Shown here: piece after piece, positions 1-64,000 of the stretch
Layout of the letters: every line of letters begins with the position of its first letter
Numbering within the stretch: the first letter of the stretch is position 1
Assembly: GCA_032622095.1 (NCBI GenBank)
Contig: CP136064.1
Coordinates: 172,554,310 to 172,618,309 of the forward strand
Direction of reading: 5' to 3'
Length of the DNA: 64,000 nucleotides
DNA from: Siphonodentalium dalli
Taxonomy: Eukaryota; Mollusca; Scaphopoda; Gadilida; Siphonodentaliidae
The notes under the pieces: generated by a model
The model's database searches: none
Seen by the model: only the letters and a program-made list of their open reading frames with translations
Told to the model about the DNA's origin: nothing
Made by a program: the position numbers and the translations under genes

Positions 1-1040
1 TGGAAATTGTCCAACCTTAGAGGGGTGTCAGGCTGGAAATTATCAACAGTGGGTCCAACTTGATGTACCAGTTGGAAAGTTCCACCCTGGTCTGGATCAA
101 GGCCCGGGTACAGTTGGAAATGACAATGTGTATACCCCCTCCCTCACAAACGGATACCTCTAGCGACGTCATTGTGATAACTATACATGCAGGGGCACAA
201 GAATCATCAAATGACAAGGAGCAGTTTCAAGAAAAGGGCGAGCGCTCAAGTCAGTATAGTTTCCGGCACAAGAGACAAAAGTTTATTTCACTATAAATAA
301 GGGACATTTTAGGCACTTACATCAAGGATCACCCTCATATAAACTATTAGAAATGAATGGGTAGGTTTAATGGTTTGCCCTCATTGCAGTATATAGCCGT
401 TTACCTTCAGTTGGTATTTTAGGTTTTGACTTTATACGTTTACGCGCTGGTATATAAAATCGTACGGGGCGACGGGCGTCATAATTTTTAGGGGGCTGAG
501 ACTTTTTGCCTGAATTTGTTTACATGATATATTCATGACTGAAACACAGTTTTTGCATAATAATACCTCGTATGTACACAGAAATATAACAAAATAGATT
601 CAAATTAACCTTCAATATGTATGCCTATACAGTTCAGGCAGAAATGTGAAAAATACTGTAATTTGCCACAATTCCCCCTGAAATATCATTCAATTTGCTA
701 GAAACTTGTCAGAATTTGACCGAAAAAATCTCCAATTTGCCAGAAAATTACCAGAATTTTGAGCTTTCATAATATTTGGGGGGGGGGGGGCTAGCCCTCC
801 CACCCGCTGGACCGCACGGCTCACGATGGTAAATTTGCCTGGCAAATGTGCCGACAATTTGTCGCAGAGGGCTGTAGTGTGCCTAGATATGAACTACAAA
901 ACCATGCTTATAAAATACACATTTCTCATTGTTTACTACATACGCAATGAGATCTATGTAATTCCACAACGTAAATAATCCTTTCTTGACGGGAGCTGCG
1001 CTAGTGCAGCATTATGGGTCATGTGTCAGTGTATCTTTGC
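1..1040. other. Intergenic, no gene seen
   Basis: AT-rich DNA. The first ~120 bases contain repeated cagttggaaa/ctggaaatt pieces, and a poly-G run lies at 779-790. The stretch near 1000-1020 (ctagtgcagcatt) echoes the TTAA-element ends found elsewhere. No open frame is convincing. Confidence 0.5.
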
Positions 1041-2960
1041 GAATGTCTGCCTGTCTGTATGTCTGTATGTGTTCTATAGAAATTCACAGGGGACCATCTA
1101 GATAATACCAAAGGGGTCTACTAGGAGTAACTTTTTACGAGAAAGATAATGGTGGGGGTTAGAATTTTCTAAAGTGACGCCGTTGTTGTCAGGGGCAGAA
1201 AATGGGGAGGGGCAGAAACATTTTTTGTTGCCGATTGCCACGAAACTTACATATAATCATACCCATGATATGAAGAATCTAATGGTGTGGTTTAGATATG
1301 TCAAAAGTGGCGTCGTTCGAGTCAGGGATGCACGGAAGGGGCGAGGGGCACCAAAATTGATCAAACTAATTTTAGCGCCGATTTCCACCAAATTGATATA
1401 TATTCTTCTCCATGATACAAGGAATCTAATTGTGCGATTTAACAACGACAAATTGTTGTCGTTTGGATGACATATTGGGGGTGGGCACTAAATTTTTATA
1501 AGAATGGGTTTAGACGCCGATTGCCGCCACACTTATACAAAATCATCCCCATGGTATGAGGAGTCTAATGGTGTGGCTTAACTCTATCAAATGTGGCCTC
1601 ATTCGAGTCAGGGGTGCACTGAAAGGGAGAGGGGCACCAAAATTGATACACAATATTTTTAACGCCAATTTCCACCAAATTGATACACGTTCTTATCTAT
1701 GATACGAGGAATCTAAAGACGCCATATTGGTGCTGCTTGGGTGAGAGATGGGGAGGGGTGGGGTGAGCACCAAATTTGATAAGAATTTGTTTAGTCGCCG
1801 ATTAGCACCAAACTTATAAGTAATCATCTCCATGATATCAGGAGTGTAATTGTGTGGTTTAAGGATGTCACAAGTGGTGCCATTCGAGTCAGTGGTGTAT
1901 AGAGGTGAGTGGGACACAAACAAATTATAACAATATGTTTAGCGCCGATTTCCACTAGATTGATACATATTCTTCTTCGTGATACGAGGAATCTTATCTT
2001 GTGGTTTAGATACACCAAATTGGTGTACTCTGGGTGAGAGATATGGGGATTAAATTTGATACGAATTTGTATACTTGCCAATTTTCACCAATTTTATATA
2101 TATGCATCTCTAGTGAGTCTAAGTGTGTGGTTTAACGTTGAAAGGTGCCGCCGCTTGAGTCCGAAGTAGGGACGTAAGGGTCACCAAAACTGATAAAACA
2201 TATTTTTAGAACCAATTACCATCAAATTCAGACACGTTCTTCTCAAATGATACGAGAAACCAAATCGTGCTGTCTGTCTTTCTGTCTCTGTATGCGTTAT
2301 ATATATAACTTCACGGGGTACAATCGAGATTGCACCAAGGCGTTCTAAGAGGGGTAACTTTTTACGAGGAAGATAATGGCGTGGGTTAAAATTTTCTAAA
2401 GTGACGCTGTTGGTGTCAGGGGAAGAAAAGTATGGTGAAATAGTTCTGTCGCCGATTTCCACCAAACGCATACATAATCATCTCAGCGATTTGGCGCTGT
2501 TCGAGTCAGCGTTGCAGGGGTCATCAACAATTGATTTAATAAACTATTTTAGCGCAGATTTCCACCAAATTGATATATTATTCATCTCTATGATACGAGG
2601 AATATAATCGTGTGATTTAAAGACGCCAAATTGCTGCCGTTTGGGTGAGAGATGGGGGGGGGGGTCATAACTATTCAAAAAATTTGTTTAGTTGCTGATT
2701 ACCACCAAACCTATATATAATCATCTCCAGTACCGTATATCATGCATCCAAGGGTCTAATGGACGTGGTTTAAATATGTCAAAAGTGGCGCCGTTGAAGT
2801 CATGCGTGAGGATGGCAGTTGCACCAAAGCTGATACAAATATATTTAGCACTTATTTCCACCAAATTCATACACGTTCTTCTCTAATAATGATACGATGA
2901 ATTAAATCACATTTGGTGTCGTTTGGGTCACGGATGGCGAGAGGATATGCACTATCATTG
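1041..2960. repeat. Diverged ~140-bp tandem satellite with ~1.23-kb higher-order copy
   Basis: Degenerate monomers recur with landmarks like gatacgaggaatctaat and gtgtggttta near 1268, 1413, 1553, 1699, 1835, 1980, 2113, 2247, 2592, 2740 and 2890 (spacing 133-150 bp). Two monomer types seem to alternate. A longer stretch at about 1045-1225 (ctgtctgtatg ... aactttttacgag ... ttttctaaagtgacgc) recurs at about 2266-2450, so part of the array was copied as a larger block. No coding sequence is seen. Confidence 0.8.
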
Positions 2961-3275
2961 ATAAGATTGCTATTCGCCGATATGAAACTATAAGTTATAT
3001 ATAGTCACCCATGCCATCTCCATATCATTTTAAGGAGTTTTTGGCGTTCAAATTTCACAATCTCGACAAATGGTGAACCATTTAAGTCACTTGAACAATT
3101 ATATCTTCTCAACTGTCATATGTATACGAGGATGGCAATCAGGGCATTCGCATAATGAGCTAGCAAAAAGAGATACATAGAAGAAGCATTAAAAGTATAT
3201 TTATTATTCTATTTAAGAGATACATATATTCTTGCAAACTGAGAGACCTCGAACCGTCAAAGGATTGCATATATA

Positions 3276-3606
3276 TTATAACACAATTGAGTCTGTTCCA
3301 TTCAATACAGTTTCCACAAAAAAGTTACAATTTGTCAAGAGATATGGAAATGTATCGAAGGCCTGTTCAAAAACAGTGGTCAGTGTGCAGTCAAATATAT
3401 TTTCTTCTGGTATAAAAGAAAACGCAGTCAGTAGCACATGACTTTTCAGGATACTCCAATACTGACATTCTGACAATGGTATATCTGCCCGATACAGCAG
3501 ATTTTTTAGAACAGACTCATTGACTGACATAAACAATTCAAAATCTCGCTCTGTGTCTGGCACATGTAGCTGATATACATGCGCAGCAACATTTCTTTTA
3601 AACTGA
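3276..3606 (-). CDS. Possible terminal exon of an unknown gene
   Basis: A good acceptor (attctcag) opens a frame that runs 109 codons to a TAA: FKRNVAAHVYQLHVPDTERD... ending NGTDSIVL. Composition looks protein-like (mixed charged and hydrophobic residues, several Cys and aromatic residues), unlike repeat translations nearby. I recognise no family. No upstream exon was identified on the minus strand between 3.6 and 9 kb. It could be a real 3' exon, a pseudogene piece or a transposon fragment. Confidence 0.35.
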
Positions 3607-4840
3607 GAATATTTGGCAAATATATAGCACCATGATCAGAGGAGCACCTGTTATTTCTTTAAAACATCTGTATCTTCATGGAGATATGATAGCCAGGTGT
3701 CCTCAAGATCTTAGTCCAACCCACAAGATTGATTGATACATCTCTATATGTAAAACCCAATTGTCGTCTTTTATTTTTGTAAACTAATGTGTTTATGATG
3801 TTCATGTATCATATGATATCGTCTGAAGTATACGCAGTTGTAAATAAATAAATACTTCATTATTGGTGGAACGGATTAATCGCGATAAACAAAATGACAA
3901 TCGACAAGGTGAGCCACTATACTTATATTCCATGACGGTGTAAGAATCATGTTTTGTGATGCTATGTGAATATACAATTTATGAGAATACGTGTAACACT
4001 TTTAGCAAGAGTATTCTCTATTCCCAACAAATATCCACAGCATGCAGAGGGTTTCACATCACTTTAACCTGGGCAACGCCGGGTAACCCTGCTAGTCCTC
4101 TTATATATGCTATAGTCTCCCATAGGGAGCCTCGCATATATAATATAATGCTATGGCTTACAAGGTCAATGCAAATATGGTTAGGCCAATGCATTATCTT
4201 ATATATGCGAGGCTCCATTTGGGAGACTCGCACATATATAAGAGAATGCATTGGCACAGGTTTTTCGCAAATATCAGGAAGCTGCAGTCACGGAAGGGTA
4301 AATTATACGACTGGCATCTGCCCGAAATTAGCCTAGGCTTTGGAATATATAGCAAAAATCATTCTTGCATTACCTTGTGGCATTTCATCGCCACAATAAG
4401 CAATAAACCAAATTCCAGAATGTATCACTGCAAAGTGTGTGAGATAACCAGCTATGTAAAGTTTCATGAAATGTTGCCTGCATGGCTATTTGATGCTATA
4501 TAATTTGCCAGCTGTGTGAACGACACTTTCCTGCAATTATGTGAAGCATGGAAGGGCTGCCTTTTATCCCCTGTGTTAACCCTCACAATTATACCCCTGG
4601 TTAAGTGGTCATGCTAATTTTATATGATGTTGGTGGGTCCTAGCTGTTGAATTGTCATGATGTCGGTTTTGCAAAATGATATTATTTTTAATTATATAAT
4701 AAAAAGAACTGTTATTTTATATTAAGTCTAAATTTTCGCCGTATTTTTGGCTGATCTGAACGAATCAATGAAACGCCTTTATGTGTATACAGCATTATAA
4801 AACATGTATATTGTAAAATAGTTGCACTGCCTTATGCAAA
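3607..4840. other. Intergenic repeats, no gene seen
   Basis: About 3987-4070 carries a fragment of the dispersed family found at 16757-17065 and 59198-59450 (cacttttagcaagagtattctc ... gtttcacatcactttaac). About 4090-4265 contains two inverted copies of the hairpin core (ttatatatgcgaggctcc / gcattatcttatatatgcgag) shared with TTAA elements. The long + frame across it is a repeat translation. Confidence 0.6.
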
Positions 4841-6201
4841 CCGGGGTCAATACTATGAACAATTTTATACCTGTAAATACAAATTGTATTTATTAATTTG
4901 TAATTACAAATTTGTGTTAACTATCACTACAACCAATTTGGTATCATTGTTTTTACAAATTTACAATCATTCAGTTTGTGAAAACAAAATATTATTTTGA
5001 AGGTATAGCACTATATATATATTGTGACCATCCTATGATTTTTCAAACTGATCCGCTACTCTTATCATGCCATATCGAGGCAGTAACGTGGCTCTATTTT
5101 ATCGGGGGGGGGGGGGTATCGAAGCAGGGACGTTCTAATGGTCTCGGTTATAGGAGTGGTGGGGGCCCCGGTGCATGGTCCAATCGGTAGAGTGCCAGGT
5201 GCATTACACCGTCACATGCCGTCCAGCGCTGACGAAGCTGGTTCGAACCCCACCATAGGGAGGGTGACCGGAATCGTGTATCTGTGCAAGTTTGTCAGTT
5301 GATTTCCGGGGGTCGGTGGTTTCTACACGCAGTGGGACAATTTCTCGGTGAAATCAAGCCTCTGCGTGGTCTTTCCTCCACCTGTAAAATTGACAACGTC
5401 GTGTGTGGCCTAGCGGCTAGAACGACGATAAACCCTAATAAACCAAACAAATCCAATAGGAGTGGTGGTCATTTTATAATTTCAAACTGTTTGACACCCT
5501 ATATAGACATTCTAGACATTCTAGACAAGTTCCTTAACGTTGTAACTTTCAATAAATAGGGTAATTCAGTAGTTACAATGAACACATACTGCTACCTCAC
5601 ATCCAAGCTGACACCCCCCCCCCCCTAAGGTTTGACAATTTCTAAATATAGGCCATTTCAATCCAAACTTTTGACCAAAGGAGGTAAATATGCAAATGTT
5701 GGTCTAAATCAAACATATACCGCCTAATAAATTGTTGGAAAAACAAAATAACAGAACAAGTTCAACCTATTGTTGTTGTAAAATTTCCAATTCATGTTGT
5801 TTCAGGTATCAAATTTCCAGCTGGTGAACGTGTTGATAAAATGTTTGGGGCGAGAAACATAACCCAACCCCCTTGTCACGACGTCCCTGTGGGTTGTACT
5901 TGAGATTTCCAGCTGACAAAATATTTTCACGAGGGGGTGAATCGAACCCTTGTCGCCACGTCCCTGCGAATCATAGATGGATATATTATCCGGGTTTAGG
6001 GTGCGAAAACTGAAAAATTATGTTTCATAGTACTCGAACATTCTTTGTGATTGTAGATATTTGTAAATACAAAGAACACGTACTATTTGTGATTTATGTT
6101 TGTAATCGTAGGTTCATAGTACTGGCGGAATGATAAATTGTTATTTCTTACAAACAATTGTAGATTCTTACAAAGAAAAAGTTTCATAGTATTGACCCCG
6201 G
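4841..6201. mobile_element. ~1.36-kb TIR element with a SINE inside
   Basis: Ends are inverted: ccggggtcaatactatgaa at 4841 and ttcatagtattgaccccgg at 6183-6201. Sub-terminal zones on both sides are rich in short inverted tracts around ttacaaattgt/acaaattgta. No transposase frame is seen, so it is non-autonomous. I could not define a target-site duplication. A tRNA-like SINE sits inside at 5165-5453, and poly-C/G runs occur at 5104 and 5613. Confidence 0.65.
5165..5453 (+). mobile_element. tRNA-derived SINE
   Basis: The tRNA-like head has an A-box-like tggtccaatcggtagagtgc and a B box ggttcgaaccc. A central domain (gtttgtcagttgatttccgg ... tttcctccacctg) and a tail ending aacgacgataaaccctaata aaccaaacaaa follow. 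The same consensus recurs, broken, at 13995-14450 and, by its head, at 19270-19395. Not a functional tRNA: no acceptor stem pairing or CCA-compatible end is seen. Confidence 0.8.
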
Positions 6202-7230
6202 TCGTAATTGAATGGCTATGCCTGTTGTTTTTGCAATCACCAACGCCGCCATTATCAAAATATTTAAAAATAAAAATATTCGTGAATGTTTCATACAGAC
6301 ACTGGCTTTTTCTCAAATCGATCGAACTAAATAAACACCGCGAAAATGAAAATTTTAGAAGAAAAAAAAATAACGATACTTTATTATAACAGCATCATTT
6401 TGACCTACCGGCATCATTGTAATTCAGCGGGACATACCAACATCATAGCAAATTAGCAGGACCATTTACCAAAGGGTGATTTAGGCTGCGTGTACCAGTA
6501 TTGTCCGGGAAGTTATGATATACCCATATTGTAGGGGTCTTTGTGTGAAACACATTATTTTTAGCAACCCGAGGAAATTATATCTCAATATATCTAATTG
6601 CACCACAGTACTCATTTATTTCTTCTTCACTCAAGAATCTCGAATATACATGTATAAGCTAAACACCACAAATCCGACAAAATCCCCAAAGATTAGTGCC
6701 CGCATTATCAGAGCCGCTGGATCTATATTTAGTGAGTAATAACGGGGATAACGGACACACCAGTCTGTGCGGCACCAAGCTGCGTTAGTGATGGGTTCGG
6801 CATGTGTTTTGTAACACGATACAGGGCTATATAGCAAGGTATATACAGGTACTTATAGGCAGACCACAGTCTTCTCAATGAGCAGGTTACCTGGCGTGCT
6901 GACGAAATGGATTTTGCCATCCGCCTGAAGGTCGAACTAACGAAGAAACTCGTTCTTCAAAGTCATCGACGGGTTCTTTTGTAGATTGGTGTAAATGCCT
7001 GAGCGTTGCTATTCATAATCGTTAGCCGCTTTGAAGAGGATCCCTGTTTACCGCTGAGTTATGATTAAAGTAAGAAAAATGATGGCACGGTACCAAAGCA
7101 ATATTTTATTTACCAGGTTATTCGCGCGAGAGACAAATTGGTTCCGATGGATGATATAAGTTCCTGCAACTTTTATGTTTATACACAAGACCACACCCAT
7201 ATCCATAATCTCGAGCCGGTAACTATAGAA
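6202..7230. other. Intergenic, one weak exon-like stretch
   Basis: No recognised gene. At 6860-6982 (+) an acceptor-like acttatag is followed by a 37-codon open frame (ADHSLLNEQVTWRADEMDFA...) ending TTG TAG. Its length is within chance expectation and no homologue is recognised. Confidence 0.3.
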
Positions 7231-7690
7231 ACTGCAAAGTAACTAAAACAATGGCAACTTGAGACTATAGATGCTTCCCGGAAGATGAGGCCTAAGCAGA
7301 ATGAGGTTCCAGAGGGTGAATTTGGTGACGCTAGCACTCGGGATAGCGTCACTAAATTCACCCTCTGGGGACCTCATTCTACAAATGACAGACACACTAT
7401 TTGCAGGCTTGTTAGCAGGACCGGACACCACACCGTTATCAAGTATATATATACATGTATGGCCCTAATTTGCAGAAGATAAAATGCATAATCGAGGTGA
7501 CTAATTGGTTAACATCACCAATTTCAACTGTGGAACTTCAATCTGATCCTATTGGTCTCACATAGCAGTCGAGCCTACGCAGAATGAGATCCCCAAAGGT
7601 TGTGTGGGACAGCATCACTAAATTAACCCTCTGTGGACCTTACTCTGCAAATGACTATGCACTATGTGCAGGCTTTTTCATATCGGTGTG
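7231..7690. mobile_element. Double-palindrome foldback element (family B), composite copy
   Basis: Two palindromic modules of the cctaagcagaatgaggt / acctcattctgcaaatgac family lie side by side, separated by the family spacer (cagaagataaaatgcataat ... aacttcaatctgatcctat). The arms contain gagggtgaatttggtgacgc and its inverse. Translations across it (for example [13 protein letters not shown]) are repeat artefacts. Confidence 0.75.
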
Positions 7691-9000
7691 ATGTTAGATC
7701 CTGCTAAATGATCCAGAACGTACATGGCTCATTTGAACCTTGAAATTTGGAAGGAGGGATAAGAAAAACAAATTATATACTGATACACAGGCTTTATATA
7801 CTCACATAAAACTTGCAAAACTCACAACAATTTTTCAACTTTTTTCTGGCTGTTTTCAATTTTGTCGCACAAACCGCTGCGCTCTTTAGGCCTATATATT
7901 GTTCCATGCTGAAATACCCGATTTTCTAAATTCTACAACTGTCGGAGTAAATCTTTCTGTGACATAAAAAGTATCACGCAATTGAGTGTAATATCAGCTA
8001 GGCTGCATCCCACAATGAGGCTTTATCAGCCGCAATCGACGTTTAAATAGGTTTCGTCCGTCCGTCTGTAATCTGTGTTATCTCAGTTATCATGATACAG
8101 TCCGGATTTTCGATGATCTTTGGAACCACCACGAAGAATGTCCACAAATTGTATTCATTAATTTGTTGTGGAGTCTCGACATGTACGTTCAGGTAAATAA
8201 GGTACCCGTGCCAAATATGCATGCATCTTCCTTTATATCCCCAGATGATAACTCCAGTTAGGGTTACTCGATTTTGATCGGTGATCACCAACAATTCTGA
8301 CATATCTGACTGAATTGGCACAAATTACAGGATGAACTCAAATCGGTTTCTCCCCAACTATTCTTGCTTTTTTATGGCTTAAAACAAATTTGTTTTCTGA
8401 ATGAGCTTGATATTTCAGCAAGGATGGCGGAAGCACGGCTGAATCCCCTGCATTCTCAACCCGCCTGCTCCGCCAGCCATGGCCGCGCGTGTGAGATTAT
8501 TGTCCAAAATATACAGTCTGATTTCGAATATTGATGGTTGTTTGACGATATTTGGGGTAACGTTATGGGCCTTTTTCATAATTTTCAACCTAAAAAGATT
8601 AAAGGTTTTTATAGTTAGCATCGGGAGGTTCCTGGTGATATCTCTTCATTGCATTGTAAAAAAGGGAGATCTTAGTGTAACATATGGTGGCCTACCCACA
8701 TGCATCGGCATAATACGCAGGACTGTGCATTTGTCAAGGAATGTTGGTAGACCATCATGCTGAAAAAGTATAGTAGCAATATTCGCTTTTTTCACCAGTA
8801 ACACATCATTATATACAACATGAACTATTGACTATAGGTTTGTGCCCTTATTGTCACCATTATAGTCTTGCCTAATTCTAAGTCTTCGACATATATGCAT
8901 GCCTTTGTACATTTGTCGCGGCCATATTGCAACTATAGGCACAGCTAGTTTGACCAGTGCACTTGGATTGACTTTCCCGATCTGTGTGTGGGATGTATCG
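7691..9000. other. Intergenic, possible start of a short gene at 8424-8763
   Basis: A local GC-rich patch (8424-8500) has two ATGs in good context: aaggATGGCGG (36 codons) and gccATGGCCGCG (94 codons to 8763, starting MAARVRLLSKIYSLISNIDG, with one hydrophobic segment TIFGVTLWAFFIIF). A first exon of a + strand gene is conceivable, but no downstream exon or homologue is recognised. The rest looks featureless. Confidence 0.25.
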
Positions 9001-9255
9001 GTTTCCAATACAAGTGAGATCACTGAGTCGCTACCATATTGGATCCATCCAGCGCCCATTCCGCGGTTTAAGTGCTACACCTGTCAAATTTCTTGAGTAT
9101 ATAGCATTCGCTATATGGAGTTTTGTATATTCATTAAGCCCCATATATGGAATGCTATAATCAAGAACTTTGACCTGTAGCACTGAATGCGCGGAGCGGG
9201 GCTGCATGGGTGTATCCAATATATGGTATATATAGCGACTCGGTGATCTCGCTTA
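9000..9255. repeat. Foldback element, ~120-bp arms
   Basis: gagatcactgagtcgctacc near 9016 is inverted at 9233-9252 (agcgactcggtgatctc). Inner arms also pair: attccgcggtttaagtgcta and tagcactgaatgcgcggagc, then gagtatatagcattc and gaatgctataatcaag. No coding content. Confidence 0.8.
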
Positions 9256-10560
9256 TATACCGAAATGGTCCGAAATAATGATGACGTTTCTAAAGATGTT
9301 CCAATCCGATTTGACAAAAGATTAGCCTCAAAATGAATACGACGATCGTGATACTAACTATATGCAACACATAATTAACAAGGCACTTAAAGTTGATCGG
9401 TTTTGGCCAGCTTAAGCTTTGTCATATATAGACATGCAATCTGTTAACGTTTCGGGTGTGTGGGCGCCTAACCATAACCACGTCAAAACTGCATGGCTCT
9501 TTTGAAAGCGATGACATCCAACACCTCAATTGAATGGGTTCCATCTCATGCAATATAGTTTCTGCTACACAACAGTTATCAAAATGTACAGTAATATATT
9601 TTGTGTTATATCGGATGAGATATATCTGAAAGAATATACTACTACATAGTATACCACCCACATTCCGTGACACATCATTTTGTTATATTCGTTGTTCCCG
9701 TTATATATATATATACTAGTGGATCAGATCGTTTTGTATGGCCCGTTTTATGTTCTGTCACGTGACGTCCATTCATTTTTCGTTTCCTGATCGCAACTTA
9801 AGTTCTATTGAACTAGATGAAATTAAATTTCGTTTATAGCTTCAAAACCACAAACTCAAAGTTTACTAAAGTTACGGTCTTTTTAAACTTTTAAACTCGG
9901 GTGTTCTTGGTTTCCGGGTGATAACTTCAGTTTATGTTGACTGAATGGAATGACTGAATGGTCTCCCTCACTCAAAATTATTATTTTATATATCCGAATG
10001 TGTACAGAAAGCTTGGGGACATGTGACACCATCTTTAATGGCTGTTTGGAAAACAGTTTCAAAGGTATATTCAGCAAACATCTCTTAAATTATCATCAGA
10101 TTTCCATGAAACCCTTTATTCGTTAACAGATATAATCAACAGTTGCTCGCCTGTGTATGAATAAAAAATTATCAAAATTCACACATACTTACTTATCAAA
10201 ACAAGATGAGTAGTTGCTAGAACAGTGTACTTTCTTAATAAAGTGACATTCATTTTTTTCCTGCGTGTTTCTTTATATTTATGTTTTAGTTTTGATTTTC
10301 TCGTTGCTTTCATATTTTGGGTTTTTTATTTGGAATTTTTTTCGAAAAAATGGCAAACGAAATAGAAATAGCCTAACAATTTACCACAATTAACAGCATG
10401 AGCCCTGTGGTGATGTGTTTACATACTAACATATATATTTTGCACATTTACTCGCTGCAAGTGCCTTGCCTGTAAATATTTTACAGATTTAACTTTGGTT
10501 TAAGGTTCAAATATGGAAAACTTATGTTCACAAATTGAAATGGCTTCTCTTTCAAAACTG
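9256..10560. other. Intergenic, no gene seen
   Basis: AT-rich with a short TA run near 9702-9714. At about 10437 the motif tttgcacatttactcgctgcaag is echoed in direct orientation near 13310 (attgcacatttacccactg), outside both ends of the long-TIR element, suggesting shared flanking or terminal sequence. Confidence 0.45.
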
Positions 10561-10857
10561 AGAACTAGTATGGGCGGCCATTCGGTCGGGAATTACATGA
10601 AATAAAAGTTAATGGTGGTTTGTGAAAACAATTATACTATGCATCGAACATTCAATAGCAATCTATTTCAAACCAATAGTCTCCATTTTCAAACCAATAG
10701 TCGTCCTTGGATTCAATAAGAGACAAATAGGGACCTACTGCAAATCGTCATACCGATATGACATTGGGAATTCCCATGTTTATTTATATATTTCTGACGT
10801 CACATGAACAAAGTTTCATAGTCACCAGCGACCTCTAGCGTTAATTACGGTTTCAAT

Positions 10858-10968
10858 TATCAGTTTTACATTTAGTTATTAGTTTTACATTTAGTTATTA
10901 GTTTTACATTTAGTTATTAGTTTTACATTTAGCTATTAGTTTTACATTTTGTTATTAGTTTTACGAAA
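10858..10968. repeat. 19-bp x 6 tandem repeat
   Basis: Six imperfect copies of gttattagttttacattta lie within the left arm of the long-TIR element. They are absent from the right arm, so they expanded after insertion or in one arm only. Confidence 0.9.
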
Positions 10969-11704
10969 CCTATTCAATTGAAATAGAACGTCATTATTTG
11001 TGCATTGGTGATAATTTATATCTATTAAATATAAGAATGACTATAAGGTCTATTAGTTTGATAACGATATAATCATTGATCGTGGGGAATCGTCTATTGG
11101 TTTGAAATATGTCCTACTATACGCAGCAAGTCCCTGTATATGCAGCAAGTCCCCGGTAACGCAGCAAGTCCCTGGTAAATGCAGCAAGTCCCTCTAATTT
11201 AGGGTGGATTAGTGGAGTTGTTGATGAGTTTAATCAGTGTTTTATTATCCATTTGATTTATGATCTGTGGCAGTTGATTGGAAATCTTTATCCCTTTATA
11301 ATTATTTAAGATGGGTATTTGTAGATTTTTATATATAATACAATAGTTTTTCTAAGTTTTATTAAGTTGCTATTTCTTTTATTCTACTCACTATTTAATA
11401 TAATTTAATTAATATGATTTATATTTCTTTGTGATATTCCTGTTTTCACTTCGTAAACACATGTCGGTGATTAATTATCACTGAACAGGTGTTTGTTTTT
11501 GTAGGACAAAGGAACTTTCTGTGAGTTTCTCCTTTGAAGCTCATTTGAAGATTTTTTTGTTTTCTTAACCAGACTGAATAATTATCAACCAGTGTTATTT
11601 CAAGATCCAGCTCACGTCTGAGATGGCATGTTGTGTATTTAATCAAATGTATATAAGCTGCAACTGAGATTTCAGAAATCATAACCAATCTTAGAATTTA
11701 TACA

Positions 11705-12154
11705 ATGCGTCTTGCTGATCCTCGTTACCATTGTGGCGTGTGTGGTATTCGATGTGTTAAAGATTGCATCGAATGTACTGGCTGTAAACAATGGACACAT
11801 TACCAATGTACGTGTTCCGATGACGAAACAAGTTTTCAACATGTGGTCAGCAGACTTGAGTTACATCACGTTACTGCGTCAGTTTTCGACTACAGGGTTC
11901 AAAAAGCGAAAAGGACAATAGACTTAACAGCACCAGTATTCTCAGAATACTTTATGAACAGGATGAAGCCACTCCTTACTGAAAATTTCGCGACAGCACA
12001 ACTATCGGGATTGGCGATGTAGTTATCGAATTGGACCAACAGCAATTGTGAATCTCTGAACCATATTCTTAAACAGGCAGTGGACTGGAAATCAAAACCT
12101 TTAACGGAGTTAGTGCAGGCACTGTTTAGTATAGTTGACCGGACAGTGAAATAA
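11705..12154 (+). pseudogene. Broken PHD-finger / MULE-transposase-like gene
   Basis: The frame opens at an ATG and has one in-frame TAG at 12020-12022, then continues 43 codons to TAA at 12152-12154. Residues 10-35 give C-x2-C ... C-x2-C-x4-H-x2-C with Trp two residues before the His (CTGCKQWTHYQC), the first half of a PHD-type zinc finger. The second zinc-binding half is missing. The segment after the stop, SNWTNSNCESLNHILKQAVD..., resembles the C-terminal (N-E-S-x-N-H/R-x-L-K) part of MULE-type transposases. The catalytic core between the two is absent, so this is an internal deletion product. The PHD call is fairly firm and the MULE call is inference from motif memory. Confidence 0.5.
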
Positions 12155-12842
12155 AACAACATAGAGATAAACAACAATTTTAATACATGTATCCAAATAT
12201 TTACCAATAAAAACATCTAAACAAAATCCAACTCTTAATTTTATCATTCAATGATTCAGTCCCACAATTCAGTCCAATTCCCTTCAATAATCTATCAGTA
12301 TTACGATCAAATTAAAGCCCTTTGATTAAAGCCCGTTGTAATCAGCGCCTCCACTGATTAAACATATCGTTGTGTAAACAAACATGGCTAATCCGCCGTA
12401 ATCCACCCTCGGCGAGAGGGACTTGCTGCATATACCAGGGACTTGCTGCGTTTACCGGGGACTTGCTGCATATCCAGGGACTTGCTGCGTACAGTAGAAC
12501 CGGGTTTGAAATATGTCTATTGATTAAGAAAATATGGCTATTGAAACGGAATGTACGTTTATTGAATATGCTATATCTGTACTGATTGTTTGTTATTAAT
12601 TAGTTGAACAACGAATACTATTAAATTAAAATAGTACATTAATTCTGCATCGGTCAACATTGATTATGAATCTATATCTATTAAAACGGAATTGTCTCTT
12701 ATTGAATCAAAGAACGACTATTGGTTTGAAAATGGAGGCTATTGATTTGAAATAGATTGATATTGAATGTGCGATACATGTAGTTGTTTTCACAAACCAC
12801 CATTAACTTTTATTTCATGTAATGGCCGCCCATAAAAACTAG

Positions 12843-13990
12843 ACCGATTGGATTTGGTCACTTAATGGAAAATCTACACGGTCTTTGAAGTGAGTTCATG
12901 TGAAATATTTTTTGTATATAAAAGTCTGTAAAACAACTGTCATTAACAAGTATATGTAAAACGATATTGTTCTTATTTTCATTATTAATAACTCTCCAAT
13001 AATAAAAATTCGCATATCAAAACCTTTGTTATAGAAACATTACTGTTACTTTGGCATTAGAAATCGAAGTCTAATTAGTCCAATAAGATACAAAAGTTTA
13101 ATTAAAACTTGATGGCAAATACTGGAAAAGGTCGAAACATTGGAAAACATATCTAGACTATAATATTTAAACTTAATACGCGATTAGCGATGGTTTCAAC
13201 ACGGAAAATTTTGTTCTTGGGGATCTATCAATAATTAATATAAAGAGAAAGTTTTCCTATATCTGCATTCTTCTTAGTGATGATGTTTTTGTAGAAAAAA
13301 TATTTTTATTGCACATTTACCCACTGCAAGCAAGTGCCTTTTTCTGCAAGCGGTCTCTTTAAGATTACTCTTTAATACAGAAAATTTACTGAAACTTAGC
13401 TAAAACTTAGTATGAAGCTTTTGGAGTGGCATGAAGACGCTGTTAACCATGTGTAAATTGTATGTTACTTCATGTGGTTATAATTTATCCTAATTATTAG
13501 ATTTAGTGGTTTCCACATTTTAACACTATAAACAATACACCCAACAGGAGCCACAGATGATGTCAGCATCTGGGACCCAAAAATGTCAAGTCAACAATGG
13601 TAATACTTCGTTCATTATCAAAATCGTGGAGCTGATTGATACATGTTCGTTGTTTCAATATTAGGGTCCAGCAAATCCGAGTGAGCGAGTTACCAAGATT
13701 TTTGTAGTATTGCCTCAACTTAAAAAAAATGAGAAGGCTCACAAATTGTTATCCTGGACTCAAGAGTATGCATATGTGATCTGTGCATTGTCTGAAAGTT
13801 TTTTTAACAAGACCATGGTATTCAGAAAACTGTGAAATATACCCATGGGATAGAATGATCACCACAGAGAAATCCTGTATGGTGCAGTCGATTTTTCATG
13901 AAATAAAAACTATTGTATATCTGAATGCAAAATAAGCATTCTTCATATATATAAAAAAAGAGATGAGATTTTCACCACAATACATATATC
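12843..13990. other. Intergenic, no gene seen
   Basis: AT-rich sequence with no convincing frame on either strand. The motif attgcacatttacccactgc near 13310 repeats sequence near 10437. Confidence 0.4.
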
Positions 13991-13994
13991 CTTT

Positions 13995-14450
13995 CAATCC
14001 AGGGCCCAGTTGGTAATCTGCATTGTGCATAAGGTCAATGAAGCTGGATTGAATCCCGACAAGCACAGATTTGTGAACCATGCTAACTTTGTCAGTTGCT
14101 TTCTGTAGGTTGGTGGTTTCTGCATGCAATAGAGTGATTTCCTGATGAATTTATTTCCTCCACCGATATACAGTAATGCCCTAAATAATCGACTCCTTAA
14201 CCACAGCAGAATTATGGGTAACTTTTAAGGATTTATTCGGAAATATGGCTTGTTGCCATTCATCGGAAAGCTCTCAATGAGAGCTTTCCGATAGATGGCA
14301 ACAAGCCATATTTCCGACTAAATCCTGAAAAGTTACCCATAATTCTGCTGTGGATAAGGAGTCAATTATTTAGGGCATGACTGTAACTGACAATGCCTTG
14401 ATATGGCTGAAACGATGATACACCCCATTATACCAAACCTAACCTCCCAG
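13995..14450 (+). mobile_element. SINE interrupted by a palindromic MITE
   Basis: The left part (13995-14170) matches the 5165 SINE: B-box-like ggattgaatccc, then tttgtcagttgctttctg, ggtggtttctgcatgcaat and tttcctccaccg. The right part (14384-14450: actgacaatgcc ... aaacgatgatacaccccatt) continues the SINE tail. The palindrome at 14171-14383 sits between them at a TA. Confidence 0.8.
14171..14383. mobile_element. Mariner-like palindromic MITE (family A), copy 1
   Basis: Ends are cagtaatgccctaaataatc and its inverse, TA on both sides, with ~100-bp arms meeting at gctctcaatgagagc. It is inserted in the SINE. TA target use and CAGT ends are characteristic of Tc1/mariner elements; the family name is inference. 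Confidence 0.9.
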
Positions 14451-16070
14451 CCTAGAGGGTGACATATTCTCCCTAAAATGTGGCACGTCAAGTTCTCCTA
14501 ATTACGTCCCAGAGAGAAGTGACTTCTCTCTCATATATCACTATGCATATATCACAACAGCATATTTAATATAGTTACCATTTATAATGTGTTCTTACCC
14601 ACCATAGTGGTTTTATAAATGGGGTGTTGCATAATAAGGATGATGCTGGGGTGTAAATTGAACTTCAGCCATTGTTGATTCTCCCTGAAAACAGTCCACT
14701 TCTCCCTAATAACCAAACAGGGAGTAGTGCATTCTCCCAATCTGAAAGCTCTAGACTGGTGCACAAGGAGGTCCACAGAGGTTGAATTTAGTTATGCTAC
14801 CCACACAGTATCTATAGTCTCAAATTAACATTGTTTTTAGTAACTTTTTCCCTTCTGTTCAGATTCTATATCCCCCGATTTGCAGAAGATAACATGAATA
14901 TAATCGATGTGACTAATATGTGAGCATAACTAACTTCAATTGGGGAACTTCAATCTGATCCTAGGTCTCCCATAGTTGAGGCCTAAGCAGAATCAGGGTC
15001 CCAGAGGGTGAAGTTGATGATGCTAGCTCGCTGTGCTAAATAGTGTCACTAAATTCACCCTCTGGGGACCTCATTCTGCAATTGACAGACACACCATTTC
15101 AAGGCTTGGCCTTCATTTGCATGATAAATTGTCTATAAAGAAATAATATGTTAGCTAAAATTATATGGGGATATCCTCAGCTGGTAAATAGGTAACCCCC
15201 CTAAACCACAGTCCTGGTATAGTCTATATTGGTATTTTCCCATGGGCCTGTGCCCTGAACTGTCTAGATTCTTACCTGATGCAGTTGAATTAACTGCCTG
15301 TTGTTGTTAGAGGTGTTAATTAAGTTACAGTAATGACCCTTTAACCACAGCATAATTATGGGAAATTTTTCAGGATTTAGTAAGAAATATGGCTTGTTGC
15401 CATTCATCGGAAAGCTCTCATCGAGAGCTTTCCGATGAATGGCAGCAAGCCATATTTCCGACTAAATCCTGAAAAAATTCCCATAATTATGCTGTGGTTT
15501 AGGGGTTGATTATTTAGGACATTACTGTATAGCACTGTATCTAGGCTTGGGTGGTCCCTGAAACCTCCAGACCGAGATATTTGGTTATATGGAATGTAGT
15601 CTGCATATAGTCAGTGGGCTTCAAAAAATGTCCTATCTGATAATTTGGCATGAAAGCTATTTTGTATTTAGATCTGTGGGTTTGATTAATGCATAAGATA
15701 ATTAGACAACTTATCAATTTTTTAAGTATAAATTTCAGTTTTAGGGAAAATTTATGTTCTAAAATGTGGTATCAGGGTTTGAAATTTTAACGTTAATTTT
15801 AAATTGTCAAATGTTCTATTTTCGAATCCGTTCCTGGCAGGTTAATTCCGATTGGATTGTTTTGAATAAGCCAAGCTGGAGGGTATTTCGTCCTCATCCT
15901 GAGTAACTAAGTCTAATCGAACCCATGGAAATTGTCAAAACTAAATGTTGTATCACATGACATAGTAATTTTTACTATAAATGTTGTCTAAAATCATGTT
16001 TTCTCATCAATCGGGGAGATATTTTAATTGTGCCATATGAAATAATACTGTAACACTTTCTTAACACTTC
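14451..16070. other. Intergenic repeats, downstream of the myosin gene
   Basis: Contains a family B double palindrome at about 14810-15110, family A at 15328-15527, and otherwise AT-rich DNA without a convincing gene. If the tentative last myosin exon is wrong, the true 3' end could lie here. Confidence 0.6.
15328..15527. mobile_element. Family A palindromic MITE, copy 2
   Basis: Ends are cagtaatgaccc and ggacattactg, TA-flanked, with arms aggatttagtaagaaatatg / catatttccgactaaatcct. It is a diverged full copy. Confidence 0.9.
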
Positions 16071-16198
16071 CATGACTGGAGCTTCCTGAAATTTGCGAAA
16101 ACCCTGTTCCAACACATTCTCTTATATATGCAAGGCTCCAATAGGGACACAGGATCTTTAATGCTGCACCAGTGCAGCTCCTGTCATCAAATGGTTAA
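16071..16198. mobile_element. TTAA-flanked (piggyBac-like) MITE fragment
   Basis: TTAA at both ends. It starts ttaacacttccatgactgg and ends gctcctgtcatcaaatggttaa. The interior holds a half copy of the tctcttatatatgcaaggc core. It is a diverged relative of the element at 30825-31084. Confidence 0.7.
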
Positions 16199-16449
16199 GT
16201 GTAATGACAGTAATTGCATATCATATAATCAACCATAGTTTTTTGTATCTCTGGTAATTTTTTTGGAGGATACAACTTTTAGAGAAGCCCATTGATAATA
16301 TGGTTTCCAGTGGTGTATTACAGTTTTGAGCCATCTCAAACTTTCCAATCAGGCCTGCCCTTTTGAAGTTGTAACCAACTTCCGCTAATATTCAAATCAA
16401 ATAGCAATATATTAATATTGGACCTATTGTAGACCAAATTTCAATCAAT

Positions 16450-16742
16450 GGAATAAATAATCAACAAGAAGTAATCAGAGAAAAAATTCTTTATATTGCA
16501 GTCACACTATACTATAGATATAGTGCTCATATATTATAAAGAAACAGTGTATATTGTAACAAATTTCTAGACAAAAATTTTATAATGCACATTTCCCGGA
16601 AGATAAATTAATGATATTAAAGCAAGTTTTTGTCTCATGTTTTGAGTAAGAAACAGAAGAAAAACAGGCTGTTTTGCACTAAAAACCACACACAGTCCGT
16701 TGTCCAGTAGTCTGATCTTTTCAAGTCCTTCATGGCTTATAA
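16450..16742 (-). CDS. Tentative terminal exon v32: one codon, stop, 3' UTR
   Basis: A strong acceptor (ttctgtttttcttttag) is followed directly by TTA TAA, so the tail would end ...RSSVSVQP-Leu-stop (coding bases 16737-16742). The rest would be untranslated. I see no AATAAA within about 300 bp; AATATAAA-like sequence near 16490 is the nearest candidate, and the listed low end is only a guess. A very short terminal exon has precedent in Drosophila Mhc (single residue). A longer alternative tailpiece exon may exist but was not recognised. Confidence 0.42.
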
Positions 16743-19700
16743 CTAAAAGAAAAACAGAAGTGATATGAAACACTCCGGTAGGGTGATCAAATAGAAATAG
16801 AGAATAATGTTGCTCAAAGTAGTTATTTTTTACGAATAATAATCCAAATTTACAACACACACCGTTCATTCTTATATATGAATTAAATGCAATGACTCTT
16901 GATGGCAAAATCATTTGCGTTTGTTTATCACTGATAGTTGCGCCACGAATAAATATGTAAATATTTACAATTGAGGGTAGTTAACATGATGTTTTCTATG
17001 GAGTGGTATGCTCCATTTCTTTGAGATTTTCGACGATGTTAGTAGAATGCTACATTCCCCCAGTTGGCTAAGCACCTGAATGTGGGGATGTGAATTTGTG
17101 GATTTAGGCATCATATTTATCCACATCAATATGTCCAACAATAGCCAGTTTATGACATCATTGATAGTCACTATTGAGAAATTGGATCTCCAGGTAATTC
17201 AGCCCCAAATGGGTCCATATAGGTCTATATTTGAGTCGCAAGGCGCGCTCGCCGTCGGGCCGGGGTTCGCATCCCACCCAATCTCAAAAATTTGCATTGT
17301 CTCAAAAATCAAATTTGCTTCTAAAAATAGGCGCCTGGTGTGTTGTATAGTCCCAAGCATGTTCTAAGAACAATGCTCGCCATGTTTCGGAGGCATAAAA
17401 TTTATAACATTGCTGCTGTGCCGTACCTCCTATATACATATATATATAGAGACCTTAAAATGTGAATATAGTGTCCTAAGTGCGACGTCGGAATACAGCG
17501 GCCATTCAAGCTTCCTTTTTTGGGGTTGCTTCGGTGGCCGTGTGGTATTGACGTCGGACTTTGAGTCACAAGGCACGCTCGCCATCGGGCCGGGGTTCGC
17601 ATCCCACCCAATCTCAAAAAATTTGCATTGTCTCAATAATCAAATTTGCTTCTATTATACAATGGATCAGACCATGTAGTATATAAACAATAACGAATAG
17701 GTCACTGGCAAATGACTCATACTAGTATTTTTAATATATTGATTACATTTCATCTCGTCTTCCGTGTTTTCCCTAACTATTTTTATGATATGCCGAAACC
17801 AAATGTCCACTTTTGTACTTACTGGTTGGACGGACACAGAGCTCCTGTTACGAGCACGGAGTTTCTGTAAAGCCTGCTCAGCAGCATCTGCTCTTTCCTC
17901 CGCATCTTCTAACTCCTGCTGTACGCTTCTGTATTTGCTCAGGTTTACAGCAGCAATTTCCTCCTGAAAAAAGTGCAAAACGTTTCATCAGTAAACATCT
18001 ATACAACAAATGGCTAATGGGCTATTACTTTGAATGTTTTGAATCTTCATTATTAATTTCATCATGCCGGTCATTATTAATTTCATCATGTCAGTCAATG
18101 AGTTGTGTCCGAAATTGCAATGATGAACTTATGAAAAGTGACCCTAGAATTGGGCTGACGTTGAAGTAACATATCTTCAAATATCAAATTAGAATAGTAC
18201 ATGTAATTTGAGGGTTTTATATCAGGGGATTCACAACAAAGCAAATGCAGGAAATACTTATATATGGACTTCATATGCCTTGGAAAAGTAAATTATCAGA
18301 AATTTTCTCAGGTAGTCACACATAAATTGATTTGTCTCATTCCATTTTCTGTATGTTATTGAACTCACTGTATGACATACCACAAAGAAAAGATATACTT
18401 GTCATCCGATGAAATAGGTTGAATATTTCTCGTTAAGATGTAGATTTTATGGTTTAGTTAATTTCTAGAATTAGTGAATTGTTGACTAAACCTTAGTCTT
18501 TGTGACTCCTTCAAATGACAACAGATCAACAGCACAGATCAGGCCTTTAGATTTGCTTAATTTTGGGCAGACCTCATCACATCGGGCTGATCATGGTTCA
18601 GCCTGGTCTAAGAAAAATATCAAATTTGGCATCAAAACTTACACAAAGCATGTCTTCATTAACCCTTTGAGTGCCATGTCAATTTTTGTATCAACCCATA
18701 TACCCTGTGCCAATGCATTATCTTATATATGCGAGTCGACCATAGGTCGCCTCGCATATATAAGAGAATGCATTGGCTTAACAATTTTTTTTTTTTTTAC
18801 AATTTTTTACAATTTTAATAATTTATTCTTATATTCTTTAACAGACTTATTTTGTAGGTTTAGGGCCGATGAGATTGGCCCCTGGCACTCAAAGGGTTAA
18901 CACTATTATGTGCACAATTCTATATTTTGGCAGACCCTTTTCTATCTTGAATAGGAAGGAATTTAACCCTTTCTATATACTAAATACTCATTGACAAGTA
19001 GTTCCCTTAGGAAATGTTCAACTAATAAGTATGTTTGTTGAACTTATTATTTGAACATTTCCTAAGGTAACCGACCTTATTATCTGAATATTTCCTACCA
19101 AAGAATATGAATCCTTCTGCCCTTCTATTATCTTTTCGTCATAAAATTGTCTGATAATTTATCGACCATACATATAAATGTATAATTTGACAGAATGGGT
19201 TAAAGGCTTGCAGAGGGATAAATTTCCCTGTGAGATCATTCCCCTGCATACTGAAACCACCGAATGAATCAGATTTCTACACTCTACAATTTTGAGCTGG
19301 ATCTGGAACCAGCTTCGCCAATGGCGGACAACTATAATACATGCTTAATGCACTATGCACCTTACCAACTGAGTGACCGGACCCCATGGCCATGAAATAT
19401 AACCAATCAGTCTACTTACCGCTTCCTCCATCTGTCTCTTCAATGTTTTAATCTTGGCATTGAGTTTGTCGGAAATGTCGCTTGCACGTTCCACAGTTTT
19501 GCGATCCTCGTCACCCTGTAGAGTGAGCTCCTTAAGACGACGATCAGCCTTACGAGTGTTCTTCTGTGACTCTGCATGACGTCTCTGTTCACCGTCAAGC
19601 TCTCCTTCCAGTTCTCTAACCTATTTAAAATCATATTAGAAGTTATTGTGAACAATAGGTTGAAATGAAATATCACATAAGAAATGAACCATGGTGTAAA

Positions 19701-22700
19701 TGTGGTCATGTGATCATGACGAGAACAAAATTAGCACATGCAGCACATTTTGCTGAACTTTTATTGCGGTCAAAATCCATGACCACGTTTATTACTTATA
19801 TTCACATGCTTAAATAAATGACAATTTCTAATTTTTTATATCATTTCCATTAATAATTCAACTTCGATGCAATCTGGTGTGGCTAATCTCTCAATTGATC
19901 CACTTGCAATAAAAGATTACTCCGAATCAGATTCCGTCTGGCTCACTACTAAAGCCTAACGTGAAAAATTATCATGCAGACACTTTCAGCATATGTAAAA
20001 ATAGAATGATGGTCCCATTCCCAACAGGGCTGTAATGATACATGCCTGCCATAATATGATACGTATCATTATTTATTTCTCACAATACAATATATACAAT
20101 TCACTTAAGACTTAAAACATTATTGAAATTTTAACCTGCAGTGACTTGGTGGCCAGTGACTTGGTGGCCAGTGACTTGGTGGCCAGATAAAATGATAATT
20201 CCATTTCTCATTTCTAATATCATACAATTCAATATTAACACCTGAGGTAATATAGTCTGACTGAAACAATTGAATTATCCTTTAGCTTTTGTTGGCCACA
20301 AGTATTGAATGCTAGATTTAAAAGTCACAGCCACTAAGGAACTGTACGTAGTCGACAAAATATATCAAAATGTGGGAATAAGCACATCACAATACATCTG
20401 TTAAGACCTATCACGATACAATTCTTCAGAAAGAACAATGATACACGTGTATCACGATTAATCGTGACACCCCTAGTTCTTAAATAGGAAGACAGAATAA
20501 TCGCAAAATTTTCAAAATACTTACCCTCGTTTCGAGTTTAGCAATCTCCTTTCTGCCTCCTTTAAGGCACTGTGCTTCGGCTTCGTCCAGTCTTGCCTGC
20601 AAATCTTTCATCTGTGATTCGATTTTCTTTCTGAGTGTTTCTATCTGCATCGAATGCTCCTGTTCCTGGCGGAGCTCATCAGACAGTCTGGTAGCGTCAG
20701 CATTTGCCTTCTTTGCTTGATCCTCGGCAGCCCTTCTCTCAACACTTAGGTCCTCCAGATCGGCCTGACAACAGAAAACAGGGAGACTTCATCAGGTAAT
20801 GATTTGCTGTGGGTTCATGCACACAAACAAAGCCTATTTCATCATGGAATTTATTTCGTTCAGATGGAGCTCAGAAACCAGCAGGTAATAAAAGAAACTT
20901 TTGCACTTGAATACCCAAGTGGTTTTAGTGTAATGTGAACACACTTGCTCAACAAAAATATTTTTAATAATGTTTTATACAGGTTAGTAGTAGCATACAT
21001 CATATGTAAAGGTTTGTAGATTATTTACAGTGGAATCATTTCCACATGCTTTTGAGTATAAATTCAATGTAAATGAAGGGCTAAATATTTACATGTTTAC
21101 CTAGGCTGCATGACATCATGTTTTCTGATGTGGCACAACCAATGTAGTTAGATTATAATGGCAACACTAAATGAGTGTTACATTCAGGCATACATCAGTG
21201 CTGAGACATTGAATAAGTGCACATTATGCCTTTAAAGGTATTCAATCCAATCAGAAGGTCCCCCATATCATAAAGTTACAAAAAAAATTCTTCAAATTAC
21301 GCTTTTGTTATCAGAATCGATTAATTGCAACAAAATAATGCTAACCGCTGTCAACTATGGTATAAAATGATTTATCAACATGTTGCTCAATGAAATATGG
21401 CCGTATTCTCACTTTCTTATCAAGAAATTTGGCCGTATTACCACTTGATTTTAGAGTTATCCATCTTCATCCGCAATTTTGTCCGAGAATGCTCGGTTTG
21501 ACAACTCATTTCTGGGCCACAAATAATTAAACATTTCGAGAAATTACAAATTGAAAAAATTTATATCTGATCACTCTGACCTTGAATCAAATATTTTTCA
21601 CCCCGAAGCCAATGAAATAGTCATTTGGCAGCATTAATTCGGATTATGCATCTTTAAAGATATACATGTATGTGCTTATTTCACTGCATCAAAATGATAA
21701 TACTGTTCCGCGATTACACCCATGCCGAGAATAAAATAATGAACTTCTATTTCAGATATTATAAGCAGAGAATAGGCAGGGAAATACTTTGAGGATTCAT
21801 TTATATGGATGTTCAGCTAATAATTTTAAACAAAAAGCCTACTCATCAGCGAGTGTTCAGTTCTATTCATATATCTGACAGTCAGACTTACAGACATGGC
21901 CTGGACATCAGCCTCCAGCCTCTTTTTCTGTGCATTCATATTAGAACTCTCCGCAGTTAGCTCGTTAACTCTTCCTTCAGCATCCGAGAGTTCATTCTCA
22001 GCAGATTTACGAGCTCTGTCAGCCTAAAATAGTAAGGTAAACAGTCATTAAATATTATCAAGTGAGTCATTAAATATTATCAAGTGAATATACTATGGTG
22101 TTATAATACAACATCATGATAATTATCAAATAATGGGTGGTTTTTAAAAATGCATTTCTCATAGATGGAACATACTTAGTCCCCTCATGATTTCAAACTG
22201 ATGATGTCAACAACTCGGGTATGAAAAATCTTCATTCTCAGAAGTTTAATTAAAACTCATCTGGCTTCCGGACTATTACCCATATTCACATGAAATATAT
22301 ATAAATATACCAAAGATACTCAATATATGCCCATTGGGTCAAGGGAGGGGTGGGTTCCATCTCCATATTACATATACAAATGTTCCAAATGATCGCAGGC
22401 ATTTCATCATTGTGAGTAATTGAAGTTACATAATCCATGACAATTATAGGTACATAATTATGTATTATCAAAAAGATTTTGATACTGGTGGTATATATAT
22501 ATATATATATATATTCTCAGTGGCATTACAGGTTTTATTTATATCCTGACAGGATTCCCCCCACCTGGGCACCCCCCCCCCCTCCAGAAAGTTTTCACTG
22601 TGAATAAGCTACATATCTTTAAAGTTTCATCCTTTAGCTACTAAAGTCACGATTCAACCCCTAAGGGACTCCACTATTACTGACCGAAGTTGAAGGGTCA

Positions 22701-25700
22701 TTGATACTAATTTTTGGTAATCTGACTAATTCGATTGAGAAGACTTTTTGAGGAGACATTATTTTGTAGACATACTTGTTCCAATGTCATGGTCAGCTTG
22801 TCGTTATCACCCTGAAGGTTGTTGCTTCTTCGTTCAGCCATGGAAAGGCTCTCACGGGTTTCATCTCGTTCTCTCAAAGCCTCCTCTACTGATGACTGCA
22901 TGTCCTGTATAATGAAAAAGTATTGATTGAACATGTTTTATTCTAAATATGATATAGCATACAACACATTATAGGTAAGAGTACAGTTATACCCTAAATA
23001 ATCAACTCCTTAACCACAGCATAATTATTGGTAATTTTTCAGGATTTATTTGGAAATATGACTTGTTGCCATTCATCGGAAAGTTCCAAGTGCATGTAGA
23101 GAGCCAAATATATTTTGAGCTGCAATTTCTTCCAGACTGCAATCACCATTTTAATGAAAGGGTTAGTGGTAAGTTAGTAAAAATTATCAGCATTTATGAT
23201 TTTGTCTGAATTGTCAAATTTGGATACAAAAGTTATTTTATTTCTTAACAGTTGGATGCTATCAAGCCTGCAAATAGTGTGTCTATCATTTGCAGAATGA
23301 GGTCCCCAGAGGGTGAATTTAATGACGCTGTCCCGCACGGCTGGCTAACATACCCAAATTCACCGTCTTATTCTGCATGCTTAGGCCTCAACTTGTATGG
23401 GATACCTAGGATCAAATTGAAGTTCCCCAGTTGATGTTGGTGTTGTTCACCATTTGGTCACCTCGATTATGCATTTTATCTTCTGCAAGTTAGGGGATAT
23501 CAAAAGTTCCCATAAGGGAAAAAGTTACTAAATTTTTTTTAATTTGAGACAATAGATACTTCCCTAAGTAGAATGTGCTAGCTTCACCAAATTCACCCTC
23601 TGGGGACCTCAATCTGCAAATGACGGACCCAATATTTGCAGACTTGAACACCACTTCAAATACATCTAGTACATACCCTGCATTGCTGCTGAGCCTTCTT
23701 GGAGTTTTTCTCATGCTCGGCTTTAGTTCTGTTTGCTCCATCCAAGGCAACTTCAAGTTCATTAATATCTGATTCTAGCTTCTTACGAATTCTCAGAGCA
23801 TCATTCTTGCCCTTAGATTCGGCTTCCAGTGATGCCTGCATGGATTCCAATGCTCTTTGGTGGTTGCGGCTGCAAAAACATTACACAGTTGAAGGACTTG
23901 AAATCTTAAAAGAGGTGTAATATCTCTTTTCATTTAGAATTAATGGGACTTCAAATCAGAATTTTTAACCAATTCTCTGTTATATTATTTAAAATGGAAC
24001 AATATCTTTGGGCATGTAAACTTAATTCAGCACATGGCTATATCCACATTATTAAAGGAGAAAAATTAAGTTATTTTAATCATTAGGATTGAATGGTTTC
24101 AAGGCCTCTCCTAGTGGATTTATGTGAATTGATTTATTGGGGTTTATATATCTGATATATATCTCCACCAATTATGTAATTTTCATGCATGATATTATGT
24201 GAAATATATTGAGAGTTGATAATTCCTCTCTCAAAGAAAATGTAACATACTTGCCAAACGTTTTGTTGGATGAAAATGTTTGCTAAATGGAAATAAATTT
24301 TGCAATTGGCAATTGGTAGAGCAAATTATTGACTGGGAAAAATGGCTCAAAATGTTCTGCAATTTCTACTTGTCACTGGGGACACAGGTAGAATTCCTTC
24401 TTTTGTACTTACATTAAGAATTTTAAGGATGTAGGTGGGCAACAGTTTACATGAAATCCAGCAAATTGATCTGGAATTATCATAGATTGAGAGATGTCTC
24501 ATAGTCTCTATATAGGTATTACATATACATAGGTATTATTCTACCTTCACAACATAAGCCCAAAGACTACTAGTAAGGTTACATGTCACTAACATAAGAT
24601 CAACTGATATAGGTGACAGGTTAGCAAACAATTCTACAGTAATGCTCTAAATAATCGACTCCTTAACCACAGCAGAATTATGGGTAATTTTTCAGGATTC
24701 TGCTGTGGTTAAGGAGTCAATTATTTAGAGCATTACTGTACTTGTCACCCACAAACAGTAACCTGCCAGTGAAAGGTGAACATATTTTGAGGCCTCCTTG
24801 TAATGATTCTCGGTCTCTTTACTTACCGGGTGTTCTCAAAGTCATCTTCCTTGTCTCTGATTCTCTTGTCAATATCAGCCTTGACCTGTGACATTTCGAC
24901 TGACGCACGCTGTACTTTAGCCTCTTCCTGTTCCAAAGCAGCCTCTGCCTCTTCAAGAGCTGACTGAAGCTCATCCTTCTCCATTTCAAGACGACGGCGG
25001 GCTTTCTCAACCTCGTGTGTGCTACGGCCTTCATCACTTAGCTGATCACTAAGATCATGGATTTCATCTGGAACAGGAGTAGAATTCATTAATTGTGCTT
25101 CCGCGTTGGTATTAGGCCTGGAAATATTGTGGCGAAAATTTGCAGAATGAGGTCCCAGAGGGTGAATTTAGTGATGCTACGCCGCACACCAGGCTAGCGT
25201 GACCTAATTCATCCTCTGGGGATCTCATTCTCATGGCCTCATCTGTTATGGGAGGAATAGACTCAGATTTAAGTTCCCAGATGGGGATGTGCACCCATTG
25301 GGTACCTTGATTATGCATTTTGTCATCTGCCAATTTGGATATATAGCGAAACTAAACTAAAAGAACAAAACAAAACTTTCTAAAGAAGTTTCTAAAGAAA
25401 CTAAAACTTGATGATTTGATGAAAAGATACGTTCTAGAGAGGCCTAAGCAGAATGAGGTCCACAGAAGGTGAATATAGTAATGCTGGCATGCTGGGGACC
25501 TCTTCTGCAAATGTCCGGCACCATATTTGGAGGCCTGATTGGCATTCTAAACAAACCATGATAGGAGGTGGTTGCCATGCAAATCAAACCTATCCCTGCT
25601 GAGATACAGTAATGCCCTAAATAATCGACTCCTTAATCACCGCAGAATTATGGGTAACTTTTCAGGATTTAGTCAGAAATATGGCTTATTGCCATACAAG

Positions 25701-28700
25701 CCATATTCCCGACTAAATCCTGAAAAGCTACCCATAATTCTGCTGTGGTTAAGGAGTCTATTATTTAGGGCATTACTGTATGGTGCAAGTTCATAATAGA
25801 CCCAATTGTGGTATTCGGAATGGATCTGATCAATAAACATATTTTATTGTGTTATCAACCCTGGTAAAATCCTTTGACGTTGACATGTGTTGCTCAATTA
25901 GCAACTAAGTGATGTTGTTGTTGCTGTTTCCAGTAAATTTTCCACTGTCTTCTGCTGTCTTTGGAGAAAATTACTGTCAATTTTCTCAAATTGTTATAGT
26001 TGATAATTGAAAAATTAAACACAAGGCTATTTGAATGTTCATTCTATTAATCTGATAGATACATTATATTGCACTAGTTGTAAATTTCAAAATATAAAAT
26101 ATGATTTCTTTTTACCAGAAAGATTCTTGTTTTCTCTTCTGAGTGACTCGATTTGATCTTCGCGCTCCTCAGTGGCAGCCTTGCTTCGGAAGAGATCTGC
26201 AGAGTATTGCCGGGACTCTCTCTGCGAAACATCAAGCTCGGTTTGCAATTCCTGGCATTTAGATTGCCATTCACCCAATGTCTTATCGAATTGTCTCTGT
26301 TTCTTTTCCAGAGAGTTAGCTTGTGCATTAGCCTGTGGATAATAATATTAATATTTAGTTAAGCCAACAGTTTGGAAATGTCTATGTATAAACCTAAAAT
26401 CAAAGTACTGCATGTAGTTATCCAATGTGTGAATGATTGCATGCAGTTAACAATATATAGTGCTATAGAATTACTGATCACAAAATGAAAATACAAAAAT
26501 CTCAGTTTCCTAATGTAATTACAATCGGTATGATGCCTTAAAACTGTGTAGTTATATTAGGAACCTGAGATTAATACAAGTTTGTAATTACATCTCAGTG
26601 AAAATATAACGAAGGGAATTTTCTATGCACAAAGGTAACTAATATAAAAATGATGACTGTGCGTGAGGGAAACATTGCTGATTGTCTACCCGAGGAACCA
26701 ATATCTCCCGAGGGAGATATTGGTTCCAAGGGGAAACTATTCTTAGTTTTACTATACCGAATAGACATGTCTCTCGAGTCCACAAAAAGTTTGTTGACAA
26801 CACAGGCGATGGAGATATTGGTTCCAAGAGGAGACTATTCTTATTTTTATTATACCGAATAGACATGTATCTCAAGTCCGCGAAACGTTTGTTGACAACA
26901 CAGGTATCCATGTTCTACATGAGATTGAGGAAGTCATTTTTCAGTCCAATAAAAAACGTCATATTCAGACATTTCAGTGAGATACTTCAGGACGTCTCGG
27001 TCTGAGCGGTAAACATTGCAAAAATTGTCGACCGGCAATGATTCATGGGAGGTAAACATTGCGAAAAGATTAATACAATCCAATGGGAAATTAACGCAGT
27101 GTTTTAATGTGAGGTATAATAATTCCAATTACGCTGTCGCGACATGCAGAGCAGTCAACAAACACAGTACCTGCAATAACCATAGAAACAAAGAACTTGC
27201 TTACTGCAGTCTTTGTAACAGGGTTCGCGCTGCCGATCGCCAATTTAGCAAATTGCTATACAAAAAAATGAAATGGCTCCAAAAAAATCCCGAATTACTA
27301 CAAAAATTGGCACCTAACTTTTTGGCTTTTGGCAATTGTTACCCATCAGGCATATAATAAAGCTTGCAGTCAATCGGTCGGAAACAAAACACACATTGAT
27401 ATCCGGTCCCGACATAGCATATAATAGATTCACAGCTTATGTCAGATTGACGTATTATATCGCTGGGGTGAATGGGTTTCGAATTTCTACTCGATTATAA
27501 CACTGAGTACCGCTATTGACTATATTGACTACAATTTGACAAACATTAGCGAAACAAAGGGCTTCCTGAAGTATACATGTTAAAGGAAACTGTGTATTGA
27601 TAGCAGAGGTTAGATAAACTATCATAAATATGTCCAAATACAGTGGTTGATTTAACATCGACGAGTGCTACACCACCTAAACCGAGCAAAATACTAGTGC
27701 CGAGGGTATCTGATTGTTTACACATCATTGATAAAATAAATATATACATACAATTATAGTTAATTTGCTTGTTCGTTTTTTTGTGTGGAAATTCAAAAGT
27801 GGCACCAAAAAAGATTGGTCAGAAAAAAGCGGCAACAGAAAGTATAAAGTAGCTCTAAAAATAATGCAATTGGCAACAGTGTTGGCACTTGGAAACTTTG
27901 GGCCAGCGCGAACCCTGCTTTGTAATTTCCTTAATGTGGGGTGTCTAGAATTTCAAACGTATAATGGCTTTGCCCATCAGTAAACAAAACCAGTAAAAGT
28001 GTCATGTTATTTCAAATGCAAATTGTGTTTAATTGATGCAAGGCTGTAATAGATATAGCAAGCGAGTTGGTGGTCACAGTTCCAAGATGAATCGTAAACA
28101 CAAGCTATAGATATTGTTTTGAAAAGTTTTTTCTGAAGGTAGGAAAACATTCAAATTTTCATCTAAAACAACAAATTACAAACTAATAATCAAACCATCC
28201 ATTCAAAATATTGAGAATAGCCCAAGTTTTAGCCCAATGATTTTTGTTGCAGTGCAGACATCATAATAGAATAATAAGCCTTGTATCTTGTTTCTTACCC
28301 TTTCACAATCGACCATACTATCTTCCAGTTCACCAGCTAATCTATTTTTAGTCTTTTCCAGGGAACTGACTTTACCACTAGCAGTTTCCAGGCTTGATTC
28401 TGCCTCCTGTAATTTCACTTGTAATTTCCTCCTGTTAAAAAGAATAAGACCAAATAAATAAAAATACTGTGTTCTGAGGCACCTCCCTCATCACCCAAAA
28501 GAGGGCCTCATTTTTCATTTCATCCAGATTTCAAAACCCATTCTCCAATATACAGTAATGCTCTAATTAATTGACTCTTTAACCACAGCAGAATTATGGG
28601 TAACTTTTCAGGATTTAGTCGGAAATATGGCTTGTTGCCATTCACCGGAAAGCTCTCGGGGAGAGCTTTCCGATGAATGGCAACAAACCATATTTCCGAC

Positions 28701-31700
28701 TAAATCCTGAAAAGTTACCCATAATTCTGCTGTGGTTAAGGAGTCGATTAATTAAAGCATTACTGTATCAACAATTAGAAATTTCAATAGGTTTTTATTG
28801 AAGACATAATGAAAAAAGGCATTGGACGATAGATTCTATACATTGCTTGGAAAATTGTAGGAATTTTACCATAAAATTAGCCATATATCCTGGAAATTAA
28901 TAAATATAAAAGGCCACCCTCCCTCATCCAATTTCCCATACGTGATTGTCTGAGAACACAGGTATTTATTTTATTGTTTGAATTTATTACGTAAATAAGA
29001 AATTGCAAATTTAATATGCAAATCATGATGGGATATGATTACACTGCAGTATGTGCATACTAAATACGAATATAAAAAACACATCTATGATTAATATGGA
29101 TGTGAAGCAGTAAAAAGGCTAGTCTGAAATTCTCTTCATATTAGACCAAGACATTATTACAAGAGACCCTGTTGGAAGGATAATACCTTAGTCTTCCAAA
29201 CTTCGGCAACTTATTCAGTAATCCCACCAAAAAATTTATATTTAAAATGGAAATTGAAGTCTCCTCATAAAAATATGGCCTGCTGGGTGCTTTTTATGGC
29301 GCGCCGAATATAAAAAATGTAAATCATCCTGCTGCTCGGCTTCACAATGCAATGTCCATAATCGCTGTCCACTACTGGCCATAAATCAAGCTGGATGCAT
29401 TTCAACTTGTATTTCATATTCCCCTTTGCAATTTCTGATGAAAGTAAAGTTTTATTTTTGGTTTGTTTAAACTGTATGTAGTTGGCTTGTACAACAGACT
29501 GTTACATTGATAGTGTATTAACACTTAATCATGAAAAGTCATTTTTCACACCCAACAGTGTTGTTGATAATTTGTGAACAAATACATAAAAACTGTCTGC
29601 TGAGAAATTTTGGTTGTAAAAACTGGGAAAAAAAACCTGCTTGCAGGTTTTATTTTGTATGTAACAAATAAAAATAAAATGGCCTGCCCATTTTGAAGAA
29701 AAAAATGAGTCGGAGAAACAGATAATAAACTTTGTGTGGCCTAAATTATTACGCACTTGGAATCTTCAAGCTCCTCAGTACGGGAAGCTCCCTCAGTTTC
29801 ATATTTTGACTTCCATTGTGCAGTCTCATTGTGAGCCTTGGTGAGTGCCCTCTGTAGGTCAGCCCTGCCCTCCTGTTCTTCCTCGAGGCTCTCGCGGGCT
29901 TGATCAAGGTCAGCAATCAAGTTTCGGATCTCACTGTGAGATTTCTGGCGAGCCTGGAGAGGATATATAGATTGATTACAATGGGGAGAAACTTCTTAAT
30001 AATATTATGGGGAAAAAAAGAGATAAAACTGTCCTCCATTGATTGAATTATTTGAAATTCTCTGACATAAAAAAGCATCTGCTTCTGAGGAGAGCATTGG
30101 TGTGGTGCGACTGATTCTCATATCGCTAAAAGGTGGTCCTGGCTTGAATAACAGAAATTGGTGAAAAATTTGTCACACTGTTGGTTTTTGGAAATAGATT
30201 TGATATAAATCATTTTCTGCAATCTTCAGTCATGACAGTATAGACAACTGAAAGTTCATGTACAGTAATGCCCTAAATAATTGACTCCTTAACCAAAGCA
30301 GAATTACCCATAATTCTGCTGTGGTTAAGGAGTCAATTATTTAGGGCATTACTGTATGGATAAAGCTAAAACATCTGTTCTCAGATGATTTCAAACTCTA
30401 GTTTAAACTTTACTGTTTCTATATATATAGTATTACTGTGGTTGATCATTAACTAAATGAACTTACAACGATTACATTTGAGGGAACTTCTTATAAGCCA
30501 CATGAAGCCTATTAGTAAAAATTGGGATAAGCACAACTGGAAAATTTCTCTTTAAAAAAAAACACTTACAATTTGAGCGCAAAATAATTTACAATAGAGT
30601 TCAAATAGTGTTTGGAATGTGTCATTTTCTGAATTTGTGATTATTACATTTTAGTGATCTCAATTAACTTTTAGATATTTTTTTTAAATATGCCTCTCCA
30701 TGTACAGAAGTAACTGTGCTATAGCACTATAATTCCAAGGATCTAGATTTGTATTTGAAAGTTTTGCTTCCCAGAGAAAATGTTCTTCAAATTACTGTTG
30801 ACTATTGACAATGTTTTTATTTGTTTAACCCTTCCATGACTGAAGCTTCCTGAAATTTAGCAAAAACTCTGTGCCAATGCATTCTCTTATATATGCGAGT
30901 CTCCCATAGGGAGCCTCACAATATATAAGAGAATGCATTGGCCTAACAATATTTACCTTGACCTTGTAAGCCAGTGCATTCTCTTATTTATGCGAGTCTC
31001 CCTATGACTCACATATATAAGAGAATGCAGTGGCACAGGATCTTTAATGCTGCACAAGGGTAGCTCCCGTCATGAAAGGGTTAAATTCAACATTTGATAT
31101 TCCATACAAAATTAATGCCTTTCTTCAGGCCCCATGCCATTTACAAAATTCAAACCCTACACAAGGCAGTTTTGTGATACAGTAATGCCCTAACTAATCG
31201 ACCCCTTAACCACAGCAGAATTATGGGTAACTTTTCAGGATTTAGTCGGAAATATGGCTTGTTGCCATTCATCGGAAAGCTCTCCGTGGGAGCTTTCCGA
31301 TGAATGACAACAAGCCATATTTCCGACTAAATCCTGAAAAGTTACCCATAATTCTTAAGGGGTCGATTACTTAGGGCATTACTGTATAATATGTTATTCT
31401 CTTACTCTTGACTCCTCTTCGAGTTGGTGTTTGAGATCCTCGAGCTGTGCAGTCAAGTTATTTTTATCCTTGGTCAAGTGATTAACACGAGACTCCGCCT
31501 CCTCTAGCTGCCTGGCAAGTTCGTTGTTGTCGGTGCCCAGCTTAGCCTTCTGAGCGGCGAAGTCCTGTACATTACGATTGGCTTCGTCAACCTTTGCTTG
31601 AGCTTCATTGATCTGTGATTCCATCTGCTTGGTCATCTTATCAGAAGCTCCCTAAAAACGAAGTCAGTTTTTGCAATGTAGAATGCAGCAGTATCTCCAC

Positions 31701-34700
31701 ATGTACATCAAGGTAACTTTTGTGACCCAATCATAAACATGGCGACACATACAATTAGGTTGTGTATTTATGTTCCGCATTTCCATGTATTAGGTTATTG
31801 GCATAAAAATATCAAGCCTAATTTCAGCCCTGTATATTTATTTGAGCCCACACCACTTAAATAAGTGCAGCCAAATTTTCCAACCTGCATTATTACATGG
31901 TGCCACACATTTATTTGATAAACAAGAGAAGAAAATTAGGTCAAAATTCACTTTATTTATCTAGTATGGCTCGTTTGTGACAATAGACTAATTTCTTTTT
32001 CTGTAAATGTGTTGTAAATATTATATATCAATGACTTCAACACACCATGAACTAAAGCCACTTGGCAGTTTGCACTCCAAAATAACCTAATAGTATATAA
32101 ATGTTCGGTTTTAAATTTTTCCCAGTATCAAAATATATTGATAAATACTTGAACCATTCTACGAGTAGTATATGTGCCAGAAAGACGCACTGATGTCATA
32201 AAAATTACAACTTTGACCATAATGTTTGGGTCCCAAAAAAAAACAGCCATTTGCCCGACATGGAACAGAAAGGAGCGTTCCGTGTTAGTCTATTCATGAT
32301 ATGGTAGAAATAAAGAGGGTTTGTTTCAATTTTATGCGAAAAATTGAAAACAGCTGGAAAATGGGTTTGGAAGCTCAAATGAGCCATGTCCGTTTAATAT
32401 GTCATGATCAACAGTTGATGACAAGACTGTTACACACATATACATACCCTATTCTTCTTTACATGTTCAATGTTGGCAATGGCATCGTCTACTTCACTCT
32501 TCAGCTGTCCTTTTTCTCTCTCCAATCTAGAGATCATGAAATATATGCTGGTGACTGATATCATTTCAGGGTCCTTATTTAAACATGGTGATAGAGATCC
32601 CAGCCAAATGTCTGAGCAGACTTCATGGCAGGGTCTGCGCTGGACCAAAATTTACTTTTGCCAAATAATTTGCCAAATGAAAATATTTTTTGCCAAATTA
32701 TTTCAGAATTTGCCAAATTATTTCAGAATTTGCCAAATTCTATCCCCAAGAGTATAATTTTCTGCAACATTGAGTCTTATTTTATGGTTTATCATACAAC
32801 AATAAACCAATCACCGAACATTAAATTTGTAGAAGGGTTGCATCCTCAGAAGGGCACATTACAAGAGGATTAGCTATGTAAACACCACCACCACACTAAA
32901 CACGGGTAATCCCTCACCCATCAATGCTAATGCCATCAGATTTACTGCATCTTAATAAAGGTGTTAACTTTTCCTAGACCTTATAAGACACCACTAATAT
33001 AACTAGTGAGTTTCTTGAAATGAATGGAATTGATTGACCAATATTTTTCAACTTTCTTGAGGAATTAAAAAGTGACTTGCCAAATGAAAATATTTTTTTG
33101 CAAATGTGAATTATTTTTTGCCATTGGCAAGTGGCAGCGAGAACCCTGCTTCATGGGTGAGATATAGGGGTGTCTGTGGCTCCCTATTGATGCATATGGC
33201 ACAAGGACCCAACGACCCAATCCATGACGTAATTAGTTGAGCGAGTATAAGCTATAACCTTTGATGCAGACACAAAACTAATCCGCAAACACTCAGTTCA
33301 AATGGGTCATACAGTAATGCCCGAAGTATATGACCCTTTAACCACAGCAGAATTATGGGAAATTTTTCAGGATTTAGTCAGAAATATGGCTTGTTGCCAT
33401 TCATCGGAAAGCTCTCTTGTGGAAATTGTATGGAAATTTTTGAACATAAAATATACAACTTTCCAATTACCAGTATATATTATCATATCTTATCACACAT
33501 TTCTTTTAGCCATTCATGTGAGAGCTTTCTGATGAATGGCAACAAGCCATATTTCCAACTAAATCCTGAAAACTTTCCCATAATTCTGCTGTAGTTTAGG
33601 GGTCGATTATTTAGGACATTACTGTAACTCCTTCAGATGACACAAAAATTTGGAAATTGACTGTGACTTTGTCATTTGTAAGCCATGTACAAAATTTCAT
33701 ATTCAAATTATTATCTGGACAATGGGCGATTAGACATTGCTCATTTCTATAATCCACGAAAAAATATTTGAAGAACATATATATAATATAACTTACTTGG
33801 CCTTGGCCTTCTGAAGCTGGTCAACTTGGTCGGACATTTCGTTGGCTGTATCCTGCTGTTTCTTCTTTAGGGCAGAAATCTGGGACTCACTTTGGAGTGA
33901 ACGCTCTTCAAGTTCACGCCTCAGTTTAACAAGCTCCTGCTCTCTCTTTTTGTTGAGGTCAAGCTGTTCAGACAAAAAAAAATGAGTATCAATCTCAGGT
34001 CTGCTATATAAAAGAACTGCTCCCCCACACCCAAAAAAATTCAAAACATTTCTTGTACTGTAAATTTAGGAATTTGTTAATTTACTTTAATGTTGGCAAG
34101 CACCTTCATATCTTGATGATATGTATGCTATACAAGAAATGTGGGATGAGATATGATATACAAATATACAAATTTCCACACAATTTCCATAATTATTGTA
34201 AGAAGATATGAAGCTTTAAAGCACAAGCACAGAACTATGTTATCCACGTGGATAAAATGTTATTTGTGAAGATAAAATGGAGATTGAAACAAAACTGACA
34301 GTCAACAGTGAACAAACTCAGTATTTTGCTGTCAACCAAAGAAAATTATTGATTATATTTAGAACAGTTTTAAGTGAGTGATTTGAACCTGTAAAATGGC
34401 CATTTCCAAAGGTTGAGATTCATACCTGTGCCTTGGTAGCACCTCCAGCTTCATCTAGTCGCTCGGTGATCTCATCCATCTCTCGGGCCAATTCTGCTCT
34501 CTGTTTCTCAACCTGCAAACAGACAGCTCAAAATGTAAATCTCAATCAGAATTAAGACATGAAAATCAGCATTTACCAGTAGGTAATCTAGATACTCTGG
34601 GATCATTGTACATACACAGAAAACCAACTTACAAGTGTGCATTGTTAAATGCAAACATCATCTTTCTTGATGGCTGGATGGGTTTTTTTTCAACAGTTTG

Positions 34701-37700
34701 TCATGTTGATGTACTTAATACACTGTAAATAAGATCGAGCTTCATGAGTAGAAGCCATGATTCAAATTTTGTCAAAATCGGATTAAGTTTGTTAAAGTTA
34801 TTGTGCTTAAACATCGCGAAATAGACACCCGGTAAACAATCCAGGAGACATAACTCCTGAAAATTTTTTTGGACAAGACTGGTGTACGAATTCATACAAG
34901 AGCTTCATGAGTAGAAGCCATGAGTAGAAGCCATGATCCAAATTTGATAAAAATTGGATTATGCTTGTTACAGTTATTGGGCTTCAAGTCTGGAAATGTG
35001 GTGTCTGTCATTTGTAGAATGAGGTCCCCAGAGGGTACATTTAGTGATGCTACTCCACACAGCGGGCTAGTATTACTAAATTCACCCTCTGGGGACCTCA
35101 TTCTGATATGGCTTCATCTTCTGGGAAGTCTCAAATTAACATTGTTTTTAGTTACTTTTTCCCTTCTGTTCAGCTTCTATATCCCCTAATTTGCAGAAGA
35201 TAAAATGCATAATTGAGGTGACTAATGGGTGAACATCACCAGCTTCAACTGGGAAACTTCATACTGATCCTAGGTCTTTCATAGACCTAAGCAGAATGAG
35301 GTTCCCAGAGGGTAAAATTGGTGATAGCGCCACTATATTCACCCTCTGCGGACCTCATTCTGTAAATGACAGACAGACAGCATATTTCCAGTCTTGTCGG
35401 GCTTACGTTGTGAAACAGACACCAAGTAAACACGGACGGACAGGCAGATGGACTTAGGCCCACAATCATTCATCAAATAGGTCGAGTTAGTTACATACTC
35501 GACAAAAAACTATGAGAGAATGTTGACTATAAAGCAATATCCATTATAAGAGATCTGTTTCAGTCACCATAATTATACAACTCACCTTTGACCTGACAGC
35601 CCTTTCAGATTCAAGCTCCTCCTCTAGCTCTTCAATGCGAGCTAGCAGTTCTTTGATTTTGCGTTGCAGTTGTGCCACCAGACTCTGTTCATCCTCCAAC
35701 TTTGAGTTGAGGGCATTGATTTCTTGTTCCTTCCTGTCAAATGAAGTTGAGAGTTTATATGTAAGCAGAGAGCATGTTATTCAGATAAAATGTCAACAAA
35801 ATTGTATTGAACTCTTATTTTCGCTTCCTGAATATTTGCTGAGGAGTCGTTAACTTGATTCCCATAGGTTCATTTGTATGGATGTTTACCTAATAAGTTC
35901 AACGAATGACCTTTGACTTTGTGTTGAAATTTAGCTGAACATCTCTACAATTGAATCCTTAGATTATTTCTATGTCTGTTCTATGTCTGTTGTCTGTTTA
36001 CATTATCTGACCATACCTACAAATGAAGAATGGACCATTCCAATGTACAATTTTACCATTAAATGGGAAACCAATTCAGTAAACAAATGGTTAAAAATCT
36101 GCTACTTGATTTAGATCTATTTATCCTTTCTTTACTAAATCGAACTCTCCGATCAATTATAAAAGTATACCTTGGAATAGTCTATTATTCATCTGGAGAT
36201 ATGTTCAGGAAATGTACACAGTTCTTATTCATATGTACACAGTTTCTTATTCATTGGTGGGAAATGTTCAGAAAATAAGTCCAACAAAATGTTGGTTGCA
36301 CTCATTATATGAACATTTCCTAAGGGAACTACTCGCCAATGAGCGTTTAGTAAAGAATGCGTTAAGGAAGTTCCCATTCAATGATTGGCTACAATTATAT
36401 GACAACTAGAATACAGCACTCTATATTTGGGAAATAGTTTGTTTATGATACTTATGGTGGAAACCAGTTAATCACACTGACCTCCTTGCACCATCCTCTA
36501 GATCTCTCTTGGCACGTTCCAGGTCCTCTACATTTTCCTGTGTGGATTTCAGATCTTGCTCAAGTTTTCGTTTGGCTTTTTCAACATCTGCTCTAACCTT
36601 CTTCTCTCTCTCTAGATTATCTTCAAGCTGAAGGATACATATCTCATTTCAAATAGTTGCACAGATTCAACTACTTAAACAAATAAGTCTCATCAAACAT
36701 GAGTGTGATATAAGGTTTAGGGTAATTAAACTTTATGGAAGCAAATTTTTATTATCTATACTCTACAAGTAAGTAAAAGTGAGACACTTAAATTACATTA
36801 ATGCCCTAAATAATCAACTCCTTAACCACAGCAGAATTATGTGTAACTTTTCAGGATTTAGTCGGAAATATGGCTTGCTGTCATTCATTGGTAAGCCCTC
36901 ACTGATCCATTCCCCCAACCCCTAGTGGAAACCCTGATAAAATGTATCAATTTATTACACTCACATCATCAAGTGTGGATTCAAGCTTCTGTTTGAGTTT
37001 ATTGAGGTGGTTCACTTTGTCCTCCTCCTTAGCCAAAGCATCCTGTGTTGCTTTATTGGTCTCTTCCAATGCTCTTTTGTCTTTTCCGAGTTTTCCTATC
37101 TGCTCATCCTGAGCTGCCATTTCATCCTTGAGGACTCTGATTTCGTTCTCTCTGGAAGCTTTCTCTTGCTCAGTCTTCAAAAGAAATTTAGCATAGCTCA
37201 GAGTTCTTGGAAAAATGTAGGTTGGAAAAGCAGACTTATTTGACAAAATTATGTGGCCATGGCCCAAACCAATATCGATATTTTTCTACCATGATTCAAT
37301 TTTGTCTTGCAGATTGTACTTGCATTACTAGTTTGTAGTGACATGTTACATATCCCTGATTGTTAAATATGACAAATCCAGTTTACAGCCAAGGTTTGGA
37401 TAACATGCATCAAACTAAAAACAGAAATAATTTCAGCATCATCCATAATACACATTAAATTAAAAAAATGTGTGGTTAACTGAATCCTATTTGTTTAAAA
37501 CTTGAAAGACTGACCATACATTCTCTACCTTACAGTTTTATGAATGATCTAGTTGGTCACGGTCCTAAAAGAGTCAGTGCTATCATATTTTGCAAGAATA
37601 TATGAAACAAACCAACAAAAGATTTTTCTCCAAGATTATAGTATTTTAACCAAACTTTGAAGGCATAATATGAACCATACCACTCCATAGAAAACATCGT

Positions 37701-40700
37701 CCAAATTACGCTCAATTGGCAATATTTACTTCTCGATTCAGGACGCAACTATTGGCGATAAACTAACGAAAATTATTTCGCCATCAAGAGTCACCATATT
37801 TAATGAATATATAAGAATGATGGTGTTTGTTGTCAATTTGGATATAATATTTGTAACACTAACTACTTTGAGCAAGATTATTCTCCATTTCTAATTGATC
37901 ATCATAGCAGAGTGTTTCACTTCACTTTAATACATGAAATCAAAATTTGCAATGATGAATATTCATAAAAACTTTCTCTGGTAAACATGACGGCACCAGG
38001 AAATAGTAGGATTGAAAGTGTTTTAAACCTAAAACAATACATACCTTGGTTAGCTGACTTTCCATGTCATCCAGATCAGCTTTAAGATCTTTGACCTCTC
38101 CATCCATCTTCTTCTTCATTTCCTCGAGATGAGCGGATGCATCTTCCTCATCCAACAGTCGGTCCTCTAACTCTTTTAATCTTTCCTCGTTGTCTATCTT
38201 CTGTTTGATGAAGTTCTCGACCTTCTCTTCAAACTCACTAATTTTGTCTTGCTCAGCCTGTAGCTGAATGACCAAATCATCCTTCTGTCCCATAAGCGTG
38301 ACGTTCTGAGTCTCCAACTCTTTCTTCATTTTCTCTGTCCTCTCAGACTCTTCTTTCAACTTATCAAATTCCTCTTCTTTCTTCTTCATGTCTTCCTCTT
38401 GACGAGCAATGTTGAGGAGAGGCTTGACCTGTAGGTAGAATGTAAATCTCTTTATTTTAACCCTTTACCCAACAAAACGGCCAAAAACGCCCAAATAAAG
38501 CTTCAACAGCCTAAAATATCTTCAGTCTGTCTCAATAACACCATACAAATATGGATATCATTGGAACCGGTTCATTGACCACATTGTGATGGTTACAGTT
38601 ATCCCCTGTGCCAATGCATTCTCTTATATATGCGAGTCGACCATAGGTCGCCTCGCATATATAAGAGAATGCATTAGCCTAACACTTTTACCATTTTTTC
38701 TTACATTCTTTAACAATTTTATAATTTTTTCTTACATTTTTTAACAATTTTTATAATATTTTTCTACATTCTTTGACAATTTTATCATTTTTAATATGTC
38801 TTAAGCCAATGCATTCTCTTATATATGCGAGGCGACCTATGGTCGACTCGCACATATAAGAGAATGCATTGGCACAGGGCCGTTCTGTTGGGTAAAGGGT
38901 TAACCTATTCACTTCTAAATGACATTGTGTGCTGCTGGGCCATTGATGTTTGGCCATTTTCCAGTGGAAAAATAAAATGTTAATATCACAAAAGCCTGAC
39001 TCTGTTGAAAGGCTATTATCATTCATAATAATTGGAACATAAAATTGTTTCAGTCAAGGAAATCAGTTAACAGCAGCATATGTCATTAGGAAATACTTTT
39101 TCGGCTGTGATGAGTATATGTAATTATAAAGGGAATCTTTAAAAAACACTTAAACTAAGTATAACATCAGATGTTTATCTTGGTGTTTAGGCAATATCAA
39201 TGCCAGCATGCCTTCACATCAAGTTAGAAATTTTGTTGTAGTTGTTTGAATTTCTGATGGTGAGACAAAGCATCTTGAAAACAATGTGTGAACAGATGAC
39301 CTGCACTAATACTGTTGATAGCAAGATTAAAGATAGTATGAAACATGCTGAGTAGATATGAAAATTACTACATTAGGATAAATTCTGTGGAATTTTAGGT
39401 ATATTCTGTGTAACACATTGGACCTTCCAGAAACATATGCTAAATTAAAACAAAGGAATTTTACATACACATCAATAACTACCCATTAGTACCAACAACA
39501 ACTTGAAACAAGAGCATCGTCAGGGCGTGGAAAAGTATTCCCATCATAATTTCAACAAAGGGACATAACTGGTAATTCTGACGAAAATGGACAGGCGGAA
39601 TCCAAATTTGAACCTGACCTGTATTTTAGGCTGGTAAACTCACATACCAAATTTCATTCAATTCAAACTTACTAAAGCTATATCATCCGAAATGAGAAAT
39701 GAGTGCAAATTCCAACAAACTGGTGGGCGTAACTCGAGTTCGAACTTGACCTGTATTTTGTGCTAGAAAACCCACATACCAAATTTTATTCCATTCAGTT
39801 CAGACTTACTAACGTTATCATCCTGAAACGAAAATTGACGCAAATTCCAACAAAAGGGCCGTAACTCTGGTGAACATTGGCGGAAGTTTTATTCATACCT
39901 GTGTGTACAATCTCCACCACTGCCAGTTCTTCAGTTTCAGCCATTTTCTAATGTTCCTCTGGATAACTGTCAGGCCAACTCTATATTAAAAAATAATTTT
40001 TTTCACTAAGTTTTCAACTGAAAGAGTATCTTCCAAGTTATGCATATATATATAATGAATTATGAGCTATATAACTGAAATGGGGTTGGAATAAAGTTGA
40101 TGAAATATTTTGTAATTACACTACTGTTACTTTTGTCTGAAATTTTGGATGTTTCTTATAATCAGGTATAAATTCTTTTGTCAATGTTTTGCCATTTGAT
40201 GAAAAACTTAGCTATTTTCAAGTATTTCAGCAGGTATCTAACTACAAAATTCAAACTAGAGGCAACATGCCTTGATATATTGTGTCTGACATGTGCGTAA
40301 TGATGTCTCCCAGATGGTGAATTTAGTGACGTTATCAATTATATGAGATAAAAGTAAAGAGGGAGCCTTGAAATGTGCCTGTCATCTGCAGAATGAAGTT
40401 CCCAGAAGTCGAATTTAGTGACGCTATCTCGCATGGCGGGCTGGCATCACCAAATGCACCATCTGGGGACCTCATTCTGCTTAGGCCTCGACTGCTATGA
40501 CAGCTGAAGTTTCCCAGTTGAAGTTGGTGATGTTCGCCCATTAGTCACCTTTAATAAGCATTTTATCTTCTGAAAATTAAGGGATATAGAAACTGAACAG
40601 AAGCGAAAAAGCAACTGATATCAATGTTAAATTGAGACTATAGATACTTCCCAGAAGATGAGGCGTTAGCAGAATGAGATCCCCAGATGACGAATTTGGT

Positions 40701-43700
40701 GATGCTAGCCCACTGTGCAGGCTAATCTCACTAAATCCATCCTCTGGGGACCTCATTCTGCAAATGTAAGACACACCATTTTAAGGCTAGAAAGGCAAAC
40801 TACATAGTTTAATATCACTGAGATGGGCCATAAACATGCTCAAAATAACCATGGGTCAGTACAAAAATTTATGAAAACGTCATCAATTTGAACTGCGTAC
40901 ATACCTCTGGTCGAAAAGTTTCTTGAAGTTCATTCTCATGAAATATGCCCTGATATAGGCCTGGAAATGGGAGATAATCTTTGACAGGGCCTCGTCACGC
41001 TGCTCTTCCAATGCACCGACCACGCCAGCTTTGAAGAACACTTTAGTGTGACCCATCCTGTACTCGGCCGTATCTAGTTGCAAGGCGACAATGATTTTCT
41101 CAGTCACAACCTTACCGTCGACGAAGCCTGATGGGATGGCATTTGGAGCAAGGATGGAGTATCTGTGAAGAAATTATGTAAGTGTTAATGGACAAGCAAA
41201 CAGACATTCAGGACTAGGCCAAGACCTTTTAGTTCTGAATGTCCAGTGGTGAGTCCACTGACTGACTTAAAATACAGTTTTAAACTATATAAGAAGAAAT
41301 TACTTGCTAAAATACAGATGAAAAATTCAGATAAATCTTGATAAATGAGGCAAATAAGAAAGTCTGTATAAAAATAGTCCTTGACTGACAACAAAACCAC
41401 ACCCCTTGACACGGTTCATGTTAGTGAAATGAGTGTACTTTGTCGTTAAGCATGCTGCAAAAGCAAATGTTGGCCTAGGCGACTCTGTTCAAAACCAAAT
41501 GTTAATGTGTGTATAGACACATCATAAAGAATTAGTTTTCTGCCATTTACAGTACTGTGAATGGCTTTAAATTTTTGGTATAAATTTTCGTGGTTCATCC
41601 TTTTTTTCGTGGGTTCGTAAATTTGTGGGTCTGTCGGTACTAACTGTTGCCCCCAATAATAACAACCAACTAATAGAAGTGCAGACACCTCAGCGATCCG
41701 TCGGAAATTGCACATCCGCACTATAGGCATGTAATTAATTAGCATGTCGTGTGTCCAATCTTCTGTTGACGACTATTGAGAATGTCAACAATGGGATTGT
41801 ATTACATAAACATACATAACCTAGGTGAAAGTCACTCTCTTCTCATAACATAACTCCCTAGGCTTTGAATGTACATGGGGACAATAGAGTTACATGTACC
41901 TCGCGCATGACATTCTCAAAATGGCGACTGCCATAGTTTCGAAGATAAATTTTTTTCGTGGGGTTTTTAATTTCTTGGTTATCAACAACCACGAAAATTG
42001 GACCACCAGGAATAAATGTACTTTTACAGTATATTCTAAAATTTATATTTAAGCAATGTATACTGTTGATGCACTTATCTGTATATTTGGGCATGTGTTT
42101 GGATAGAAGTTCCCTAGGCTTTGAGTGTACATGGGGACAATAGAGTTACATGTACCTCCCGCATGACATTCTCAAAATGGCGACTGCCATAGTTTCGAAG
42201 ATAAACATTTTTTGTGGGGTTTTTAATTTCGTGGTTATCAACAACCACAAAAATTGGACCACCAGGAATAAATGTACTTTTACACTATATTCGTATATTT
42301 ATATTTAAGCAATATATACTGTTGATGCACTTATCTGTATTTTTGGGCACGTGTTAGGATAGAAGTTCATATATGTGTTATACCAGCAGATGAACAGTAA
42401 ATCTATTACTGTATGCTCACATACTGGCATGCTCTGTGCTCTGTTAAACTTTTAAAGCTGTTGCTGGTTTGCAAATGAGTTGCAAGCCCCTATTGAGAAG
42501 AAAAATGAAGTGCATGGGGCTCATCAACTCTATTAACCCTTTACCCAACAAACCGGCCAAAACCGGCCAAATAAAGCTTCAACAGCCTAAAATATCTTCG
42601 GTCTGTCTCAATAGAACCATACAAATATGGATATCATTGGAACCGGCTCCTTGACCACATTGTGATAGTTACAGTTATGCCCTGTGCCAATGCATTCTCT
42701 TATATATGCGATTCGACCATAGGTCATATATAAGAGAATGCATTGGCACAGGGCCCTTCTGTTGGGTAAAGGGTTAAATTGTCCTTGTTTGTGGGTGGAG
42801 TGTAGATTTATGAGCAGTGCACTAGCTCTCTGTCAGATAGAGGTCTCAGTGGGGCTTGTTGTGCATAAATTATAGAGAAATCATTAACGAGGGTGCCACC
42901 CCCTTACCCCTTGGAATCCAGGATCCAGTTTAAGAATCTAACAATAAGGAATATCCGTATATGAGTTATTTTTGGAGAAAAACAGCATTGTATGCCATTA
43001 ATTTAAACAAATAAATGGCATATTTTTTTCCCCATGCATATTGAGTGTAATTCACGGAGGTCATTCTCCGAAATCGCTATCCAACAGTAAAGAGTGGAAC
43101 AGCAGAGATAATATAGGCCCAAACTGGTTACCGTATATGGTGTTTGGGGTCAAGTTATACGTTACTTCAGTGATCTTTATAGGCAGCTTATTAAAAATCT
43201 ATACATGTATTTATTTGATTTGGAAAGCACAAGATTGTGAAGACTATGAAGTACAGTAAATAATCAACTCCTTAACCACAGCAGAATTATGGGTAACTTT
43301 TCAGTATTTAGTCGGAAATATGGCTTTATGGCTTTCACTGAGAGCTTTCCGATTAATGGCAACAAGCCATATTTCCGACTAAATCCTGAAAAGTTACCCA
43401 TAATTCTGCTGTGGTTTATGGGTAACTTTTCAGGATTTTCAGGATCATTTCTGGAGCTTGCTCTCTAAAGTGTTTGTGTCGTTTTCAAAAATTGAAATCA
43501 GAGCTATTACGATAACTGAGTTCCTCAACAAAGATAATACTTTTGTATTCGAAACATGAGCATTCTCTATTGGAAATTTATAAAAACAAGCTTCTGCTCT
43601 GCAAATTGGAAATGTAAAACTGACCTCTGCTTGAACTCAGAGTAGATGATTCTGCTTGGGAATCCCTTTCGGCAGATACGGATACCTTCCAGTACACCGT

Positions 43701-46700
43701 TACATTGGAGCTGATGCAGGACCATACCAGCATCAATGAGACCTGAAAACAATGAAGACGAATGTTATTTGATCTGCACATCAATGAGATTCAAGGAAAG
43801 ATCTAAACAAAATTATTTTGAATTGGAATATCATAGTCTTACGTTTTTCCCTTATCACAACATGAAAGTAGTTGAATATGGAAAGCAACCAATGACAAAG
43901 AGGGCAAAAAGTTCAGAAATGGGCACCCTTTTATGTCAGGGGTAAAGCATAAATGCCCAAAAGACATTATTTTGGGCACTTAAAATGCACATACATTTTA
44001 GGTCATTAAAATAAATACCTAAGTTCTCAGGCCATTATATATGAAAAACTTGGTGTGAGGGAGAGAGGCTTTTTATTTTTATTTCACCCCCCCCCCCCCA
44101 ACATAAATCTAGAAATTTATGAAGTAAAGATAATTTTATGGAATATAGATATTTGCATGAAAAGTTTTCCAAGTTATCTATTGAATCTCTCTGCCCGAGT
44201 GTTTTAGTCATTATGTCTTCAACAACAAGACAGTCGCTCACCTGATTGTAAAGACTGAGATGACTGGGACTCTGGAAGACCACAATAATCAGTACTTGTC
44301 AAAATCATGTTTATTTAATAAGTTCAACAAATGACTAGTATGATCATTTGTTATAACTTATTATCTCAACATTTCCTAGGGGATAACTACTCATCGATGA
44401 TGCTTCAGTATAGAAAGTGTTAAACAATATTCATTTGTACCCTCAATGAACAATTAGAATAATTTTTTAACAAATTTTGATTTGATGACATAGATTTTAT
44501 AATCAAAAAGGGTGAAGAAGATATAATAGTATTGTCTCAGGTAAGCTAAAATCCTCTCTAAATTTATAACTGTATATAATTGGTGTTGGAGTTTTGAACC
44601 ATTGCCATACTCCGGGCTGGATAAAAATAAACAAATAACTAAAGATAAATTAGAAATAAAATTGATGATGCATTTATTTGGCATTATTTTATTTGAACCC
44701 TATCTTTACTAAATGGATTCTCCCATTCATTTGAATAGTCTATTATTCATCTGGAGGGGTGTTCTAGAATTGTAAGCAGACAACAGACAGAACAAAATAA
44801 TATAAGTGCAGACGGATTTCTATTAATGGAAGGGAAATGTTCAGATAATAAGTTGACTACAGTAATTCGTTGAACTTATTATCTGAACACGTAGTCAACT
44901 TATTATCTGAACATTTCCTAAAGGAACTACTCGTCAATGAGTATTAGTAAAGAAAGAGTTATTGGAATAACACAATAATCAACAAACCTGGCTGTTTGAA
45001 CTCGTTGGGGATGATACATCTGACAAAGTGAGGATGAGTCGTGTACAAGTTCTTCATCAGCTTGTTCAATGATTCCTGAAAACATAACATTGCCATAAAC
45101 AAAGTGCACATTACTTCATTTTTTTTATAATTTATTTTTATTTTTCATAGTCTGTCTCAATTACATATTAAAGTTGTACATAATAAATATACATTAAACA
45201 TGAAAAAATAAATTCTTATAACAATATATCTATTATCACATGCACACTTGAATAATCTCTGTTTTTGAAACTTATCCTTTTTCTTGTTCTGTCTTATTAA
45301 ATTATCTATAGCATTTTTTCTTGCTAAAGTGTCATTTTGACAGTTATTCTTTTTTTAATTCAGTGCACATTACTTGTTATGAGTTTCGCATACTATATCC
45401 ATAAAGTTTGAGAGAAAATGTGACAAAGTACTTTGGCCTAAAATAGTCCAGACCCCCGCCCCTACTAATTTTATCAACCCTGTAAAAACATTTTTAAAAA
45501 CCAAAACCAAAACAATTGTGTTTATAAATCTCAGGTCATTGTAAAACTGTGCTGATCAGTCGACGATCTGCATTATTCACACTGGCAGTCAGGGCTTGAA
45601 AATAGTGGTGCCCCTGTGTACACGGGCCGGTTGATGTCGCGATAATTTTTTATTAAAAATACTACCAAGGTCCAAGGCTTCATTATCCCTTCCAATGCCT
45701 ACAGTAATGTAAGCCTAATAGTGAATATTTTCAACTGATGGTGTTGATATTTCCTGGACATATTTTGTGATTTATAATTTATCAAACCCTTTCTATACTA
45801 AATGGAGTCTCCCACTCAGTTATAACATTATATATTGGAATGATTTATTATTCATCTGGATGGATGGAGGAAATGAAGAAATAAGCAGGTATCCTTGGTC
45901 CCAGATAACATACATACCCTGTGAGTAGCTGAGATAGTTTGGAAAGCAGAACTCTTCTTCTGTTTCTTGCCGCCAGCACCAGTCTCAGCTTTAATATAAT
46001 ATAATGGGAAATGAGATTGGTCCCTGCATGAGATTTGTTCAGGTCAGAGATTATGAAACATTATAAGGCATTCTCCAAATATAATAAGTTATTGGTTTGT
46101 ATTCATAATTAATAAACTAGACATCACTTCTAAACTAAAGGCACTTTTAGGGTTTAAAGCAACAAAATTTATTTTTCAAAATTAGGTGACATTTTTTGAG
46201 TTAAAAAGTCACTACAACTCAATCCATCAGTATTTTAGTTCATAATAATATGGATATCCAGAAATACAAGTTTAACAAACAGTCTAAGAATGTTTATTTG
46301 AACATCCCATTGTCAAAGAATTAACCTCTTGGGTGCTATACATCCCTACTGAGTAAGGACGTAAAATTTTCACGCTGTGTGTTGTAAGTCCATACTGAGA
46401 ACAGACCTACTTCAGCACACTAGCAGTTGGCAATTTATCATAACTGGAACACAGAATTAGTGCATCGGAATGATGCCTTTAATAATCGACTCCTTATACC
46501 ACAGCAGAATTATGGGTAATATATCAGGATTTCGCTGAGAGCTTTCAGATGAATGGCAACAATCCATTTTCCGACTAAATCCTGAAAAATTACCCATAAT
46601 TCTGCTGTGGTTAAAGAATCAATTATTTAGGATATAACTGTATGATATGTACGTGGTTTTGTAAACAGCATAGATACTACAGGCTCCTTTGACTCTCCAA

Positions 46701-49700
46701 GAAGAGAGACAACTGTCTCATTGAGAGGGTCCTTGTTCTTGTCCAACCAGTTGGCAATACTGTAGTTAACCTGTTAATGATAAAAAAGAAGCTGCATTTA
46801 AAGATCTGTTAAAGATACCCCATCCAATTAGTATAAATTTCTTAAAGGGACACTGTACACTACCTCTAGCCATTTATAATTCTTTCAGAGCACATTCAAT
46901 GAGTGTATTTTGAACTAATCGATGGCTCAAATTCATTCATTTGTTGCATATATTATTTTGAGATGGTCCCATAAATGGCCGGATTAAATGTACAGTCCCC
47001 CTTTAAGACAATTTTCTGCTTATCAGGCAAAACAAAAAGAACAATACTTGCAATCACCATCATTTGAATGGCACATGCATCGCAAAAGTCCATAAATTCA
47101 TCCATCAGTAGTATGCTGTAAAACTAGTACAAAAGATCATAATTGAAAACGCTCTTGATTAAATACCACATATGGTGAAAAATAGCTCATAGACAATCTT
47201 TATCAGAGACAATCATTGGAATCTTTTACATCTCTGACAAAAATCCAACATGTTCTAAAAACTTTCTCTTTTGAATCTGACCTTCAATACCTCCTATTAA
47301 TGGGCTCATGAATACGATTAACCCTTCCATGGCTGGAGCTTCCTGAAATTTAGCTAAAACTCTGTGCCATTGCATTCTCTTATATATATATATGCGAGGC
47401 TCCCTATGAGAGCCTAACAATATTTACCTTGATCTTGTAAACCAGTGCGGTCTCTTGTTTATGCCAGGCAGCCTATGGGAGACTTGCATATATAAGAGAA
47501 ATGCACTGGCACAGGCTCTTTACTGCTGCGCTAGCGTAGCATCCCACCATGAAAGGGTTAATTTCTTAATGTTATAACTTACAGTTCCAGCATAGTGATG
47601 GAGAGCAAAGTGTGCATCACCGACACCCTGCTTCTGTTTGCCAGGCTTTCCAAAGTTCTCAGATTTTCCCATGTGGTTCTGGTACAATTTGTCCTGGAAA
47701 GATTTGTCTGTTGCTTTTGGGAACATGCATTCTTCTTCCAAGATGGATAAGATACCCAAAGGCTGTAAAAGAAATGAAAAATTGAGCATTATATGTTAAA
47801 AGGATATTTGGTGAGATATCAAAATGTCTACTCAGAATGTATAACAGTAAAATTGAAAGGGTGAATTCATTCACTAACAAAGGGTTGCATGAACTAAGAA
47901 CTTCAGACGATTATAGTCCTCAGTACATTTCTAATTAACTTCAGTAATGCCCTAAATAATGGACTCCTTAACCACACAAGAATTATGGGAAACTTTTCAG
48001 TATTTAGTTGGAAATATGACTTGTTGCCATTCATCGTAAAGCTCTCAGTGAGAGCTTTCCGATGAATGGCAACAAGCCATATTTCCGACTAAATCCCGAA
48101 AAATTACCCATAATTCTGCAGTGGTTAAGGAGTCGATTATTTAGGGCATTACTGTACAGTCTTCAGATTACACACCTTTTCAATCAAGTCAATGCAAGCC
48201 TGCAAGTCCATACCGAAGTCAATGAACTCCCACTGGATACCTTCCTTGGCATAACATTCCTGTTCCAGGACAAACATGTGATGATTGAAGAACTGTTGCA
48301 GTCGCTCATTGGTGTAGTTGATGCAAAGCTGCTCAAAGCTGTTAAACTGTAAAGAATAGACATCACACCTTTAAAGATGTATTCAGGATTCTCGGCTAAT
48401 TTTTCAGAAAAACTGTTTTACATTTTACTTAGATTCTAGTGCATAAAATATTTGAAATTTATAGATGTATACGTAATATTGGGTTTTCAACTTTTTATTA
48501 AAAATCAAAGCAGAACGTTGTTAAATTATTTTTTTTTAAGTTGCTCCGGTAATTGGTGATCTGGAACCTGAATACACAGTTATTGATGGCAACAGAAGTA
48601 AAGTTGATTCATAATTCACACAAAATGGAGTCTCATTGCACGAAACAAATGGATTTTGTTATAACAAGTTTATTTGCTTGGTATTTTATTTTAATTAACT
48701 TAATGTTCAAATGCCAATTTATTTATTTTCCAAGAAATCAATATTCAGTTTTATTCATGAACTGCATCATAGAGATAAAAATATACATTCAGCCAAGATT
48801 TAACTTCAAGTATTATCCTATAGTCCAAAATATAAAATAAAGATGCCTAGAAAAAACCAAACCATTTCTACTTACGTCAAAAATTTCAAAACCGGCAATA
48901 TCTAGTACACCAATGAAATAGTTTCTCTTGGCCTTGGTATCCAGAGTCTTGTTGATTCTGATGACAAGCCAGCGGAACATTCTGTCATAAGTGGATTTAG
49001 CCAGTGCAGAGATTGAATAGACAACCTGATCCTTGGTTCGGCCTTGTGTGACAAATTCATTTCCGACTTTGATCTTTGGCTTGAGTAGGCCTTTCACCAA
49101 GTCACCAGCATTGATTCCCATGAGGAAAGCAACCTTCTCTGACTCTATAAAGGGATAGATACAGTATTGTATTCACTATACAATAATAAAACTACACTAC
49201 AATGAATAGCAGTTCTTTTAGACAATTAAATGAGATAAAAGTAAACAGGAAGTGGGGTTAAAAAATTATGGTACCATCACAAAAGCTTACAATGTCCAAC
49301 TTGCAATTTTTCAGTTATTTGTGTGCGTGTTTATTATGGTTTCTCAATTCGGCCAAAGTTTCTGCAAATGGCCTAATAATTTCAGAAATGGCCATAAGAA
49401 TGTTCATGGCCAGTGTGAACCCTGCTCTCACCAAGCCTTCAAATAGTGTGCCTGTCATCTTGAAAATGAGGTTCCCAGAGGGTGAATTTAGTGATGCTAT
49501 CCCGCATGGGGGGGGGGGGGGCTAGCATCAACAAAGTCACCTTCTGGGAACCTCATTCTGCTTAGGCATCAACTGCTATGAGAGACCTAGGTTCAGATTG
49601 AAGCTCCCCAGTTGAAGTTGGTGATGTTCACCAATTATCACCTCGATTATGCATTTTATCTTCTGCTAATTAGTTGATATATAAAAAGGATATAGAAAAA

Positions 49701-52700
49701 GTAACTAAAAACAATGTTAATTTGAGACTATATATACTTCCCAGAAGATGAGGCCTAAGCAGAATGAGGTCCCCAGAGGCTCTCACCAAACACTACCACA
49801 ACTATAAACCAAACACTCTAACCACTGTGATCTCTGCAGATTTTAGTCCAGTACAACAATATGATTTAGATTTATTGGGGGGTTATCTTCGTTTCAGCCA
49901 TTAGACCATATCACGATGTCAGTTTTATGGGTGAAGGAAAGATCACAAAGGCGGTTAATAACACTGGGAAATAAATGCACCACACATAGAAAACACTGTC
50001 TTCAGGAAAGTAACTAAAAATCTGCTCAGATATATTATTTTTAAAAGTATAATACATTTTTCCTTAAAGAAAGCCTGAACACTGAACTATATGGATATAT
50101 GTCCTGCTTTGTAAACCACAGTAGGAAAGGGGTTAACTTTTTGGTCGCCTCTTGACGTCTATTGGCTTGCCCAGATTTAGTCACGCATGAACTGTCCAAA
50201 TATAACCGGATGTATGCGATGAGAATCGTTAGTTTTATTTCCGACTCAATCAGGAGATTGACAAGTTGCGGGGTTGGGAATGGCACCGCCATGGGAGGGA
50301 CTTATGATAGTTCTGTGTTCAGGCTTTCTTTAAGGAAAAATGTATCATACTTTTAAAAATAATATTTTTCCGCTAAAGGAAGCCTTTCACACTGAACTAT
50401 ATGGATTAGAATGCAAGCCCAGGAGGAGGCACGAGCAATAAAGTTAATAGCCAAAGTTAGAGGGAAATGTACTCTTCTAAACAGATTGCACATAAATATG
50501 AACTCTTAATGAATCTGTGTACCTCCCCCCTTGTTTTGGAAGACAGGTGTGTGAAACACAAAATTCAAAAAGATACGGCCCTTAGATCTTGTTGGCTTCG
50601 CAGTAGGAATAAAACTAACGATTCTCATCGCATACAGCCGGTTATATTGGGACAGTTCATGCGTGACTAATCTGGGCAAGACAATAGACGTCAGGAGGCG
50701 AACAAAAAGTTAACCCCTTTCCTACTGTGGTTTACAAAGCAGGATATATGTCCATATAGTTCAGTGTGAAAGGCTTCCTTTAGCGGAAAAATATGAATCA
50801 GGTTACCTTTTCTTTGCATGGATTACAAATCAGGTTATCAAGTTCCCTTTGCATGGATAAGATATCCATGCCTATCGGGAATCAAACCACTGAGTTTTCC
50901 AATTGTAGGAAGGCTGAGCCATGCAGCTCACCAACTTAGCCACCACTCCAAAGTGCAATGAAAGTGTCAATGAAACTGTAGCTCAACTTGGAGAAGGATA
51001 ATTTCATGTGTTACAGCCAATATGGAGTGATTAGGGACACGGAATTGTTAAATTTGATAGCTCCCAGCTAGAGGTGATGTTTTTTTTTTTTTAAATTTGA
51101 AAATATCGGAGGGTCTCATCTAGAGGTTATCCTGAAGATCCATATAAAGTTTGGTGACATTCGGATTAGAGATGTGACATGTAGAATGTGTGCAAGGATT
51201 TAGTGATGCAAATAGTAAATCCAAGATGGCCTCTGGCGACCATGATTTTTCAACAAAATTCGGAAAACATTGATAACTCCAATCTAATGGTCATCCCGAA
51301 GATCCATATGAAGTCTGGTAACAATCGGATGAGGGATGCTGTCTGTAGGGTGTGCCGAAGGATGCAAAGACGCAAAGAGTCAGCCATGGTTTTCATCGAA
51401 AATAGTTCAAATTTGATAGCTCCTGTCTAGAGGTGATCCTAAACATGCCTGTAAATTTTCAAAACAATTCTCCAATAAATGTGGGCTGCAAGGTGTGCTG
51501 ATGGATCCCATCGTGAGGTCACCCCCAAGATCCATAAGAAGATTGGTGATGATCGGATGAGAGATGTAACCTGTAGGGTGTGTGAAAGCAGGGTTTACGC
51601 TAGGGGGTAGGGGAATGGGGCCGGTAGCCGTCAAGGGGAAAAATCCAGGTAAAAGTAGCCTGTTTTAGCACTGGTTGAACTACTTTCGTTATATCGGCCA
51701 ATAGAATTGTGTGAGAGTAGAAATGGCAGATTGTTTTGTTCCATTTCTGCCCAAGTGCCAAGCTATCAAACCTTATATTACATGTACCTGTAACTTTAAA
51801 ACTTGTAAATTTATTAGATATAAATTAATTTACGAAGTACAGAACACCAGTAATTTGGATCCCGAGTTAAACGTGCTCGTTAATGTTAAAAGACTCACTG
51901 TGGAAGACCCAGCAGATATTTCGGATGCATAACGTAATCGGAATATATTTTAGCAGCTGCAGTGTAAATATAGAAGGCTGATTACATATCTGGCCGATGA
52001 GTATTCTTTGTGGGCAGTGGTAAGTTGCCTTGATGCCTGGTGCGGCTACTCCCACATTTCTCTCTCGCACTATTACAAAGTGAACAGTATATTTTGCGGT
52101 ATAAAACATGACAGGTACGATTAAAATACTGCTCTTTTGCATAACATAACCGGGTTCTAATCGCAACGTAACTAACCAGCCTCAAAGGCATACCTTCTAG
52201 CAATGTCAGTTCCGACCACTTCCTGTTTCAATTTTCAGTATAACAACGCGTTTAGAGTGTGTGCACTCACAAGATATAAAATAAATTCACCTTTTAAAAT
52301 TCCTTAGTACTATTCCAACAAAATTCAGAAGTTTTAAACATCTTTATACCTTTATAGACATGCAGTATGTCCTGGGGTATGGCATGAGGGGAAAACTTGG
52401 CGAGGGGAACGGGGCCGTCAAGGGGACCCCCTGCCGGTATAGCGGAAACCCTGGTGAAAGGATTTAGTTATGGAATTTTTTTTAACAAATTTCAGTAAAA
52501 ATAGGAGGCTCCCATCTCGAGGTCACCCCAAATATCAAGTTTGGTGATGCTCGGATTCACGAGAGATGTGATCTGTAAAGTTTACTAAAGGAAATTGTTG
52601 ACAAATCATGGATGCCCCAACACATGGATGCACAGACAGATGCCAACCCATAGCAATAGCTCAAACTTGACTTCATCAAGTTAAGCTAGCGATGGCTCAT

Positions 52701-55700
52701 TCAGCATTATATATGCCCAAACATACCAGCTGATCCGTCAGCCTCAGCCTGCTCTTCTCTTGGCCTCTGTTTGAATTTCATTTCTCCAAACTGAACAACA
52801 GCAGATGTAATCTTGTACATGCTTTGTTTTTCTTCCTTAGTGAAGCCCAGTACATCAAAGGCAGCCTATAAATGACATAAAGAAAACTCTTGTACAGTGA
52901 AACCTCTCCAAACCGCGGACCCTCTATAACTCGAATCCCTCTCAATACCAAGCAAATTGTCTAGTCCTGAATTCAACCAAGTGCATTCTCACTAAAAATT
53001 ACCTCTGTAAACCGGAACCTCTCTATTCCGAACATCAGATGGATTTTTTAGTCCATAGGTGCAAATTTATTAATTTTTACCTCTGAAATACAAACCCGGA
53101 AAGTGATACCAAATGAATGCGCATGCGGTAGATTTAACATACAGTAATGCCCTAAGTAATCGACTCCTTAAACACAGCAGAATTATGGGTAACTTTTCAG
53201 GATTTAGTCGGAAAGATGGCTTGTTGCCATTCATCGGAAAGCTCTCCCCTGAGAGCTTTCCGATGAATGGCAACAAGCCATATTTCCGACTAAATCCTGA
53301 AAAGTTACCCATAATTCTGCTGTGTTTAAGGAGTCGATTACTTAGGGCATTACTGTACTTGATGCTTGCAGAGCTCTTAAATTGTTGACTCTGGTGTAGA
53401 CTGGGGATCTTTTCTAAGTTTAAATTTCTGGTCTGAGGGGTTGTTTTCGTGATGGCTCATTCATTGTGATAGGTTGATTAAAACTGTATTGATGACAATA
53501 CACTACCATTGCTTACTTTGAGTGAATTAGTGTTTAGTTTGAGTCCAACTCGTAAAAACAAAGTGTCAGTGCTCTAATTCTCCATGTCGAGGTCACCATT
53601 GTTCACTCAATGTGTGAAATAAGCACACAGTTATCTAATCAAACACCTGATGTTATAATCTGTTCACCGAATAAGACCGCTAATTAAATCAGTACGCATA
53701 TACAAGAGTACAAAACCTGTGCTACTATATCAGCGACATTTAAAAAAAAATGCGAATCGCTGTAAAGTTTATCACTTCCATGTTTCCTGTTTTATCTATG
53801 CTTGCATTATGTCTTATTAATTATACTACGTTTTAATTCTTATTATACCTGATTATACCATGTTTTATCTATTGTTATTATATTTTATTTGGTGATTTAT
53901 TGAACGAAGTTAATTAATCAATAATGATTTGGCTGTGCTTCGACAATGCTTAGTAATGACGGCAATAGATTCCGATCATAGTGCGATTTTCTATAAACCG
54001 AACACCTCTAAACCAAACAGAAGGTGCGGTCCGAAGGGTGTTCGGTTTGGAGATGTTTTACTGTAGTCAAAGGAGAAAAATTATCTGTATTGAATTCTAC
54101 ACAAAATTCAATATTTTCTGTTTACAAACAAAACAAGTTTCCTGAGAAGCGGGGGAACCTTATAGTGAACTTTTCCCACCAATGAATAGGATTCTTCTGC
54201 ACTTGTATTATCTGTTTTTCTGTCTGTCATCTGCTTATTTTTCTTGAACATCCCTCAGGATGAATAATTGACCATTCCAATGTGTACTTTTATAACTGAA
54301 TGAGAGAATTCATTCAGTAATTTAAAGAAAGTGTTATTGTAATCTCTCACAGGTTGGGCTTTCTGAAAATTTTAGGAGAACGATTTACCAAGGAGTGAAA
54401 TTGCTCCATGGACCCTCCAAATTCTTATACAAATGATCTAATGTTGAAGTTGGTTAAAAAAAGAATTATATCTAAAGGTTCACTTAATGTTTGAAAACCC
54501 AGGTCACATTATATACAACATATTATATACAGTAATGCCCTAAGTAATCGACTCCTTAACCACAGCAGAATTATGGGTAACTTTACAGGATTTAGTCGGA
54601 AATATGGCTTGTTGCCATTCATCGGAAAGCTCTCCCCTGAGAGCTTTCCGATGAATGGCAACAAGCCATATTTCCGACTAAATCCTGAAAAGTTACCCAT
54701 AATTCTGCTGTGTTTAAGGAGTCGATTACTTAGGGCATTACTGTACTTGATGCTTGCTGAGCTCTTAAATTGTTGACTCTGGTGTAGACTGGGGATCTTT
54801 TCTAAGTTTAAATTTCAACAAGCCATATTTGGGAGAATCCATTCAGAAGCCATATTTGGGAGAATCCATTCAATATAGAAAGGATTAAAGATTTTGAACT
54901 CACATCAGTGATTTTCATTTCATCGACATCATCAATTCCATCGACAATCATTGTTCCTTGGTTGATATTGGAGTAAAGTCCAGGATCAGCTTGGATCAAG
55001 GCCACCTCTGGAAAATATAAGTGTCAAATGCAACAGTCAAACAAAAATAATACCAGAGAAGTAGCATATAAGTGGCGCGCACTTGTTCTTCAATCCTGTT
55101 GCCGAATGTGTGTATTTATATGCATATATTGCAAATAAATATGTTTAAACGAAACCAGAGATTGAGAAGCTTGAATGCTGAATAATACTACAAAGAGTCT
55201 ATGACATTGGTCTGACATTTTGTGTGGGCAGCGAAAGATTCATAAATCTTACATGAATGGAATCAGTAGATGTTTGTTCAAGTTATCGCGATAATGGTCA
55301 TAAAATTGCAAACAAAATAAACAAACTGAGGGCCATAATTTTGAATTCATAAGTCAGGTCAAAATATCGGACAAACCTGGTTTTCAAACACAATCAAGAT
55401 ATTGTTGTGAAGGGGTCACATATCAAATATGAATGGAATCAGTTGACATTTGTTAGAGTTATCATGCTAACGGTCATAAATATTTTCTGAAAATAGACAA
55501 ACTGAGGGCCGGAACTCTGGGTAAACAAGGGTTGCACACCAAAGATGGTGCTTGTCGAGTTTTTTTGCCTATAAGAGTGAATAGATCTGTCGAACCAATA
55601 ATCACTAAAAATGGACGAACAAAGGAGTCATAACTCAGAACTATTGGTCATAAACTCAGATAAAGCTAGGAAATAAATGGATGGTATATGGTTGAGTTAT

Positions 55701-58700
55701 CGCAATAAATGGCTGAAAAATAGACAAACTAAGGGCCATAAGCCAGCTTGAGTTATCGTGTGCTTAAGTTCATAAAAATGGTTCTCCCAGTAAGTTCCAC
55801 AACTATACTTGTACATGTATTGAAATACTCCATTTTTCATTTGTAGGGCTTTCAGATACTTTAAGCAGTCTACAGGCAGAGAAAATTTCTTAAGGATTCA
55901 TATGTAGGTTGATGTTTGTTCAAGTCAACAAGCTAACAGTCATAAAAGTGCTAAAAATAGAAACAAAGGGCTATAAGTCAGGTAAACAAAATGAGACAAA
56001 CCCGGTTTTGAATTCGATCGAGATATTGTTGTGAAAGCTTCATATATCAAATATGAATGTAATCGGTGGACGTTTGTTCAAGTTATTTCGCTAACGGTCA
56101 TAAAATTGTTAAAAATAGACAAACTAGTAATTCAGGTAAAATAAATTGGATACATCTGATATTTTAAGTTGACCGAGATATTGTTGTGAAAGATCCATAT
56201 ACCAAATATGAATGAAATTGGTTGACATATGTTCATGTTATCCGCTAACGGACATAAATTTCCTAAAATTGCTAAAAAAAAATAGACGAACTAATGGCCA
56301 TAAGTCAGGTAAAAAAATCAGACAAATCTGATTTTCAAACTTGGCTAAGATATTGTTGTGAAAGATCCAAATTTGTTAACATTTGGTGAAGTTATCACAA
56401 TAACGAATATAAAAATGCTATAAATAAAAACAAGTGCCATAACTCTGGTTAGAAAGTCGAGGCAGAACCAATTTTATGTGTGCAGCTGTCGCACATGACA
56501 ATAAACTCAAATGCCAAAATTCATCAAACTGCCAAAATCCATCAATAAATGCCATGTCATAAAGTTTTAGGGCCACCAGCCAGCTCAGTTGCCACTGCAA
56601 CCGTCCCTCATCAAACCGTAAGTCAAGATTTGATTAGAACAAATTCAACTAAGAAATCGGACAAACCTAGTTTTCGAGTTGAGGTATAAGTTCAAGTGGG
56701 GGGTATATTTACCATGTATGGCAGGAATAGTGGGGGTATATTTACCATGTATGGCAGGAATAGTGGGGGTATATTTACCATGTATGGCAGGAATAGTGGG
56801 GGTATATTTATCATGTATGGCAGGAATAGTGGGGGTATATTTACCATGTATGGCAGGAATAGTGGGGGTATATTTACCATGTATGGCAGGAATAGTGGGG
56901 GTATATTTACCATGTATGGCAGGAATAGTGGGGGTATATTTACCATGTATGGCAGGAATAGTGGGGGTATATTTACCATGTATGGCAGGAATAGCTGATG
57001 AACAGATCTGGTAGAAAATATGGTAGTTCCTCTCAGCTGGCTGCTGGTAGGTAACACGCGATTTCTCCAGCAGGTCTGAAATGATAAATTAGTTCATTAT
57101 TAGACCATGAAAACATTTCACCCATATGCCAAATTTGGACCTCGATCTGAGGTGTATCCTAGATAGTGATGTGGACCGGACCGCAAATACCAGTCCACGG
57201 CTGTACTGGGGACTGGCTGTACTGGCTGACTGGGGACAGGACCACCCCTTCTGGACCAGTCCAGTGCGAGCTGGACCGGTCCGGTCCAGACTATATATAT
57301 GTATGTATATATGTATGTGACTTCAACATGTATCCTGTTGTCTGCTGTTGTGTCTTGAGATTTTGTCAGATTTCAAATGCTGCTAAATGAAAATTGGGAC
57401 AAATTTCCCTTACAAGTTACCTTCATCTTCAGTATTGACACTAAGAGTCTAAGATTATTAATTGTTATTTTTGTTTCTGTTTTTGTAACGATACAGTTAT
57501 ATAATAACACAATTAATTGGTCTGATAAAACATTTCCATGACCCAATGAGTCAGTAACCAACCAATGTTGGAAATATGTCAAACATATTATTTTATTATC
57601 TGCCAGGGTGAAAGGTGTCATGTTCCCGACCTGGAAAGTATATTCAACCTCGCTGCTGGGGCGTGGCTCGGTTGAATATAATTTCCAGGCCGGGAATATC
57701 ACAAAATGTACCCTGGCAGGAAACAGAATAACCTGTACTGTTAAAATAAAAATCTTGCCACCAGAATGTTGTCATGAAAAGCAATGCACATCTTTAAATG
57801 CCTAAAATACACAACAACAATAGTAAATCATCTCTAAAAGTTTATATTCAAAGTATGTATTGGGTTATTGCAGTGCCACCTTGTTAACTGCGGCAAGCAA
57901 TGCTACAAATACTGTTTGAGCACCTAATTTAGATATAGTGAACTAAATTTTCCCTGTTTATGATGAACACTTTGCTAATAGAGTAATCCATAAAACATGT
58001 AAGTGGACCGGACCAGAATGGCCTGGACTAGACCGGACTGGACCACCTAGTTAATAGACCAGACCATCTATGGTGGTCAGGTACGCATCACTAATCCTAG
58101 GAGACGACGAAAAAAAATTCATGCTGATTGGTCAATGAAAATCTGAAATCAAACATGTTGTCTGAAGTTTGTAAAAATCTTTCCCCCCCCTTACCATTGC
58201 TAAACAGAGTTGCAACACTAGCATCCAAACATTGGAAAGTTTATTTTAATTTTCAACATACTTTATGAAATCACAATCACAATATTAACAGTAAACGTTT
58301 ACCATCATGTGCACAATATTTTATTTGAACAGTGACATGGGTTTGTTCTGCCAATTTATAATATTGAGCCCAATTTTTAATACTTATTTGACTATTTATC
58401 ACATATTAATTTCTCAAACCTTTACCCGCTACTTTAATAATTAAAAGACCCTCAAGGCACTCGTAACAAGTACTCAGTGAATAAAAAGTTATTTATATTC
58501 CGTCGTTCAAATGGTAACATGTGAGAATTCCAGCATATTAACAAATATATAATCTAAAAATATACTTGATTCTCCAAAATTTTACTTATTACGGTATCTG
58601 CTAGAAAATGTATGCCAAGTGTTACAAGTAATGGTTTTCTTTGTTGAAAATCAAAAAAAATATTGTAGAGCGACTTGAGTGCAGCCATAGCTTCTGTAAA

Positions 58701-59654
58701 TAAGTTAATGAGGAAATATGCAGTGCCCTCATCTGACCATAATCTACAGTAATGCCCTAATTAATCGACTCTAACCACAGCAGAATTATGGGTAACTTTT
58801 CAGGATTTAGTCGGAAATATGGCTTTCCGATGAATGGCAACAAGCCATATTTCCGACTAAATCCTGAAAAGTTACCCATAATTCTGCTGTGGTTAAAGAG
58901 TTGATTAATTAGGGCATTACAGTATGTTGTCTGCATTTTAGAGTTATATTATTTGTGACAAATTGCGGTGTTTGTTGACTGATGTTACAGTTGACGTTAA
59001 CAAACAATTGTTTCAACATGTATCTGATCACTCCAGGATTATTGATCTTCATGTTCTAGTTGGTAGTAATGATTTAAAGACATATTATGTACTTGTTCAG
59101 GAGCGTGAAACTGATAAGTTATTATCCAGGCGCTATGCCAACTGGAGGAATGTAGCATTATACTAACATCACCAAAATTTTGAAGCAAATCGACCGTTCC
59201 ACTCCATAGAAAACGTTGTCTGAACTATGCTCAAATGTAAATATTTACTACTCGATTCGGGACGCTTCTATCGGCGATAAACTAACGAAAATGATTTCGC
59301 CATCGAGAGTCACTGCATTTAATTAATATATAAGAATGACGGTGTGTGTTGTCAATTTGGATATAATATTTGTAGAAATTACTACTTTGAAAAAAATTAT
59401 TCTCCATTTGTTTGATTATCCTACCGGAGTGTTTCACATCACTTTAACAATCTTTGTATGATTTTCAGCTGTACCCACTATGAACTTAGGATAGTTATAG
59501 TATTCATTATAGTATGTCAATCCCTGCTTATTGCAGATGAGCGTGGACACAAATTAAAATTAAAAAATAACTATCCTTTCAAATACTTACAAACTTCAAT
59601 GTCAGCACCAGCAATCTTTCCTTGTGGCCCAAAATGGATTCGGATGAATTTACC
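16737..59654 (-). CDS. Muscle myosin heavy chain gene (5'-partial, 32 exons in window)
   Basis: This span covers the exons listed separately below plus their introns. The spliced product is the actin-based motor of muscle thick filaments, with an ATPase head, a lever arm binding two light chains, and a coiled-coil rod. About 1,685 residues are visible (numbered here from the first visible one). Motor residues are 1-560, the IQ/light-chain region is about 540-587, and the rod is 588-1685 (about 1,098 residues, the usual length for muscle myosin II). Visible landmarks are switch II DIAGFE (217-222), a lysine-rich loop 2 (389-393), SH2 and SH1 cysteines (448, 458; spacing 10 as in the family) and the WQWW light-chain hook. 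All junctions keep frame with GT-AG sites. Missing at the 5' end (beyond 64000) are about 245 residues including the P-loop. Family identity is certain. The mollusc assignment is inference. No specific paralogue name is claimed. Confidence 0.97.
16757..17065 (-). repeat. Dispersed family E, copy abutting the last myosin intron's end
   Basis: This copy is inverted relative to 59140-59450 and 37673-37932 (shared: actccatagaaaac, aaatatttac, gaaaatnatttcgccatc, gtgtttcacatcacttt). Its end lies within ~15 bp of the predicted acceptor at 16743, so the polypyrimidine/branch region of that intron is partly repeat-derived. Confidence 0.75.
17229..17660 (+). mobile_element. Two SINE copies of a second tRNA-like family
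   Basis: A 5'-truncated copy (17229-17330) and a fuller copy (17525-17655) share caaggc(g/a)cgctcgcc(g/a)tcg, the B box ggttcgcatccc, and accacccaatctcaaaaa-type 3' tails (tttgcattgtctca, tcaaatttgcttct). The fuller copy has an A-box-like tggccgtgtggtattgacgtc. Both lie in the last myosin intron. Translations here are artefacts. Confidence 0.75.
17823..17963 (-). CDS. Myosin exon v31: end of coiled coil
   Basis: Residues 1638-1684 ([20 protein letters not shown]...[10 protein letters not shown]), 47 codons, phase 0. This is the final heptads plus the start of the non-helical tailpiece ([10 protein letters not shown]). The donor GTAAGT follows CAACCA. Reading through the donor continues VSTKVDIWF..., which is unlike known tailpieces, so splicing onward is expected. 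Confidence 0.96.
18659..18900. mobile_element. TTAA-flanked (piggyBac-like) MITE with hairpin core
   Basis: It runs TTAACCCTTTGAGTGCCA ... TGGCACTCAAAGGGTTAA, with near-perfect 14-bp inverted ends (CCCTTTGAGTGCCA) and TTAA duplications. The inner palindrome ccaatgcattatcttatata ... tatataagagaatgcattgg is at 18712-18778. TTAA targets with CCCT-like ends are characteristic of piggyBac-type elements. Confidence 0.85.
18960..19125. repeat. Dispersed family D foldback fragment
   Basis: It contains ccctttctatatactaaatactc, ttaggaaatgttcaact and the inverse gaacatttcctaagg. Related pieces occur near 35860-36360, 44300-44430, 44700-44960, 45780-45870, 54160-54320 and 59725-59960, mostly inside myosin introns. 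Confidence 0.55.
19270..19395 (-). mobile_element. SINE head fragment (minus)
   Basis: The minus strand reads gtccggtcactcagttggtaaggtgc ... gcgaagctggttccagatcc in two pieces, matching the A/B-box head of the 5165 SINE. It lies 25 bp from exon v30's donor side. Confidence 0.65.
19420..19620 (-). CDS. Myosin exon v30: distal LMM, filament assembly region
   Basis: Residues 1571-1637 ([20 protein letters not shown]...KRQMEEA), 67 codons, phase 0. [15 protein letters not shown] and RR-KEL-Q-DED-K matches the region that carries the assembly-competence segment in other muscle myosins. The donor is GTAAGT. Confidence 0.97.
20142..20187. repeat. 15-bp x 3 tandem repeat
   Basis: cagtgacttggtggc is repeated three times in the intron between v29 and v30. 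Confidence 0.95.
20525..20764 (-). CDS. Myosin exon v29: LMM rod
   Basis: Residues 1491-1570 ([20 protein letters not shown]...EIAKLETR), 80 codons, phase 0. [20 protein letters not shown] and [20 protein letters not shown] are distal rod signatures. The donor is GTAAGT. Confidence 0.97.
21892..22023 (-). CDS. Myosin exon v28: LMM rod
   Basis: Residues 1447-1490 ([20 protein letters not shown]...QAMS), 44 codons, phase 0. [10 protein letters not shown] and GRVNELTA are conserved. The donor is GTAAGT. Confidence 0.96.
22776..22904 (-). CDS. Myosin exon v27: LMM rod
   Basis: Residues 1404-1446 ([20 protein letters not shown]...MTLEQ), 43 codons, phase 0. [10 protein letters not shown] matches the conserved MAERR turn. 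The donor is GTATGT. Confidence 0.96.
22984..23087. mobile_element. Family A half copy
   Basis: Only the left arm is present (cagttataccctaaataatc ... ccattcatcggaaag). It cannot form the palindrome. Confidence 0.8.
23260..23645. mobile_element. Family B double-palindrome element
   Basis: It begins aagcctgcaaatagtgtgtc and ends ggacccaatatttgcagact, with agaatgaggtccccagaggg and its inverse accctctggggacctcaatc inside. It sits just downstream of exon v27's acceptor side and 32 bp short of exon v26's donor. Confidence 0.8.
23677..23869 (-). CDS. Myosin exon v26: LMM rod
   Basis: Residues 1340-1403 ([20 protein letters not shown]...KKAQQQCR), opening with the last base of Arg1339. The junction rebuilds [15 protein letters not shown], present in all muscle myosins. 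The donor GTATGT follows CAATGCAGG. Confidence 0.97.
24637..24738. mobile_element. Family A miniature derivative (102 bp)
   Basis: Both ends are intact (cagtaatgctctaaataatc and its inverse, TA-flanked), but the central arms are deleted. It is still a snap-back. Confidence 0.88.
24827..25067 (-). CDS. Myosin exon v25: LMM rod
   Basis: Residues 1260-1338 ([20 protein letters not shown]...DDFENT) plus two bases of Arg1339. [13 protein letters not shown] and [14 protein letters not shown] are diagnostic light-meromyosin motifs. The donor is GTAAGT. Confidence 0.97.
25130..25540. mobile_element. Family B pieces
   Basis: agaatgaggtcccagagggt at 25145 and its inverse near 25210-25235 form one palindrome, followed by a second fragment at 25441-25540. 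They lie in the intron upstream of exon v25. Confidence 0.65.
25607..25778. mobile_element. Family A palindromic MITE, shortened
   Basis: cagtaatgccctaaataatc ... ttatttagggcattactg, TA-flanked, arms meeting at ttgccatacaa. Confidence 0.9.
26116..26332 (-). CDS. Myosin exon v24: LMM rod
   Basis: Residues 1187-1258 ([20 protein letters not shown]...RRENKNLS) plus one base of Asp1259. [20 protein letters not shown] is conserved. EESLRREN-NL precedes the DEIHDL skip region. The donor GTAAAA is weaker than the other donors in this gene. Confidence 0.96.
26705..26905. repeat. ~95-bp tandem duplication
   Basis: ggagatattggttccaag ... accgaatagacatgt ... tttgttgacaacacagg occurs twice in tandem in the v23-v24 intron, preceded by an inverted piece (accaatatctcccgagg). 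Confidence 0.8.
27219..27917. mobile_element. hAT-like non-autonomous element, exact 8-bp TSD
   Basis: Inverted ends are CAGGGTTCGCGCTG and CAGCGCGAACCCTG, flanked by CTTTGTAA on both sides (27211-27218 and 27918-27925). An 8-bp duplication and CAGGG ends fit hAT transposons. There is no transposase frame. It lies in the v23-v24 intron. Confidence 0.92.
28299..28431 (-). CDS. Myosin exon v23: rod coiled coil
   Basis: Residues 1143-1186 ([20 protein letters not shown]...MVDCER), opening with the last base of Lys1142. [20 protein letters not shown] is the family motif (canonical SLEKTK-RL--E-ED). The donor is GTAAGA. Confidence 0.96.
28553..28765. mobile_element. Family A palindromic MITE
   Basis: Full-length TA-flanked copy, arms meeting at gctctcggggagagc, in the v22-v23 intron. 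Confidence 0.92.
29757..29953 (-). CDS. Myosin exon v22: rod coiled coil
   Basis: Residues 1077-1141 ([20 protein letters not shown]...EELEDS) plus two bases of Lys1142. [17 protein letters not shown] and [13 protein letters not shown] are strongly conserved in muscle myosins. The donor GTGCGT is an uncommon but valid 5' site. Confidence 0.96.
30263..30354. mobile_element. Family A miniature derivative (92 bp)
   Basis: Both ends are kept, the arms are deleted inward of gcagaatt/aattctgc, and it is TA-flanked. A second independent short form beside the 102-bp one. Confidence 0.88.
30825..31084. mobile_element. TTAA-flanked MITE with two hairpin cores
   Basis: ttaacccttccatgactgaa ... gctcccgtcatgaaagggttaa, with TTAA both sides. 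Two tandem palindromes of the gcattctcttatatatgcga type lie inside (near 30878-30940 and 30972-31030). Confidence 0.85.
31180..31384. mobile_element. Family A palindromic MITE
   Basis: Full-length TA-flanked copy. The right arm lacks the gctgtggtt piece. It ends 21 bp from exon v21's low edge. Confidence 0.9.
31406..31651 (-). CDS. Myosin exon v21: rod (hinge/LMM side)
   Basis: Residues 995-1076 ([20 protein letters not shown]...HQLEEESR), 82 codons, phase 0. KQMESQINE and [20 protein letters not shown] correspond to conserved rod sequence. The donor is GTAAGA. Confidence 0.97.
32448..32526 (-). CDS. Myosin exon v20: short rod exon
   Basis: Residues 969-994 ([20 protein letters not shown]...), opening with the last base of Lys968, 26 codons. 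The acceptor is gatctctag and the donor is GTATGT. It lies 102 bp downstream (on the minus strand) of a hAT-like element. Confidence 0.94.
32629..33148. mobile_element. hAT-like non-autonomous element, exact 8-bp TSD
   Basis: Ends CAGGGTCTGCGCTGG and CAGCGAGAACCCTG are inverted, flanked by CTTCATGG on both sides (32621-32628, 33149-33156). Inside are short tandem tttgccaaatnatttcagaa repeats. It lies in the v19-v20 intron. Confidence 0.92.
33312..33624. mobile_element. Family A MITE with ~110-bp centre insertion
   Basis: TA-flanked ends are present. Between the arms, unrelated sequence (about 33418-33510) separates gaaagctctc from gagagctttc, so the palindrome has an unusually long loop. Confidence 0.85.
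33797..33963 (-). CDS. Myosin exon v19: rod coiled coil
   Basis: Residues 913-967 ([20 protein letters not shown]...QKAKA) plus two bases of Lys968. NKKRE-EL-KLRR-LEE and [12 protein letters not shown] are family motifs. The donor is GTAAGT. Confidence 0.97.
34426..34512 (-). CDS. Myosin exon v18: short rod exon
   Basis: Residues 884-912 ([20 protein letters not shown]...), 29 codons, phase 0. [13 protein letters not shown] matches the conserved EAGGAT segment of the S2 rod. The donor is GTATGA. Confidence 0.96.
34980..35400. mobile_element. Family B double-palindrome element, full
   Basis: Two palindromes (centres near 35065 and 35320) with the family spacer between them (tttgcagaagataaaatgca ... 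tgaacatcaccagcttcaac). It lies in the v17-v18 intron. Confidence 0.8.
35586..35733 (-). CDS. Myosin exon v17: S2 coiled coil
   Basis: Residues 835-883 ([20 protein letters not shown]...ESERAVRSK), opening with the last base of Arg834. It contains the [19 protein letters not shown] heptads. About 850 residues remain from here to the C-terminus, so this is close to where the catchin/myorod product of other bivalves joins the shared rod. The donor is GTGAGT. Confidence 0.96.
36482..36627 (-). CDS. Myosin exon v16: S2 coiled coil
   Basis: Residues 786-833 ([20 protein letters not shown]...DGAR) plus two bases of Arg834. [10 protein letters not shown]..DLEKxKRK is a near-universal myosin rod signature. 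The donor is GTCAGT. Confidence 0.96.
36796..36900. mobile_element. Family A half copy
   Basis: The left arm only (cattaatgccctaaataatc ... cattcattggtaag), inside the 337-bp v15-v16 intron, which it nearly fills. Confidence 0.8.
36965..37174 (-). CDS. Myosin exon v15: S2 coiled coil
   Basis: Residues 716-785 ([20 protein letters not shown]...KLESTLDD), 70 codons, phase 0. [18 protein letters not shown] is the conserved S2 motif. The acceptor is tttgaag and the donor is GTGAGT. Confidence 0.96.
37673..37932 (+). repeat. Dispersed family E, copy 2
   Basis: ccactccatagaaaacatcg ... gtgtttcacttcactttaat matches 59198-59450 in the same orientation and 16757-17010 inverted. It lies in the v14-v15 intron. 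Confidence 0.8.
38045..38428 (-). CDS. Myosin exon v14: head-rod junction and S2 start
   Basis: Residues 588-715, 128 codons, phase 0. It starts [10 protein letters not shown], the invariant proline at the head-rod junction, and then runs as charged heptad coiled coil ([20 protein letters not shown]..., [16 protein letters not shown]) forming proximal subfragment 2. It is the longest exon in the gene. The donor is GTATGT. Confidence 0.97.
38457..38903. mobile_element. TTAA-flanked MITE, two hairpin cores
   Basis: ttaaccctttacccaacaaa ... gttgggtaaagggttaa with TTAA ends. The palindromic core tgcattctcttatatatgcg / cgcatatataagagaatgca is present twice (about 38612-38680 and 38808-38876). It lies in the v13-v14 intron. 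Confidence 0.88.
39560..39880. repeat. Diverged ~130-bp tandem repeat
   Basis: About two and a half copies of a unit carrying aacttgacctgtattttgtgctagaaaacccacataccaaattt-like sequence (seen in pieces) and ttactaaagctat/ttactaacgttat. The style matches the 55.2-56.5 kb repeats. It lies next to exon v13. Confidence 0.6.
39899..39980 (-). CDS. Myosin exon v13: regulatory light-chain IQ and hook
   Basis: Residues 561-587 ([20 protein letters not shown]...), opening with the last base of Arg560. VIQRNIRKW is IQ2, and [10 protein letters not shown] is the hook gripped by the regulatory light chain, the Ca2+ switch site in molluscan myosin (established for scallop). The donor is GTATGA. Confidence 0.96.
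40376..40790. mobile_element. Family B double-palindrome element, full
   Basis: It starts gcctgtcatctgcagaatga and ends aagacacaccattttaaggc. Palindrome centres are near 40435 and 40715, with the common spacer between. It lies in the v12-v13 intron. Confidence 0.8.
40905..41162 (-). CDS. Myosin exon v12: converter and first IQ motif
   Basis: Residues 475-559 ([17 protein letters not shown]...MNFKKLFDQ) plus two bases of Arg560. It contains the converter, the KVFFKAG strand and the essential light-chain IQ ([16 protein letters not shown]). [14 protein letters not shown] departs from the usual LEEMRDERLSK, giving a more acidic neck junction. The single exon corresponds to the alternative converter exon 11 set of Drosophila. 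The donor is GTATGT. Confidence 0.96.
41855..42366. repeat. 256-bp tandem duplication
   Basis: tccctaggctttgaatgtac starts at 41855 and tccctaggctttgagtgtac at 42111. The two units are near identical throughout (acctcgcgcatgacattctc/acctcccgcatgacattctc, gataaatttttttcgtgggg/gataaacattttttgtgggg). It lies in the v11-v12 intron. Confidence 0.93.
42533..42777. mobile_element. TTAA-flanked MITE, single hairpin core
   Basis: Same ends as 38457-38903 (ttaaccctttacccaacaaa / gttgggtaaagggttaa) but with one, partly deleted core. Target duplication TTAA. Confidence 0.88.
43254..43440. mobile_element. Family A, truncated and rearranged copy
   Basis: The left end lacks the tgccctaa segment. The right arm runs into a second gggtaacttttcaggatttt piece instead of the normal end. 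Confidence 0.8.
43625..43742 (-). CDS. Myosin exon v11: SH1/SH2 helices
   Basis: Residues 436-473 ([20 protein letters not shown]...RIIYSEFKQ), opening with two bases of Gly435 and ending with two bases of Arg474. It contains the reactive cysteines SH2 (C448 in LQCNGVLEG) and SH1 (C458 in [10 protein letters not shown]). The donor is GTCAGT. Confidence 0.97.
44988..45075 (-). CDS. Myosin exon v10: actin-binding helix, [10 protein letters not shown]
   Basis: Residues 406-434 ([20 protein letters not shown]...EFKQP) plus one base of Gly435. [12 protein letters not shown] is near-invariant in muscle myosins. The acceptor is ttttcag and the donor is GTTTGT. Confidence 0.96.
45918..45988 (-). CDS. 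Myosin exon v9: actin-binding loop 2
   Basis: Residues 383-405 ([20 protein letters not shown]...), opening with two bases of Pro382. Glycine-rich then lysine-rich loop 2 (KKQKK at 389-393) is the surface loop that contacts actin's acidic N-terminus. [12 protein letters not shown] is the conserved start of the 20K domain. In scallops this region is alternatively spliced, but only one version is visible here. The donor is GTATGT. Confidence 0.94.
46470..46641. mobile_element. Family A, degraded copy
   Basis: aataatcgactccttatacc ... aaagaatcaattatttagga, with arms shortened at centre. It ends 12 bp from exon v8's donor edge at 46653, so the donor's downstream flank is transposon sequence. Confidence 0.82.
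46653..46770 (-). CDS. Myosin exon v8: lower 50K, leads into loop 2
   Basis: Residues 343-381 ([20 protein letters not shown]...MLFTKP) plus one base of Pro382. [14 protein letters not shown] is the family motif. The donor GTACAT was chosen because it is the only nearby GT giving the phase needed by the next exon. The result, [16 protein letters not shown], aligns with molluscan loop 2. An earlier GT after GAGCCT would break frame. Confidence 0.85.
47318..47561. mobile_element. TTAA-flanked MITE
   Basis: ttaacccttccatggctgga ... ccaccatgaaagggttaa. Same family as 30825-31084. The inner cores are partly decayed. It ends 22 bp from exon v7's low edge. Confidence 0.85.
47583..47762 (-). CDS. 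Myosin exon v7: lower 50K domain
   Basis: Residues 283-342 ([20 protein letters not shown]...[10 protein letters not shown]), 60 codons with phase 0 at both ends. It contains the [14 protein letters not shown] helix, the [10 protein letters not shown] segment and the conserved HYAG turn. The donor is GTAAGT. Confidence 0.97.
47942..48154. mobile_element. Family A palindromic MITE next to exon v6 donor
   Basis: Full-length copy ending at 48154, 22 bp beyond exon v6's 5' splice site on the transcribed strand. The arms are about 100 bp and nearly perfect, meeting at gctctcagtgagagc. Confidence 0.92.
48176..48346 (-). CDS. Myosin exon v6: relay helix
   Basis: Residues 226-282 ([20 protein letters not shown]...CIDLIEK), exactly 57 codons with phase 0 at both ends. 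This is the relay helix and loop that couples switch II to the converter, equivalent to Drosophila alternative exon 9. Position 256 is Cys and 258 is Ala ([10 protein letters not shown]), where most muscle myosins have EQEEYKKEGI. The donor is GTGTGT, and a mariner-like palindrome ends 22 bp beyond the exon edge. Confidence 0.97.
48876..49144 (-). CDS. Myosin exon v5: 50K domain and switch II
   Basis: Residues 137-225, opening with two bases of Glu136. The exon contains [20 protein letters not shown], the [11 protein letters not shown] helix, [20 protein letters not shown] and switch II DIAGFE (217-222), which contacts the gamma-phosphate. It ends at EIFD in phase 0. The donor is GTAAGT. Confidence 0.97.
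49440..49790. mobile_element. Family B element, one full palindrome plus half
   Basis: agcctgt/tcatcttg...aatgaggttcccagagggtg, a poly-G centre (49510-49521), and aaccttctgggaacctcatt-like inverse, then the spacer and a half second module ending agaatgaggtccccagaggc. It lies in the v4-v5 intron. Confidence 0.75.
50044..50800. mobile_element. ~750-bp foldback element with ~190-bp arms
   Basis: The left arm (50050-50245: aaagaaagcctgaacactga, ccacagtaggaaaggggtta, gattctcatcgcatac inverse) is inverted at 50605-50795 (acgattctcatcgcatacag ... acaaagcaggatatatgtcc ... aaggcttcctttagcgg). A partial extra arm copy lies at 50300-50410. It lies in the v4-v5 intron. Confidence 0.85.
50875..50950 (-). 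mobile_element. tRNA-like SINE head fragment
   Basis: The minus strand carries gtggctaagttggtgagctgc (A-box-like) and ggtttgattcccgat (B-box-like) with tRNA spacing. No cloverleaf-quality stems were traced. Confidence 0.55.
51589..52453. mobile_element. hAT-like element, 865 bp
   Basis: Ends CAGGGTTTACGCTAGGGGG and TATAGCGGAAACCCTG are inverted. Flanks share GTGAAAG (7 bp) directly next to each end. It is embedded in diverged tandem repeat DNA (gatgcggatgagagatgtaacctgt-like units at 51040-51590 and 52460-52600). No transposase frame. Confidence 0.8.
52727..52865 (-). CDS. Myosin exon v4: upper 50K domain
   Basis: Residues 90-135 ([20 protein letters not shown]...[20 protein letters not shown]) plus one base of Glu136. 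The FDVLGFT and [15 protein letters not shown] motifs are hallmarks of muscle myosin heads. The acceptor is tttatag and the donor is GTATGT. Its 5' side intron holds duplicated palindromes. Its 3' side intron is the largest complete one in the gene (3,582 bp). Confidence 0.96.
53142..53430. repeat. Family A MITE plus flank, first copy of a duplicated block
   Basis: Palindrome at 53142-53355 followed by cttgatgcttgcagagctct ... tctaagtttaaatttc. The same palindrome variant and same flank recur at 54530-54820, 1,388 bp away. Confidence 0.9.
54530..54820. repeat. Family A MITE plus flank, second copy of the duplicated block
   Basis: Palindrome at 54530-54743, then cttgatgcttgctgagctct ... ctaagtttaaatttc. 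Nearly identical to the 53142 block, so the pair arose by segmental duplication and not by two insertions. Confidence 0.9.
54904..55007 (-). CDS. Myosin exon v3: upper 50K domain
   Basis: Residues 56-89 ([17 protein letters not shown]...KITD), opening with two bases of Glu55. The acceptor is ttccag and the donor is GTGAGT. This exon is positionally equivalent to the alternative exon 7 set of Drosophila Mhc, which lines the nucleotide pocket entry. Only one version is seen here. Confidence 0.95.
55220..56470. repeat. Diverged ~170-bp tandem repeat, ~7 units
   Basis: Recurring landmarks: attgttgtgaaagatccatat, accaaatatgaatg(a/g)aat, ggttgacatatgttc, gttatc-ctaacggtcataaa, aatagacaaactgagggcc and taagtcaggtaaa. 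It fills the v2-v3 intron between exon v3 and the 33-bp array. Confidence 0.75.
56695..56993 (-). repeat. 33-bp x 9 minisatellite spanning the exon v2 splice donor
   Basis: Nine near-identical 33-bp units run without gaps. On the minus strand each unit contains TATTCCTGCCATACATG followed by GTAAATATACCCCCAC. The first unit (56977 upward) is the genuine exon end and donor, and the other eight lie in the intron. The unit with its donor near 56806-56811 carries ATAAAT instead of GTAAAT, so its GT is lost. Units are stop-free in the exon frame (11 codons, [11 protein letters not shown]). Confidence 0.97.
56977..57075 (-). CDS. Myosin exon v2: motor, ends inside a minisatellite
   Basis: Residues 23-54 ([20 protein letters not shown]...IPAIH) plus one base of Glu55. 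The acceptor is tttcag and the donor is G|GTAAAT. The last ~17 exon bases and the donor are one unit of a nine-copy, 33-bp tandem array that continues into the intron (see the repeat at 56695-56993). The junction lies where the upper 50K domain exposes a loop before the segment equivalent to Drosophila Mhc exon 7. Confidence 0.95.
57164..58093. mobile_element. hAT-like element, 930 bp, TAGTGATG ends
   Basis: Starts TAGTGATGTGGACC and ends ...GTACGCATCACTA (inverse). Flanks are ATCCTAGA and ATCCTAGG (8-bp duplication, one mismatch). Sub-terminal zones are packed with ggaccggac/gtccggtcc motifs. A nested palindrome is at 57600-57719. It lies in the v1-v2 intron. Confidence 0.88.
57600..57719. 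repeat. Nested 120-bp foldback
   Basis: ctgccagggtgaaaggtgtc ... cctggaaagtatattcaac pairs with gttgaatataatttccaggc ... ccctggcag. The loop is ctcgctgctggggcgtggctcg-like GC-rich sequence. It lies inside the hAT-like element. Confidence 0.88.
58747..58922. mobile_element. Family A palindromic MITE, shortened centre
   Basis: cagtaatgccctaattaatc ... gattaattagggcattacag. The arms meet at tatggctttccgatgaat, lacking one half of the inner stem. Confidence 0.88.
58960..59450 (+). repeat. Dispersed family E, longest copy, with an open frame
   Basis: A + frame (58963-59166) ends ...[13 protein letters not shown]-stop. The minus-strand copy at 17030-17080 encodes a matching [11 protein letters not shown]-stop, so the family includes the 3' end of some coding sequence plus ~280 bp after it (to the gtttcacatcactttaac end). 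I do not recognise the protein. It may be a transposon or retrocopied gene end. Confidence 0.5.
59591..59654 (-). CDS. Myosin exon v1: motor, just after switch I
   Basis: Residues 1-21 ([20 protein letters not shown]...) plus the first base of Tyr22. This segment follows the switch I NNNSSRF motif in all myosin II heads. The acceptor ends ttctcag and the donor is GTAAGT. The exon starts in phase 0. The preceding exon, expected to end ...SSRF, is not found up to 64000, so the upstream intron exceeds 4.3 kb. Confidence 0.95.
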
Positions 59655-60149
59655 CTGAGAATGAATGACAGAAAAGTTTTTCAATAACAGCAAAACAACT
59701 ACCAGAGATATAACCCTATCTTTACCAACTACTCATTGAGTTCCCTTTTGAAATGTGCAGACAACTTAAGTTCAACCAATCACAAGAGGCCATTTGTTAA
59801 CGTATTAACCTGAACATTTCCCACCGATAAATAGGATTAATTCTGAACTTGTATTATATGTTCGCCTGCTTGTCTGCTTATATTTCCTGAACATCCCTAC
59901 AAATGAACAATAGACCATTCCACTGTATACTGTTATAACTTGGTCGGAATCTATTCAGTAAATAAATGGATAAATGAAATAAAGAAGGTAAGAATATAAA
60001 AGAACAAGACATGTTCCAAAACCATATATCTGAAACTCCTATTTGTAGCTGTAATTCAGGTATTGAAGATGCCAACCATTATTTCCATGTATGTCTTCTT
60101 TTTTCTTTTTTTTTCGAAGAGAGGATTGATCCCTATCAATAGTTAAGTG

Positions 60150-60362
60150 CAGTATTGCCCTAAATAATTGACTCTTTAACGACAGCAGAATTATGGGTAA
60201 CTTTTCAGGATATAGTCGGAAATATGGCCTGTTGCCATTCATCGGAAAGCTCTCAGTGAGAGCTTTCCGATGAATGGCAACAAGCCATATTTCCACCTAA
60301 ATCCTGAAAAATTGCCCATAATTCTGCTGTGGTTAAGGAGTTGATTATTTAGGGCATTACTC
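60150..60362. mobile_element. Family A palindromic MITE
   Basis: Full-length copy, ends cagtattgccctaaataatt and gggcattactc (one end base changed). Confidence 0.9.
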
Positions 60363-63253
60363 TATACATGACTTTCTTTCACTCAAAACAATAATTTCCT
60401 TTACGGAGCAGAAGGCATGCCCAACAACCAAAATACCATTAATCCAATCATACATAGCTAAAACAAAGCATTTGAACAACCCTAATCAAATCATTTGACT
60501 TGAAAAAAAAATAAAAAGTTTCATTACTGACTACCATCTTCATATTGCTTGGCCCTGAGACTTCAAAAATATCGAGTTTGGATTATGGATGGAACACCAG
60601 CCCCAACAACTCAAACCATCTATATACCATATCCCTTGCTAAACATTTCTGCTGTCTTGTAATTTTAATGTATTTTTTCAAATATATCAGGAGCGAGGCA
60701 CCATGTAGGTTGTAAAAACTTGTGCCTCAATTCCATATGTATTGCTGAATATTCTTAAAATATGCTTAAAGTAAAAAAGTTACAAGAAAGCTTGTTAAAT
60801 AAGGATAAATTCCAATATTTTCAAAGACTCTCTTCCACAAAATATCCACAAATTATTTCGAAAAATGGCAATAACTTCCACAAAATATCCACAAATTATT
60901 TCTAAAAATGGCAATGACTTTACCAAAATGACTCTGACTGAACTCAAAATTGCAGGTGAGCAGGTTCCCATGCTGGTTGACATCTGTGCCAAGTTTAAAA
61001 AATAATTACCAGAAAATGAAAGAATACAGATTCGGACAAAGTTCCGGATAGACGGATGCACACTATGGACGATGGTCATTACTATATAGTCCTCCGATGG
61101 AATGTTGGGAGACAATGAGTTTTCCAGAGGAATTAGCTGAAGTAATGTTATTTACCGGTAATTAGACTCTAATTATGACAACAGCTCTTGTAAAAACACA
61201 CCTATGAGTGGACAGTGAGCTGGGGCTAAACAGATATCACACCTGATTGGAGGTGTTAAGGAATGGGGTGGGCTTATCTCTGAGGACCGCCCCATAATTG
61301 TTTTGGGAGCAAAAGTTAGACTGAGCTTATCCTCCGTAATGGGACTGCTGATGGTGTGTACAGTATGTAATTTTATAGCTTTCATGAACAGACATATATT
61401 TTGGAAGGTCTTCAATTATTTCCAGTTAGGCACTTTTGTCACATGAGGATGAATAATGGCTTTTTGTGATGCCAACCAAATGCTAATGCAGAACTATTTT
61501 GTGATAAATAAGAATGTTTGGGTTTCATGAGATTTGGCATACAGATTTGAAACCTACACTCTGAGACTATCCTCTTCGTATGATAGTAACAATTTAGAAG
61601 ATCTATAAGAAATGGAAAACCTAATGTTAATAGTTCTAAATGAGAATACTCACTGCATAACAATCAAAGGTCAGGGGTCAAACAGGACACTTCTTCATGC
61701 TGGCAATATAATCACACTTCAACTCCTCAACTGCTAAATGCAATCTTATTTGAAAGTTCAAACAAAACTTGACATTAATCAAACAAATAACCATGCAATA
61801 GTGGAAAGACTATACATGCTATAATATTTCACACTATGAGAGTAATCACATCACACAATTTCCAGAACAGAAAATATGAACATATAATACAAGCGATAAA
61901 AGATTCACAACATCTGAATGATGTGACTGTAAATTTATTGAAATTCTTGTGAATAATATCCACATTAGTTGACCCAAGTTTAACCTTATATGGTAGGTCA
62001 AAATGTTAATTAAAAGCCACATCAACAATTCGAAGTATGCATATGTCTAACCTAATTCTGACATTATATGTGTCATGTGGAATAAATTTGCTTAGTTTTA
62101 AGATTCATGCAGTTCATTAAATAAATGGATTGATCCAGTTTCTAAGTTTTGGAGATTTTCCGTCTTATGAAGAAAAACAATCCACTGATAAAATATAGTG
62201 AATGACTGTCAACATTTAGAAACCAGTAGACTGATATAGTAACTTGAAACATTTAGTAATATCAAGGACAAATAGCATATATAGTACATATATGATGTGT
62301 ATATATATGTACTATATGTACAAGGACAAATAATACTAATATATACACATCATTGAACATGGTCTGTATAATTAATCAAGTAGCGGACATATGTTTAGTG
62401 AAGAGACTTGTTCAATGAAGAAAGACAAAATCAGGAAAAAAATGCATTCCATTCATGAAATTCACACAATGGATATCTTCCACATAATTAACTACTACTA
62501 ATATGAAATTACGAATAGGGTACGTCACTAGAATTTGTGTTCTTTCTATCAGTTGTCATTTTGCCATATCCGTTATAGTTACGATTATAGTTTTGAGAAG
62601 CAAAACATGGGCAATCATCGAGCCAGCCACTGACTATGACCTGATAACATAATTAAGTACAAAACAATCACGGCAAACAGAACCATATCACCTTACTGAG
62701 AGTGGCAAGAAGTTTGAACGGTTCTATTTTCTCACAAACGGACTTCTGCGAAAAGGATATTTAGACCATCTAAAAAATTATGACTATACTATTAGCTATT
62801 CGTAATTCTTATCAGTAGTAGTTTATTATGCGAAAGGTGTACAATGGCAAACAAAATGATAAACTGAACAAAGAGAGGATAGTTCAAATTCTTTTAAATT
62901 TGTTGGGAATACTAACAGCATTCATTTGAAATGTTACTATGGGTGTGTGTAAATAAGAAGACTATAGTGACAAAAGTGCAATGGTGAAAAAAATCACTGC
63001 TATAGTTTGATGGTGATTGTTGGAACTGATAACTAAAATATGTCATGACAGCCAGTTTTCTAAATGTATACTTATTTGGTTTTAGTAAAACATTTCCAAA
63101 AATCTTAGAACAGATGACTCACATTGGAAATCATATTTTTGTTTTATCATTTCCACTGCAGAGAGACCAAGCAGTACCCATGTATATTTGTATAGTAGGG
63201 GTTCAACAGTTTTTCTCTCTCTGATTGATCCGTATGGGGCACATTCATTATCT

Positions 63254-63443
63254 ACAGTAATGCCCTAAGTAATCGACTCCTTAACCACAGCAGAATTTTG
63301 GGTAACTTTTCAAGATTTAGTCGTAAATATGGCTTGTTGCCATTCATCGGAAACCTCGCAACAAGCCATATTTCCGACTAAATCCTGAAAAGTTACCCAT
63401 AATTCTGCTGTGGTTAAAGAGTCGATTACTTAGGGCATTACTG
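63254..63443. mobile_element. Family A palindromic MITE
   Basis: cagtaatgccctaagtaatc ... gattacttagggcattactg, TA-flanked, with a few bases lost at centre (ggaaacctcgcaac). Confidence 0.9.
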
Positions 63444-64000
63444 TACTTCGGATGTTATTACACCAGAATTTATCTGGTCATGAGATAAAAGGGGACTAGA
63501 AATACTCTTCTAAGGCCACATACAGTCAAATTCATGTTTCTCAGGCCTGCACGCATGGTACTGAAACTCCAAATGTGCAAACCTATTTATTCGCGTTAAA
63601 ATTGTCAGGAAAATTTTTAATCGGTAAGAAAAACAAACTTGTGGTACAATTTTTATGCGAAGTGAGATTGAACAGACCAAATTCAAATTTCCGATTCATT
63701 ACTGTAATTGGTAACTATATATGTTTGAACATGTGTTAAACACGTGATGCATTGCATCTGCAAACTCTGTAAAAATTGTGTCAATGATAATTTATTGGGT
63801 GATTTTTGACGAAATAAACACATAGAATCTATCAGCTGACTTTTATGGACTTCTGTTTGGGTAATAATGGCCACCAGCAACTGAAATTAATTTTATTATT
63901 AAACCCAGAGATAGCCCATGCAGAGGTGGATTAATTGCTTCGTTGGCATGTGCCCCAGGAATAAAACATTAATTTAAATGCCCCAAAGTTTAATATATTT

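Follow-up and report, generated by a model that had tools for sequence, protein, structure and literature searches.

The host myosin gene

The window, a 64,000-nucleotide stretch of the Siphonodentalium dalli genome, carries on its minus strand a muscle myosin II heavy chain gene whose motor, neck and rod exons are open and conserved, with exon ends placed by hand (Table 1). When scallop myosin is used as the query, tblastn returns 17 HSPs for motor and neck, which are collinear along the minus strand and reach from the N-terminal head (75250-75417) to the neck (39896), coordinates such as 75250-75417 running past the end of the window into L021/L022. Rod-like open frames follow the neck, and the rod is known from these open frames only. 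Scallop residues 1-57, 165-174 and 198-209 have no tblastn match within the 84 kb that surround the gene. Comparison of the 90-residue exon at 49145-48876 with solved myosins ranks 3i5f first with 145 bits and scallop second with 141; we take 3i5f to be squid myosin, and the first entry that, judged by its name, is presumably not from a mollusc scores 125 bits. A search of the PDB with the 32-residue exon returned nothing at E values up to 1, and a longer scallop stretch was used in its place. Relative to the neighboring Mhc gene at C4:172.78-172.80 Mb, we obtained dN 0.156 and dS 1.82 (ratio 0.086, 504 codons), and relative to that at C4:172.47-172.49 Mb, dN 0.159 and dS 1.51 (ratio 0.105, 367 codons), the ratios being rough because dS is near saturation. 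Rough as they are, with dN/dS at about 0.1, these values show that the gene is under purifying selection.

Table 1. Features of the myosin gene and of the repeat array at the end of one of its motor exons
Feature	Position	Strand	Basis or remark
Minisatellite, nine 33-bp units, each of 18 exon-end and 15 intron-start bases	56698-56994	-	TRF and unit-by-unit cut
Preceding motor exon, 64 nt, donor TTT|GTAAGT	59591-59654	-	tblastn with scallop myosin, splice context
Motor exon, 99 nt, ending at the ancestral donor	56977-57075	-	2 bases complete a codon at the start, 1 begins a codon at the end: (Y)…(E)
Intron containing units 2-9, 1969 nt with the first donor used	55008-56976	-	
Next motor exon, 104 nt, begins (E), acceptor TTTTCCAG	54904-55007	-	tblastn, splice context
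Further motor and neck exons and rod start (outer limits approximate)	37943-52865	-	tblastn, open frames, dN/dS
Exon-proximal (ancestral) donor ATG|GTAAAT, unit 1	56971-56979	-	Joins in frame to 55007
Extra donors, units 2-5	56839-56946	-	Last exonic bases 56944, 56911, 56878 and 56845 (+33, +66, +99 and +132 nt)
Dead donor ATG|ATAAAT, unit 6	56806-56814	-	Would be the +165 nt rung
Extra donors, units 7-9	56707-56781	-	Last exonic bases 56779, 56746 and 56713 (+198, +231 and +264 nt)

Neither exon flanking the array has a second copy in the window, tblastn at E values up to 10 giving one match for each. The next motor exon is 57% identical to its scallop counterpart and is more diverged than most motor exons of the gene; together with the exon end PAIH, this makes both sides of the array junction look unusual.

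Structure of the array

TRF reports the minisatellite at 56699-56994 with a period of 33, 9.0 copies, 99% matches and a score of 585, which ranks third among the 28 TRF rows of the window. Cut from 56994 downwards, the array resolves into nine minus-strand units of the form CTATTCCTGCCATACATG|GTAAATATACCCCCA in an unbroken 33-bp register, unit 1 being the myosin exon end proper and units 2-9 lying inside the intron. Both the scallop tblastn matches and this unit-by-unit cut bear out the original prediction that a myosin motor exon here has tandem copies of its own 5' splice site. The nine-fold register of exon end, donor and intron start was likewise described correctly, but the division of each unit into about 17 and 16 bases was not, the actual figures being 18 and 15. 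Only two differences exist among the units. One is an internal substitution in unit 6 (56829-56797), which turns the G at intron position +1 into A, and the other is terminal, unit 9 ending as CCCCCCACTTG with C instead of A as the last base. The GT donor, which had been ascribed to every unit, is therefore present in eight of the nine, and seven extra donors, rather than the eight originally counted, follow the exon-proximal one because unit 6 has ATAAAT. Given that the units are nearly identical, the array is probably young.

A search of the 2.2-Gb genome, some stretches of which were masked as N, with a 30-base core of the array, allowing up to three mismatches, gives nine matches, all of them within the array, and none for the reversed-pattern control; the array is not a product of chance. 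At the same threshold, the genome so searched holds no copies outside the array that would mark the unit as a dispersed repeat or mobile element. Near-identical units are prone to mis-sizing, and an assembly artefact or an inflated copy number might be suspected for this reason. Such an error is nevertheless highly improbable given that the array, at 297 bp, is far below ordinary long-read length, that there is no N in the surrounding 84 kb, and that unit 6 has a substitution of its own.

The exon boundary in paralogous loci

The muscle-type Mhc exon is present in at least 22 copies in this genome, window gene included. Eleven of the copies are found near C4:274.2-275.6 Mb (L008, L011-L020) and are mostly near-identical over the exon, and others lie at C4:158, 172, 221, 223, 289 and 292 Mb and at C5:211 Mb. 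For Lottia, seven Mhc genes in tandem, one of them partial, are described (PMC3912159). The counts given here are of copies of one exon, not of genes, and the 21 paralogues omit four loci with other myosin classes (L027, L028, L029 and L031) as well as L030, which is not a myosin exon.

In 20 of 20 paralogue loci the exon ends at the identical codon and in the identical phase, and in L032 it ends one codon later. The boundary, defined as the last 8 exon and first 4 intron bases, is single in all 21 loci (243-580 intron bases each), and the array is present in one of the 22 exon copies read (window gene, the 20 loci and L032). Moreover, joining the first donor to the acceptor at 55008 yields a product that aligns gaplessly with scallop CSNAIPELN|DVMLVTPDSGLY, the scallop counterpart across the junction being CSNAIPELN-D-VMLVTPDSGLY. 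Taken together, the paralogue boundaries and this gapless junction show that the exon-proximal donor, at 56977, is the ancestral one. The array itself appears to have arisen in this copy of the myosin gene, because its core, at up to three mismatches, is found only here and the boundary is single in the 21 paralogue loci. Judged by eye, the other myosin classes (L027, L028, L029 and L031) and L032 differ in length at the junction by about 1-2 residues, and this near constancy suggests that long inserts would be costly.

Donor strength and RNA folding

The repeated donor is of ordinary to weak strength. Ranked by its pairing with U1 (-5.3 kcal/mol), ATG|GTAAAT is 8th among the 16 donors of the gene, and on a consensus scale (score 65) it is 13th of 16, these ranks including the uncertain donor 46653. 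The energy needed to open unit 1 is below that for units 2-5 in all four folding frames, by about 0.3 to 2 kcal/mol (for example, 5.67 versus 6.77-7.25, and 4.05 versus 4.36-5.11), in a comparison that leaves out the reference donor 47572. In three of these frames, however, unit 7 opens more easily than unit 1, and in one frame unit 9 does, so that the opening energies are weak evidence. The fold of the array has a z score of -1.79, and 5 of 100 shuffled sequences are as stable. We rejected masking of the donors by RNA structure, since this z score and the small gaps in opening energy are too weak. The units of the minus-strand RNA contain CCAUACAUGG and GGUAAAUAUACC, which would permit pairing between units and a 4-bp hairpin at each GT donor, although the signal is weak.

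In vitro, the intron-proximal member of a set of identical competing donors is reportedly preferred, a rule said to go back to work by Reed and Maniatis in 1986 and by Eperon in 1993. Were it to operate at this locus, splicing would start mainly from the last donor (56713), and an 88-residue insert would be present in the mature myosin. Intron-proximal donors are activated by SRSF1, which would act in the same direction, and intron-distal donors by hnRNP A1 (PMC5585400). We nonetheless regard such dominance as very improbable, since at this site the 21 paralogue exons and the four exons of other classes stay within about two residues of one another (by eye) and the rest of the gene is under purifying selection.

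Consequences for the reading frame

All of the GT donors share the same phase, and each unit adds 11 codons without a stop (ORF 57088-56648), as had been foreseen, although this agreement carries little weight because the 33-bp unit is open in two of its three frames. Read-through past all donors would meet a TGA just after 56648. An insert of six or more units would include one variant 11-residue copy, the rest being identical. Each unit contains one GT, and AG is absent, also when units stand in tandem, so the inner units can be alternative 5' splice sites at most and never extra exons. With a prior of one third for a period divisible by three and two of three frames open, the in-frame property is no proof of coding selection; the two conditions together amount to roughly a one-in-five coincidence. 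The idea that an open frame or a multiple of three betrays selection was accordingly dropped.

These properties bear on the proposal that the array is a functional ladder, in which use of the inner donors is regulated, the 11-residue inserts tune the motor beside the nucleotide site, and length varies among alleles. We take the next motor exon to be the homologue of Drosophila exon 7. If it is, the inserts would be followed by an exon near the ATP-binding site (PMC2257972), and alternative exons are in use in mollusc myosins (PMC3912159). The conservation of the gene and the in-frame, stop-free unit are also in keeping with a function of this kind. However, the array is found in only one of the 22 exon copies and is apparently very young, most frames of the unit would be open regardless, one inner donor has already been lost, and other myosins vary by only about 1-2 residues at the site (by eye), all of which make regulated use of the ladder distinctly unlikely. 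We consider it quite improbable that, as a length-variable minisatellite, the array gives rise through an in-frame series of donors to motors with 0-8 extra 11-residue copies, never exactly 5, near the nucleotide-binding region, and that allele length and splicing factors jointly set the distribution of isoforms, in which the +165 nt rung would be missing.

Comparison with known systems

Alternative splicing has been reported at a VNTR in the human CBS gene. By its name, c.1444_1467+7(16_21), this 31-bp VNTR comprises 24 coding and 7 intron bases present 16-21 times (PMC2630376). As in the array described here, its unit spans the last coding and first intron bases, which places copies of a 5' splice site one after another (PMC2630376). 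The 33-bp unit, with its 18 and 15 bases and a GT in eight of nine copies, likewise combines exon end, donor and intron start. There are nine units in Siphonodentalium dalli, however, compared to 16-21 in the CBS alleles (PMC2630376), and a step of 31 bp changes the frame whereas one of 33 bp keeps it; the two repeats also lie in different genes and phyla. Moreover, CBS length varies between people, while the Siphonodentalium dalli array is known from one assembly alone. In the open-licence literature consulted, no other VNTR that carries a donor was found, which does not imply absence in print, nor was any paper found that brings together myosin heavy chain, minisatellite, splice site and intron.

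The CBS repeat also raises the prospect that competition among donors cuts correct splicing or expression, the effect worsening as units are added, in which case the array would be mildly harmful and kept by redundancy. A 2001 study by Lievers, to go by its title, reportedly links the CBS VNTR with reduced activity, which we count in favor of such a burden. Near-identical donors do stand in series here, in a layout that matches that of the CBS repeat (PMC2630376), and the units can pair together, as the array fold suggests. The fold signal is weak, however, and decay of extended mRNAs is unexpected with a step that keeps the frame, unlike that of CBS, so we think a burden of this kind unlikely.

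Mollusc Mhc genes are known for tandem multiplication and for mutually exclusive exons (PMC3912159), and the array is a case of neither. Like the clusters of such exons in mollusc and arthropod Mhc genes (PMC3912159, PMC2257972), the array offers a possible route to motor variants from one gene. It differs from them in that donors are repeated rather than whole exons, that it appears young, and that the number of units would set protein length, cluster exons being of similar length. A mutually exclusive exon cluster was rejected as a description of the locus, each exon around the array having a single tblastn match at E values up to 10. In intron 4 of DOK7, adjacent donors are rivals for U1, and the protein depends on which of them is chosen (PMC5585400). 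That case involves two unlike donors 11 nt apart and a frameshift, whereas the array has eight same-sequence GT donors in 33-nt steps, with one missing, that keep the frame.

Placement of the array and its probable origin

The 84 kb around the gene contain 37 TRF arrays, which cover 4.5% of it. When these were placed at random in 20,000 trials, 71% of the trials had at least one array overlapping any of 34 exon edges, and placing only the three arrays with scores of at least 500 gave an overlap in 34%, compared to one overlap observed; the exon edges were typed by hand and several are approximate, that of 47572 being about 11 bases off. We therefore dropped the position of the array as meaningful in itself. 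Minisatellites with periods of 22-45 lie close to the paralogue exon in at least nine of the 21 loci (L005, L006, L009, L010, L011 and L014-L017). L009 has one with a period of 33 bp, and in L011 and L014-L016 a 32-bp array closely precedes the acceptor. None of the 21 loci repeats the donor boundary. This pattern fits a passenger repeat, and where repeats are this frequent a donor-spanning array is to be expected now and then by chance placement. Intron arrays of the paralogues occur at L009 149-255, L010 407-661, L011 1-129, L014 682-742, L015 679-815 and L016 669-779, with periods of 32-38 and, in one case, of about 109.

The function that the original prediction had offered, a source of isoforms or a buffering of splicing, is not supported as stated in view of the single affected copy among 22, the 71% and 34% chance placements, the one-in-five frame coincidence and the CBS precedent. 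The anatomy is true and uncommon, and it most likely represents a young repeat that is carried as a passenger by one myosin copy among many. In terms of splicing, we hold it reasonably probable that the array is a recent and tolerated repeat, that the exon-proximal donor is dominant, and that the ladder of inner donors is minor at most. The 3' end of the motor exon would first have been spanned by a tandem duplication, whose two ends probably met at a short CT common to both. Slippage or unequal exchange would then have raised the number of units to nine, with the 5' splice site carried along as a passenger of the repeat. Nearly all mRNA would then most likely still be made from the exon-proximal donor, which should be favored because the gene is under constraint and changes in length seem to be poorly tolerated at the site. 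Use of an inner donor would insert one to eight 11-residue copies (not five) at about scallop position 297/298, and any true splicing ladder must skip +165 nt since unit 6 lacks a donor. Low-level inner use, adding 11 or 22 residues, may be expected as splicing noise and would presumably be tolerated because at least 21 other copies of the muscle-type exon exist in the genome. Three points count against this explanation, however: the in vitro rule reported for identical donors would favor long inserts, the middle to low rank of the first donor leaves context alone as its advantage, and units 7 and 9 are easier to open than unit 1 in some folding frames.

The locus offers a natural test of how the spliceosome chooses among eight same-sequence donors in series, with the dead unit as a built-in control, and of whether additions of 11 residues at a time are tolerated by the myosin motor at this junction. 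Silent inner donors would show how firmly exon context sets the choice of donor, and inner donors in use would mean a myosin whose length follows a minisatellite.

Other repeats are present in the window. A dispersed repeat, perhaps the remnant of a mobile element, occurs in introns at 54512-54814, 53073-53456, 43267-43464 and 58760-58948. Two stronger arrays, at 41855-42368 and 1223-1994, have periods of 256 and 286 bp and scores of 923 and 803, and lie clear of the motor exon edges as placed.
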